DNA from: Hoplostethus atlanticus
Lineage: Eukaryota; Chordata; Actinopteri; Trachichthyiformes; Trachichthyidae
Reading direction: 5' to 3'
DNA length: 64,000 bases
NCBI GenBank assembly: GCA_034670405.1
Contig: JAXDDX010000159.1
Location: forward strand, 558,001 to 622,000
Below the pieces are notes generated by a model that was not told the origin of the DNA, did not search any database, and was given only the letters and a program-made list of their open reading frames with translations. Shown in pieces: positions 1 through 64,000 of this stretch. Both the position numbers and the translations under genes were made by a program. Within the stretch, counting starts at the first letter, position 1; the number at the start of each line of letters is the position of its first letter.

Positions 1-119
1 AATCAACTTGACTGTTGAACTTGACACATAAGTTTTTCTCTCTAAGCCTTATGGGTAACGTAGTCCCTATATAACAAATGTATATGCATGACAATTGACA
101 GATTGTTATTTGACCCTTA
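1..119. other. AT-rich flank, nothing recognised
   Basis: Short AT-rich stretch at the left edge, next to the downstream end of the LINE remnant. No reading frame or repeat structure could be supported. Confidence 0.4.
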
Positions 120-773
120 TTAATATGCAAAAAAATTATTTAAGACCATTGGCCCATTTGCTTTCCAAATCAACATTAAACTTAAATCATGACAAATAAT
201 AAAATTCACAACAGAGTGAGCCAACATGACCAGAGAGTGGTGCGAGAAAACTGGGCAATTTTTCAGATAGTAACGAGGCTGTGGTAGCAAGTGGTGCGAG
301 AAAACTGGGCAATTTTTCAGATAGTAACGAGGCTGTGGTAGCATTAATATGGCACATAAGAGGAGACCACTAAAGCAGACACAGGAATGCCACGGGCCGG
401 AATTATTCAGGTGAATGTTAAAATCACCGATGATGAGAATATTATCAGCTCGGGTCATTAAGTCCAAGATGAAACTGGAGAACTCTTCTAAGAACAGAGA
501 ATAGGGCCCGGGTGGGCGGTAAAGTAGCCTACTGCTAAATAAAATGACGGGAGATTCATAGCTGTAGGGCGCAGAATCACCCCCACCTTTTTTCGTCTCC
601 TGGGCAACCTGAGAACTAAGAAAGTTTGGAGTAGAGGCATCAATTAGAGGGAGTAAATTGTTTGGCTTTAGCCAGGTTTCACAGAGACCCATCATATCCA
701 GATTATGTTCAGAAATAAGCTCATTGATCAGCAGCACTTTTGATGATAATGATCTTATATTTATGAAGCCCAC
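120..773 (-). pseudogene. LINE ORF2 endonuclease fragment
   Basis: The frame opens with GFINIRSLSSKVLLINELI and continues into MMGLCETWL, the typical N-terminal start of the LINE endonuclease/exonuclease/phosphatase domain (N-I-R-S-L then E-T-W-L). Further on it has ILIIGDFNIHL, the conserved GDFN core that carries catalytic residues. The stretch between is shorter than in an intact domain, so an internal deletion is likely. The C-terminal part is disturbed by a 54-bp tandem duplication. This was once a target-nicking enzyme of a retrotransposon, not a host gene. Confidence 0.75.
236..343. repeat. 54-bp perfect tandem duplication
   Basis: The unit beginning AGTGGTGCGAGAAAACTGGG is present twice head to tail (236-289 and 290-343) with no difference that I can see, inside the LINE endonuclease remnant. 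Perfect identity suggests a recent local duplication. Confidence 0.9.
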
Positions 774-1116
774 AGTGAGGCGTTCAGTACTGCCAGAATT
801 TTTGTCAATGTTTATGGCAGTATGCGTGGGTCGAACTTCAATTAAGTTGCTGTAATTTATTGACGGGGGGCACGGCGGGAGAAAGATACAGTCTTAATTT
901 GAAGGACTGTACTGTAATTTTCAGATCGACAGATGCCGCTGCCAGTGGATGAAATAAATGCAGACTGGTAAAACAGTAGATGGGGGGGGAAATGGCGAGG
1001 GTGGGGGCACAGTCTCAGTCTGATCTACTGTAAACTCTAACCTGGCAGACTCCACACCCCTTGTACCTATATGCCTGGTTCTCTAATTGCCTGCAACCCG
1101 GCGACAGGGACATGTG

Positions 1117-1416
1117 TCACCTCTCTCTTAGACATCTGTTTCTAGATAATAAAGCAGCACCTAACCCATTAGGGTGGAGGCCGTCAGGTTTCAGCAAGCC
1201 GGGTTTGCCCCAGAAGGAGGGCCAGTTATCTAAAAATCCCTTTTCTTCACAAATCTTAGCCAGCCAGTGGTTGAGGGAGACTAACCTGCTGTAGTTCTCA
1301 TCATTACCCCTCGCGAGAGGTAAGGGGCCAGAGACAATTAATCGATGCCGAGACATCTTCCTAGCGAGGTCACAGATCCTGGCTATGTTGTACTTGGTGA
1401 CCTCCAATTGTCTCAT
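1117..1416 (-). pseudogene. LINE ORF1 SGNH-hydrolase-like fragment
   Basis: The minus-strand frame includes RLIVSGPLPLARG, NHWLAKICEEKGFLDNW and PDGLHPNGLGAALLSRN. The S-G-P-L-P pattern and the closing D-G-L-H-P-N-G motif resemble the SGNH/GDSL esterase domain found in ORF1 of some CR1/L2-clade LINEs in fish; the D-x-x-H pair would be the catalytic Asp/His. A Ser-containing first block is not clear in this frame, so the domain is incomplete. A frame at 1616-1909 with a short heptad-like segment (LPLLERRVRQIEADRP) is probably the upstream part of the same ORF1. Confidence 0.65.
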
Positions 1417-1960
1417 CCTAATGTCATTGGTGCCGACGTGTACTACAATGTTGCTGTACGTGGACCGTGTGCCTGTTTCTTACCCTTATGTCTAATCCTA
1501 TGGTTCGCCAGCACCCATAAGTTAGCCTCTACGTCGGTAGCTCTGGACCTGGGTAAACAGAAAACCTTGGCCGGCGACTCAGGCCTAATATTACGGGTGA
1601 TGGAGTCGCCAATAACTAGGGTGTGAGATAGACGGGCCGGCCACAGGGACTAGCAAGAACAGTAAAACGATTAGCCACCGGGAGCACCGGTGGCAAATCG
1701 AGCCGCACGACTGGAGTCTGGAACTGGCGAGCTCTCCGACACCCGGACACTGGTACAAACTCGTGGCTACTGCTAACCCTCGTGAGCTGGCTAGCTGGCC
1801 ACGTATCTAGACTGTCTGTGGTGCCCGTCTCGTCTACGGTAATCGGCCTATCCGCTTCTATCTGACGGACACGTCTCTCTAATAGAGGCAACTTCTCTAA
1901 AATGAGCACACAAGTGGAACAAGGTAAACAAGAAGCGATGCTTACCCTTGCTGGTAATGT

Positions 1961-3080
1961 TTGGGAGACTAGATCGGGTTGTACAGGGAAGCCGGGGGCT
2001 GAGATTAAAAATACGCTGGTGAAAATTGACAGGGTCGGATAAAAGGAAAAAAAAACAAATAAATAAATTTAAAAAAATAAAGCGAATGTGTACTTTTTTA
2101 GAGAATTTTGTGTTAACTCTAATGTCCTAGGTTAATTTGAATCCTGTCTGGATCGACATCTGGCCTTTCATGCAATTATCGACTTCTTCACCTAGTATCT
2201 GCATTGCCAGGGCCATATAACCATTGGTGGGGCTTTACAGCGATATGGAGCCACTTGAAGAGAGTTTTACCTGTTTTGTCTGCGCTCTTTGCCACAATTT
2301 ACCTTCTCCTGTGCTCATACCAGTTAAGAACACATGAAGAAATAGCTGAATATGAGCATCAGTCCAGACTGCAGTTAGCCCTTTTCCATTTTGTTATGCT
2401 AGGCTTTCCAAGCATGAGGAACTACTGGTTATCAGATGTCAACATCAGTCTCCTTATACCAAAAAAATCTTGCATTTTGGGGTTGTTTCCTGCAGTTGGT
2501 TCAGATTACGGTCTCATTCCTACATTTCACATGGAAGAGGGCCAAGACCCACATTTTCAGGCCCTGGTTATTTGGTGCAAGTCAAGTTCGAATGGCATTG
2601 TTCTCATCTGGCCAAACAAACTGAACGAAAGGAGTAAACGCTCCAGAGTTCAAATAAACCACTCCACATGCTTGGTGTGAATGCACCCTTACTGTCCGGA
2701 AGACTGACTGAAATCACCAATGTGCATGGGCAAAATCAAATGACTGACTGACAATACTAATGCCATCCGAAGCTGCGCTTTACATTTGAGCAGGAGCAAA
2801 ATGCCTTCTATCTAATCATGGCTTATACCACGACACGCATCCAGAAAAGGGAAGCGCAACCAAAGTGATTTTGACAATACATATTTCTCAACACATTTTG
2901 GAGACATTTGTCATCATCTCGTTGGAGATACGTGCGATTTCATGATAATCTTTTATCACATTGGTGACTGAACCCAATGGATTATTTTCTTCTACACCTT
3001 ACCATATTTATCAATAACGTTTCTTTTTTTCAGAATGTTAAAATATATAATGGGCCAAAAATATCTCTTTCTATACAACC
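1961..3080. other. Unassigned stretch with one orphan ORF
   Basis: Holds an A-rich stretch (about 2040-2095) and a plus-strand ORF of 158 codons (2204-2680) that I do not recognise. The ORF has a hydrophobic segment near its start (VLPVLSALFATIYLLLCSYQ) that looks like a membrane span. There is no clear coding context, and the downstream sequence looks like repeat DNA. Nothing else could be supported. Confidence 0.4.
2204..2680 (+). CDS. Unidentified ORF, 158 codons, possibly repeat-derived
   Basis: The longest open frame between the LINE fragment and the Tc1 element. Residues about 22-41 are hydrophobic enough for one membrane span, followed by a charged segment with THEEIAEYEH. I recognise no family. 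It could be a chance frame, a fragment of a host exon, or coding debris from a transposon. No start context or splice structure helps to decide. Confidence 0.2.
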   Translation: MPGPYNHWWGFTAIWSHLKRVLPVLSALFATIYLLLCSYQLRTHEEIAEYEHQSRLQLALFHFVMLGFPSMRNYWLSDVNISLLIPKKSCILGLFPAVGSDYGLIPTFHMEEGQDPHFQALVIWCKSSSNGIVLIWPNKLNERSKRSRVQINHSTCLV

Positions 3081-3082
3081 TA

Positions 3083-3570
3083 CACTACCAGTCCAAAGTT
3101 TGGACACACCTGTTTCTCATGATCTTAAAGACATTTGGATCTTAATGCTTACGCTTAAATGCTTGAAATTCGTTACTTAGACAAATATAAATAATGAAGT
3201 TGATGCCTATGTATGAATTTATTTTCAAAACTAAAAGGTTTTTTGAAATGCACCCCCAACAAGCAGTTTTCATTTAGAATTTGAAATTTAAAATTTAGAG
3301 TTGGAGAATGTTGAACCACAATCATTAAATCATCATTTTAAAGGCACACATAGTGATGGTGTGCCTTTAAAAGTTAATTCATGGAATTTCTTTGCTCATT
3401 AATGCCTAATGCCAAAGGGTGGCTAAGAATCTAAATCAAATAAAAAGTAGTTAGTTTGGATTTGTTTAACATTTCTTTGGTCACTGCATCATTCCTTTTG
3501 TGTTATTTCATAGTTTTGATGACTTTACTATTATTCTAAAATGTGGAAAATAGTCAATAAAGAAAGGTAC
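3083..3570. mobile_element. Tc1/mariner-type non-autonomous remnant
   Basis: Starts with CTACCAGTCCAAAGTTTGG followed by ACACACC, a terminal motif typical of a widespread fish Tc1 family, and ends in a segment around TTTCATAGTTTTGATG and TCAATAAAGAAAG that belongs near the other end of that family. A clean inverted right terminus is missing, so this is a truncated copy. Between the ends lies a short inverted repeat (AAAGGCACAC / GTGTGCCTTT, about 3340-3370). Confidence 0.55.
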
Positions 3571-4227
3571 TGTATGTATTACAATGACATGTATATCATT
3601 TCAAGACACATTTATTACTATACTGAGAATTCTGCCATGAAAATCCATTCACATATGAGGCCCAATGTATAAATCAACTCTGATAGATTGATGGGAGTCA
3701 CTTACCTTTTTCTACCATAGGTTCTTTTCATCTTTAGAGCATCTTGCGCTTGAGACTCGTCATTCTAAAACATTCAAGTAAAGAACTGTAAAGTAGTAGA
3801 TCCAGCGGAAGTTAACAGATCTGAACATTTTTTATTATTAGCAAATCCTGATAATTGATGTATGGCAGAAAAACAACCTGCTAATTTGCCTGGATAAAAC
3901 CCTAGTATGTGATTGCATGCATATAAATAGTATGTGTTCATTCTCACCTTAGGATGTCCAATCACACTCAATTCACAGGCTCTTTCTGGCATTCGCTGAA
4001 CAACTGTTGGAAAGATCGAAATTGAAGTTAATTTAAAATCTTGAAAACACAGTATTGTATAGTTTTAAAAAAAAACATTCAGGTATACATTTAACAGCAT
4101 GAAGGATAATTTGAGTGTACATTACTTTCTATACAATGAAAAGTGAACTAAGGGAGGATGTCCATTATTAGGCGCAAGGGCCAAGCACCTCTACAGGAGT
4201 CGGTCCACACAACCTATTGTTTTTGTA
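3571..4227. other. No gene seen
   Basis: AT-rich unique-looking sequence. A minus-strand frame of 72 codons at 3774-3992 has no recognisable content. Nothing supported. Confidence 0.4.
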
Positions 4228-4352
4228 CAGTTGCGGGGAAAAAATTGTGAAACCTTTTGAATTACCTGCATTCCTGCATAAATGGCTCCTAAAATATGGT
4301 TTGATATTCATTTAAGTCAAGAAAAATCAATCATTGCTACTGACCTCCGGGA

Positions 4353-4806
4353 GTGGGCGTGGACAAAAACCCTAAGCTAACAGCTAAGGATCTGCAGGTA
4401 TCTCTTGAACTTACTAACATCTGTGTCCACGAGTCCACAATAAGAAAAACACTTAACAAGAGTGGTGTTCATGGGAGAATACCAAGGAGGAAACCACTAC
4501 TCTCCACAAAAAACATTGCTGCCCATCTCCAAATTTGCCAAAGACCACCTGGATGTTCCACAAAGCTACTGGAACAAGGTTCTCTGTACAGATGAGACAA
4601 AAATTGAACTTTTTGGAAAAAGGGCACAAAGCTATGTTTGGAAAAGAAAACACTGTATGCCAAGAGCACAACCTCATCCCAACCGTGAAGCATGGTGGAG
4701 GGAGCATCATGGTTTGGGGTTGGTTTGCTGCCTCAGGGCCTGGATGGCTTGCATTTATTGAGGGAACAATTAATTCCAAACTGTATCAGAAGATTCTACA
4801 GGAGAA
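4353..4806 (+). pseudogene. Tc1 transposase, N-terminal and central part, frameshifted
   Basis: Reading frames at 4353, 4462 and 4535 together give the helix-turn-helix-like segment with STIRKTLNKSGVHGR, then RRKPLL, the W-x-x-V-L-x-T-D-E-T-K block (NKVLCTDETKIELFGK) and GGGSIMVWGWFAASGPG. These are standard landmarks of fish Tc1 transposases: the DET block holds one catalytic Asp and GGGSIMVWG is the conserved central strand. Successive blocks are in different frames, so at least two frameshifts are present. The frame stops at QEN where the LINE begins. Confidence 0.85.
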
Positions 4807-4807
4807 T

Positions 4808-6730
4808 AATAATAATGAAGCTTAGCGTAAGTTCAATCAGGAAGACTACCTGGCGTATCTATTCATCATTTATCTATCCATCGCTACTCCAGGCGTTCTC
4901 TCTGTATCAGCCTCACTCGTTATTCAATCAGCGCTTTAAGCAATGGCACTCCCAGTCCTCCCTCAGAGGAACCAATGGCAAGCTGCCACACCCCTACATA
5001 TACAGATACCTGCCCCACCCGCACCTCTGTCATTTCAGGTTGCATTGCTGCTGCACCCCACCGCCTCCCCACCACCACCAGTGTCAGGCTCCAGTTGGTC
5101 CTCAGTGAGTCTACCCTGCCATTAGGAACAGCCTACATGGGGGGTGGTTTCCTGCTCCTCAGAGATTCACGGGTTTTGCCTCTAACCCATTTGATTTCAA
5201 CAGGAGTCACCACCAATGTTCTCAGATTTCCATCACCACTAATAAGCTTGCTTCCATGTACAATGACTTGAAATAATAATAATAATAGCTTTCATTTTTA
5301 TAGCGCCTTTCAAGGTACCCAAGGCACTTAACAATACAAGGAGAGAGTAGGAGGAGTAGAATAACAATAATAATAACAAGATAAGGAGAAAAACAAAAAC
5401 AACCTTGCTAACAAGGAGGAAGACAATACGACAAACAAAGGACAAAAAGGCAAAAAAGCAGAGGGCCACAATTCAGCAGCTGGGTCCAAAGGCCTGGCTG
5501 AAGAGGAAGGTCTTCAGCCGCTGTTGGACCCAGCATTGCGGATCTCTACAGGGAGTGAGTTCCAGAGGATGGGGGAAGTCACACTGAAGGCTCTGTCCCC
5601 GAGAGTCCGCAACCTGGTGTGAGGGGTGGTGAGTAGTCCCGTGTTGGAGGAACGGAGATTTCGGAAAGAGGTGTAAGTGGTGAGAAGGTCCGACAGGTAC
5701 TGGGGAGCAAGGGTGTGGAGGGACTTGTAGGTGAAGAGCAGGATTTTAAAGGTGATGCGGTACTTAACTGGGAGCCAGTGGAGGTGGAGGAGGGTGGGGG
5801 TGATGTGCTGGAGCCTATCCAGGGATTTGCTTGGGACCCCGGATAAGACTCCATTGCAATAGTCCAGACGGGAGGTGATGAAGGCGTGAATGAGGGTCTC
5901 TGCCACAGAGTCGGTGAGTGAAGGCCGGAGTCTGGAGATGTTCTTGAGGTGGTAGAAGCCAGATTTTGTGACAGATTTGATGTGTGCCTCAAATGACAGA
6001 GTGGAATCGAAAATAACACCCAGGTTGCGGACTTCTGAGGAGGGGCAGATGGAGAAGCCGTCGATGGTCAGGACAAGATCCCCAACCTTCCGGAGCAGTG
6101 CCTTGGAGGCCATAACCATGAGCTCAGTTTTATTTGTGTTGAGTTTAAGGAGGTTGGATGACATCCAGACTTTTAAATCGTGCAGGCAGTTGACAAGGGA
6201 CTGAGGAGGGAGCTGGGTGGAGGGTTTGGTGCTGAGGTAGAGCTGGGTGTCGTCGGCGTAGCAGTGGAAGCCTAGGCCGTGCCGGTGTATGAGCTGGCCA
6301 AGGGGGAGCATGTAAATGGTGAATAAAAGTGGTCCGAGCACATAGCCTTGGGGCACGCCCTGATTGGCTGGGGCCGGGGGGGATCTGGAGCTGCCGATGG
6401 TGAAAAACTGTTTCCTGTCTGAGAGATATGACAGGAACCAAGAGAGAGCAGTACCAGTGAGGCCCAGATAATCAGACATGCGGTCCAGGAGGATGGTGTG
6501 GCAGACTGTGTCGAATGCAGCAGAGAGGTCGAGAAGAAGGAGGATATTGATATGGCCGGAGTAGGCAGCAGTGAGGAGGTCATTGGTGATCTTGATGAGG
6601 GCGGTTTCTGTGCTATGGTGGGCTCTAAAACCAGATTGAAGGGTTTCAAAGAGCTCATGATTGGACATGTGTTGCTGGAGTTGGGCGGCAACTGCTCTTT
6701 CCAGGATTTTGCTGATATCAGGGTAACGGT
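4808..6730 (-). mobile_element. L2-like LINE, 3' half, inserted in Tc1
   Basis: The opposite-strand insert carries a long reverse-transcriptase frame (5514 to about 6720) and A/T-triplet tails (AATAATAATAAT at 4806-4815 and again at 5273-5287). It is 5'-truncated within the RT fingers, as is usual for LINE insertions. The stretch 4825-5272 between the two triplet tracts is unassigned and may be a 3' UTR or a separate piece. The motif TGAAGCTTA occurs at both sides (4816 and 6739), but it matches Tc1 only on the right, so I do not call it a target duplication. Confidence 0.7.
5514..6720 (-). pseudogene. LINE reverse transcriptase (L2-like), 5'-truncated
   Basis: An open frame of about 400 codons reading [56 protein letters not shown] and FHCYADDTQLYL. 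These are RT blocks in order: the LDLSAAFDT strand supplies one metal-binding Asp and YADD the other two. Downstream come LGVIFDSTLSF, FYHLKNISRLRPSL and LDYCNGVLSG, the thumb-side motifs typical of L2 elements in fish. The frame is open over a long stretch, so the insertion is fairly young, but it has no endonuclease part and its start codon is supplied by antisense Tc1 sequence. It is not an independent gene. Confidence 0.85.
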
Positions 6731-6739
6731 CCATGATCT

Positions 6740-6929
6740 GAAGCTTAACAGAGGTTGGGTCATGCAGCATGATGATGACCCCAAACATAAAATCAAATCT
6801 ACAATAGAATGGCTTAAACAGAGGAAGATTTGCATTTTGGAATGGCCAAGTCAGAGTCCTGACCTTAACCCTATTGAAGTGATGTGGCATGACCTGAAGC
6901 AAGCCGTCCCAAAAATATCAATGAACTGA
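6740..6929 (+). pseudogene. Tc1 transposase, C-terminal part
   Basis: Resumes the transposase after the [20 protein letters not shown], then [19 protein letters not shown]. The Q-H-D-x-D-P-K-H block carries the second catalytic Asp, and SPDLNPIE with the following W is the third catalytic block (Glu). Frame and spacing agree with the left part once the LINE is ignored. Confidence 0.85.
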
Positions 6930-7080
6930 AACAGTTTTGTAAGGTGGAATGGTGCAAATGCCTCCTAAATGTTGTGCAGGTCTGATCAGCAACTACAGGA
7001 AACGTTTGGTTGAGGTTATTGCTGTTAAAGGAGGTTCTACCAGGTACTAATCCAAGCTGTTAATGTTTGAACAAGATGTT

Positions 7081-7130
7081 ACAATACAATACAATATACT
7101 TTATTGTCCCCGTGGGGAAATTTGTCAATA
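7081..7130. repeat. Short interspersed motif TTTATTGTCCCCGTGGGGAAA
   Basis: An ACAAT-rich lead followed by CTTTATTGTCCCCGTGGGG. A near copy (CTTTATTGAGCCCCGTGGGG) lies at 15944-15963. This is the terminal motif of a widespread fish repeat; only its end is present here, inside the right part of the Tc1 element. Confidence 0.5.
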
Positions 7131-7279
7131 AAGACAAATGTTTGTGTGTTATTTGTTAAAGCACATTGTGTTCATCTATTTTCATGACTTAGATGAAGAT
7201 CAGACCATATCTTAGTAGCCATTTATACAGGCATGCAGGTAATTCAAAAGGGTTCACAAACTTTTCCTCACAAGTGTAC

Positions 7280-9110
7280 GTGTTCTTTCTTTCTATCCGT
7301 CTTTCTTCTGACTAACTCTTCTTATACTGTCCTGATGGTAGTACTACAGCAACTGCCACAACTGCCACACAACTGCAATCAGTATCTTGCTTATAGTGTA
7401 ACCAAACTTAGTGCATTTTAAAAACATTCACATTTTGTCCAGATGAATAATATTAATGATCAGAATTGTATCTTAATCCAAATTTAAACAATTAATTTAA
7501 ATATCTGCCCTTATTGTTTGTGAAAGTCCTAATTTTCTGAGCCTGGTGGTTAGTTTCCAAACTCTTCATAATGCTAAACAACCTCAAAAGTAACCTACTT
7601 CTCAAATGGTATTCTTATTCAGTTCATGGCCTGCTTATGGTCATAAACCAGCTACTGTAAACACTTCTTCAAATCTTCTTATTCCACCTCCCCTCTTTTT
7701 TCTCCTTCCCTTTTTTGAAGCATATGGGAAGTAATGCCCATATACATATTTTGAAGTAATGCCTTTCTCTAAATTATCAGTCTCTTGTGTAGTTGCTTGA
7801 TACATGCAAATCAGTACAAACGCCCTCAGGGAACGTTGACTGCATTGTCTGAAAGCATTTTGCCAATGACAATGAACAGCGAATGAATGCAAAAGTAATA
7901 AAAAAAAAATATTATAGACTAACAAATTAATCAAACCCTAAAATATAATGTGGTGTAATTTCTTTAAAATAATCATTTGACATATGTTATTTCTTAACTC
8001 AAAAACTGTTTGAGCATTTGTACCTCTATTCAGGTAGTTTCTAAATCATACTGTATTGGCAGGCTATTGGAGATATTTCCCAGTACTGCAGCCACATTAC
8101 AGTGTAGTTAATATACACAATGCATTGTCTTTTGAAAATACTTTTTAGAAGACATTATTGTGATGTAAAATCATGAAAACAAACCATTGCAACATTTAAT
8201 CAATCATCAGTATAAGGAAAGTAAAGGGAAAACCTAAAACCAAACAGCATAAACATTTCTAATTTCGTAAAAAGTACAGACACAAAATGTATTTACAGCA
8301 TTAATTGTAAGACTAACAACCATTTAGGATGAGATACAATCTGAAGTGTATTTATTAATTAATTTGTAGCTATATTTTATGATATTATCATTATTATTTT
8401 TACAATTTTGTATTTATAGGTGCAATTCCTCACTGCATCAGTCATTAGACTTGTTTGATGATCACCTCACCATGTATTATCCCATATATAATGGACACAC
8501 CTACTGCCTCAGAAACTGTCGACTGGCATGAAGCCTACTTCAGTGTGCTGAAACAAACTTTTAAATGCCTGAGAGTCCCCATACAGAAGTGCAATTGGTA
8601 AATAAAAAAATAATTAAATTATACAGTTCTTCATTTTTCTGGGGCCCCCTGAGACAGGGTCCTTGTATAGTTGTTATTACAAGGATGTAGTTGTTATTAC
8701 AAGGAGAGACTGAAGTCCATCCTCCCTCAGCAGCCCATTATTATTTCTCAGACAGAACAGAACAGAACAGACATGAAATAAAATAGAGATTTATGCTAAA
8801 ACATAGAATGAGCTAAACTATGGCCCGAAGAGATGACACTGACACTGAAAAATTTCAAATAAAGTAGGTCGGATTAGTAGTTAGTAGTCAGATTCTGGAG
8901 TAGCACACTCCCACTGGGTTACAAGGTCACCCTAATAAAGTAGGCTTTTAGTTTTTTACCTGGACATGGCACACCACTTTTTGGTTGAGAATGGACGGAC
9001 TTCCTCTTCCTTGGGACATACAAAGGTGACATATCCCCGCCAATGTGTGTGTGGTCCATTCTAGGAGTGGCAGCACACCTTACAAATCACCCCTGAAAAC
9101 ATAGAACAGA
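7280..9110. other. Gene-free AT-rich stretch
   Basis: No supported gene. Contains a 20-bp direct repeat TAGTTGTTATTACAAGGATG (8668-8687 and 8688-8707), a short ACAGA tandem array (about 8753-8772) and scattered short frames with no recognisable content. Confidence 0.5.
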
Positions 9111-9129
9111 AAACATTATAAAATTTAAT

Positions 9130-9530
9130 ATAAAATGTTTTATCTTGTCCTGGGTAGTTCTATATCATTCACAGCACAATGTAGCTGTGGAGTACATCAA
9201 GGTATCATTCTCAGTCCTATTTTGTTCTCTATATACTCCCACTTGGTCACATCATTCATAGATAGAATATATATTTTCATTACTATGTTAACAATAAACA
9301 GTTGTATTTATCTGTAAGACCCAGTGATACAAATATCCAAGTTAGTGTTAAAGATGTTTTAGTATACTTGAAATATTGGACGTCTCAAGACTTTCTTCAA
9401 CTTGATAAGAATTCTGAGTTGGTTGTAGGTACAACACAATGGCTAAAATTATTAGACTTGATTAGTCATTTTTCATTCTTATCCAATTTGAGATTCAAGT
9501 CAAAAGAGTTTTTTAGTTTTGTTGGTTAAA
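9130..9530 (+). pseudogene. Decayed LINE reverse-transcriptase remnant
   Basis: One frame gives CSCGVHQGIILSPILFSIY, a weathered version of the G-V-P-Q-G-S-x-L-G-P-x-L-F RT block. The overlapping next frame gives LSVRPSDT and later SQDFLQLDKNSELVVG, matching the post-YADD region of L2/Rex-type RTs. The YADD itself is lost. Frameshifts and missing motifs show a very old copy. Confidence 0.55.
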
Positions 9531-10320
9531 AATGCGGTCTTACTGGTTAAAGGTTATCTCTAAAACTAGGTCACATCTACTCTTTAACTTTGATAAGGTC
9601 TTTATTTCATCCTGTATTGACGGTTGTAACTGCATTTTTGCATCAACTGTAAAGCTCTTTGTCATCTGCAATTAGTTCAGAATTAGTGTTTCTGAAGTTT
9701 TTACCATGTAATCCAGGGATAAATGCCTTGGCTCCAGCTTAATATGTATCTTTTAACAAAATACATTAAGTATAAGCTCCTATTCCACAGCATAGCTTAA
9801 AGACAAAAGGTATTTAAACATTTGTAATTGGTCCCTTAAATGATAATAATTGATGGTCCACCAAATACAAATGCTTTGACAGCTTGCCTAAGGAAATATG
9901 ATAATAACTCTATATGTCCTACAGTATGGTTTCTGAGAGCCTTAGTGATTTTGAATTGACGGTGTGCTTAGCAGTCGCTGAAGCGGTGAAAGGACTTCTC
10001 AGCCTATAGTGTTATTATGTTTAATGTCAGTTTGTACTGTTGTGACAATATTACTTATAGTCTTGTGCTAGCTCAGCCGTTGCTGCTGCTGAGTGGGACT
10101 TAATGGAGCCTGCAGGTCAAGTCCCAACTTTATTCATTTAGCAGTATTGTTTCTTTCAAAATTATTTTAGAGCACTTTGACTTTGGTAGTAAAAAAGCTA
10201 AACAAAAACAGATTTTTATTATTATTATTATTGTTGTTATTATTACTACAAGAATACAGGTATTTGGGCCTGAAACAGAGCCAGCACATCTACTAATAGT
10301 AATAACACAGCTTCAGACAG
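9531..10320. other. No gene seen
   Basis: Probably the decayed 3' end of the LINE remnant, then unique AT-rich sequence and a TTA/TTG triplet microsatellite (about 10215-10245). Nothing else supported. Confidence 0.4.
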
Positions 10321-10324
10321 AAAA

Positions 10325-10625
10325 GAGAGGGTTCTTCAAGGGATCTTTGGTTATGGTAGTGGTTCTATATATATGGAACTGTAAGGAATCAAACCCTCTG
10401 ACTTGTTAAAATAAAATAAGTGAAAATCAGAATTAAGACACCAGTGTGGTTCTTTAAAACTTATTTTAATTCTGCTGGCTTCATGCGTTCTTCAATGGTT
10501 CTTTACAGCACCATAAAGTGTCTATGTGATACCATTTCAGCATGGTGTTATAGAGAACCTTTCAAAAGAGTTCTCTATAGCAGCATAAAGGGTTCTGCTG
10601 TGGGACAAGCCTAAAGAACCGTCTG
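10325..10625. repeat. AGAACC/GGTTCT-rich interspersed repeat
   Basis: Dense short motifs GGGTTCTTCAA, TGGTTCTTTA, GAGAACCTTT and AAAGGGTTCT recur on both strands, giving many small inverted repeats. A related array lies at 25295-25530. It looks like a non-autonomous repeat family rather than coding DNA. Confidence 0.5.
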
Positions 10626-13600
10626 GTACTGTACAGCACCCTATTGTTAAGAGTGGCATGTCTGTTGTATTTCCATCATGTTCGTCATTTAGACAGTGTT
10701 TCTATGTGAAGGGTTCCATGAGATGTTGGGTTGAAGACCACTGCTTACTGTTCTGATGGGTGGAAAATAAAAACAGAGATGTTAAACCCAGCCAATAAAG
10801 GTAGAAAACGTCTAACATGGATGCTATCAAACTATACGGTGTTTTCTTTTGGTCTCGTGAACCCCAAACCCGCTCCAGTTCTGAGACGAAAAGGCTTTTC
10901 AAACTAGCAACCACCATCAAATCGTCTGTGGATAAAAAATAAATAGACATTCGCTTTTTCGTCTCAGACCACGACAGACAGGAAAACACATCTGACTGGT
11001 GTGGGGAAAGCGGCTACAGCGTAACAACCGGGGTGACAAGCTGTGTTTTTACACACGGATAGATCAGCCTGTCTGCTTTCCATTGTTTCTTATGGAGGAA
11101 GAATATGTGGGAGCCTACCGTCCTACCGTCCACTCCCTCCGCAAGGTTAGCCTCCATGTCTTCCAGCCTGGCCTCCTCCTTCGCCTTTCCCCCGGCAGTG
11201 ATACCATCGGGAAGGCTAATCTAAAAGAAGGCCTAGTCTGGCTAACAAAAAAAACAAACTAAAACTAAGCTTGGTCAAGATCTATTTAAGGCTCAGCGCA
11301 CACAAACACCAGCAAATATCACCATATTGTATTTGTACCCTTCCTTGGCGGAACGCCCTCCTGGCGGGGAGAACAAATAAGAGCCGCATCTCTTGCTGCC
11401 TTCGGGTGCTGTTGGAAATATGGCAATTATCAGTTGAGCCGTTTTTTTGGTACCAAAAACATCACGTTATTCTAATAATTCCGACATGATATATAAATAA
11501 ACAAGGATGTAAAGAAAGAAAGAAACAAAGAAACAAAGAAAGAAAAGAAAAAAAATTGATACAGCATTTTTTCCCTCATTTATTTAAATTAACTGGAACG
11601 GTTTCACTGTAATTCAGTTTTGAACACTAAGAACAGCCTTCTGGTCATCTTAACATCACGACATTGTGTCTATTAAAAAAGGGAAATACCTCAACCTACC
11701 TAAAACTATTCCATGATGCCCAAGTTGCTGAGACGTGACGATTAGGGGTCAGGGGGCATGGAAACCATGTCAACAGTGAATGGTCCAATTCATTTATTTC
11801 ATTATTATATGTTACTGTTTCTCATTCCATGTAAATAATTAGTATGGTCATATCCATTTATTTTCCATCTTTGTTTAACTTTTAGTTTTCATGCATTTTT
11901 GTCTTAATAAAGTACTTAAAACATCAACTACATGCCTTACCCACATTTTCTCCTCATCATTCTGACTCCGCAGCACAACGTAACCCTGTGTAGCTTGATT
12001 TCTAAAATTATACAAAACAGCCACCAGAAAAAAAAATACTTTTGTTACAGGGCCCATTTTGGTATGATTTCTGTTGAAAAGTACTTGAATGCACCAACAA
12101 GACGTATTTAGGCAATTCTACCAAAACGGTTCATATTGCAGTCAATTGTGAAAAAAAAATAGTTATAGTTATAGTTATATATACAAATAGTTTTAGTCTG
12201 CACTGCTCTTTAGTCACACGATTTAACCAGGAAATGAGACAGCATCCCTGTCCATCAGTAGTTACGTCCCAAATTTTGAAGTAAACATGCTCCAAATTCT
12301 GAAAATCAGTGTGCGGCTTTAAGAGCTTTCATTACCAAACACATAATTTAACCTATGAGGTAAAATGTTTTCTTTTTTAAAGCAAAGTGTTACATTTTTA
12401 TGAGTGTACAACTGCATGTAGCTGTGCCATGTGGATGCTAGCTGTTTGGATTTATGCTCAAAATTAGCATAAAAAGACTGTCACTACCAAAACAAATGGT
12501 AATACTTCAGTAGTGACATGATGGATTCGGTAGTGACTGTTTCAGTAGGGAGTCTTTCAAGTCAAGTCAATTCCCCTCATTTTCTGCTTCCTTTGTGTTG
12601 CTTTTACTTTTACTGTTATTATATAAAAACTATTTGTTGATTATATTGTCATCATAAGTCATGTTAGCAACCAAAATACTGTTGTCACTACCAAAACACC
12701 TGTCGTTTGGTCAAAATTTTGTTTAGCGTTATCAAATTCTATGATACAAATTGATTAATTGTACATGTAATATCATCAATCAGTAACTATGAAATGAAGA
12801 TATTTAAATGTGCAGATTTTATTACACAGAATTATATATTGACAAATGTTCAAAAAATATTAAATATTTAAAAATATTAATAGGTGAATGTTTCCAGCAT
12901 GTTTTGGTAGTGCCACATTTTAGGAGAGGAAATTATGAATTATATCATATGAAATTTGACTGCACTTTTAGTAGATAAGTTTGTTTTAGATATGGTGTAA
13001 CATATGCATAGTCAAAGTTTGGGGAAAAGTTGAATACAGATTTAAACTTTAATCCAACCCTCAATTTGAACCATTTCGGTAGAATCACCCATTGATGAGT
13101 CCCCTGCTCGGAAGTAGAAATCTACAGACAGACCATGAGGGCAGCATCATTCAGCAGCACTGGGACAGGGGGCGGGTCCTGGTACAGGCCTGGGGGCAGA
13201 GTAAGTAAAGATTGAATTGACAGATCCTAGATCAGATTACTCTATACAGCATGGCTTAAATTCATTGTAATAAATAAGATGTTTACTGATCTCGAAACTC
13301 TGTCTGATAATATCATTCATCATCACACCTGAATTTAAAAGCATGCACTTATAGCAGTGATGTAGTGTTAAATAAAAAGGGTTAACCACCAATATGAACA
13401 CAAATCAATTATATTTTCAGAAAACATTAATTTATAACTTTTTCCTCCTTAAAAGGCCCTATTATTATATAATGTACACCGGTTTGATATCACTTACCAT
13501 TATGTCTACTATAAATTTACCTCATAAAGATTTATGTCAGCCTAAAAAGGTGGGTAAATTAGCTAGTAAGTTTAGTTTATTGTCCTCAAGAAGAAATTTC

Positions 13601-14060
13601 ACAGACAAAAAAAAACAATGACACAATTGCCAAAACAGTAACACTTTTACGCTTTTTCTATTTTTTTTCTTTTTCTATTTACAGCAGCAGTGCCTTTTAC
13701 ACACAAACATGTTGTTGTGGCCAGGTCCACACTTTTCCTGTGGAATTAGGCTTGATGTTGTGTCTGTGTCTGAATTATATTAATTATTATCATTATTCAT
13801 ATCTAGTAAGACTGAACAATATCTTCAACTAGGCAAAATGTGTTGTGTAATTTATGAAGTCGTCACAAGATGGCACCAGTGATTATAGTTATAAGAATAC
13901 CAGAATGAATTGGACTATATTTTCTTTTATTTATGATAATATAGTATCTGAAACAGAAACTGTAAAACTACTCAATATACATAGGCTTAGGTACTTTTAA
14001 TGTCTATTTGAAGTGTTTAAGGTTTGGCAGGTTTGGTTTGGTATTTTGAGTTCTGGTATT
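10626..14060. other. Gene-free stretch, weak repeat content
   Basis: No gene supported. Short frames at 10702-11489 have no recognisable domain, although the sequence is more GC-rich there and may be LINE-derived. An AAAG/AAAC microsatellite is at about 11512-11552. The piece 13335-13620 is homologous to 26850-27230 (see that entry). Confidence 0.4.
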
Positions 14061-14061
14061 G

Positions 14062-14160
14062 GGCTGATTTTTGGGCTTGTTTTATTGACCATTAGGCTGT
14101 TTTTGGGGCTTGTTTGATTGGCCATTAGGCTGGTTTTGGGGCTTGTTTGAATGGCCATTG
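14062..14160 (-). repeat. 33-bp tandem repeat, three copies
   Basis: Three imperfect units starting GGCTG(A/T/G)TTTT at 14062, 14095 and 14128. Because the unit is a multiple of three, the minus strand stays open and reads as an 11-residue repeat of the type TSPK-x-SLM-x-N-x. I see no gene that it belongs to. Confidence 0.8.
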
Positions 14161-16052
14161 GGCTATTCTTGTCACAAAGACCTGACAACTCTGCTAGGAG
14201 TTCAGTACCCAGGACATATTCCTCCCATAGTTCCAGACCAAACTGATGCACTCCTGTTGCGCCAAAATTTGTAGTAAGCAGTAAGAAAGTAAGGATATAG
14301 TGATGCCAAATTTAGCGACAAGCAAATAAAAAGGGACAGAAAGATTATAGGTTACAGGCCTCCCTAATAATTTCCTTAACTGTATGTCATAGCCATGCAT
14401 GGACCTGTTAAAAATAGGTAGAATTTTGCATTTGTTCTGCAAACAGACCCAACCTGTTGATACGAGATCCGGGACCCGACCCGATACCGTATATGTGTAA
14501 TACAGTTTTTTACAATTGCTAACAAGCGTTTACCTATACTTAAGATACTTTTTCTAAACTCTTAACACAGCAACACACCTACATCACACAATTAGCCAAA
14601 TAGTTAATTTTCTGCTCAAAACATTTTTATTAATTAAACACCAACTCTACATTTCAAAATGCAAAAAAACTTTCTCTACATACACTAACTCTATCAAAAC
14701 ACGGCAAACCCGACTCAATATCACATAATTCTTTCAAAACACTAGCACATTTTCTATCCAAGAGGAACATAGTCAATCATAGCACAACAACTTTCAAAAT
14801 ACAGTTGATGGCATTACAAAAACTGCATTACTTTTCATGTTTCAGTTCTACCTGCATACAATAGACAATATGAAATCCATTGTTTTTTATAATTCAGTTT
14901 CCTTTTACTGTAAACCACTGTCTTGGTTGAGTGTTGAATGTGTGCATTTTTGGCAACATACTATCTAAAAGTCAATGAGCCATCTTTACTTTATAGAATG
15001 TACAGAAGAAAAAAATAGTAAGTGACAGAATTGCTGCAGTAAAAGCCTTATTAGCAACATGAAATTGCTGCCAGTGATGAATAAAAAATCCAACATACAT
15101 GGCCTTTGGTTCCAAATGTGTAAAAATAAAATACACAAATACAGTAAAAAAGGCACAGAAGGGAAAAAAACACAAAAATGCACAGTCCTGTTCTAATCTA
15201 TATGATCTTCAGCATTTGGCCACATCACATCTTATGTCGTCTCTCGCTATGCACCTTAGAAATAAACGCTTGGCATGCACAGTATGTGTAAACACAGTAT
15301 GTGTAAATGCTTTTCAGTAGAAGCTTTATACTATATTTAAGGTTTTGAACATTGGGTTTTCATTTCTGGCATGCTGTGTGCAAGCATTTGTAAATAAGAA
15401 AGATCCATAATTTTGGTATTGGTTAAGCTTGTATGTAAAGAAAATGTAAGCTTTTTAAAAACGTGTTAATTGACTGCATATTCTGTGAAAACATGAATTG
15501 TGTCAATGGTACGGTCCACAACCGACGGATGTTGTGAAAATGTGACTACAGATTGGACAAAAGGATGTTAGCTATTGTAAAAAAAAACTGTAATAACCAT
15601 GTAATAAGTTAGGCACTAAACCTACATTTCTTTAACCATATGTTGTGTTTTTCAATAATGTCGACAATTCGTCAATTCTGGTGTTTGTATTAAGCACATA
15701 TCACATCGGCACTTTTTACAAGCAGCACCATTTCGATTTTGGTGACCGGATATGATTAAAAAAAACCAGAGCAAATAGTTAATCGGAATGGTATTTATTT
15801 ATCTTTTTTTATTATTTATTTATTCTTTGTTTTACCCACGACTGAACTCATAAATTTAAAAAAAGACAAAATATCACCCGCTAACCACATTTTTTGCGGG
15901 TTGCCCGTCGGGTACCCGGGTACCTTATTTAAAATAAGATGAAACTTTATTGAGCCCCGTGGGGAAAACGACATCAATCCAGCAGCAAAACAAGCAGAAC
16001 TTTACTTGTAGTTATTACATGCACTATTGCCTACTTAACTGTAAAACTCCAC
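14161..16052. other. Gene-free AT-rich stretch
   Basis: No gene supported. Ends with the interspersed motif CTTTATTGAGCCCCGTGGGG (15944-15963), which abuts the BEL/Pao remnant. Confidence 0.4.
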
Positions 16053-16697
16053 TTGATTTCCAGATCATCTGCCAGGAGTTCTCTAGAATCATCAGTGTTG
16101 ATAGGCCACTCATCCTCAGGCTGAAGAAGAAACGGAGGCCCCGACACCCAGGTCACATCCTTCAGAAACACTTCCATCTTCAACCCTCTAGAGGCCATGT
16201 CTGCTGGATTACTTGCACACTTGCGAGACTTTGAGAATTTCCGCAACCCTATTCGCCACAAAGATTTTGAATCTGGAGGTTTCATTCTTGATATACTTCA
16301 ATACAGAAGTGCTATCGATCCAAAAAATTGAGTAATGAAGCTGCGTGTGCAACTCCTTTCTCCACATGTCCATGCGGCTTGCCATAGTAGCAGCTGTAAG
16401 CTCCATACGAGGGATGGAAACTGATTTCAAGGGAGCTACTCTTGATTTCCCCATGACAAATCTGCTGTGCACCCGAGAATGGGCATAGTAAGTAGGTCAC
16501 TGTTCCATAGGAGTCTTCACTTGCATCTGCAAAGTGGTGTAACTGTGCAGCAGCAACAGTCCACAGGTTTTCCAGCTGAGAAAGTTCCTCAAGCAAACTT
16601 GTCCACTCCTGAGCAACTGAATCTGGTATGCTGTCATCCCAGCCAAGTTCTTCCCTGCACAGGTCTTGTAGAATCTTCTTGGCAAATAGCACAACAG
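16053..16697 (-). pseudogene. BEL/Pao RNase H region
   Basis: Frames give VVLFAKKILQDLCREELGWDD, then SIPRMELTAATMASRMD and YSIFWIDSTSVLKYIKNETSRFK, then NPADMASRGL. R-M-E-L and the W-x-D-S-x-x-V-L-x-Y-I block are RNase H landmarks of BEL/Pao polyproteins (acidic residues E and D). NPAD-x-ASRG marks the domain's end. Frames shift between blocks, so it cannot make a working protein. Confidence 0.8.
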
Positions 16698-17008
16698 GGG
16701 CCAAATGTATAAAACTCTGTGTAGATTTAGGTGTAGAAATCTGTGTACGCACAAAACAGGAAACATGCATAGCTCAGATGTATAAAACCCCACGTACGTC
16801 TGTTCCCACGTGTTTTTTCCTCATACATCTCAATCATCCTGAAATTGTGCGCACGTGCACGAGCCTTCTGACCATGCCCACAATTTACTATAAATGGCTT
16901 CCAACACCCCCCCAATTGCCTGGTTTGCATATAAAGGGCCAGCATTTAGTTTAGTTTTGAGGAGAAACGGCGGAAGCATTTAAGAAGCAATAGAAGAAGA
17001 AACCGACT

Positions 17009-17203
17009 GTGACCGACTGTGAACTTGAAATAATGGTTGATCAAAATGACAGAAGAAAACGCGTATTATTTGGAAGCCTAAGCTCTGGCATTACCAACCA
17101 AATGAAACAAGTTGAATGGCAGAAAGTAACTGAAACCATCTCCCTTTTAAAAGCCCAATGCAACGCTCTACCACAGAGCGCACGGCTGTGCACCACATTA
17201 TAG
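17009..17203 (+). pseudogene. Harbinger Myb/SANT-like protein fragment
   Basis: The frame reads TDCELEIMVDQNDRRKRVLFG, then GITNQMKQVEWQKVTETI. The E-x-x-x-L-V-D..R-x-x-VLFG followed by W-x-x-V pattern is that of the trihelix/Myb-SANT-like accessory protein of Harbinger elements. Only the N-terminal third is present before the frame stops. Confidence 0.65.
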
Positions 17204-17435
17204 CGCGTGTTGTGCGCTCTGGGGGTTTGTAAATGGCATACCCATTGTCACCTGAGGGTATAAAATATTATATACATAAACAATATTATATACATATATT
17301 ACATTTGGGAAACCGGACATCGCTGCAAATTGCATTTTGTTGGCCTGTTCAGCTGCTGTGTGGGAACCTGATGTATCTATTACTCAAAGAAATTATGCCA
17401 CCCCACGCCATGGGCATGACCCAGCTCAGGGCAGA

Positions 17436-17747
17436 TCAGAATATCCCTGATCTGTCCGCAAGCTCCCGCTGAAACGTCCCCGTCGCTAAAAACCCGATTG
17501 TTGTCAATACCTGTAGATGGAGGGGGACGGCAGGGTTTCTCCGAGAGTGCCGTTCCAACACAGGGCCCAGTTCAGCACACAATTCGAAGAGAACAGCTCT
17601 TGGAAATCCAAAGCGGCGCATTAGCCAGTCATCATCATGGACCAGAAAATCAGTACGGTCTCTGAAGACTCGTTCTCGCCTAAATTGCGCAATAGCAATA
17701 TCTTCCAGCAACGCCAAAGCAGCCATTGTATCATTTGGCACAGCCAT
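17436..17747 (-). pseudogene. Harbinger transposase N-terminal fragment (HARBI1-like)
   Basis: A frame of 103 codons with RVFRDRTDFLVHDDDWLMRRFGFPRAVLFELC, then SRRNPAVPLHLQVLTTIGFLATGTFQRELAD. The R-x-R-x-D-x-L pattern, the F-R-(F/L)-P-R-x-x-x-x-x-L segment and Q-V-L-T-x-I-x-F-L-A-T-G are the N-terminal landmarks of PIF/Harbinger transposases and the host gene HARBI1. The frame runs off before any DDE catalytic residue, so this is a truncated, non-functional copy. Confidence 0.8.
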
Positions 17748-18306
17748 TACGCACGGCTACAGCCTTTATATAGTGTAGGTTATTCTTACTCCCCAATAAT
17801 ACAGAATAATAATCTTTATTTATATAAAGATCATGTATTTATTTGTTTATTTATATAAAGATCATTATCATTATAGTTATTATAAAGCATAGTGACATCT
17901 TTACTCAAGATAGAACGAAATGAAGGCTTGTCAAAAAAAAGGTTGTTAACCACTCACGCATCACTATGTAATCATAGTGAAGGTTTTTTTTAAACTATAG
18001 ATTACATCCTAACACAATGTAGTGAAAGAAAAAAGCTCTAAATAAAATGTCACCCAAATTCACACTTTTATTATCCTTTTTTGGATAAAAACTCGAAACA
18101 TGCGTATGGTACGCATGGTGTGAAGGATGCGTACCGGTACGCACATTCTCGCCGCCCGTGGATTTTTATACATTCGGAACCTGCGTGGAAAGTGACGTAA
18201 GTACACTTTTCGTGCATACGCATGGTTTATACATTTGGCCCCAGGGCTCAAGATTCCTAAAGATTTATAGATTGAACTAACGGTGGAGAGAATTCCTCTT
18301 CGGGTG

Positions 18307-19104
18307 TGTAACGACGGGTCGCAGTTACTAGATTTCTAGTTAATAGTAAATATTATTACTAGACCGAAATGGTATATTGATGCATAGATTTGCTTATATT
18401 AGTACACTGGTTAAATAAACACACACGTGGGATTTTAACAAATGTATTTATTGATTGTTTGTGTGGTGCAGTTTGTGTGAGTCTGGTGTTTCACAGTGGG
18501 GACGCGGGGGTGTTTCTCCTCGTTGTGCCTGTGAAAAGCAAATAATGCATATGGATTTATGACTCAAGGTAGCAAAAGGTTTGTTAATTGAGGAGCATAG
18601 AGTAAGACTCATGTTAAGTTAAATGTAACGGTAAATTGAATCTGTCTGTGTCATGCACAAACCTACCCTGTTCTCCTTCTCCTAGGGTGTTGGGGCAAAA
18701 GAGTTCCCTGGGGGCTAACAACCAGTGGGGAAGTGGATAGGGGAGAGTTCGGTTGTGCTGTTTGAATATATGTATTTATGTAAAGTATTTGTTGTTGTTT
18801 GTTAGGTTATATTGGGTGTGTAAATATGTATTAAGATTGTATATATTTTTGGTAATGGTTTATGTAAATATTTACTGGATATTTATATGTGGGGATGTCT
18901 GAAGTAACCCTTAAGTAAATGGTATGTGCCAGCCAATTATGTGAGCAGACATCCTTATATAAGGCTGTATATAAGGGGGGAGCTGGATGGTGTTGGGCAG
19001 ATCAGTGTGCACGGTGCTATGTGAAAATAAATGTTTCATGCTGAATTCACCCTGGACTTGTGCGTCTCCTCATTTGCCTCCTTGACCACTCGGGCAATCT
19101 AACA
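18307..19104 (+). mobile_element. Solo LTR (798 bp) inserted in BEL/Pao RT
   Basis: Starts TGTAACGACGGGTCGC and ends GGGCAATCTAACA, with GGGTG on both sides (18302-18306 and 19105-19109), a perfect 5-bp target duplication. The plus strand carries a TATA-like CCTTATATAAGG (about 18952) and AATAAA (about 19027), in the order expected inside an LTR. No internal retroelement sequence is attached, so it is a solo LTR left by LTR-LTR recombination. Confidence 0.9.
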
Positions 19105-19109
19105 GGGTG

Positions 19110-20167
19110 AGGGGTCGATCCTGGACCACAATATTAAATTTGAAACTGTCAGACTGAATACACCACTGCACATCCAGTACTCTCTCCACAGGAAGCAATT
19201 CTTGGTCAAGATCCAAATCCTTCATGTCCTTTGCTCTTTGTTCCTCAGGCATCTTGGCCAGCACACGGCGTCTGTTGCTAATATCCACTTTGTCAGCCGG
19301 AAGCCGCCTTTAGCAGAAATGGCCACAAGGTCACGATAGGCAGATATTGCTTGATCCTCGGTAGCCACTAAAACAAGGCAGTCATCAACATAGAAGCTGT
19401 GCAAGACACTATCAACCGTCTCGTGGCTGAACTGTCCTTTGTTATCTTCTGCACATTTCTTGGTAGCAAAATTGGCACAGCTTGGTGATGAAGTCACTCC
19501 AAAGAGAGTACCACCATTCTATGTTCCCCCATGTCTTGGCTGAGGTCACCACCAGAGAAACCTCAGCAGATCTGTGTCTTGGATTCAATGTCTGCCGTGA
19601 TCACCACTGGTTCTTTCCTTAATCTGGTCATCACTCCATTGAGTGAGCTAGCAAGGTCTGGCCTCTGCAGGAGCAGAGCATTCAGGAATGGAATGGAATG
19701 TTGCTGCGCAGTCAAACACAACCTGGATTTTCTCTTTTCTAGGATGGTAAACTCCGTGGTGCGGGACATACCACACTTTACCATCACTGCATTCCAGATC
19801 TTCTACTGGCATTCTCTTTGCATAACCCTTGGCAATAACATCCTTCATGAAATAATCGTACTCAATGTGAAATTGAACATCTTTCTGGTTTAAAGCACGT
19901 TGTTCTGCAATTCTCTTGTTATTTGGCATTTTAACCTCAGTCTTTCTCAAAGGCAAGCCAATCTGATAGTGGCCATCCACAAGCTTCCATGAACATTTGG
20001 TCTTCTCTCGACAAACCATATTCTTCGTCTTGACTGCACTCGGGGAAGTCGGACTTAAACTGCTGCCACAGCTCATCCAGGTTTACAATGGAGATCCTGT
20101 TGACCATTAGCTCTGGCTGTGAATAATCCTTTCCATAGCCCCTTTCAGTGGCCCATTCACTGTCCAA
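19110..20167 (-). pseudogene. BEL/Pao reverse transcriptase
   Basis: Minus-strand pieces in order: ELWQQFKSDFPECSQDEEYGLS, WKLVDGHYQIGLPLRK, RALNQKDVQFHIEYDYFMKD, WYVPHHGVYHPRKEKIQVVFD and FYVDDCLVLVATEDQA, ending with RVLDVQWCIQSDSFKF. D-G-H-Y-x-I-x-L-P and Y-L/V-P-H-H-x-V are BEL/Pao-specific, and YVDD is the RT active site. Pieces occupy different frames (a shift near 19990 and a break near 19500), so it is dead. Confidence 0.85.
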
Positions 20168-21271
20168 CCTAACATTGTTCTTATTGCATATGGTCCATCA
20201 TTAACACTGGGAATCACCTGTAATGGCTCCATAGCTTTAGGCACATTTGTTCCTATTAACAGCTCAATATCTGAACCAATCTCGGGTAGAGGCACATGTC
20301 TCAGATGAGGCCATCCTTGAATATCCTTTAGTTGTGGAATGTTTCCTCTATGGACGGGCATACTTTCCTGCGTGTAGATGTTAGGCAGGTCACAGTAGTC
20401 TTCACCATCTAAGCCAGCCACTTCCAGTCCTGAGACAATGTTGCTACTCACAACTTTCTCTTGACCCATAGTGCGTAAAATAATCTGTGTTTTTCTACCA
20501 GTGAGATTAATTTTGTTCATCAGGCCATCTGTACAGAAAACTGCAGTACTGCCTGCGTCCAGGAAAGCATAGGTTACCACGGTCTTGTCACTCTTCTTTG
20601 ATTTAACTCTTACTGGAACTATAGGGAGCTTGCAATTGTCGTCACCAGTTACAAGACCACTGGATACCAAAGCACTGCCCACTGCCGAGTCTGATCTTCC
20701 TATGGCTTGCTCCGAGTCTACTCCATCTCTCCTTTTAGCGATGTTGAGTATGCTGGGATACCTACGGCTACACACTTCACATGAAAGGCACTTCCCACAG
20801 TCTTTGCTGATGTGCCATGTACACAAACAGCTGAAACAAACACCATTCTCTTTAAGGAAGGCAATCTTCTCGCTATGAGCCATCTTGCCCCGTTGAGGGC
20901 ACATATCGAGAGCATGTTCACAACCACAGAACAGACAGACCCTTTTGGCAGATAGGACTGGTTCTCTTAGTTCCAGGTTCCGTTCTCTCGTCCATGGCGA
21001 CCATGGTAGTGGCAAAGCTGCTTCTGTTTGTTGAGTGAGGTTGTGGCTTGAATTTATCCACACCTTTGCTTTCTGCCAGTGCTGCAGCATCCTGTATGTT
21101 TCCAAACACTGGATCTGATTCAATTCTCACTTCCTTTTCGATGAAGCGAACAATGTCTACAAAAGTAGTCCTGTGGTTGTTGTTCTCCTGTTGTTCACAA
21201 GCCACCGTTGTCCACCTGTCCCTGAGCTTGTAGGGCAACTTTTTTACAATGAGTAACATATTAGAAGGCAT
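20107..21271 (-). pseudogene. BEL/Pao gag zinc knuckles and aspartic protease
   Basis: The longest BEL frame (338 codons). It has a cysteine-rich part, CLFCGCEHALDMC and CFSCLCTWHISKDC, corresponding to paired zinc knuckles, and then VTYAFLDAGSTAVFC, in which LDAGST is a D-x-G aspartic-protease active site. It continues with ELLIGTNVPKAMEPLQV, and ends in TMLGWTVNGPLKG. This is the gag-protease junction of BEL/Pao (peptidase A17-type). An overlapping upstream frame (20918-21271) supplies LPYKLRDRW, so a frameshift lies near 21000-21100. Confidence 0.85.
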
Positions 21272-21743
21272 ATCCAGCTCCTACATATTTCGGATGTCCT
21301 CCATGGCATCCTCGAAGAAAGAGACTATAATCTTGGAGTGCATTCACATCTTCGGGTTTGATGGGAGCCCACGAGAGAGCCTTTTCTATGTAGGTGGATG
21401 CAATCTTGTGCTCATTTCCAAAATGGTCCTGTAGCAAAGATTTTGCCTTGAAATATCCCCTTTCAGGATTCAGGGTTCTGATAAGGTCTCTAGGGTGACC
21501 CCTGGTGTACTGTTCAAGAAAATACAAGCAGTCACTATGGCTGTTAACCTTGCCCTCAACTCCATTCTCAAAGGCTTTCATGAACACATGGAATTGCAAC
21601 AGATCACCGTCATAGATTTGTATTTCTCGTTTTGGCAAAGATGAAAGGCGTTGTTGCTGTACCAGAAAAGATGTAATTTCATTCTGCTTCCTCAAGATGT
21701 CATAAAGAGAGTTTTGATCTTTGCCATTTTCCCCACATTCAGC
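21261..21743 (-). pseudogene. BEL/Pao gag central part (DUF1759-like)
   Basis: The frame reads LPKREIQIYDGDLLQFHVF, then LYFLEQYTRGHPRDLI and FGNEHKIASTYIEKAL. Y-D-G-D-x-x-x-F-x-x-F and L-x-x-x-T-x-G-x-x-x-x-L are typical of the gag region upstream of the zinc knuckles in BEL/Pao elements. It ends at the hAT insertion. Confidence 0.75.
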
Positions 21744-21751
21744 ATTAAAAG

Positions 21752-23039
21752 CAATGGCGGCTGGTGCATTTTTCTCCAGGGGGGGCTATACCAAAAATCA
21801 AACAAACATGTACTAAGGTATCATCAGTGTATTTAAATAAATGAAAAGGCCTTTATTTGTATTTGCTGAGCTGATGTAGCTGAGCTGATGTTGTTGTAAT
21901 GAAACGTGCTTAAGGTAAGTTAAGGTACTTCAATTAGTGCAAATTCTTTATAATAATTATCTTTTATACTACAATATGTAATGGTGAAAGACTAAAGTAA
22001 CCGAAAAGTGCCTCGATAAGTGCAACAGAAATCTGACAACACAAAACCCTGAGACAATGGCAGAAAATTCTGAACACAGTAAGACCTAATAGAAAATAAC
22101 ATTTAATAAAAAAATAAATTAATATGGTATTACATTTGAAATACAAAGTGCCATCAAAACGCTGAGTGAACTGGCTCAAAGATATATGACTTTGCCTTGT
22201 GGCTTAAACTTTTTGTACATAAATTTTGCCCTTCTCTCCTTGAGAGATGCACATTTCTCAATGACTCTATGGCACCACAGAACTTGACAGTTTATTATTT
22301 TAGACAGGATGTGCCTGTTTTTGTCAACCTCTTCATTATGCTTACAGATCCCTATCCTGTAGCCTTCATCAAGCTGAGCAGCTATGTTTACTTTCCCAAA
22401 CATTTGCTTTAGATTTTTCTGATATGTGGTTTAAATCATTCAAACCTGTCTGAATCCATGCTGGGTCTGAGACCTGTCGTTTGAAAAAGGATGCAGGGAA
22501 AGCAAAATAAAGCATTGGTGTCACTACATACAGTTAGCCAAGCCTTCCTACTAAACCAGCTCCTTGAAAACGACCGAGTATATTGTCTCATTCTGGCGCA
22601 TTTTATGTCAGTTGTACCACAAGCCCCTCGCTCTCTGCTGCCAACCAGTGGTTGGTGCTGTGTAAATCAGCAGCATTCAGATAAATGCTGTTTGTACATG
22701 CGCAGTTCGTTGGTGGGGGCGCAGCACCAAGCTCCTATCTCTTGTATTGAGAGGAGCGAACTGCGCATGTACAACTTATAACGAGTCAATGGGCAAAGAT
22801 TTTTGCGCCCCAGGCCGGAAATACGTGACCTCGCAGTAACTTTAGACAACGTAGAACAATTTGAATCTACATTTTATTGCAGATTATACATTCTATTCAC
22901 TAACTATATAATATTTACGTAGCTCATTTAAAAAAAAAAAAAAAAAGAAAGTAATTTTTAAAGTCTTATTCAGTGAAGTCTAGGATGTCGGGAGTGGTGG
23001 GGCGGCGCCCTAGTGCCCTCTATTGGCCAGCCGCCACTG
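21752..23039. mobile_element. hAT-like non-autonomous element inside BEL/Pao
   Basis: Left end CAATGGCGGCTGGTGC and right end GGCCAGCCGCCACTG are near-inverted. They are flanked by ATTAAAAG (21744-21751) and ATTAAAGG (23040-23047), an 8-bp duplication with one mismatch, as expected for hAT. Inside is a large inverted pair near 22690-22775 (AGTTCG with GCGCATGTACAA on both arms) and a poly-A tract at 22930. No transposase was recognised. Confidence 0.75.
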
Positions 23040-23047
23040 ATTAAAGG

Positions 23048-23196
23048 TATTACTGTACTGCATGTGGGTGCTAACTGGAGTACCTTGGGACAATGGATGT
23101 GACCTGGGTTCAACATGTCTTAATGGTGCAGCCTGAGGATGAACCCCCTGGCCTATATTTCCCACTTTTGGCCTTGCACTTGGATCCATATGGCCA
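23048..23196 (-). pseudogene. BEL/Pao gag linker fragment
   Basis: A short minus-strand frame (LRHVEPRSHPLSQGTPVSTH) lies between two transposon insertions. By position and composition it is the Pro/Gln-type linker of the BEL gag. Assignment is by context only. Confidence 0.45.
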
Positions 23197-23988
23197 AGGG
23201 CGTCACTTTGTGTTGAAAAGTGGTGGGGACATGAGAGTCGACAATACGAAAATACTCGTAAAACGCACAACAACGCACAAATAACAGCCATCCATTTGCA
23301 TCACACCCACAGCTGCAACACCATGTCAATCCAACAGTGCCAATATCACAATATCTACTGTAGAAAGCATCATATCCAATATCACATGTACTGTAGAAAG
23401 CATGTCAGTCAGCCGAGCGACAACAATATCCAATATCACTGCCCTTAAATATGACAAACAGAAACAACTGAAGGAATAACGTTAACAACGTTAGCTAAAG
23501 ATAATAAATCAACCTTACCTTTAGATGTTAAGTTAAACTGCCTTGTTGTTTCGAAGCTGCGTACTTTTTAACGTTAGAGAAATAGAGTTCACAAGAGTTC
23601 ATGAGTCAAATTCAACCAATCATGACTCATTCTAAGCATAAGGTTTAAATATCGATATGTGAGAATGGAATTAAACTGGAGCAGGGATTCGATTATTTCT
23701 ATTTATTTATTCATATTAATTTTAAAATAAACTCAAATCATTGATTTGATTTTTTTATTCATTCTTTTAAAATTCCACACAATTAATTCATACATTTCAC
23801 ACATTTAAACTCAAATACCACCCCTGTCAATCTCCACTCCATTTGTTAGTTAACATTTCTTGGTGCAAGCTATTTTTCAGAACATTTTTAACAAATTATG
23901 CTTTTAAAAAGTGATGGGGACAAAATTGGCCATTTTAAAAAGTGGTGGGGACATGTCCCCAGCGTCCCCAATGTAAATGACACCTATG
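23197..23988. mobile_element. DNA transposon-like repeat inside BEL/Pao
   Basis: The decamer CATATGGCCA occurs directly on each side (23187-23196 and 23989-23998). The ends AGGGCGTCACTTTG and AATGACACCTATG are roughly inverted, and AGTGGTGGGGACATG occurs near both ends. An 8-bp hAT duplication within the decamer is the simplest reading. Inside is AT-rich sequence without a transposase. Confidence 0.65.
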
Positions 23989-23998
23989 CATATGGCCA

Positions 23999-24791
23999 CA
24001 TGCTTGTGCATTCGAATTGTCTTTTCCAGACTTTTCTGAAATGAATGAATGTGCATCAGCGTTAAGTGTTTTCCTTTGTGCCTCTTCCAGGTAGAACTTT
24101 GCCTCATTAGACCTTTTTGTGACAGCACTTTTAACACTTGTCACACTAGAGGCTCTTAGTACATTCACTCTAGCCATATGTGTGGCGATTTCCTCCTCCA
24201 ATTTCAGGCACGCACATACCTTTCTCATCAGCGACGCACATACAAGAGTGGCATAAAAAACAATTGCTTCTGAAATGTAACTACTAAGCACCAGTAGCCT
24301 ATGTTCAGCATCAGTAATAGACAATGCAACCATCTTTATCCTTTATTATGGCACAGCGACCAATCATGTTTCTGTCTTGCGTTCAGTTAGCAACAATTAA
24401 AACACACAGGTGGTCAATTCACCATGAAGCCAAACGTGTACAAATGTTCACTGACTTATCAATCTGTAGATCTAGGCTACTTGTAGATAAAATCCATCTG
24501 TCGATCTTTCCTGGTGAACACATCAATTACTGCATTGTAAAACTTGTCCTTACGGGCCTTCAGTTTACTTAGCTCTCAATTGACAGAATGGCAAGGGCTG
24601 GTATTGTCAGGACCAACTGTTTCTTCCAAGTCATGCTCATTCAAAAAGGCAAGGAGCTGTGTGGGCGATTTGCCCCTTACTGCTTGCGAGCCATACAATC
24701 CCACAAGATCGGTTTTCAACCTGACGAAATGAAAATACTTAGCATACTTAGACAGCTTCTCCAATTTGCTATCATCAAAGTGGCGTGACAT
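23999..24791 (-). pseudogene. BEL/Pao gag N-terminal part
   Basis: Frames give MSRHFDDSKLEKLSKYAKYF at 24791, then an alternate frame around 24480-24560, and KLEEEIATHMARVNVLRASS with YLEEAQRKTL down to about 24000. A charged helical start with E-E-E-I-A resembles the BEL gag coiled-coil N-terminus. Frames are broken several times. Confidence 0.55.
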
Positions 24792-25260
24792 CTCGTCAAC
24801 CTTTTGCTAGCTACTTGACGTAGTGACGTTCGCATCCAACTATGCACATTTCCAGTGGAATTTCGATTTCATACGTAACAAAGAGCATTTCTGGCATTGT
24901 ACAATATATTTACGTAAAAAGGCACAGAAGAGTTCTGCTTTTTGACGTTAATGTTGTAGAATACAGAATCGAAGTGCACATGCGCAACAGGTTTTTTCGG
25001 CTTGCATTCACAATGAATGGGCATAAAAGCCCTGCTTATTCTCCCTATTATTGACATGTAACTGCTACATTTCTCATCATAACGTCTAAACTATTGAGGT
25101 AATACACAAATGAAATATAGAAATCACAAGAATAAACAATAATAATACAAATACAAGTTTATTATATGAAATATTATTGGGTTAGAAAATGTGATACACA
25201 AGGTAGTCAGGGTAGGCACTGCCTACCTTGCCTAGACCGCACGTCACTGGTTGATAAAGA
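24792..25260. other. Unassigned; end of another interspersed repeat
   Basis: Ends in GGTAGGCACTGCCTACCTTG then CCTAGACCGCACGTCACTGG, a terminal sequence type common in fish DNA transposons. The matching left end was not found. No BEL LTR was recognised here. Confidence 0.35.
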
Positions 25261-25294
25261 AGTGCTGATAATTTTCTATATTAGAAATGTCAAA

Positions 25295-25530
25295 AAGTCT
25301 TGATGGAGGGTTCCTCCTTTCAGTAGAGGGTCCTTTCAAGAACCCTTGATTGAGGGTTGAAGCGTTATTTTTGTTTTTTTGTAGGGTGCCACCTAGAACC
25401 CTTTATTGTCAAATCGTTTTTCATAGAAGCCTTATTGAAAGGTTCCCCTTGAACCCCTCTATGATTAAATAGTTCTTTCTAGAACCTACATTGGGGGTTT
25501 CACTTTGGGGACCTTTTATATTCCAAGAGC
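25295..25530. repeat. GGTTCC/AGAACC-rich interspersed repeat
   Basis: Second array of short motifs (GAGGGTTCC, AAGAACCCTTGA, CTAGAACCCTTT, AAAGGTTCCCC) related to the one at 10325-10625. Confidence 0.5.
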
Positions 25531-25824
25531 TCTTCCTGGAACCCAATAAATCCTTCCTTGACACCCATTTACAATTCTGGCAAAGATCATTCAGTTTTCA
25601 CGCGCTCAAACAAACAATAAGAATGCAAATTGCCCATTGGCTATGGCCATGGCCAGCTGTGTATTTAAAAGATTCTCCTTAAATGAATGTGTAAGGCCCA
25701 TAGTGGGAGTTTTAATCTTGTACTGTCTTAGAACTGTTTCTAGTTCACCATGGAATATCTACTGTATTAGAATAAGGCCAAAGGCAGGCATCAGTTTTTT
25801 TTTTAACACAGTTTTGTTTGATCC

Positions 25825-26135
25825 AATCATGCTTGAAAGTTTGTGAACCTTATAAAATCCTTATCTAAACCTCAAATCATAATGAAGATATCCCAAATTA
25901 CTAATGTGCACAAAAATATATGGTATACTTCCATCGTTTAATCAACAAAACTTGTTTATTTAACAAAAAAACAAATATCCCAGTGTGCAAAAACATGTGA
26001 ACTCAATCAACAACTCGTGGCACCTCCTTTAGCAGAGATGACTTGGAGTAAACATCTCCTATAGCCACTGATCAGTCTCTGTCATCTTCCTAGAAGGATT
26101 TTCTCCCACTCCTCCTTACAGAACTCGGTCAGCTA
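25825..26135. mobile_element. Tc1-like element end, truncated
   Basis: CAATCATGCTTGAAAGTTTG followed by TGAACC, and further on CGTGGCACCTCCTTTAGCAG, CTGATCAGTCTCTGTCATC and TTTCTCCCACTCCTCC are in the order found at one end of a fish Tc1 family. No transposase frame and no second end are present. Confidence 0.55.
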
Positions 26136-26849
26136 AACTAAACTAAACTTGATTGGAAAGTATCAGTGGACAGAGAACTGTTGATAATAGGTAAAATGCT
26201 TGGACCTACCGTGTCAGAGATATCTTTGTGGAATGCCCCTTTAATGTCTACATCAGCAAGAGTATTGCAGACTGCTGCTGATGTCATTCAGATCCATAGT
26301 GCTTCGTCCACAACAACACTGAAAAACCATTAGGCTGAGGGGGAGACAGACTGAAGAGTTTAGACCCTTTCTCTGCAATAAGCTTTATCAAACCTCTCTT
26401 TCTTCTACTTCATTTTTCTCAAGAAATGATCGCGATCAAGGATTGAGAGTTAAAACTCTGGTCTCGTCACACAGGTCAGTAATAACACAAACATAGCATT
26501 CAGGGACACTTATTGTAGTAATTACATTTTTGTGTTCTGTATCCTCTATTGTAGTTTGCATCAAAAGCCCTTCTACAGCCTGTGTGGTTGATTCACTACT
26601 TTTCCTTTTTGCTATTGCTGATACCTTAACACAGCAGAGCACTATCACTAAAAGCCATTGAGAGAGAGCTTTAATCTATTGAACAATATACTGAACAATG
26701 TTTAGAGGAATCCTAAAAAGGAACATAGGGCAAATCTAAACAAAAAGTTCTGGCTATTAATCTATGTGATGTTTAAGTATGCATCAGGGTCAGTTCTTCA
26801 GTCTGTGTATCTATTCGTCTTCTCAATGTTGTGACCAGTGCTGTGTTAA
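26136..26849. other. No gene seen
   Basis: Unique-looking sequence with a 70-codon minus frame (26436-26648) of no recognisable content. Confidence 0.4.
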
Positions 26850-27230
26850 ATAAAGAGGGTAAATTATGACCTCTGGTTTTCAAGGCAAACAACTACTAAT
26901 ACAAGTTATATCAATTACATTTTCAGAAAAGCTATTTACTATTATGTATACCATGAATTATGTCACAAAGATTTACAGTACCGTGCAAAAGTCTTAAGCA
27001 CCCTAGATGTATTTATATTTATATGTATGTATTATGTATTTATGTACTTTTAGTACATTTTGATATTTAGAAACTTAATTTCATTATTTTTGAACAAATC
27101 TTTGTTTTACAGATTTTTAAGGCTAAGACTTTTGCAATTAGACATAGTCGTGGATGTCAGCTTAAAAAGGTGGATAAACTATTCTGCAAATAAAAAGATG
27201 AATAAAGTGAGTTTAGGTGGCTTTCCCCTC
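26850..27230. repeat. Repeat shared with 13335-13620, split by a small element
   Basis: Both regions contain AATTA(C/T)ATTTTCAGAAAA, TTATGTC-A..AAAGATTTA and GTCAGC(C/T)TAAAAAGGTGG in the same order. In this copy about 175 bp separate the last two blocks (about 26976-27150), starting CAGTACCGTGCAAAAGTC and ending in GACTTTTGCAATTA. That insert has inverted ends typical of a small Tc1-type element, and the other copy shows the empty site. Confidence 0.6.
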
Positions 27231-28560
27231 CACTACACCCCTGAATGTGACAGTTTCTCAGAGGCAGCAGGATTAATAAGGAAAGCTAAATGTGCAAAGT
27301 GTGTATATGTACAGTTTTTTAACTTTTAAGTGACTAAATCACAATTACAAAGAAAGCTACAAAGCCCATATTAAGTTGAATGCCAATTAGCAGTATGCAT
27401 CAACTCACCACCAACACACCACAATCACCACTTTTACATGTGAGTTTTCAAAGCAACATGAGGCAACTAACAGTTGCACAGGGGACAAATAGAGAGCAGT
27501 TATTCAGGCTAGGAGGGGAGCAACGCAGTAACCAACAGTAGTGCTAAGTGTCTATTTACAATGTGTACAATGTGCAAGTGACCAAGTGACGAGCAGTTAC
27601 AACTATACACACACACATAGGTTGAGACCTGACAAGCTACACACAGGGAAAGGGGAGGGGGAGAAAAGGACCGAAGGTGGTTCCAAATCAAAGAAAAAGT
27701 AAGTAAGTAAAACCAAATTGCTATCTGCTGATCTCCTAGATCGTAGTCTAAGAACAAAACTAACTAACTAACAAGAAGCCTACCTGCTCTAACTCAAACC
27801 AAAGTACAGGGAGTGGCACTCACCTCTTACTTAGTGTGTATAACACAGTTCAACTATGTGGGTAGGAGTACAGGGTACCCTCCTTTCTCCCAAAAGTGGA
27901 GAGCACAACAAGGACAGAACACAATTCACGCTACCAGCCAGAAATGGCATACAGGTCACAATGGCATTCACAAAATGGCTTCAATGAAAAAGGAAGCGGG
28001 CCACCATGCAGGTAACAAGGGATATATATATGAGGTGGAGGCCAGGGAGTTGGGAAGCCGGTAAGGAACCAATCAGGGAGGGAGAAGGGAGGGTGTAGAA
28101 CCGAGATTGGTAGATTGGTGAACCAGTGGTGTGGGACCTGAGGGAAATTATATATGCATTGCACGTAACAGCAGTCATAAAAACAAACAAAAAACCCAAA
28201 CATTTATTATATGATTTTAACAAATTTTTAGATGTTAATTGTTATTTTGTCTATTTCCTGCTCAGAACAGAAGTGCACTTTAGTCATTCGGATCATTTCC
28301 CTCTGCGTCTCTCTCTCTCTCTCTCCCCACTTGATGATAGCTCTGTTCTTAGCAGTGGAAGTCTGGGGGCACGCCCCCGGCCTAAAAAGGCAAAGCAGAA
28401 TGCTCTAAGAATAACCCAGGGCCTGTATCTCAGAAACATGGTGTGAATGTGATTGTACCTAAAGCCAGACATTTCTATTTAGTTAATCCAATGTAATCGT
28501 GTCAAGCATACTTGTAATATTTTTTAAATTAAAAAAAAAAAGCAACCACTGTACATAATG
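27231..28560. other. No gene seen upstream of trdn
   Basis: Mixed unique and repeat-like sequence. Includes CT-rich runs (28311-28326) and an A-rich tract (28520-28543). Short open frames have no recognisable domains. Confidence 0.4.
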
Positions 28561-29136
28561 TAATCACGTGAATCCGGAGGGTTTACACTGGCCAGTGGAA
28601 TCAGGTTACCTTGAAGCTCTCTCACTTGCCTCTCTTTCTCTCTTCCTATGATCTATCCCTCCCCCTTCTCCTCCCTCCTCCCTCAATTCCTATGACCGAT
28701 CTAATTCTATCAGGGCCACGGGGAAAACTTTTGGGCTGCTCTCTCCACCACTCTAACCCCAGCCAGGCAAAGGGCAAAGACACTGACTGAGTCTCACCTC
28801 CTTAACTTGGTCTCTGTCTCAACAACAACTGAACTGTGCTCTCTGGACTGCCCTGCAATAATTGGGGCCGCCTTTATCCATCAAGACATTTTGACTTTTT
28901 GAGAGGAGAAACTGAAAAAGGACATTTCAGATTCAAGTCTTGAGAATCGAAAGGGAGGTGTGCTCCAAATTCTCAGCATCGGCCATCTGCTTGATGTTGC
29001 TCAATAGTGACTGCAATTGGGATTAAACCAGCACAGGGACGTTGAGGATCTACTGTATATATTTACAGTATTTCCATGGTGATGTCATCTGCATAAAGGA
29101 TTATCTGTTGGAATAGAACATTTTTATTTTCGAACC
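28561..29136 (+). promoter_or_regulatory. trdn: Probable trdn 5' UTR and proximal promoter
   Basis: Sequence directly upstream of the trdn start codon. It is more GC-rich than its surroundings, with CT-rich runs at 28610-28690. A TATATATTTA stretch at about 29053-29063 is AT-box-like but does not match a MEF2 site exactly. The transcription start cannot be placed from sequence alone; the role is inferred from position. Confidence 0.35.
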
Positions 29137-29155
29137 ATGACCGAGGCAGTTGAAG
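29137..29155 (+). CDS. trdn: trdn exon 1 (start codon)
   Basis: ATGACCGAGGCAGTTGAAG encodes MTEAVE plus the first base of the next codon, then GTACAG as donor. Vertebrate triadin also begins MTE and breaks after a few residues, which fixes this start. It lies 6.1 kb before exon 2, and the phase-1 join reads through without a stop. Confidence 0.85.
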
Positions 29156-32100
29156 GTACAGTATCAACACTCTAAGTATGTTTAATCTTATTACTTTTAC
29201 TTTTAAAATGACTCTATACTGAGAAAGTCTGATGCTTTTCTAGGCCTCTTTTTTTGATATGTTTTGCTAATCGCAAATACATAAGGTGTGACACAGAGGC
29301 CTTCTGATGTTGGGTAGTGCTAGTCTTGTTTTGTAGAGGAATTTCATGATTGGAAGTATCTAAAAATATGGCGCTATCATGTATCGGCTCTTTGCTGTGC
29401 AGCTTAGCGACCTCTGTGACGTCTACATCGCTCTATGATCAGTCCACATCAACACTGCACTGCCTGCTGTATACAACCTTATCAAATGATGTTGCGATGT
29501 GGAATCAATCACATACTTTTCTGTTTTGGCCAAGAATGATGGAGAAAGGGTTCTGTTGCAACCAGGAATAATCAAAGGTGTAAAATCTTTTGCAAAGCTT
29601 GACTTTGCTCTGACAAGATGTGGAGCTTTTAGATGCATTGATATTATTATTATTATTGACAGTTGATTTGTATTTTTCCAAATTGTTGTTTTCCAAATAT
29701 ATATGACAAATAACAATGTTGGTACTAACATATCGAGTGTAGTGTAGAGGATGTGTATTTGTGATCCATTTATTCATACTCTTTACTGTATCCCAAATGG
29801 GCATTCTGCAGTTCCCACATTAGCATTACAGCAGATATAGGCGCTCTTGCTAGTTGCAGACACGGCTGCTGGAATCAAACCCCTGACCGGATTATCAGTA
29901 CTACCATGCTCAACCAACTGTATCGTATAGGACACGATCTCTGCTCTGCTTAGTTCAGCTCTACTGGCTCATTAAGGAAATATGAAGGCTTGAATCCCCT
30001 GTGTTGGGTATAACCTAAGGTGACCAGAATTCTTAAATGAAAACCGGGGACATTTCCAGTTCGGCGGTCAATATATCATTAAAATATGCAATGTTATTAT
30101 CTATGAAATAAAAAAGGGGGACAATTCCGGTTTCATGTATTTTGACCACTGTTGTACTGTAATAAACTATGGTGCAGGCCGACTGATAAAATTGGGTACT
30201 AACTTTTACAAAGTAACTTTGTAAACCGTGTCAGAAAATCATAGTTTACAGTACCATGGTGAGTGAAGCTATGGAAACTATGGAACACACAATAAAGAAA
30301 ATGGTCCAACTACAATGGTTCAATACAGTGTATTTAATTAGCTATACGTACAAGACAGAGAAGACAGACAAGCAACACTACCAGACTGACACACTGTAAC
30401 AGACACACTATGACAGACAACACTAACAAGCACTATATTACAGCAACACTACAGACAAGACAGAACTATCCAATCTGAACAGCCATTCAGTGGTCCTGGT
30501 AGTCTGGGTAGAATAAGAGCAGAAGAGAGCAAATGAGCAAAATTTTAAAAAACAGAGACAATAGTATGTGAAATACTAAACATAATAAAGAAATAAGATG
30601 ATGATGCGATTGGTGACTTCATAATATACTTATACCAACCTAATCTGTATATTTCCTTCTCTTTACCTTTTCACCGTCACTCTCTTTACTCCCTTAATTT
30701 TTCCTTGTCACTCTCTTCTCCTTCCTCTCCAATCTTTAATAATAAATAGTACACTATCAGATAAAATACTTTGCTTAACAGATTCCCATTGCTTTTTGTA
30801 TTTTATCTCAAAACATTGTTTGGAATAATAAATTGGCAGGCTCTGTAATCATATCTTTACCTTTCCTCCTCTATCTCCTTCACTCTTCTTATCCAGTCTT
30901 CCTCCTCTCCCTCCTCTCCACTCTCTAACAGAAAACATTACGCTAATGTTATCCATGAAAAGGTTTTTATAAACTTGAATGAATAAACTTCAATCAATGA
31001 ACACAACACATTAAGTAAAATGCATGAACTAGAGTTTTCATACTCAAAATAACTTGTTTTTTTCCCCTCTACTTTTTAAATATTACATTTTAATAGTGTG
31101 ATGTTTGTGTGTGTGATCAAAGGGCTTTTTTACTACCTTTTTTTTACTACTATTTTTTTGGGGGGGCGGTATTTTTTATTTCTACACAAAGTAAAACACA
31201 ATGTTAATTATGTGGTGTGTGTGTGTGTGTGTGTGCGTGTGTGAGTGAGAGAGACACAATGCAAGATTCAGCCTGTTATTTATTTGCAGGCTAGATCGTT
31301 ACTCTGGTTTTATTTTATTTTTTTAAATGAACTGACGGTGTGAACCTGGGTGATTTATGCAAACAGCCCGTGTTGGCGATCAAACATGGAAATATGCATT
31401 CAGCCTCGCGACTGTATTATTGTCAAAAGCACCGCGTCCGGTACGAGCCAAGTTCTCCAAGTAACTCGGCTGACTTTAGATATTTTACAAACCGAGGTAG
31501 GAGCGAGCCGATGGAAGAAAGCCTAACCGGTGTAGAAGCAGTGAGAGTCGCGAGCTGTTAATCCCTGTGACGATGGACAGATTGTGTTGTGTGGCGCGGC
31601 AGCAGCAGTGAACTATGTATCGGCTCTGTGTAGTAGAGCAGCTCCGTGTGTGGCTGCCTATCGCGGAACGATGTGGACACAGCTACCCAATGAGGATTTT
31701 CCTTCATCACGAGTACAGATATTGACACATTTTACTCGGATGATACTCGTGCTCGTAAAAAGTACATTATCTGTACCGGATACTCGTTTCATCCGAGTAT
31801 TCGGCTCAACCCTATTATCTAGCTATATAATACATTTTGACATTATAACATCACTAGCTAGTATCTCAAACGATTGTAATTTACCTGGCTTGAAACGACG
31901 TTTGGGGATAGTTAGTAGAAGAAGAAGAGTGATATATATAGCTCTAGCGAGCAACCCCCTCTGTTGGCCAAAACAAGCACAACGCGATTGAGACGTCAAC
32001 CGGTAGGCTCTGCTGCCCGGTCTTTCTTGCCACGTAAAATATTATTTCACTTTGCGGTCTGTTTTTAACGCACAGTTAAAAACGGGGACATTTCCGGGGA

Positions 32101-35100
32101 CAGCTCCAGCCGGGGACAGGCCACCAAAAACGGGGACTGTCCCCGGAAAACGGGGACGTCTGGTCACCCTAGTATAACCACCCGTTTGTTCTTAATGACA
32201 GCTCTGAGATTAGCTGTCATGGATAACTTGTGTGAGTAATATCATGAAATGTCATCCACAGTCTGGAGACAGGCTGTCTAAAAAGGAGGAATGTTGCGCA
32301 GTTGGATGGTCAATCCACTTAGAAATAAATATGTTTAGTTTTCATAGAGGTGGACAGACATAAAAATGCAAGTGCCAAGGAAGTAAATATTAACAGACTC
32401 TGGATGTTTTAGTACTAAGTAGTCAAGCACATATGATCACTTGATCTTCTTTATCTAAAACTTCTGCAGGAGTGTGGTGCAGCTTTTGAGGAAAATTATG
32501 TACTTTTCACTGCTTTGGTAATGTTACATTGTTTTGATTACTTAGCATAGCTGGCTAGCAAGCGCTAATTAGGTTACATTCGATTCGATCGTATTGAGTT
32601 GAGTGCTGCTGAATGGATTTTAGTCAAGGGTGGAGGTAGCCATTTAAAAAAAAAACTATTTTACATTGTTTTGGCTCAAGTATTGTATTTCACTATATTT
32701 TACATCATCTGCATCGGCATTACATCGGCATCAAACCTACACCAGCATGTGGAGGTTTACTAAATGTACTGTTAAATATTCAGATTTATCCATGAAAGTA
32801 GCTTAGTTTCGATCCAGCTACAGTATTAATGGTTAGTGTTAGCCTGGTTGTTGTCTAGCTATAGTTCATTAGCCTTGCTAGCTAGTTGAGTAGCTAATAG
32901 CAAAGGAAACATTAATGTAGTAACTTTATTAAATATTGGGGATGGACATTTTCAGGTATTTTAATCACAGACTGAATAATGCCATGAAATTCACTCAACA
33001 GTAATGTGATATCTACATTATCACATATTGAACTCTTCTAATTCCCTACATTGCATGGGAAAGATCATATTGATATTTTTTGAACTCAGTACATTTTAAA
33101 TGAGCAACTTTTTTCTTTTCTTGTTTTTTTCCCCACAACTATTTTTTTTTCTACTCAAGTACAACTTCAGCAAACAGTACTACTACTTGAGTAGGATGTT
33201 TTGGTATTCTTTCCTCCAAGAAAAGCCCTGAAGAATTATTTAGTTTATTTTCCTGGGGTTGATATATTTTTCATTGGTCTGCTCACACTCACACACTTAT
33301 AGGAGCTCTCCAGTGTCATCCCTCTCTCTTCCACTGGTGGACATTGGGAAGCTGTATTGACCAGTTAAGGTTTCAGTTGGATAAAATTTGAAATTTACCA
33401 ATGCGTGTGATATTGAGTCAGTCATATATTTTCCATGACCTGTTTTGAATCAAAGTCAGACCATTGTTTTGTGTGTGCATGCATGCGTGCATGTGCGCAT
33501 GTGTGTTGCTAAGCTGTCTGAGTCAGCAGTAACAGAGTATCCTAGCTGCTGCCAACTGGGAGCTGAAGAGACTCAACAGGTGGACTGAGTCTCCCTCCGA
33601 ACACACACACACACACACACACAGTTATACACAGTGACTTCAGCAACTGCACTGCAACAGATTTGAAGGTTAGGTTAGAAAAATACTTCATAATCTTGTA
33701 TCTTGGTTAAAGAGAGTAATGCAGTATACATTATTAAAAAAAATTACAAAATCATCCACAAGTATTGCAGTAAAATCAGTATTTAAATGTACCTGGTGTA
33801 TGATTTTGCCTGGGATTTTCTTTTCAGTTTGTCAAGAAGAAAGACAGAAAACCTTCAGATTAGACCACATGAAAGCAGATTACACTGGTGTCATTAGGAA
33901 AGTGACAACAACAACAACAACAACAACAATAATATATGTTATGGTAAATGTGGGAACTCAGTAAATGTGCACATTTCCCACAGAGTTGGTAAATGTACAC
34001 ATTTATCAAGGTAAATCTGGTAAATGTGTACATTTCCCGGTTAATGTGGGCTAGTCAAAGTGGCGAGGCTCTCTCACAGTGTGTCCTGCTGATTGCGCAT
34101 TATGCCCAGTTGTGCCACTGATATCGACTGAAAAGTATTTCTTGTAGCAGAGCTTTATTAACAGATTACTGGCCTCATGGTTTTATGTTACACTTGATTC
34201 TTTAAAATCACATTTAAATAATTTAATTGAGAGGCAAGCATGTTTTGGCATCCACATCTTTTTACACATGGGTGGAAATTAGTTGTGTAGGCTAATGTAT
34301 CCACTATTGGACTAAAATATGAAATTAATCAGCCATATCAATATATTAGGAAAACTACATCTACAGTACGTTGAATACATAGGCTGTCAACACAGCAATG
34401 TCTTATCTGCCTACCAAACGTAAAGAGACACCCATGATGCAGGTCAACTGGGAGGGGATGCATGACAACCTATCTAATGCTGGTCTGCCTTGGCCAATTT
34501 TCCAATGTTGTAGTGTTACATGAATTAATCTCCCAGTCTGTCATATCTCAATGTACCACAGAAGCCAATCCGAAGAGGTATTTTGGCCATGTGGTATGCC
34601 GTACCCACAACATAACGCAGGGACAGGACTGAGAGAGCCTTGCGCTATGGTGACTAGCGTTTTCCTCTCACATTAACAGGGAAATGTACACATTTACCAG
34701 TTAGCTTGGAAAATGTATACATTTACAGGTAAATGTGTAAGTTGTAAGTAAGATTATACAGGTCAGGTGGAGTACACACCTGCAAATACACATAATCTTC
34801 ATAATGAATCATACATAACGCATGATGCATAACACAAATGCATGTTTTCACATTCATAAACAAAATACAGGCAAGGGTGCGCGCATACACTCATTGTGCA
34901 AAATATTAGGAACTCCTTCCTTCAATAGTTGTTCTCTATTGTGCACAGTCAATGTCCATAATTGTCAAGAGGACTAAAAGCTGTCTTTAAATCAATAAGG
35001 AATCACAGCTGGAGTCATCTAGTCAGCCTATGGAAAGAGCAATGCCCTGTTTTGCCCACTCAGTGTATGTGTCAGGTAGGGAAGACGGTGGTTGTACTTT

Positions 35101-38077
35101 GAAGCTAGATGATTGTGATTGTACTGGTCAGCTCCCAGTGTCTGACAGTAGAAGACTGTGGTTGTGCTGGGCAGCTCCTGGTGGCCAACAGTAGAAAACT
35201 ATGGTGGTGCTGGGCAGCCGTATTTGATGAATGTGCCCATTTTCTGTTCTCCCCCTCCTCAGTGCGATCGTCCACCACAACCACCATGGTCATCGACAGC
35301 AGGAATGGAGATGCCGGGTCGCCGCCTGTCCGAGTGTCCAAGAAACATTTTACTGATGACCTCTACTCTACTTTCAGCTCCCCCCTTGCCTGGATCTTGG
35401 TGTTAGCCCTTGTCGTCACCTGGTCTTGTGTTTTCATCATCATCTTTGATCTGATGGATTACAAGACCCTCTCAGGTAAGGAGAGGTATCTGCCAATCAT
35501 TCTCGCTTTTCAGCGTCTTCAGGAACAGAGTTGGAAGTCTTCATTGGCATTGGCCAGAGAATAAGAACTATAGTGGAAGATATCAAATTCATACTATACA
35601 TCATAGGTAGTATCAAAATGAAGCAAGTTAGAAGAAAATAGTTAATAGAGGCCATAGTTCAAACATATTAGTATTTACCACTACATCACTGGTGACAAGT
35701 GTAGACAAAACTATTTTTGCACATACCAAAATTATCCAATAGGAATGCATCCTATAGAGCAGTGGTCCTCAAATCTGGGCCTCGGGGTCCAGAGTACTGC
35801 TGTTTTTCTATTTTGCCAGGTAGTTTCCATTCTAGCTAATCAGGGATTGATTAAGACCTGGGATGCCAGGTGAATGCAATTAACTTCCTGGTAGGAGAGA
35901 AAACCAGCAGCACTCTGGACCCCGAGGCCCGGATTTGAGGAACTCTGCTATAGAGGGTTTCCAGTTGCATCACAAATCTCCCAGCAACCCCAGCTGGTTC
36001 CATCATCGAGATCCATTGGAGACTTGGCTGTGTGACTATATAACATCCAGGCTAAAAAAAGACGTTTCCAAATTCCAAATTTAGGTTACTTTGATAAAGT
36101 AAACTGTCTTGTCTTTATCTCTACCCCAACACACTTGTTGTAGCTTTAGTCAGTTCAGTTAACGTGAATAAACAGCTGTTTTTTGGCTTTGTTAGCTAGC
36201 TAACTATCCAGCAGGCTAATTTGGCAAAGCAACTGATGTTAATCTTAACTAGGGTGGCCAGTCCGGCTTTAGGCTGGACACTCCGGTTTTTGGACCTCCT
36301 GTCCTCCATCCACCGAGTTGCCGGACGCGGATTTGTCCAGCATTTCTGTTATTGACAATCAAAAAATCCAATTGAAATGCCTACGTATGGATGTCCCTAC
36401 ACATCATGATAAGTGTTGATGAGGAAGCCGGGTTCGCACACCGCAGCAGTTTAATGAAGTTCGTCTTCAAAGACACGCTGACTAATGTTAACACAAAAAG
36501 ATGAAGTCTTTAGATGCGATGAGGTTATTATGCCAAAGAGAAATGCATCGTTTAACGGGGAACGGTTGAAGAGAATAATTTCACGCATATTGAATCATGT
36601 GTAAGTGCAACTGCGACATCAGCTGCAAGGGTAGGAGCGCAGGTGGATCCTCCCTCACATCATTCTTTGAATCCTACAGGGTCCCCCACCGAGAACCAAA
36701 TCACTGTGGCCTTACTTTGCAAGGTGTACCATTCTGTCAAACATCATCAGTCTTGAAGTACTGCGTGCCCCTCAAAAGCTACTTCCAAAGTATAGGTAAA
36801 GAGGGCTGCAACAAAGTGGTATGGAAATGTTTTGGGGATGAAAAATATGCATGTGATGTAGGTGGGACTCTTCCACAGTCACACCCTAAAGTTATTTAGT
36901 GACTGTAAACACTGAAGGTGAAATCATTCAGCACTCCCAAGTTGATGACTGAGCTTCATAGCAAACTTGAGAGTTGGCAAACTGACTTTTTTTTTTCTAG
37001 CAGTGTGCACCAAGCTCTGACTGTTTACTCCAGATCTGGCTAGGGAATGTGATGATGATTTCAGTAGTTTCTTTGAAAGGGCTGGGAAGTATTTGAGCAA
37101 CAGTTATGACTTCTCTGGCAGCAGCTTCCATAGCTGGGTGTCTAAATTGGGTCTCTCAAGTGCTGTGACTTTTGAGGTCTGTGAAGCATTCCAGGGGCCT
37201 CATTTATAAAACTTTGCGTAGATTCCATCCTAAAACATTGCGTACGCACAAACCTCAGAATCTACTAACGCAAGAAAATATTCAGATCTATAAAACCGTG
37301 CGGCGCACACCTGTAGCAGTCTTCTCTTTATAAATACCCACCTGCAGTGAATTGTGTGCTCGTGTACTCCTCCCAGTGTCCTCCCACTACTCCTCCCAGT
37401 GTCGTCCCACAATCATCCGTAAATGGTCAATGCTAAATAGGTCATGAATATGCCGACGTTGTTAAGGAGTCTTTGTTGGACTATCAATGAGGGAAAGACG
37501 GAGAGACGCCAACTGCAAGAAAGGCGAAATTTGCGGAGTGCGACATCGAGGTGCTCATCGCTGAGGTTGAGCGCCGTAAAGGTGTACTGTTTGGGGGCTC
37601 AGTAGAGGCATCTGTGCCACATTGTGGAGAACCGCACAAGCCCTAATAATCCGGCACACCTTAATAATAATAAAAATAAACTTTAGTTATATAGCACTTT
37701 TCAAAACAAAGTTACAAAGTGCTTTAGAAGACAAAATAAAAATAGTAGACAAACTGACGATGAACAAAATGATAAAAACAATTTAAAATATTTTAATATT
37801 GTATTAAAATATTTATACAATATTGAGCATAAGGAGCTACATATGAGACAGTAAAATATGCTTAGCCCCTCAGTTGTATTTTTGCCCCCTCAGTTTAAGC
37901 TTTATGTATCTATAGAAAAATATTTCCATAGGTGTATGCTAGGGCGTCCATAGTAGCCCACTGAAACGGAGCGGAGGAGATCGATAGACAGACACGTCAC
38001 TTAGTTCGGTTTCTCAGCCTGCTTGCTTTTCGTGGTGGTAAATACACATTTCGGCCCTAATTCCATTCCCCCCATTC

Positions 38078-38146
<69 letters not shown>

Positions 38147-41100
38147 AGTCTCTGATTAATAAATGTATTCTTTGATTTTGAACAGTAGCCTCATGTTGTT
38201 GTTATTTAGCCTTTCTGAGGCTGTTGCATGGTTAAATCAATGAGTTTTATTTTATGAAAAATTGCCCCTTCAGTCATTTCATCCTGGCGCCGGCCCGGTA
38301 AAATAATCAATAAAATAAGAGTTAAGAGAATGCCTTTGTATAAAAATAGGTTTTAAGTAGTGGCTTAACAGATACAACAGACCACAATCCCTGTGAAAGC
38401 ACACTTATAAAACTATGTTTTTAAGAGGACCGAGCTTTATTTTGTGATCTCCCCATCGAGCGTCGCTGATTCCCGTGTCTGAAAAACTTTGCGGTGAGCT
38501 CTACGCATGGGTGAAAGGATGCGCAGAAGTGCGCACCTTTTACCGCATAGAATTTTTCTATAAATCCCGACATTTGCGGTAAAATATGCGTATGCACATT
38601 TCACCCCCGTTAACGCCACTTTTTTGTGCGTAGCAACCTTTATAAATGAGGCCCCAGGTGGCGCGGTGGCGCAGTGCTTGCACTGCTGCCTCACAGCAAG
38701 AAGGTCCTGGGTTCGATTCCCACCTGGGGCGCTGTTGAGTCTGGGGTGCCCAGGTGGGTTATCTCCCGGGCCTTTCTGTGTGGAGTTTGCATGTTCTCTC
38801 CGTGCTCACGTGGGTCTCCTCCTGTAAAAAGAACCCTATCTAAAAACATGCAATATCCTGTCCTGTCCCTGACGAAGACGGCGACGTACATCTGGAATTG
38901 GTCCCCGGGCGCTGGTGTTGGAGGCTGCCCACTGCTCCCTGGCTGTCCTGGGAGGAAGGTCGGCGGGGATGGGTTAAAAGCAGTACTCTCATTCAACTCG
39001 GACACTCTACCCTGTGTGTGTTGTGTTGTGTTGGCGGCCACTTCGCCCCTGCATGTGTTCGATGTTGCGAATAAAGACTTCTTTCTTTCTTTCTTTCTGT
39101 AACCTCAGGGACATTGACACGGATGGGCTGTATGAGGAATATGAATTGTGGAGGCTCTTCTGAGATAGAAGATTGCCACAGGAACATTACCTCAAGCTGT
39201 TCGCCAAAGTGTTCCTCTTACAAACCCGAGGAAAGTAGCTGCTTACATTGTCTCCATTCCACGCAGCAATGCCCACACAGAACGGCCATTTTCAATAATG
39301 ACCATGGCATGGAGAGAAATGAGAAAATGAAAAGAAAAATGAAAGAAGTAAATAGTCTTAGGGCAGAGCTCCAAATCTGCATCAACTTCTCTGAGGGTAT
39401 GCAGTTTGTTTTGGTGAATGGTTGCTAATTGAATTATCAGAAATTGTTATCATAGGTATGCGGCAATTCATTCATTATCCATACCTGCTTATTCCTATTC
39501 AGGGTCATGGGGGGGCTGGAGCCTATCCCAGCATACATGAGGCGAAAGGTAGGGAAACACCCAGGACAGGTCGCCATGCAATCTCCGCACAGAAAGGACC
39601 AGGGCCGAGATTTTAAAGACCTTCTTGCTGTGAGGCTTAATACTAATCTAAATACATTAATCGCTAAATACATTATCAAAAATGTTCAGCTATCTAGAAA
39701 TATCAATGGGTAAAGGTCAGGTTTTGGTGTTAGCCCCTCACCCTCAAAAAGCAAGGGCTTCTTTCTAGACAGTCAATAATTCATTGTAGAATAGACACAA
39801 ATACCAATTTCTCCACCAACAGTAGCCTCAATAGATCACAATGCAACGCAGTGACAAGACATGTTGCATTTTGCATATAGGGTGTGACTTTTGTGGGGTC
39901 TTTTTTTCTCCACTGGCAACAGCTAATGCTACCGGAATAAAACCATGGTGAAGTTAGCTTTGTATTGGATATTGAATATTCAGTGGATATTTGTTTTTCC
40001 GCCTCATTAACTTGTGAAGCAAATGAGTAAAAGCATATAGAAGAGTATATTTATGATTACTGGAAGAGGAAGAACAATTTACAACCACTGGTTTCAATAT
40101 TTGAGAAAATGTTTTTCTTCTGTAAACACACATTCAAATTTCAATAGCTCATTTCCCATATGAATCGGAGGTCAGATAAGAAAAATATTTCCTTAAAATT
40201 GTAAATCTTCATCTTACAGTTTCATCTTCCAGTAATCACAAATGTATTCATTAGTGTGCTTTTACTTGTTTTCTTAATGAAGGTGGAAAAATGTATATCC
40301 ACAGAATATGTTCAATACCAAGCTAACTTTACTTTAGACACAGCTACACAGAACAAGTTTACACCCATTCTCTGGGGCAGAGCCGGTCCTACCCATTAAG
40401 TGATATAAGCAGTTGCTTAAGGCCCCCTGGGGTCTCTGGGGGCCCCCTACAAAATATTTTTTTTAATGAACACAAGACAATAATGAAATAAAAATTGAAC
40501 TTCCTAAACAAAAAACTGACAACGTTTTGTGCCATTTTTGCCCACAAATAGTGACAAAACAATAAGCTCAGAGACGGGCGAAATGGACAATTTAGGTAGG
40601 CTAAGTAATTTACTGTCCCCTATGAAACAAGCACTGCAGGATTCTGTGGTAAAAAAAAATCACATTTTGCAGGATAAGTATCTTCACAAGCTATTCTTTG
40701 ACAGTTTGCCAGCACTTAGGGGGTAATAGACAAATACTGTATTTACTGTAGTCTATTTAAAGATAGTGTTGCTGCTAATAGGTCCCACTTTAGTCTTTAC
40801 ATGCTTATTTATACATTATATGTGCTTAAACTAATATTTACAATACACAAGTTGGTTCAGTGCCATGTGTAGTGGCAACACGTTACAATGAGGGGGGCCC
40901 CCACAACCAAATCCTGCTTAAAGTCCAGGGCCGGCCCTGCTCTGGGGGTTGTCGAAAGGCATTCTGGGAAATGCAGGAAATCATTAACTGAAATAGAAGA
41001 GGCAGGTTGATGGAAAATGAATAGGTGAATTATAAAACACATCAAGATCACAAAATAATTAACAGCGTAGAGTTAATTCCACCCTCAGAGTATCTGAGGG

Positions 41101-44100
41101 TGGAATTTTCTTTTAAAAACTCAAACTAGTCATGTTGTGTTTATGCTTAAGTCTCCACTTTGCAACTTTTTGTTTGTGTTGCATAGCAACCAGGATGATG
41201 TAACGCCCTTGCTTTCTTCGACCTGTAACCTTTTGTTTGTGTTGCATAGCAACCAGGATGATGTAACACTCCTTGCTGCCTTTGACCTCTTGCTCTCTGT
41301 TACTAGTGACGCTCATAGTTGAGCTTTGTGTTTGAGCAGAAGGGAAAAAGCTCCTATCTCATCGTGGCCTTAGTCTGGTGTTCTGGCTAAAAATACCCCC
41401 CTATTAAAAGCTAACTATGGCACAACAGACAGTGAATGTGGTATGGGAGAGTACCAGGGAACACAAGACAAAATCTCCATCAAGTCAAATGGTAGACAAA
41501 CTGTTTAATGTACATAGCCTAAGTGTGGAAAATGGGAGATGTACACAACTTTTTTTAGTTTAATTAATTGATATTGACATTTTGCCTAACAGTTGTGTTT
41601 AAGAATAATATTTAAATTAATTATCTGTTTCATCAGTTTATCAGATATTTTACATTGGCTTGGAATATTGGCTCAGCAAATCAGGAAGTGAGAATTAGCA
41701 CTGTCTGTTTTACATTTCTTATTTTCATAATGTGGGCATTGTGAAGCCCATTGAGACTGTAACTGTGATTAAGGGCTACACAAATAAACTTGACTTGACA
41801 ATGCTATATCCATTGTAAAAAAATAAATACAACAATTACCAGGATTTTATCCTCCAATACCTCTAAAATGGATTGAGCCTGTGAAAATGTAATTTTGTCA
41901 ACCAAGGGCTTAGATTGCCTATTAGTACTATAATGCATTTCCATTTTGTGGTAGGCAATTTGTGAGTAGGTGCCACTTTTTTCAATTGGTGGATACTGTA
42001 CGTCATTTTGGAATGGAACTTGTCGGAGGAAGAAGTTCAAGTCTCAGGCCAGTGATGATGACCGGACCCCCACGCCAACACTTAATACTTTTCACGATTC
42101 TGTAGATGCTGTAGTTACTGGAGTCTCAAACAGGTTCAAAGAAGTCACTGGAGATGATCAGAGTTCGTTGCAATAGAGCTTTATTCTTCAACAGAGACAA
42201 AACCCGAGTTGGTCCCGGAACCAGACTGACGTACAACTGTCTGTGCATGCTCTTATAAACCCTAAAAACTGGGTGGAGAATACTGATTTCTACGCCCATT
42301 TTTCATTAATTTTAGCTTTGTCAGCAAGAAAATAATGGTGTCCGAACACCAAATTTGGTCCTATGGGGGGGGTCTTTGTGGGCATGTAGGCGGTCTCGTT
42401 TTCCCGTTTTACACCATTACGTAGCCGTTAACTGGGAATTTTAGGGACTTTCCATTTCACCATTACGCTATGGCCACCTGGACTTCTCTTGTCTGCGCAT
42501 GCCCCACCTGGGTTTTTTTAAGGCCTCTGCCGCCTGACCTTGGACACCCTTAGTGCAGAAGGGCCTCAGACTGTATTTTTTAAAAACCTTTATGATTACT
42601 GTAGGGAAACCGTTAGACTATGTTTTTGAAGCTTTATTGAAACTTTATGATTACTTTATGATCTTTTAGGTTACATGCTTAATCAAACATATTCTATATT
42701 TATGTAGATTTATCATAACACACACACACACTCTAGATTATATTGCTTATTGTAAAGCATATCATTGTTTAGTACAAAGTATATTATTCACAACAAACTC
42801 TTAATTTATGTGCATGTGATTCCTTAGCCTAATTAGTCTGGTGATGTTTCGAATTTGCGAATCTTCTTGAATTTGGGAAGCTTCTTCTCATCATTGTTTT
42901 CACTTGCATTTTTTTGTAAAAATCTTCCTCACAGATAACTGTCTATAACTGTTTTTATCTCATTGTTGTACATGTTGTCCTGGTGACTACAAAACTGTTT
43001 CGCTATCACGTTTTTGGCACCTTTGCCTCACCTTACACTTACACTGTGATTGTGTGACACTGTGATTACACTGTGCATCTAAATCACCGACTTCTTTCGC
43101 TATCCCACTTGTCCTTTCTTTTCTTCTCCCCTAACTACTACCATTTCTTACAGGGGGTGGACAAAAGAAGTGAAACACCTAACACTATATGACCATCAAT
43201 TATCTTATAATGAGTAGGCCCCACCTTTTGTATTCAGAACAGCTTCAATCATCCTTATGTCATACTGCATCCTAAACTGTGTGTAGTGGGATATTGGACC
43301 TTTTCTCAAAGTTCTTTGAGGGATGAAGGAGGTGGAAATCCACTTCCCTTCAAGGTTCAGTGATGTTTAGGTCCGTTGATTGGGGAGGCCATGGAAGGAG
43401 TTGGACTTCATCTTGGTGTTCATGAAACCAGCAGTGTGTTTGGGAACATTATCATCCTGAAATATGGGAATATCATGAGGGAACAGTGTTTGCACCCTAG
43501 GGTGCAGGACATCCTGGTCCTGTAAAATGGCCTCATATTTCTTGTCCGTTATGGCAACAAACATTGTCGGTTGATACCAGAGTGCCTTTACCAAAAGAGT
43601 TTCTCATTGGAGTCATGGGTGAAAAAGGAATCCAAGGCACAAGGTGTGTTCAAAAACACGGTGAACATCAGTGTCACACAGGTTGGCTGCATTCACCACT
43701 GCAGTCTGCTTCTTAAATACCTGTGTTGAAGGCATCCTTTGGCTCTCTCTGAATGTAAACCCGTCTAGATGGAGGAAAAAGGGTGAATGTGGTGTTTCCA
43801 TCATTTTGGCCACCCCCTGCAGGAGAAACATATGTGCTTTTCCACTGTGCTTAACTGTTTGCTACTTGATTGTACCTTGTCTCTCCTGTCATCAGGACCA
43901 TCCACTACCAGGAAATCTTGCAAGGAAGATAGGGAGGTCTAGATGTTCGATGTTTACTGTACACTAGTGTCAGGCTACTGTGATGACAATCTTCAAACCC
44001 TCCAGCTCATCTTATGCCACTCTACTTATGTCTCTTCCTAATATAGTTGCTTTCCCTTTCCTCCTTCACCGATCTCTGAACCTCTGTCTCCTTATCCTTC

Positions 44101-47100
44101 TGCTACGCTTTTACAATCTTCCTGTTTAAAGGTGCTACGTGTCATATTTTTAAATAACAAGATGTCATTGTCAAATGAATTGTGAAACCTTGGTATAATT
44201 ACCATAAACAAATGAGACCATGGTCAAGGGTACAAATTATGGGGAGGTCCTGACCCCCCCACTTTTTGAAAGTCCTGATTTTGCCCCCCACCCTGTTAAT
44301 ATTACATCATGTCATTCATATGCCGTTAAGTAGGGATGGGCTGCTCGGGACTCACGCTTGATACAGTCTCGATCTTTTCGACACTCACAGCGGCGGAACG
44401 ACGTCCCGATATATGTTCCAAAGCACTACAGGTCACGTGACACCTGTTATCGAAACACCACATCACTATGAAATGAGTTGGGGAAATAAAAAACTTTGAA
44501 TGGATGGTGCGAGTTTATTGCAAGTGACCTGGGAGAGATTACTGAGATATTGTGAGAGTTAGCTGTGTGATAGTTTGTTCATTTTTTGGGGTTAGTTGCG
44601 TGTGTATAAAAATAATATACAGTATATATATATATATATATATTTATAGTTGGCCCAGTTAGTAGTAGCTTGGATTAGTCATGTTCCATTGCACATGCAC
44701 TTGAAAACACGTGAAACACATGATTTCTAATTGCACTGTTATCTGAACAAACTATATGAAACCTGTTGCTCAAAATCCTCTCACTCAAACATGTATTTGT
44801 GAAATGTACAATAGGCCTCAGACAGACATTTGTTATTGTGTGTTGTTGTGTCAATTTTTACATTCTGTTTATTGTTTCATACAAATCATTCAATACTGAT
44901 GTGCAAAAGGTGCCAGGTTTGATCATAAACATCTTCACATATTGATATTAAGAGCGGCGTCTTGCCGCTCAGCCACAGAAACTAAATCATATCAGCGGAA
45001 TACATTTACAAGACTCTCAACACTCTCTCAGCTGCTATGACTGCGACTACCACCAGATGTCACTGTCGAGTAAATGTTTTGAGCGTTTCATAAAGCATCG
45101 ACTTTTGTTTCAGTTGTCTCGGTGCTTCGGAAAGCCTCATTCTGCCCATCCCAACCGCTAAGTACTGTTTTAGCCAAATGGGGGACTCAGTGCCTTTTAC
45201 AGGCTAACAAGGAACTTTATGCAGAGCATGTGGAACTAATGTACATTAACTGAACGAAGCAACGGAGGGATAACTATTTCCCACTGACCACGTGAGATCG
45301 CCCACGAGATATCGAGAGATCATTCACCACCATCAGGCAGCTTGATTTAGCATAATTAGTTTTGCATCTGAAATGATGTGTAATATATACCTTTTTTTTA
45401 GGGAAGGACTGGCCATCGCCAATGTTGATTCCCCGCCCCCCTTTCTAGACCAAATTTGCACCCTTGACCATGGTGGAGCCAAACAGGGAATGGGAATAAC
45501 ACAGCCAAACCTCAATTTGGCGTGACTCTTTACCTCCCAGACTCCAAAAGGACAAAAGAAAGTTCTTACAGTTATTCTCTATTGTATCTTCTTTGGAAGA
45601 GGAGACATGAAGAGCTAAATCCATTTTTACTAGACGACGTCAACATCCACTTTGTCTACACAGCAGGAAGTAAAAATTGGGTAAAATTCAAGGGTTCTTC
45701 CCAAGTTGCAGGCAGTAGGAGTTTACTGTCGTTCTGCTGAAAACAATGAACACCCGGTTTGTCTACCGTGTGAATGCAGCACTGCTGTCTTTCATCCTCA
45801 TCATCCTCATCGCCCTCCCTTACTCCCTCTTCCTCCCTTCCTCCTGATTTTGCTTTGCCGCTGTGTCTCTCTCATCCCACCAGGTACCGCCCCACCTCCT
45901 GCCGTCAGGAAAGCTTTAAAGGAAACGGGGCGTAGAGGCAAGCCACCTTACTTTGCTTCTAATTCCTCGCTAATGCCGCGCAGACCAGAGGCCTTTCCAG
46001 GCCCACAAAGACACAGGGTTGCTTATATTAACCACTAATTAGCTAACATGGACCACTAATATCAGCTATTCATGTTCGAAACAGTAGAAGGCTGATGACT
46101 ATAGAATGTTTTATTTTTGCAGATATTGCATCCATGCTTGATCGTATAAGTATTTAGATTTATTTAAAAGTCAGACATGCCTGGTTTGTTTTGCCAAATA
46201 TTTGAATGGCCTCAAAACTGTCGGCAAACTAAGCTGTCCTCAAGTTTTTGATATTTAATATGCATTCCGCATTCCAAGGTCTGTTAGTTTTGCATAAATC
46301 TGGTTGGATTGATATTGCAGGTTATGCAAAACCTACTGATGAGAGTATAATAGTTGCCAAGATAAAACACACACACAACAATCAAAATACCATTAAAATG
46401 TCTACTCCTGTCTGGTAAATGCAATGAATACACAATCGGTCAATGTGTATTGGACCATGGCTCTAGCACAAAATGATACACTATACATACTTTTGCACTT
46501 ATACATATTTGTTTCCACAATTCTCTCTGAACCTGTGCCTGGGATTCAAATCTGCCCCAATGCCCTCTTACTTTTCTGTTGATTTAAAGTGAACCGCATT
46601 TAAATTGCCTTTGCATTAGGAAAGAGTGCTTTCAAATGTGTAATATGCTTTGTGCACAGCAACATGATATGCGGAACGGCATTGCACTGGTTAAATTGGA
46701 AGGTGGTGCAGCCCTGCTCTTTATATGACATTGAATTAGGCTACATGGGATTATCAACTCTGACCTCACACGTTTGTTGTTGAAGTTCAGGTCCTGCTGC
46801 CCCACCACAATTTAACCCCCTGTTATTGAGTTAATGCTTTTATGTAATTGCCTGAATGCAGACAAAGCCTATGAACAAAGGCTTTACAAATAATACAAGA
46901 AAGATTATAAAGCAGCAGGTTTCCTTAAATTGGATTTATTCAGCTTTTGGCTTGATCTGTGTTCAGGAAAACAAACTATATGATTACAAATGGAAATTAA
47001 TGAATGTATCAATGAAGTGTATGTGTGTCTGAGTGTATGTAGTATATACCTTCACATTCCTATACATTTTCCTCCAGGAGGCCTCAGCAAGATCAGCTCA

Positions 47101-50100
47101 GACCCAATGAAAGCGGTGAATGATGCAGTGGAGGAATCTGAAAACATGCTCAATGCAATATTAAACTTTGCTGCCAACCTTATTGCTCCTGACGAAGATG
47201 AAGGTACGCACATATGCACAGGTTGGACACACACACATTAGGCATACGCACAATAGGTTCTACATGCCATATTGTTAAAAAAATCCAAGATAACATTGTT
47301 TGATGAGTATGTTGGATTTGTTGATGAATAAATCAAAAGAAACACTGCAGAAACAATACTCTGATGTAATTAATTATATGACAGTGTGCTTGCTAACTCA
47401 TTCCCTCTCTCGATTCTGTAGGAAACTTATACGCAGTGAGAAAAAAAGGTATGTATTGGCACAACATTTGGATTAACTTCCTATTGCAATATGGTACGAA
47501 TCCTATTTAGGTTAAGGGGCGCAGGTGGGGTTGGGGTTAACCCCAGCTAATCCCACATTCACTAAGTAACACTAATAGACTTTGCTACAAACCCTCGTCA
47601 TCCAACCTCCACGGGGCGCAGCATAACATGCCAACCCAACTCTAACTTCCAATGCCAGTTCAGAATATCAATTAAATATAACTAACTAACTAAATATATA
47701 CAATTTCCCTTTATGTGCCTCATCTACTGCATTCTCCTATGGTACTGTAAACTACTGTAAACAATCTGCCTCACCTCTGAACACAGCACCAAATCTGGTT
47801 TTAAACTAGCACAAAAAAGTCAAACGTGCATAATCAGTAAATAACATCAGCACAACAGTTTAGTGATGTGTTAGGGAGGTCACATGTGCTGTGCTATGCA
47901 GAGCATTAAAACCTCCTCCCACAAGATGCAACTGTGGGTGCCGTATAGGGAACTGAAGTCACCGTCATCCCTGCCCGGCTGTGGTTCACTCTTGTCTCTT
48001 TTAGTACATTGCAGATTACTTGATAAAAGCAAGCTACGAACCATACGGTTTCCTTTCTGAAATATGTTATATACCGAAGTGATGTTTATTCGGTGAAATT
48101 CAATCAATAAAACGGCGATATGACAAAACAAGACATCACTTAGCTTGCTTACACCCACTAGCTAACGTTACACCATGAAACATTTATAGAGCAGCGATAG
48201 TTAAGGTCTTTGGCTATTGTACACCAAAAAAAGGCTCAATAATTTTAATATAATATAATAATTTTGATACACTCTGTGAAGAGAGGCCATTTCATAGGAA
48301 ATGTATTTCCATAATTGCACTTATAAGTACCCAATCATTTTCCCTCAAAAGTTACAAAAATGTGTATGTTTCCTAATTGCTTATGTATCGGTGGGTGCTG
48401 CAAGATGATTTTCAGCACAATCTATTGCTTTGTTTAGTTGATGTAATATGTATCTATGGAAAATGATGCTAGCCACCTAGCTGCTAGTCAACCAGTGGGC
48501 AGTCTTGGTTAACTTCTGCTTTGACTCCCTATTATCTTCCATTACTGTGTTATCTCTACAAATGCAATTTTATTATACATGTTTTTTATATTGATTGTTA
48601 TAAAAATAAGATTCTGAAATTCTCATCATTGTGCATTGTGATTAAAAACAAAACTGTAACTCAATCAATACTTTTACCAGCTATCCAACTAGGTACGTTA
48701 ACAAACTTATACAAATAATACTGTAGCTGGTTGGATGTTAACTACAGTAAGCTACTATCATGGATATATTTCAGTATGTTAATTAGTAGTAGTTAGCAAT
48801 ATTAACTAAGTTACTATGATGGATACATTTAAGCATTTAATGTTACAGTTAGTTCACTTTTTGTCCACATTTCGTTCCTGGTGCAATGCTTATGGAGAGA
48901 CTACAAAATATGTGCTAGTAATAGATATGATTTAAAATGTAGGTAAGTAAAATACTTCAGTCAAAATGTACAGTAAAAGTAAAATGACTGACCTCAATTA
49001 CAAGTACACACACAAGCTGCTCAAATACAGTAAGTCTAAAAATACAAAAGCAATTTGTCACTTCCACCCTTGGATGTGTCTGGTGGCTGTCTTCTAAATT
49101 TTTGAAGCTTATGGACCAACATTGTGGGATGGAAAATGTCAGTGCATGTCAGTATGATGCCATCTTTATGAGCCTATAGTATACTTGCTGTTTCCACCTG
49201 CTTGATGGAAATCGCTTACTTAAATATATAAATAAGTTGGTAGTAACTAGTATCTGGATTAGGAGCTATGGAAAGACAGATGGATAAATCTAGATGACCA
49301 TGGGGCCAAAGGCTTGACTTGAATGATGACTGACACTGATCTATGAACCATTTGAAACATTCAGGATGGTTGGAAGAGGAAGAGTAAGTGGTAGTGAAGA
49401 TTAAGAAAGCAGAAGGTAATATTTCTCTATAAGTAGTCTAACAGAGTTTAAGTGGAGATGGATAATTACAGATTAGTTTTGTCCCCAGATCCTGTAACTA
49501 CAGACAGCGGTACAACGGCGGTAACAAAGATAGTTTACAGTACCAACACAAGGTAGATCTTGTGGGTGTTCTCATTTTCAATCACTGCATTCTGAAGCAC
49601 TAATGAGTTTGCCTTTTCTTGCAAAAATGTACAATGGCGGTAACAAAGATAGTTTACAGTACCAACAGAAGGTAGATCTTGTGAGTGCACTAACTTTTCA
49701 TGTCAACACTTGCTGCTTAACTATTGGATTACTACCAAACTTGCCTATTTACTGTACCATGTATGTGAATGGGTATTCATGCTGTAGCGTGTTTCATCAC
49801 TTTCAATATTAAATATTATTGTTTTGGTTTGCAATTCTAATTCAAATTCTCTTTCCATATTCTAGGAGAATTTCTACCATCCCGAAGTAAAGGTTTGTAT
49901 CTTTTGTTTGGCATAATCCTATTTCCTAAAGTTTGATAATTTACAGATAGCATGGACAGGGAAACATATCTCTATTCTTGGCTGGAATAATGTGATACCT
50001 GTGATTTTTGGGCAATGAGGTATCCATTGAGGCAGATCAGATCATCAGTCTGTCTCTACATAACTGTGGTTAATTTTCCTTCATGAAGTTGATGTCAGCT

Positions 50101-53100
50101 TTGTGCAAATGCTACTACATCAAGTTATGTAATATAATTTCTGCATGCCATACTGCATACTAGATTGCTAAATAAATGAAAAAACGCCAGATATGGTTGA
50201 TTGATTTGTGACACCACTGCAAACCCTCTATTCTAGATTTAGTGTTTACTTAGTATGATAATACATCCTTAATCCTTAATAAAGACACTTATGGTTCATG
50301 TTACAGTTGTAGGGATGCAAGCCATGAAGAAAACACCAGTGGTTGATGTTGCGGAGGAAGAGGAGGAGGAGGAAAAGGGGGAGGTAGCTGAAGAAGAGGG
50401 GGAGGAGGGACACATAGCGGAGGCTGCTGAGGAAGAGGGGGAGGAAGAAGAGCATAAGGAAGAGGAGGAAGGACTGGAGGAGGAGGAGGAAGAATATTAT
50501 GAAGAGGAAGAAGGACTGGAGGAGGAGGAGGAGGAGGAAGAATATTATGAAGATGAGGAAGAACTGGAGGAAGAGGAGGATGAAGCAGAGTATGATGAAG
50601 AGGAGGAAGGACTGGAGGAAGAGGAGGAGGAAGGATTGGAGGAGGACGAATATTATGAAGAGGAGGAGGAGGAAGGAGAGGAGCAGGAGGAGGCAGAAGA
50701 AGAGGAGGAAGAGGGAAGACTGGAGGAGGAGGAGGAGGAGGAGGAGGAGGTGGAGGAGGAGGCAGAAGAAGAGGAGGAAGAGGGAAGACTGGAGGAGGAG
50801 GTGGAGGAGGAGGCAGAAGAAGATGAGGAAGAGGGAAGACTGGAGGAGGAGGAGGAGGAGGAGGAGGCAGAAGAAGAGGAGGAAGAGGGAAGACTGGAGG
50901 AGGAGGAGGAGGAGGAGGAGGAGGAAGTACCAGCTGAAGCAGAGGAAGACAACATTGATGATGAGGAGGAAAAGGATGATTCTGCAGAAATAGAGGCTGG
51001 AGAAGAGGATGAAGAGGAAGAGCAGCGAGTGGAAGCAGCTGCTGAGGAAGCAGAGGAAGATGAACAGGAGGAAGAGGTAAAGGCAGCTGCTGAGGTGGTG
51101 GCAGGTGATGAAGAGGATGATGAGGATAAAGGCAAGGCAGATGAAGAGGAACCTGCTGCATCTGCCTCTGACGTGGAGGAACATGATGAAAAAGAGGTAG
51201 AGAAAGGAGGCAAGAAGGAAGGGGAAGATACAGGAGTTGACCAAGATGATGATGATGATGATGATGAAGAGAGGGCATCTGCAACTGATGCAGTGGCTGA
51301 AGGAAAAGAGGAGGAAGAAGAAGACGGTGATGAAGATGATGATGAAAAAGAGTTTGCGGAAGAACCTGCTGATGCTGAGGATGTATCACCTGAACCTATT
51401 TCCACTTCTGAGGAAGAGGAGAGAGATGAGGAGGAGGAGTCCCCTGTTTCTTCTAATACCGAGTCTGATGCACCTGTTGACACCAAGGACGATAAGGAAG
51501 ATGATGATGATGATGAGGATAAAGATGATGCCATAGCTATACCTAAAACTGCTGATGAAGATGATGACGAAGATGATGACACTAGTGATGATGCAGTCAC
51601 TGACACCTCAGATGTCAGTGAGTCTACAATTCTTTCCAGTGAAGAGGAGGACCAGGACGAGGACGATGATGAAGATGACAGATTAGCTGAGGATGTTGCA
51701 ACTTCTGACACTGATGAAAACATTGTAAAAGACACCGACGATGACCTGGATCTTGATCTTCCTCCTCTGCCTGCTGATGATGAGGATGACAGTGTTGATG
51801 ACAAAGGTGTCATAACGTCAGATAGTGATGACCTCATCGTGGATCTTCCTCCTTTGCCTGTTGCTCCTGTTGGAGACACTGATGATGATGATGACCTTGA
51901 TGAAGACGTCAAAGCTAGTGTAGACACTGATGATGATGATGATCTTCTGGACAAATCAGACGAGGACACCTCTGTTGCCTCCTCTGACCACTTTGCAGAT
52001 GATGAAGATGGCGAGGAAGATTATACTGATACCGTTGATGACCTTAAAGACGACCATGACTTTTACGGTGACCTTGACAAACCCATCGATGTTGACCTGA
52101 GCTTTGACAGCGCTGACGTCAAAGACGACCACGGCGACAAAGATGAAGACATTGCTCATTACACACCTGATGACTTGGACATCAATGATGACGATGATGA
52201 TGAAGAAGAACTCAAAGTCCATCCTTTTGACAGTGAGGACAGTGGAGTTCTAGGTGACGATGATGATGATGATGATGATGATGATAAAGCTTTCAAAATA
52301 GACGAAGAATCTGAAGGAGAGTCTGTGTTGAGCACTGACTTTTCCTATGACTCAACCGATGACGTTGATGATGATGCTGACACAAGCTCGTTTGAGCTCA
52401 GCTTTGGTCAAGATGACAAAAAGGAGATTACAGAATCATTTGTGGACATCGAAAAATATGACGATGTTTTTAAAGATGAAATCACATCAGAGTCCTTAGC
52501 CAGTGCTACGCCAGATGATGATGATGATGATGATGATGATAACCACTTGCTATCAGGTATCACATCATTGATATATCTTTCTCACTTTCCTTTTGAGTCA
52601 CTTTGCATTATTATTTCAATTGGTTTACACACAGCTAGTGAAGTCTTAAATTAATAATAATAAATAATATGTTATTTTGCGCTCACACATAGAGTGAGTA
52701 TGAAGTCCACATTATGCAATGCTGAGTGTAAAGAAAATATTTGATTTATATTATATATTTATGTGTTTGGCTGATGAACAGGGAAATGTTTTGCCCAGGA
52801 GCTGCCTAAACATACTGGCTATTATACTTACAATATTATCAGACTCATTATTTTTAATTGGTATTAATAATTAAGAATTTATAATTTAATTACTGTACTG
52901 TAATGTCATTATATTCTATTATATGTATACTTGGTAATTATACAATATTAATTATATAGTATATTTCATATATAGTGTATTTAGTATATTGCAATTATTA
53001 TTACTACCTCTATAATAAGAAAAACAAATAATATATATATACTGTATAATAATTCAAATTTGACTCGCTGTGATTCATTTTGTTTTCTTTTGTTGCTAAC

Positions 53101-56100
53101 ATTTTCCCTGCTCCTGTACATTGCCCAAAATGTTTCCCAGCTTATCACAGTCATAACAAAAAGTGTTTTTAAATCATGTTTCTATTTGCAGCTGCAGTAA
53201 CTGCCCACAAGGAGGCAATAAAGACTGAGGCAGACACCCAAGAGGAAGCAGATGATCTCACAGAAGCAGATGTTGATGAGCAGAAGGAGGAGACTGAAAC
53301 AGAGGAGATCTTTGGTGAATGTCACATCTCCATTATAGCTCAACATGTATTCAGAGCAGGTGGACCAGTGAGAATACATATTGTCACATTATTAAGTTGG
53401 TCATACAACAAATAAAAATGAGCTTGTACTTTTTCTAAATGATTTATTAAAACATCTACATCCAGCTACATAGTTTTAGCTAAAAGTAAGGGGCTTTTGT
53501 TTTGTAAATTTAATTTTTTATTATTTTCAGAGCAAATGAGAAAACGATAATAGCACAATGCTTAAAATTCTTAAATACCTACTTACCCCAGTTGTAACAA
53601 CAAAGGAAATAGATGAAACAAATTAAGATTTGTTAAAAACTGTACACAGCTGTAATATATATGTCATACACCATACATAGACATGACACTACCAGGATGC
53701 GTAAAAAAAACAAACACATTTCTTGCATGTTTAATTGCTTTGTTACACTGGCGACACCGACAATGTGTTTGTCCGTGGCTATTTTTGTGCCCCATGAGGA
53801 AAAAAGTAATCACGCTATAAATCAACGCAAATATAGAACCACTTGCTGCTTTCACCAACAGTTACAAGTCAGCCTGCTGCTCCTGTGGAGGATGACAAGG
53901 AAAAAGACGAGGAGCCATTGGCTGAATCTCGGAAAACCAAAGAACATGAAGACATGAAAGATGAGGAGGATGAGGAGGAGGACGATGATGAGGCCGATGA
54001 CAAAGAAAAGGCAACTGTAGATGTAATCAAACCTGTGCCTGAACCTGAGGAGGCAGTGACCGAACCCACAGGTTAGTGAGATGACGATAACCAGAAGATT
54101 GTTCTAACTGTGCAATATTATAGCACAGTATTTTTATCTTAAGCTTACATTTATGCTTTGTGATTTCAGTTTGTCCCTGTATGCATTCTGCTAAGGCTGC
54201 TGAAACTGTGGACAAAAAAGGTTTGATACTGCCATATTGTATTTTATATAGCTTACATGGTTGTAACTCACTCTCATTCACTCTACTTTTGTGTATTTAA
54301 AGGGGCATTAAGTAACCTACTACTTTTATCAACTTCTATTGGCCACCAAGGAATTGCAACGTTGGCAGGTCTCCTGGCACAGCTTACGGTGGCCTGTAAA
54401 TTATATAAATGATAAAGTCACATTTTCACAATGGGGAGGAGAAAGCTAAGTCTAGCATCTAGTGAAGAGTTCATATATCATCATGCAAGCTACTGGAATA
54501 CTGCTTTGTCATTTTAGTTTTGAAAGCCAGAAGTCTCAGCACCTGGCCAAGTAATTATTGAGTCATTATATGATATATAATGGTAATATATATATATATA
54601 TTGTGCATAAAAACCTTACTTGGCCCTTTAATGTTGTTAATGTAAAATTTCCCTGATCTGTGTGTCACAGCTAAAACTGCCAAGATGACAGTAGCCAAAG
54701 AAGGTAGGCCGAAGGCTGCAAAATAGTCGAACTTCGGGCAAGTCGCCCATATAAAAGCTGTTGAGCAACACTTCACTTCAAGCACATTGTGAGGGCCCCA
54801 TAAGCACATCATAATCACTATTCTTAGATTGCTGAAATTGAAATTGACCTGCATTATAATGCATTATGGGTGACACAGTGTCTCAGTGGTTGGTACTGTG
54901 GACTCACAGTCACAGGGTTAGGGATTTGATTCACAGTCTTTTCTGTGTGTAGTTGCATGTTCTCTCTGTTTCCTTCTGGACTTCCCTGTTTCCCTGCCTT
55001 CGACCCAATGCAAGCTGGGATAGGGTCTAGCCCTCTGCCGCCCCGAACAGGAATAAGCACGTACAGAAAATTAATGAATGGATGAAATGCATTAGGATAG
55101 TGATTACAATGCAGTCATCATAGTCTTAAAATGTGCTTATGAATCCTCATAATGCTCACTTCAAGTAAAGTGTTACTAGCCTCTCTGCTTTCACAGCAAG
55201 GCAGTTTACATAGTCGCACAGAAAAATGGCCTCTGAAATAACTTGATGAATGCAGGGCTATGGCTACTCAGGCTACTCAGTCAATATGAGACTATACAAT
55301 GCTGTGCTACACCAGAGATTTAGTAGGTCTGACAGTTTAATCCAGTTAGCACCTGGTGTTCGCAGTAGCACAGATTTCAGAGGGGTGCTTGGTGTTTTAA
55401 TGCTAACTCCAAATTTGCTCGTTACAAATTTGGACTTACATGATGCGTTGCGAGGGCAATTTGTGCAGTTTTTTGAGCCTCCAGTTGCTTGAGCTAAGAG
55501 CGTTTTTCATCTTCACTAAAAAAATGCATGCAAATCAGATTATGGCATAAACAAGCCCTGCGCAAGCAAATAGCCCCCTTAATCTCCGATTAAAAGCAAA
55601 TATTGTGCTTCGGCTATAAAACGAATCCACTAAGGATGGCACCCTTGCGCCCTAAAGCCCAAAGAAACACACAATACAATAAACACTTTCCACTCATCAT
55701 GCATGGTTAGTGAATAGTATGGCTTTCTGATTTGGTTATTTTGGTGACAGAATGCACTCTTTATGGAAACATGTTTGCATTTTATGTTGCCATGCAAGCT
55801 ATGCCCATATTTTTGAGTGTTGCAATGACCTGAAGTTCCACATGTATAAAGATACTTGACTATAACTTGCAATGAATTACCTTCACAGAGCATGGCAAGA
55901 AAGGAAAGGTTAAAGGTAATCGACATACACTAACGATGAACTAACTGACTGGAATTCTGTGGAATGCACTTATCAATTATCCATAACACAAACATGTAAC
56001 CAATCAATTTATTCATAATACATCACCCTGGGAAAAAGGGGTGATGAATTTATTTAGTGTAATTGTAGCTGTAATTTCTACTGTATTAGTATATATTGTA

Positions 56101-59100
56101 ATACTGAAGTGGCTCTAGTATTGATAACAGAAATCTGATTTTTGGTTGGTGCACAGAGATATTAAAATATTTCCACAACAGGCACCTACAGTGAATATAA
56201 AATCTTAAAATCCTAAAGATAATCCATGTGTTTGCATTCAGACACTGGTTTGTTCAAGGTTAGGATGAATGAATAGATAGATTGAATGATGTGTTTGAAG
56301 GCTTGTTGCTTCACTTAAAAATAACACGTTTATTCTCATACCAAAGATGAGAAAGTGAAGATTTCCTAGAATACATTCTGGACTCATATAATTTCAAAAA
56401 AGCTGTTGTGCCTTGAACACGTCCTGCAAGAGCTTTCAAATTAAAATACATCTTTGACATTTGAGTTCTGCAGTAAGTCAATGATCTCATGTTAGCCTGT
56501 CTATGTTTTCAGAAAAAGATGCTCCCAAGAAGGTTTCAGCTGTGACAAGGAGAAAAGGTACTGGGAACGAAAGCTAGTTTTTGACTAGATTGAGCCCCAA
56601 TATGGCCACAACTAAAACTAAAACGATTCCAATGTTGATGCTTTTAAATGCGTTAAGAAATTTTGCAGTGTCCAATCCAGTCTTTAAAAATCAGGGCCGT
56701 CTAATCAATGCCTCTAGAAATAGAAACTGGCTCATTAATTTGTGAGACTATGCTTTAAAGCTAATCATGCCTCTGATGAACAATCATGAGTGAAGTTCCT
56801 TTTATTTATTTACTACCCACTGTTGTTTTTTCTGGTTTAAAGAGCATGAAGCTGTGAAGACGGAGGAGAAGCCAAAAAGGAAAGGTAAAAATGAATGATG
56901 CCGTAGCGTCTTATTTGTCATTGATAAGAACTAAAAAAATAAATTCGGTATTGCTTCTACCTGCGGTGGTCTAATAAATGACAATAAATGTTTATGTTGT
57001 AAGCAGCTCTTCCCAGAATTCTGGGTGTGGAGGAAAGGATCAGGCGGGTCAGGAGAATTCTCAGAGGTACTGTGTACACAGGCTTACATTTGCCTCCATC
57101 GAATTAAAGGTGCAAGGTGTATCATTTTTAAACATCAATATATCGTTGTCAAATTAATTGCGCTACCTTGGTACTGGAATCAAATGAGACCATGGTGGAG
57201 ACGATTGGTAGGCTCTATCTCACCCTAGTGGTATTGTTAGTGTTAATTTCTCCAAATTAAGACCACATTTCCCATAAACCCCATTGCTTCCTGTCCCCCT
57301 CCCCCTCCCTGGCAACTTTGTCTTTACTGAAGAGGATCAACATATTGGAAGTGATTTTTCAATCTTTCTTTCTCTCCTTCCTCATTACATTACATTACAG
57401 GCATTTATCAGACGCCTTTATCCAAAGCGACTTACAATAAGTGCATTCAACATAGGTAGGCAAGAGAACTACTAGTCACACTACTAGTCCTCCATCTGCC
57501 ATTGCCAGAAACTCTGAAAGCTTTAGCTCTGTTAGCGCTGGAAGAACAGCGCCCTCTTCCTTTTTTGTGCCGTAAAGCAATCCAGCAGATTCCCTCCAAA
57601 TCCGACCCGGTGTCACACAGTGTAAAATGCAGTGTAGAGCTTGGTAGAGGCTGCTCGTCTTCTAGTGATCTTGTTTGCTTACAGTTATTGTATTAATGTC
57701 TCAAAAATGTATGTGGTAATGGATTTAACAATGATAGCACCTTTAAAAACACTAGTTCATATTGTAATAATAAACTCTGAAGTTGTAGGACTGTAGCAAA
57801 GAGGAATGAACTTGAGAAGATATAGAAAGCTAATAGATATTTACTATGAGAGAAAACGAATGAATGTTAAATTGTAAAGACAAATTTGAAAATATATGGA
57901 GAAGTTCTATGTATGCAACTGCCAGGCTGTCCTTGTATATAAGAATGTGTTCTAAAGTGAATAGCATGGTTGAATAAAGGCTAAATTACAAGAAAATTAA
58001 ATGAAAGGGGTTCTGTGCTAAGTGCTCTGCAGCTGTAGAATGATCATATGAATAATTACGACAAATTAGGGTCGAAAGATGGTGAATGGACTGTTGATTT
58101 TCTTTATGAATGTGTGCAGATGCAGATCCCCTTTCATTCTTCTACATAATAAACTTTTAGATTAATGGGATCTTCTCCTGTTCCTCTCCTCCCATTCCCA
58201 TTCAAAAGCCAATAAAGAGGAGAAGGCCAAGTCCTCTAAAAAAGGTAAATCTGTTAATCAGACACAAATCACATTCACACTTGCTTAATGATACGATAAT
58301 AGCCAGGTTAAAGTGGACACAAAACCAAGTAAAGGCCATTTTTTCCCTTTTTCCATCTTTAAAGTTGGTCATGACTCTTTAACAGAAACAGACACTGAGA
58401 CACTGAAGCCAACAGAGATCCCAGAATCTGGACAAGAAGGTATAGTATCTATACTTTTAATCATGTTTATTCTGAAGAGTTTCTTCTATTATTTGGATTA
58501 TTTAATACAGTAAAAATACATGGTTTTCCGCATCACCGATCCACATCAGTCCACATCACTGATTTCTTTCAGGGAAAATGGGTTGTGTCACTGAACATGG
58601 GCTGCGCCACAGAAAAATAGTAAAGTCATAGATGCAGAAAATGATCAAAAGTGTTCTGCACGTGTGTATCACTGCTGCTAGATGTCAATCAGGGATGGCC
58701 TTCAGTCCGTCCAAGTCTGGCTTCCAGATGGAATTCCCCAGGGTGCTTTTCATCACCCGTAGCCAATAAGTCAATTCCCGCTTTATTGGCTAATCATAAT
58801 CTATGGGTTAAATACATATTAATAATTCAACTTACTTGAAATTGTTCAAGTAAGTTCTTGAACTGTGCATCTTGATTTATTCACATGGAATTGATTTATT
58901 TTGATTAATTATTATTAAATGAATTATTAAGCTACATTTCTATGATAGTTCTTTCTAATTCTGTTATATTTATTATTTTATTACAACAAGTTAATTATAT
59001 GTAAAGATAATTTATGTTAATCGATTTATTGATCCATATACTTTATTTATTACACAGAGTACAAAGTTTTACACTGAATAGAATGATCTTCCGTAAAAAC

Positions 59101-62100
59101 ATCTACTAATGCATATTGTTGGTTATCTATTGTAGTTGGCCCTTGCCGACCTGCACCGGTCTATTGCCCGTCCCCTCCTGGCTGGTATGGTAAGTAGTGC
59201 AGAACAATTTCCATTAACGAAGAAGTAAATAAAAAACAAATCTGTATTTGAAGAGTAATGTCGTATCAGACATGGGCGCATCATCCTTTAGTATCTGACA
59301 TTATTGTTGTATGCATAATGTCAACCTGTTGAAATGTCAAATTAACCATTTATCTTCCAGTTCATCACATAGTCACAGACAATCCATACCCACCTCCAAC
59401 CATGACAGGTATTTGGCACTATTGTCATATGAAGTGGGGTAAATAATGCTGATATTAACAACATATATGACATGTGCTGCTGTGTTTGGGTTGACCTGTG
59501 AAATGTGTTAAAATATGCCATTATGTGTCCTCTGCTTTTGTGTAGGACTGCACAATGTGGAAAACAAATATGATTGACAGTGACTCATCACCCATTGATG
59601 TATTATGGTCATATGGCAGTAAAAACCTTATCTATTGCACAATTCATATTTAGTTTATTGATTTAATGTAATTTAGAAATGAATATAACAAAATGCCCAT
59701 ATTTTTGCAATATAGATACATCAATTCTAGATATTGCATTCTCTCAAATTACAATATCAATATGGTTATATTGTTCAGCCCTACTTTTGTGTGTGCAAAT
59801 ACTGACTATGTATTGTAATATTCTGAGACAATGTTTATGTTGCCATTCCTTGTACTGTAGAACCTCATTTATCCAAACTTTGAATGAATTTTGTTTCTAA
59901 CAAATATGTGCAATTGTTGAGACTTCCCTCGTTGCTATAATGTAAATCTATCTTTTACTGGCTTTTCTGTTTACGTGCACATTTGATATGTTTAGCATAA
60001 ATTGCCCTGATATTTCTCTGGTTTGAATGGCCTCCATTGTTAAGGGGTTTGGATTAGTGAGGTTCTACTCTGTGGGTTTGTCAGCTTTTTTGTAATTTAC
60101 ACCTTCTTTCACATGTTACAATATTACTCCAATTCAATTTTTACAGTATCACCCCAACTTAAATAAAAGGTTGTATTTTGCTATATTTCGCAAAATACCC
60201 TACTTGTGAATCGATGTTAAAGGAGGTGTAAACTGTCTTGTCACTAAACCTCTTCCTTGACACTTGTCTTGCTCAACTGTACAACGTCATTATTTTTGTT
60301 TGCCTATCAGATCTAGGACAAATGCATATTATTGCAATAAGGCTCCATATTGTATATTGGAAAGTCTCAGAAATGTAAGCACCATGCAGAGAAACTAATA
60401 GGGGAATATCAATATTTGGTACCAATTTAATTATGTATTTAATGTACATTGTTTACAGGACCGTCAGCTCCTGTTCTGACTGCCCACCCCATCCATCCTG
60501 CTGCGCCACCAATGCAGCCCTTCTATCAGCAACCACCACCCCAACCAATGCAGCCGCTCTATCCACAATATCAATATCATCAATATCAGCAGCCAGTGCA
60601 GCCGATGGTACAACCACCACCAGAACCGGCCCAACCCGTGCAGCCGATGGCACAACCACCACCAGAACCGGCCCAACCAGTGCAGCCGATGGTACAACCA
60701 CCACCAGAACCGGCCCAACCAGTCCAGCCAGCTGTCCCAGCTCCCACTCCTTTTGTTCAGCCTGACGTCCCAGCTCCAGCTCCTGAAGCCCAGCCTGGAG
60801 CTCAAACCCAAGGTAAGGCAGATTTGGTTGATGTTTTCACATGGTTGAGACTCCAGTCTGTATTATTTGGTACTGAAGATAAAAATCAACTCAAAACCAG
60901 TCTTATTCTGTTAAGTTGTTTAACATTATCGGGAATATAATATTCATGCATCTGAAGTCATAAAGTAAGAACTTTAAAACTGCACTAAGCATTGTTTTTC
61001 TATAGAAACCCAGCTGTCTAAATCATGAAGTCAGCTGCAACAGAGGAAAGTGTCACATCCCTCCGAATTGAGACATAGATTCGCTTTATTTGAAATTCTG
61101 AAAATTCAGAAAGTCAGTATGGTCACATGTGGGAAATTTTCTCTACACCGGAAATGCCGAAATAAAACTTGAGTAATTAGCATCCAGAGAAAGCTGGACT
61201 TACCAAAGTTACATATTATATGATATTTTTATATGATATTGTTTATACAAAACAAGATGTCCACCAATTGGAAAATGTGACAGTGACTTTTCCCCTCAGA
61301 TATCTAAATTGGAACACATCTGGGTGGATGTTTTTCATGTTAAAAATGCTTTTCACTGATATTTTGATGTATTTTAGTAATTTAAACATTTGAAAAACAA
61401 CCTCAATTTCTGAATGGTTTGGATTAACAATCTTTTACTGTATCATCAAAAGGATCATTCACTTTTGAAGAAATGTATCTGTAGTAAAAAAAAATTGTTT
61501 TCATTACTACTCATTTTCATTAAAGAACCAGAGACTCTTGAGGAAAATCTGAAGGTTGCTACCAAAAAGAAAGGTACAGTGAAATTACATAATAATTAAA
61601 AATAAACAAATACACAAAATGAATTATGTGTAATGAATTGTTAATTATTGCAGTGAACAATAATTAATATTATATTGTAATTTCTAGCTGCAAAGGAGAA
61701 AACAAAAGTTGTGTCTAATACAACAAATACAATGTTTTGAAGAGAGCTGCATGAAACAGATTGATTCAGTGCTTCTTAACTATTCTCACTATTTCAAGTA
61801 GAAAAGCCAACTTAAGTACTTCATGTAGGGTTAGGGTTAGCGTTTACCAATTGTTCTCATTATGCATGCAGTGTTAATTGAATGTGACTGGACCTCACAC
61901 ATGCTGAGCATGTGTTGCACAAATGCATTCATTATGTAAATTAACTCAGCATGACCAATTTTGCCCCCAGAGCCAGGAACAGTTAAGAAGACAACAAAGA
62001 CAACTGGTAATTCATGTTAAATTCATGGTAATTTGGTGATGAAGTGTAATGTTCTCAATGACATACATTCCAATGTAAAAAAGATACCAATTTGACCAGC

Positions 62101-62276
62101 GCGTAGCTGTAGCATCTACATAACAGTTGTACACACTTGAGTAAAATAGACGTAACATAGTTTAACCGTTTTATCCATTCCAGATGCTGCTATTTCCAAA
62201 GACAAGACTAAGGCAAGCACTGAGAAAGGTGAATAATAAACTGTGTAACCACCTTGACTTCATTCATTTTATGCAA

Positions 62277-62307
<31 letters not shown>

Positions 62308-63571
62308 CACACTTTTTTTGTTACAGCACCAGTGGCGACAAAACAGAAAACCAAAACGACTGCAGCTACTAAGAAAGGTAAGGTGTCAGGGGTAGCAGTT
62401 TGTGTAGGACCCAGAATGCAGACCAAGATGACGGAGTAGAAAATAAGCGGTTTTTAATAGTGAAGCTGGTGAAAGGAAGGTGGGGGGTGCAGAGGCTGGG
62501 CTGGATGGAGCTGGGGCAAGCAGGTGAGGCAGGAGCGAGGGAAGCAGGCAGGCTGGTGGGTTTCGGCGAGGAGACACGAGGAATGAGGCGTACAGGGGAT
62601 CTTGGGAGACAAGAAAGACAGTTAGAACAGCCCGGAGGCACACAAGGGACTATAACTCTGACTGTAGGTCTAGAGCGGCCGAGAGCGCGACTACCACGGT
62701 AGTTGGCAGAACAATCTGGTGACGAGTGGTTGGAGAGCCAGGGTATATATGCTGCTGGGCTGATGGCTTGATAGGCGGCAGGTGTGGAGGAAAGGCAGGG
62801 CCGGGAGAGGGAGCCACACCCACGCCACACACACACACACACACAGACAGACAGAGAGACAGACAGGGGAGGTGGAGACACAAGGGAGGTAAAAACACAG
62901 GGAAAACCTGGGGTCGGGGCTGGAGCCGTGACATAAGGGCCATTTTGATAAAGTATAAAGATTATTGAAAGTCACTAAAAACAAATGCCTACAGAGACAG
63001 TAAAAAAAATAGGCTATAATAAGACTGACCATTTAATAAACAGGAAGATGTAGAGTTACTCTAGGTCCAAAAATTCTCTGTTTTGATTTGTTTTGAAGAT
63101 CTTTCATGTCTTTCAGTTTTTTGCAATATTTGTTGTTACAGAGCACCAAAGAGAAACCAAAGAGAAAATCAAAACTGCTGCAGCAACTACGAAAGGTAAT
63201 ACACTAGAGGATTGTGTAAGACAATTTTGCTAGTTCAAAAAAATTCTATGGAAACTGACACCAAGAAACTGCTCCTCCTCCCATGTGACCATACAACTAA
63301 TACTATACATGACACAACAAATTATACAGTGTCTGTAATCATGAATTGTCTATCATAATGTTAGAGCCTGCAACTGCTCAAGAGAAAAGACGAACAGCCT
63401 CTGCAAAGACAGGTAGTTATGTGTAGTGTCAATACTAATGTTCTCATTTGCATAAAGTCAATCACCATTCATCTCAGTGACATGAAAGATGATAAAAAAA
63501 CTAATTGTTTTTGCTTTTCTTAGAACCATCTGGCATCAAAAGCAAAGTAAAGGCATCTGCATCCAAGAAAG
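29137..63571 (+). CDS. trdn: Triadin, spliced, partial (3' end beyond window)
   Basis: Single-pass sarcoplasmic-reticulum protein. The short N-terminus is cytosolic and the long C-terminal part is luminal, where triadin binds the ryanodine receptor and calsequestrin to form the Ca2+-release complex of muscle. The call rests on MTEAVE, TTTTMVIDSRNG and TFSSPLAW followed by the membrane span (residues about 48-68), on FDLMDYK just after it, and on SKISSDPMKAVNDAVEE. All match vertebrate triadin better than the paralogue junctin/ASPH. Twenty-six main-chain coding exons are placed, all joined in phase 1, giving about 1,383 residues so far; alternative terminal exons are listed separately. Later exons encode short Lys/Glu-rich segments like the KEKE motifs that bind calsequestrin. 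Odd features are a 750-residue acidic exon, a Pro/Gln-rich exon, and transposon-filled introns. Exon borders are inferred from frame and splice sites. Confidence 0.92.
29156..30015 (+). other. trdn intron 1, first part
   Basis: No gene. A short frame at 29350-29571 has no recognisable content. Ends at the target duplication GTATAACC of the following hAT element. Confidence 0.5.
30016..32171. mobile_element. hAT-type non-autonomous element in intron 1 (2.16 kb)
   Basis: Ends TAAGGTGACCAGA and TCTGGTCACCCTA are inverted. The 8-bp GTATAACC is perfect on both sides (30008-30015 and 32172-32179). Next to each terminus lie GGGGACATTTCC-like blocks in opposite orientation. The interior holds a GT microsatellite (31218-31242) and a second repeat near 31720-31812, but no transposase. 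Confidence 0.88.
32180..33940 (+). other. trdn intron 1, middle
   Basis: No gene seen. Contains an AC microsatellite (33602-33622) and an ACA triplet run (33907-33930). Confidence 0.5.
33943..34738. mobile_element. Long-inverted-repeat (foldback) element
   Basis: Left arm 34019-34079 and right arm 34629-34699 are inverted copies: GGTAAATGTGTACATTTCCC plus GTTAATGTG and CTAGTCA, and GGCTCTCTCA at the inner edge. Outside both arms further GTAAATGTG(C/T)ACATTT units repeat. The 550-bp centre has no open frame. It fits a MITE or foldback element; ends and target duplication are unclear. Confidence 0.6.
35111..35221. repeat. 43-bp tandem repeat just before exon 2
   Basis: Two full units (35111-35153 and 35154-35196) and a partial third. 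Each contains TGTG(A/G)TTGT-CTGG-CAGCTCC and ends ACAGTAGAA. The array stops about 40 bp before the exon 2 acceptor, close to the branch-point region. Confidence 0.8.
35263..35475 (+). CDS. trdn: trdn exon 2: cytosolic tail and membrane span
   Basis: The acceptor CCCCCTCCTCAG and donor GTAAGG bound 213 nt. They encode residues 7-77: VRSSTTTTMVIDSRNG, a basic/polar stretch (RVSKKHFTDDLYS), TFSSPLAW and the hydrophobic ILVLALVVTWSCVFIIIF, ending FDLMDYKTLS. The Thr run plus VIDS-x-NG and F-S-S-P-x-A-W are triadin signatures. The span fits one SR membrane helix, and the D-L-x-D-Y-K stretch on the luminal side is shared by triadin and junctin. Confidence 0.95.
35760..35947. mobile_element. 188-bp palindromic hAT MITE
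   Basis: Ends CAGTGGTCCTCAAATCTGGG and CCGGATTTGAGGAACTCTG are inverted, with CTCGGGGTCCAGAGT and its complement just inside. CTATAGAG flanks both sides (35752-35759 and 35948-35955), a perfect 8-bp duplication. Lies in intron 2. Confidence 0.9.
36248..37191. mobile_element. hAT remnant in intron 2, right end missing
   Basis: Opens with CTAGGGTGGCCAGTCCGGC, a hAT-type terminus. A frame at 36597-36899 (CKCNCDISCKGRSAGGSSLTS) may derive from a BED-finger-like or transposase segment, but it is too weak to name. No matching right end occurs before the next element. Confidence 0.4.
37195..38654. mobile_element. Second PIF/Harbinger-family element
   Basis: Ends GGGCCTCATTTATAAA and TTTATAAATGAGGCCC are perfect inverted repeats with CAG on both sides (37192-37194 and 38655-38657). 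One frame at about 37527-37600 reads KFAECDIEVLIAEVERRKGV followed by LFGG, the Myb/SANT-like accessory protein motif seen also in the element at 16698. A long GA microsatellite (38083-38141) and a small repeat (37660-37730) sit inside. No transposase is recognised, so the copy is non-autonomous. Confidence 0.82.
38655..39100 (+). mobile_element. tRNA-headed SINE with TTTC tail
   Basis: A box-A-like TGGCGCAGTGCT (38667-38678) and a box-B GGTTCGATTCC (38710-38720) are spaced as in a tRNA-derived pol III promoter. The body carries TGTGGAGTTTGCATGTTCTC, a block common in fish repeats, and the element ends AATAAAGAC plus a (TTTC)n tail at 39083-39098. It starts directly at the target duplication of the Harbinger element. 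Confidence 0.7.
39435..39640 (-). repeat. Related SINE-family fragment, opposite strand
   Basis: TTCATTATCCATACCTGCTTATTC, GGGCTGGAGCCTATCCCAGC and AAGACCTTCTTGCTGTGAGGC match, in reverse, segments of the SINE-type repeat at 38655 and the degraded copy at 54868. Truncated. Confidence 0.55.
39641..41160 (+). other. trdn intron 2, no gene seen
   Basis: AT-rich intronic sequence. A short repeat-like piece at 40385-40460 contains GGCCCCC runs and recurs in inverted form near 40890-40940. Nothing coding. Confidence 0.45.
41162..41290. repeat. 63-bp tandem duplication carrying GTTGCATAGCAAC
   Basis: Two adjacent units share TTTTGTTTGTGTTGCATAGC and AACCAGGATGATGTAAC. Each contains the palindrome GTTGC-ATA-GCAAC (41178-41190 and 41241-41253), which resembles the paired half-sites bound by RFX proteins (X-box). 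Whether it is bound is unknown. Confidence 0.75.
42105..42420 (-). mobile_element. Possible LTR fragment
   Basis: On the minus strand a TATA-like TTTATAAGAG (about 42250) is followed about 70 bp on by AATAAAGC (about 42180), the spacing expected of an LTR U3-R region. Ends and target duplications were not found. Confidence 0.35.
42421..43150 (+). other. trdn intron 2, no gene seen
   Basis: Unique-looking intronic DNA. Nothing supported. Confidence 0.45.
43151..43819 (-). mobile_element. Small Tc1/mariner element with transposase remnant
   Basis: Ends CAGGGGGTGGACAAAAGAAG and, inverted, CAGGGGGTGGCCAAAATGAT, each followed by GAAACACC. Left flank TA, right flank CA. The minus-strand frame 43367-43594 reads VLHPRVQTLFPHDIPIFQDD followed by NVPKHTA, the conserved F-Q-x-D-N-x-P-x-H block with the second catalytic Asp. 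The rest of the transposase is missing or shifted. Confidence 0.75.
44225..45466. mobile_element. hAT-like element with nested second hAT
   Basis: Ends CAAGGGTACAAATT and AAATTTGCACCCTTG are inverted. ACCATGGT flanks both sides (44217-44224 and 45467-45474), a perfect 8-bp duplication. No transposase. A younger element sits inside at 44331-45154. Confidence 0.82.
44331..45154. mobile_element. Inner hAT-like element
   Basis: Ends TAGGGATGGGC and GCCCATCCCAA are inverted. Flanks CCGTTAAG (44323-44330) and CCGCTAAG (45155-45162) differ at one base. Holds a TA microsatellite (44622-44642). No transposase seen. Confidence 0.7.
45561..47077 (+). other. trdn intron 2, last part
   Basis: No gene supported. 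The frame 45706-46038 begins in pyrimidine-rich sequence and shows no domain. Ends at the exon 3 acceptor. Confidence 0.45.
47078..47203 (+). CDS. trdn: trdn exon 3: luminal juxtamembrane segment
   Basis: 126 nt between TTTTCCTCCAG and GTACGC. Encodes GGLSKISSDPMKAVNDAVEE and then a helical stretch ending FAANLIAPDEDE. It matches the segment after the membrane span in vertebrate triadin (x-K-I-x-S-D-P-x-K-x-V-x-D-A-x-E-E). The acceptor reads CAGGAG, so a NAGNAG choice could drop one residue. Confidence 0.92.
47422..47448 (+). CDS. trdn: trdn exon 4 (27 nt)
   Basis: Acceptor TTCTGTAG, donor GTATGT. Encodes GNLYAVRKK in phase 1-1. Its basic end fits triadin. Short, but both splice sites are strong. 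Confidence 0.7.
47449..49865 (+). other. trdn intron 4
   Basis: No transposon ends recognised. Contains a duplicated segment of about 49 bp (49512-49560 and 49632-49680) and a possible 21-nt exon at 49489. Confidence 0.5.
49489..49509 (+). CDS. trdn: Possible 21-nt trdn microexon
   Basis: A good acceptor (TTTTGTCCCCAG) is followed by 21 nt that read DPVTTDS in the required phase 1-1, then a weak donor GTACAA. The sequence is not Lys-rich like its neighbours, and the donor lies just before a local duplication. Could be chance. Confidence 0.3.
49866..49892 (+). CDS. trdn: trdn exon 5 (27 nt)
   Basis: Acceptor TTCCATATTCTAG, donor GTTTGT. Encodes GEFLPSRSK, phase 1-1. Links the juxtamembrane region to the giant acidic exon. 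Confidence 0.65.
50307..52556 (+). CDS. trdn: trdn exon 6: giant acidic exon (750 residues)
   Basis: 2,250 nt in one exon, acceptor CATGTTACAG and donor GTATCA, phase 1-1. After VVGMQAMKKTPVVDVAEEEE the first 220 residues or so are almost pure Glu with repeating units such as YYEEEEGLEEEE and EEEGRLEEEEE. The middle is mixed acidic with Ala/Val. The last 350 residues are Asp-rich, with runs of 8-10 Asp, Ser/Thr-Asp pairs and two DLPPLP motifs, ending DDNHLLS. There are few Lys residues and no Cys was noticed. It would lie in the SR lumen (residues about 138-887) and could bind Ca2+ at low affinity, as calsequestrin and HRC do; that is inference. The open frame agrees exactly with the phase of both flanking exons, which argues against a separate gene. 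Antisense Leu/Pro/Ser-rich frames here are shadows. Confidence 0.8.
50693..50935 (+). repeat. 51-69-bp purine-rich repeat inside exon 6
   Basis: GCAGAAGAAGAGGAGGAAGA followed by GGGAAGACTGGAGG occurs at about 50693, 50762, 50813 (one base different) and 50867. Units are all multiples of three, so length changes keep the frame. The tract belongs to a wider region, 50345-50940, that is almost only purine on this strand. Confidence 0.85.
52557..53191 (+). other. trdn intron 6
   Basis: AT-rich intron with no recognised element. Confidence 0.5.
53192..53314 (+). CDS. trdn: trdn exon 7
   Basis: 123 nt, acceptor TTTCTATTTGCAG, donor GTGAAT. Encodes AAVTAHKEAIKTEADTQEEA followed by an acidic stretch ending TETEEIFG-. 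Mixed Lys/Glu composition. A second in-phase AG six bases downstream (GCTGCAG) would remove two residues. Confidence 0.75.
53315..53861 (+). other. trdn intron 7
   Basis: No gene and no recognised repeat. Confidence 0.45.
53862..54071 (+). CDS. trdn: trdn exon 8
   Basis: 210 nt, acceptor TTTCACCAACAG, donor GTTAGT. Encodes 70 residues: VTSQPAAPVEDDKEKDEEPL, then KTKEHEDMKDEEDEEEDDDE, then KEKATVDVIKPVPEPEEAV. The alternating K/E/D composition is that of the triadin luminal domain. Confidence 0.8.
54170..54220 (+). CDS. trdn: trdn exon 9, with CPC motif
   Basis: 51 nt, acceptor TTGTGATTTCAG, donor GTTTGA. Encodes VCPCMHSAKAAETVDKK. The Cys-Pro-Cys is one of the few luminal cysteine sites in the window. 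Triadin forms luminal disulphides, so these may be redox-active or link chains (inference). Confidence 0.7.
54671..54703 (+). CDS. trdn: trdn exon 10
   Basis: 33 nt, acceptor TGTGTGTCACAG, donor GTAGGC. Encodes AKTAKMTVAKE, phase 1-1. A Lys/Ala-type triadin segment. Confidence 0.72.
54868..55080 (+). repeat. Degraded SINE-family copy in intron 10
   Basis: GGGTGACACAGTGTCTCAGT, GGTTAGGGATTTGATTC (weathered box B), GTAGTTGCATGTTCTCTCTG and a tail near GGAATAAGCACG follow the order of the SINE at 38655. Confidence 0.55.
55081..55888 (+). other. trdn intron 10, remainder
   Basis: No gene supported. A frame at 55250-55492 has no recognisable content. Confidence 0.45.
55889..55915 (+). CDS. trdn: trdn exon 11 (27 nt)
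   Basis: Acceptor TTACCTTCACAG, donor GTAATC. Encodes EHGKKGKVK, phase 1-1. Basic Lys-rich cassette. Confidence 0.72.
56513..56557 (+). CDS. trdn: trdn exon 12
   Basis: 45 nt, acceptor TCTATGTTTTCAG, donor GTACTG. Encodes EKDAPKKVSAVTRRK, phase 1-1. Confidence 0.78.
56843..56884 (+). CDS. trdn: trdn exon 13
   Basis: 42 nt, acceptor TTCTGGTTTAAAG, donor GTAAAA. Encodes EHEAVKTEEKPKRK, a clear KEKE-type segment, phase 1-1. Confidence 0.78.
57007..57066 (+). CDS. trdn: trdn exon 14, Arg-rich (probable)
   Basis: 60 nt after a weak acceptor (GTTGTAAGCAG), donor GTACTG. Encodes ALPRILGVEERIRRVRRILR in phase 1-1. It is Arg/Ile-rich rather than Lys/Glu-rich and could form an amphipathic helix. The frame fit supports it; the poor pyrimidine tract counts against it. 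Confidence 0.5.
57106..57745. mobile_element. AAAGGTGC-family MITE in intron 14
   Basis: Begins TAAAGGTGCAAGG and ends ATAGCACCTTTAAA, an inverted pair. Inside at 57385-57480 is another interspersed motif, ACATTACATTACA then CTTTATCCAAAGCGACTTAC, very common in fish. The left part matches the repeat at 44129, which shows the family is dispersed. Confidence 0.65.
57746..58208 (+). other. trdn intron 14, remainder
   Basis: No gene or element recognised. Confidence 0.45.
58209..58244 (+). CDS. trdn: trdn exon 15
   Basis: 36 nt, acceptor after a CT-rich tract ending TTCAAAAG, donor GTAAAT. Encodes ANKEEKAKSSKK, phase 1-1. Confidence 0.75.
58365..58439 (+). CDS. trdn: trdn exon 16
   Basis: 75 nt, acceptor TTTTTCCATCTTTAAAG, donor GTATAG. 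Encodes VGHDSLTETDTETLKPTEIP then ESGQE. Thr/Glu-rich and acidic, phase 1-1. Only 120 bp from exon 15. Confidence 0.75.
58440..59135 (+). other. trdn intron 16
   Basis: No gene. Holds one candidate alternative terminal exon at 58573 (see findings) and AT-rich sequence. Confidence 0.45.
59136..59189 (+). CDS. trdn: trdn exon 17, Cys/Pro-rich
   Basis: 54 nt, acceptor TTATCTATTGTAG, strong donor GTAAGT. Encodes VGPCRPAPVYCPSPPGWY. Two cysteines and several prolines and aromatics break the KEKE pattern and begin a Pro-rich block of three exons (17-19). Confidence 0.75.
59361..59408 (+). CDS. trdn: trdn exon 18
   Basis: 48 nt, acceptor TTTATCTTCCAG, donor GTATTT. Encodes VHHIVTDNPYPPPTMT, phase 1-1. 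Continues the Pro/aromatic block. Confidence 0.72.
59409..60458 (+). other. trdn intron 18
   Basis: AT-rich intron. The frame 59679-59900 is not recognisable. Confidence 0.45.
60459..60812 (+). CDS. trdn: trdn exon 19: Pro/Gln-rich exon
   Basis: 354 nt, acceptor ACATTGTTTACAG, donor GTAAGG, phase 1-1. Encodes 118 residues starting GPSAPVLTAHPIHPAAPP, then Tyr/Gln-rich YPQYQYHQYQQPVQPM, then three 14-residue repeats of the type PMVQPPPEPAQPVQ, and ending QPGAQTQ. Such Pro/Gln/Tyr sequence is disordered and sticky. I know of no equivalent of this size in mammalian triadin, but I cannot search for it. Confidence 0.78.
60602..60727 (+). repeat. 42-bp minisatellite in exon 19 (three copies)
   Basis: Units start at CCGATGG (60602, 60644, 60686) and are nearly identical, so they arose recently. 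Forty-two is a multiple of three, so copy number can vary without breaking the protein. Confidence 0.9.
61006..61028 (+). CDS. trdn: Candidate alternative terminal exon of trdn
   Basis: A strong acceptor (TTGTTTTTCTATAG) leads in phase 1 to ETQLSKS and a TGA stop. It follows exon 19 by 193 bp, and AATAAA lies 133 bp after the stop. Usage would give a shorter triadin ending just after the Pro/Gln block. Triadin is known for isoforms with different C-termini. Confidence 0.5.
61161..61166 (+). other. Candidate poly(A) signal AATAAA
   Basis: Canonical hexamer downstream of the stop at 61026-61028. It would end the short isoform proposed there. Confidence 0.4.
61526..61573 (+). CDS. trdn: trdn exon 20
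   Basis: 48 nt, acceptor TTTTCATTAAAG, donor GTACAG. Encodes EPETLEENLKVATKKK, phase 1-1. Confidence 0.75.
61688..61740 (+). CDS. trdn: Candidate alternative terminal exon of trdn (second)
   Basis: Acceptor AATTTCTAG. The phase-1 reading gives AKEKTKVVSNTTNTMF and then TGA. The start is KEKE-like, so it looks like a cassette exon that reads into a stop. No AATAAA was seen before the next exon, which weakens it. Confidence 0.4.
61971..62006 (+). CDS. trdn: trdn exon 21
   Basis: 36 nt, acceptor TTTTGCCCCCAG, donor GTAATT. Encodes EPGTVKKTTKTT, phase 1-1. Confidence 0.75.
62184..62228 (+). CDS. trdn: trdn exon 22
   Basis: 45 nt, acceptor TTTATCCATTCCAG, donor GTGAAT. Encodes DAAISKDKTKASTEK, phase 1-1. 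Confidence 0.75.
62327..62377 (+). CDS. trdn: trdn exon 23
   Basis: 51 nt, acceptor CTTTTTTTGTTACAG, donor GTAAGG. Encodes APVATKQKTKTTAATKK. The donor's TAAGG is also the left target duplication of the solo LTR that follows. Confidence 0.78.
62384..62933 (-). mobile_element. Solo LTR (550 bp) abutting the exon 23 donor
   Basis: On this strand it runs TGTCAGGGGTAGC to GGAGCCGTGACA, with TAAGG on both sides (62379-62383 and 62934-62938). Read on the minus strand it has a TATA-like TATATA (62744-62749) and an ATTAAA near 62453, giving the usual U3-R order. GC-rich compared with the intron; contains a CA/CAGA microsatellite (62828-62860). No internal region is attached. Confidence 0.9.
63142..63195 (+). 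CDS. trdn: trdn exon 24
   Basis: 54 nt, acceptor TTTGTTGTTACAG, donor GTAATA. Encodes EHQRETKEKIKTAAATTK, phase 1-1. Confidence 0.77.
63365..63412 (+). CDS. trdn: trdn exon 25
   Basis: 48 nt, acceptor ATAATGTTAG, donor GTAGTT. Encodes EPATAQEKRRTASAKT, phase 1-1. The acceptor has a weak pyrimidine tract. Confidence 0.68.
63524..63571 (+). CDS. trdn: trdn exon 26 (last in window)
   Basis: 48 nt, acceptor TTTTGCTTTTCTTAG, donor GTAAAA. Encodes EPSGIKSKVKASASKK, phase 1-1. The intact donor shows that the gene continues beyond the right edge. Confidence 0.78.
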
Positions 63572-64000
63572 GTAAAATGCCGTACACATGGGTGCACTAC
63601 AATGAAAGTAATTACTTTAAATTACTTGGTTCAAGGTTTGGCCCCAGTGACCCTGAGAGTTACATTATCAGTAGCCTTGTGCAACCTTGTGCAAAGGCAA
63701 ATTGGTGTCAGGCAAGGGGCCAGACAAATAGCAATTCAAAAAGATCCCATTGAGTGTTACAAATAGGAAACCTTGGCTGGAACAGGGATACTGGGGTCCA
63801 CTCCTAACAGGCCTGGGAGTGGTGCTCACAGGGGAGCGCCTAGTGGCTAGGTGACCCCCCTTGCACAGTTTGCATTTATCCTGGTGGACGAGGGGGTCAC
63901 TTCAATTACAAGTTGTGGATGAGAAAACTCTGACTGTTGTTTGTGCCTAACAGCAGTTCAGAGTGCCTGACCTTCGGCAGTGGGTGGGGTACAGGAGAAG
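63572..64000 (+). other. trdn intron, right edge
   Basis: No exon recognised. GC-richer repeat-like sequence with runs such as GGGGTCCACTCC and GAGGGGGTCACTTC; unassigned. Confidence 0.4.

What the first reader, a model, noticed from the sequence alone, without database searches (positions are those of the whole stretch)
50307..52556. A 750-residue acidic domain in one exon of triadin
The exon is open throughout, has canonical splice signals, and matches the phase of both neighbours exactly. It would add a very large Glu/Asp polymer to the SR lumen of a protein whose known luminal tail in mammals is mostly basic and binds acidic calsequestrin. A built-in Ca2+ buffer, or self-interaction between acidic and KEKE parts, are possible consequences. 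Function is inference; the open frame and phase fit are seen.
Basis: partly seen in the sequence, partly recalled or inferred. Interest (0 to 1): 0.85.

Follow-up and report, generated by a model that had tools for sequence, protein, structure and literature searches.

The report
Giant acidic exon in fish triadin
In this fish, the gene for the muscle calcium-store protein triadin contains one huge exon-like block for 750 amino acids, over half of them acidic, which may let triadin hold calcium beside the release channel; whether muscle really uses it has not been shown.

Summary
In detail: window 50307-52556 is exactly 750 open codons, flanked by AG/GT, phase 1-1, encoding 399 Asp/Glu against 41 Lys/Arg. 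It lies inside a triadin gene: transmembrane exon at 35263-35475, 22 other modelled phase 1-1 exons in the window, C-terminal exon about 24 kb beyond.

Repetitiveness alone does not explain the open frame. The Asp-rich part has no stop where shuffles average 35.5, and changes in the Glu repeat favour silent positions, unlike similar GAG tracts of this genome. As protein, the Asp half found only itself in the 633-Mb genome.

Splice sites are weak and phase fit alone proves little. Cassette use, an internal intron or a read-through ending cannot be excluded without cDNA. A second triadin-like locus shows only a short acidic stretch there. Four calsequestrin loci remain; one ends in 102 Asp codons.

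Best reading: a disordered, low-affinity Ca2+-binding domain in triadin, comparable in function to the acidic parts of sarcalumenin or junctate. Function, splicing and origin are inferred. New variant of a known kind.

The parts
35263..35475 (+). triadin transmembrane exon (about 71 codons, ends in phase 1)
   Evidence: tblastn of recalled human TRDN: 54% over 69 aa, E 4.9e-19; boundaries; PF05279 25.4 bits
47078..47203 (+). membrane-proximal exon, ends DEDE
   Evidence: tblastn 30%, E 2e-4; phase 1-1
47422..47448 (+). 27-nt exon, phase 1-1
49866..49892 (+). 27-nt exon before the acidic block, phase 1-1
50307..52556 (+). acidic block: 750 codons, phase 1-1, 399 D+E, net -358
50307..50941 (+). 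Glu-rich part of the block (first 212 codons), imperfect GAG/GAA repeats
50942..51400 (+). mixed Glu/Asp part (153 codons)
51401..52556 (+). Asp-rich part (385 codons); as protein only self-match in the genome for 51404-52555
51105..51998 (+). possible in-frame internal intron (298 codons); its donor and acceptor outscore the outer ones; phase by my arithmetic from the positions
52557..52654 (+). possible read-through ending: 32 residues then TAA; AATAAA at 52659
53192..53314 (+). next exon, also acidic (net -13), phase 1-1
53862..54071 (+). second exon after, also acidic (net -21), phase 1-1
54170..58244 (+). six short, mostly Lys-rich (KEKE-like) exons (g-l), phase 1-1
58365..63571 (+). eleven further modelled triadin exons (m-x), phase 1-1; the gene runs on past the window

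Best explanation
The block is a coding exon of triadin, possibly a cassette because it is symmetrical, that inserts a long disordered acidic domain into the SR lumen after the membrane-proximal segment and before the Lys-rich exons. It most likely works as a low-affinity, high-capacity Ca2+-binding polyelectrolyte tethered to the junctional membrane beside the ryanodine receptor, so that triadin itself holds Ca2+ where calsequestrin otherwise supplies it. SHOWN: open frame, phase, place in a triadin gene, composition, bias of changes to silent positions. INFERRED: splicing into mRNA, luminal location (from triadin topology), disorder, Ca2+ binding, physiological effect, and origin by repeat growth where short acidic stretches are already encoded.
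For: Triadin gene. Coding: 0 stops in 750 codons against a shuffle mean of 52.8 and 0 in the 385-codon Asp part against 35.5; in 150 Glu-part codons GAA:AAR:GGR 32:0:8 against 48:44:144 in six GAG tracts of the genome, Fisher p 5.8e-8 and 9.7e-11. Best acceptor and donor at the frame's ends are in phase. Acidic surroundings: exons at 53192 and 53862 are net -13 and -21; short acidic stretch in the second triadin-like locus. GARGAR hexamers 15.9 per 100 nt in the Glu part against 0.37 in the window, which could act as splicing enhancers (recalled). Precedents: junctate, HRC, sarcalumenin with its splice-dependent Ca2+-binding insert (PMC10000884, passages).
Against: No transcript or protein evidence. 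Weak splice sites. Internal sites outscore the outer ones. The control tracts are less GAN-rich than the block (48-67 against 115 of 150 codons) and only presumed non-coding (5 of 6 have a stop inside the 150 codons; L004 has none). Over the whole 212-codon Glu part the contrast is milder: GAA 42, AAR 4, GGR 14; p 3.1e-6 for GAA:AAR. The Asp part also holds non-silent neighbours of GAY (GAR 42, GTY 18, GCY 14). No relatives were available to test conservation.
Confidence: 0.6

Rival explanations
1. Used, but in another form: an alternative terminal exon (reading through the weak donor to TAA at 52652, AATAAA at 52659), giving a short triadin with an acidic tail and no KEKE region; or a block shortened by an internal in-frame intron 51105-51998.
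For: Weak outer donor; 32-codon read-through then stop and AATAAA; internal donor 3.7 and acceptor 4.4 against outer 0.2 and 1.6. Mammalian triadin isoforms differ in their luminal C-terminal segment (PMC9026860, passages).
Against: AATAAA is frequent (85 on the + strand of the window), so one near a stop is not striking. The would-be internal intron is itself open for 298 codons in the acidic frame.
Confidence: 0.2
2. Intramolecular Ca2+-dependent clamp: the acidic domain competes with the calsequestrin tail and the acidic luminal loop of the ryanodine receptor for triadin's own Lys-rich segments; luminal Ca2+ neutralises it and frees them, so triadin senses store filling.
For: In mammals the KEKE region is reported to bind CSQ2, RyR1 and HRC (PMC3427183 and PMC6171002, passages); the block lies between membrane and Lys-rich exons.
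Against: Charge is far too unequal for full neutralisation: -358 against at most +5 per Lys-rich exon. No binding data.
Confidence: 0.15
3. An intronic GAN repeat tract that is open by chance of composition and is not, or hardly ever, spliced in.
For: Glu part matches many GAG tracts of the genome (53 matches in all, a lower bound); weak splice sites.
Against: Stop counts and silent-position bias; the Asp part is not a simple repeat and, as protein, has no other match.
Confidence: 0.1
4. An independent gene lying in a triadin intron.
For: In-frame ATGs at 50291 and 50315, and a stop plus AATAAA beyond the donor.
Against: Same strand and the phase of the host gene; best sites at both ends are in phase; no Pfam family at E up to 1. 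No promoter analysis was made.
Confidence: 0.03

Closest known systems
Triadin (TRDN; mammalian Trisk 95/51/32)
   Same: Transmembrane exon, PF05279 match, membrane-proximal exon, many short Lys-rich phase 1-1 exons, C-terminal exon.
   Different: A 750-codon acidic block. The recalled human protein has only a short acidic stretch at the corresponding place (recalled; query).
Sarcalumenin (long form against 53-kDa splice variant)
   Same: SR luminal protein in which splicing adds or removes a Ca2+-binding region (PMC10000884, passages).
   Different: Unrelated gene; luminal protein of the longitudinal SR; no sequence comparison made here.
Junctate (ASPH gene)
   Same: SR membrane protein of the same Pfam N-terminal family with a negative luminal Ca2+-binding domain, about 21 mol Ca2+/mol, Kd 0.217 mM (PMC10000884, passages; family membership of junctate recalled).
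   Different: Far smaller (33 kDa protein); different gene; sequences not compared here.
HRC and calsequestrin acidic tails
   Same: Acidic low-affinity, high-capacity Ca2+ binding in the SR (PMC6171002, PMC10000884, passages); calsequestrin tails in this genome are Asp-rich.
   Different: Separate luminal proteins; HRC has His-rich repeats and a Cys cluster, the block has 9 His and 0 Cys.
Aspolin (Asp-rich fish muscle protein)
   Same: Asp-rich protein of fish muscle (recalled).
   Different: Recalled only; 0 papers in the library hold the word; no comparison possible.

Membership tests
Triadin | single transmembrane segment of the triadin/junctin/ASPH type | tested here: met
   54% over 69 aa to recalled human TRDN, E 4.9e-19; PF05279 25.4 bits, cut-off 23
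Triadin | luminal region of Lys-rich (KEKE-like) exons | tested here: met
   short Lys-rich phase 1-1 exons from 54170 on; picked by eye; the formal KEKE definition was not applied
Triadin | conserved C-terminal exon | tested here: inconclusive
   48% over 25 aa, E 0.07, right strand and order, C159:646012-646086
Triadin | acidic block present in triadin mRNA | not testable with these tools
   no transcripts held
Low-affinity SR Ca2+-buffer domain (works like) | long, strongly acidic stretch | tested here: met
   399 of 750 D/E
Low-affinity SR Ca2+-buffer domain (works like) | measured high-capacity Ca2+ binding | not testable with these tools
   needs expressed protein
HRC | His-rich repeats and Cys cluster | tested here: not met
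   9 His and 0 Cys in the block; the HRC family search PF10529 did not complete

The most novel reading that the evidence does not exclude
In this fish the acidic charge of the junctional SR has been raised in two interacting partners: one triadin copy gained a 750-residue membrane-tethered Ca2+-binding domain while a calsequestrin gained a tail of 102 consecutive Asp. Part of the store's Ca2+ buffer would then be wired to the release-channel complex, and triadin would be buffer and luminal Ca2+ sensor, not only an anchor for calsequestrin.
Probability: 0.25. Interest if true: 0.75.

Novelty: new variant of a known kind. Interest (0 to 1): 0.55.

Why it matters
Triadin is usually described as a link between calsequestrin and the ryanodine receptor. 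A triadin with its own very large acidic domain would separate anchoring the buffer from being the buffer. Because the block is symmetrical in phase, it could be removed without disturbing the frame, which would test how Ca2+ held at the channel mouth shapes release.

Tried and rejected
Dispersed repeat: the Glu half hits many GAG tracts (53 matches including itself; only 40 of 324 candidates were scored). As protein the Asp half (384 aa) matched only itself at E <= 0.001, 5 of 5 candidates scored; as DNA a 31-nt GAT run of it matched one other place. Rejected for the Asp half.

Compensation for lost calsequestrin: PF01216 matches fall in four loci (32 matches). Rejected.

HRC exon capture: no His-rich repeats, no Cys. 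Not supported; the PF10529 search did not complete.

Homology of the block to human triadin: tblastn with low-complexity filter and composition correction off gave alignments of about 18-20% identity with E down to 7.5e-18 between the block and recalled human KEKE sequence. Put down to shared composition, not counted.

Aspolin (recalled): 0 papers hold the word.

Comparison with other fish: the tool states that this genome has no relatives held. No transcripts held. Species not identified.

Antisense and other-frame ORFs over the block (369, 364 and 455 aa between stops on the minus strand): by-products of the repeats.

Second triadin-like locus (C33, 60 kb read): my exon scan found no KEKE exon; its thresholds would also miss several of the window's own exons, so it says little. 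C76 stretches (L028-L030) were fetched and not studied further.

No structure prediction was made: a disordered acidic chain was not expected to give a useful model.

Full report
WHAT IS THERE. Window 50307-52556 is a 2250-nt block open in one frame, with AG before and GT after, entered and left in phase 1. It encodes 750 residues: 229 Glu, 170 Asp, 33 Lys, 8 Arg, net -358, pI 4.05, about 85 kDa, no Cys. The first 212 codons are Glu-rich with imperfect repeats (EGRLEE four times, EGLEE four times, EYY three times). The next 153 are mixed. The last 385 are Asp-rich (133 D, 42 E) and hold Ser, Thr, Val, Leu, Phe and Pro, with DLPPLP twice.

IT IS IN A TRIADIN GENE. I aligned a recalled human TRDN sequence by tblastn to the window and six 10-kb neighbouring stretches. 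It finds the transmembrane exon at 35268-35474 (54% over 69 aa, E 4.9e-19), the membrane-proximal exon at 47065-47202 (30%, E 2e-4) and the C-terminal exon at C159:646012-646086 (48% over 25 aa, E 0.07: weak alone, but in the right place, and read as an exon ending in a stop). The same run aligned the acidic block with KEKE sequence at about 18-20% identity and low E-values; filters were off, and I count that as composition. The transmembrane stretch passes Pfam's cut-off for PF05279 (25.4 against 23 bits); the 750 residues match no Pfam family at E up to 1. I modelled 23 exons from 47078 to 63571; all 23 are multiples of three and the joined frame has no stop. They were chosen by eye for that phase, so the count shows consistency and is not an independent test. 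Further candidate exons lie past the window.

IS THE BLOCK CODING? Stop-free frames are cheap in GAN repeats. Against 500 dinucleotide shuffles each, the whole block has 0 stops (mean 52.8, minimum 34), the Asp part 0 (mean 35.5, minimum 21), the Glu part 0 (mean 8.6, minimum 2). In the Glu part two reverse frames are also stop-free. A sharper test is where changes fall within the repeat. In the 150 most GAN-rich codons of the Glu part GAA (silent change from GAG) occurs 32 times, AAR 0, GGR 8. In six GAG tracts of the same genome (L002-L007, better strand of each, own best frame) the sums are 48, 44 and 144; Fisher p 5.8e-8 for GAA:AAR and 9.7e-11 for GAA:GGR. A seventh tract, L008, was set aside as an open acidic frame; with it p is 4.6e-6 and 8.9e-10. 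Over all 212 Glu-part codons the counts are 42, 4 and 14, with p 3.1e-6 for GAA:AAR against the six. Caveats: the controls are less GAN-rich (48-67 against 115 of 150) and only presumed non-coding (5 of 6 have stops inside the 150 codons). In the Asp part GAC (51) far exceeds AAY (4) and GGY (6), but GAR (42), GTY (18) and GCY (14) are common, so not every non-silent neighbour is rare. The reading 'selected as protein' assumes that the tract grew from a repeat.

SPLICING. The acceptor (top 5.9% of AGs) and donor (top 11.2% of GTs) are weak; of the other 22 modelled exons 5 have a weaker acceptor and 1 a weaker donor. In the stretches examined around the ends of the frame they are the best, and in phase. 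Other phase-compatible AG and GT exist there, so phase fit alone proves little. The Glu part has 15.9 GARGAR hexamers per 100 nt against 0.37 in the window; purine repeats of that kind are known as exonic splicing enhancers (recalled) and could help define a large exon with weak ends. Left open: an in-frame internal intron 51105-51998 whose sites outscore the outer ones, and read-through for 32 codons to TAA at 52652-52654 with AATAAA at 52659, one of 85 on that strand.

ORIGIN. As protein the Asp half matches only itself in the 633-Mb genome. A second triadin-like locus on C33 (49% identical transmembrane exon; PF05279 29.5 bits) has a membrane-proximal exon (36%, E 0.004) followed by an acidic stretch of about 42 codons ending in a stop and by a (GAT)14 run; no long acidic block appeared in the 60 kb read. 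Its exon structure is unclear, and my scan found no KEKE exon. In the window gene the two exons after the block are also acidic (net -13, -21). The simplest history is that triadin had short acidic stretches here and one copy expanded. That is inference from one genome.

CONTEXT. Calsequestrin matches fall in four loci. One (C34) ends in 102 consecutive Asp codons, 64 GAT and 38 GAC, then TAA. C230 has a long, almost pure acidic tail, C19 a short mixed one, C256 an acidic tract split between two frames in this assembly. So acidic tracts are long elsewhere in this fish's SR genes too, and the block does not stand in for missing calsequestrin. Whether these tails are unusual among fish was not tested.

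HOW IT MOST LIKELY WORKS. Triadin has one transmembrane segment and a luminal C-terminal domain (PMC8471218, passages), which would put the block in the SR lumen. Low-affinity Ca2+ buffers there include junctate (about 21 mol/mol, Kd 0.217 mM), sarcalumenin (0.3-0.6 mM) and HRC (1.9 mM) (PMC10000884, passages); sarcalumenin is the precedent for a Ca2+-binding insert controlled by splicing. With 399 carboxylates the domain might hold on the order of 100 Ca2+ (my estimate at 2-4 carboxylates per ion). The KEKE region binds calsequestrin-2, RyR and HRC in mammals (PMC3427183, PMC6171002, passages), so an acidic neighbour might compete for it when Ca2+ is low; but the other modelled exons sum to net -18 against -358, so neutralisation within the chain cannot be the whole story. 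Seven S-x-E motifs are possible Fam20C sites; mammalian triadin was reported as phosphorylated by Fam20C (PMC6298778, passages).

NOVELTY. I saw no account of a large acidic triadin exon in the listings, nor in the passages read of the zebrafish triadin paper (PMC8471218). The library is open-access only. Fish triadin gene models in sequence databases could not be consulted and may already show it. I file it as a new variant of a known kind: triadin by descent, an acidic luminal Ca2+-buffer domain by likely function.

Noticed in passing
L040:419-724 (C34:3008419-3008724): A calsequestrin locus ends in 102 consecutive Asp codons (64 GAT, 38 GAC, no other codon), then TAA.
   Followed up: partly
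L037 (C230), L038 (C19), L039 (C256): The other three calsequestrin tails: long and almost pure acidic (C230), short and mixed (C19), acidic tract split between two frames, real or an assembly error (C256).
   Followed up: partly
L018 (C33:1012880-1013080) and L023:5664-6087: Second triadin-like locus with a transmembrane exon, a membrane-proximal exon and a short acidic stretch ending in a stop; possibly a duplicate triadin with a short lumen part.
   Followed up: partly
window 60459-60812: Triadin exon of 118 codons rich in Pro/Gln/Val/Met repeats (PVQPMVQPPPEPAQ), unlike the Lys-rich exons.
   Followed up: no
L008 (C267): Another long acidic/Gly-rich open frame (252 codons, EEGEEEEGGDEE-like units), gene unknown.
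   Followed up: no
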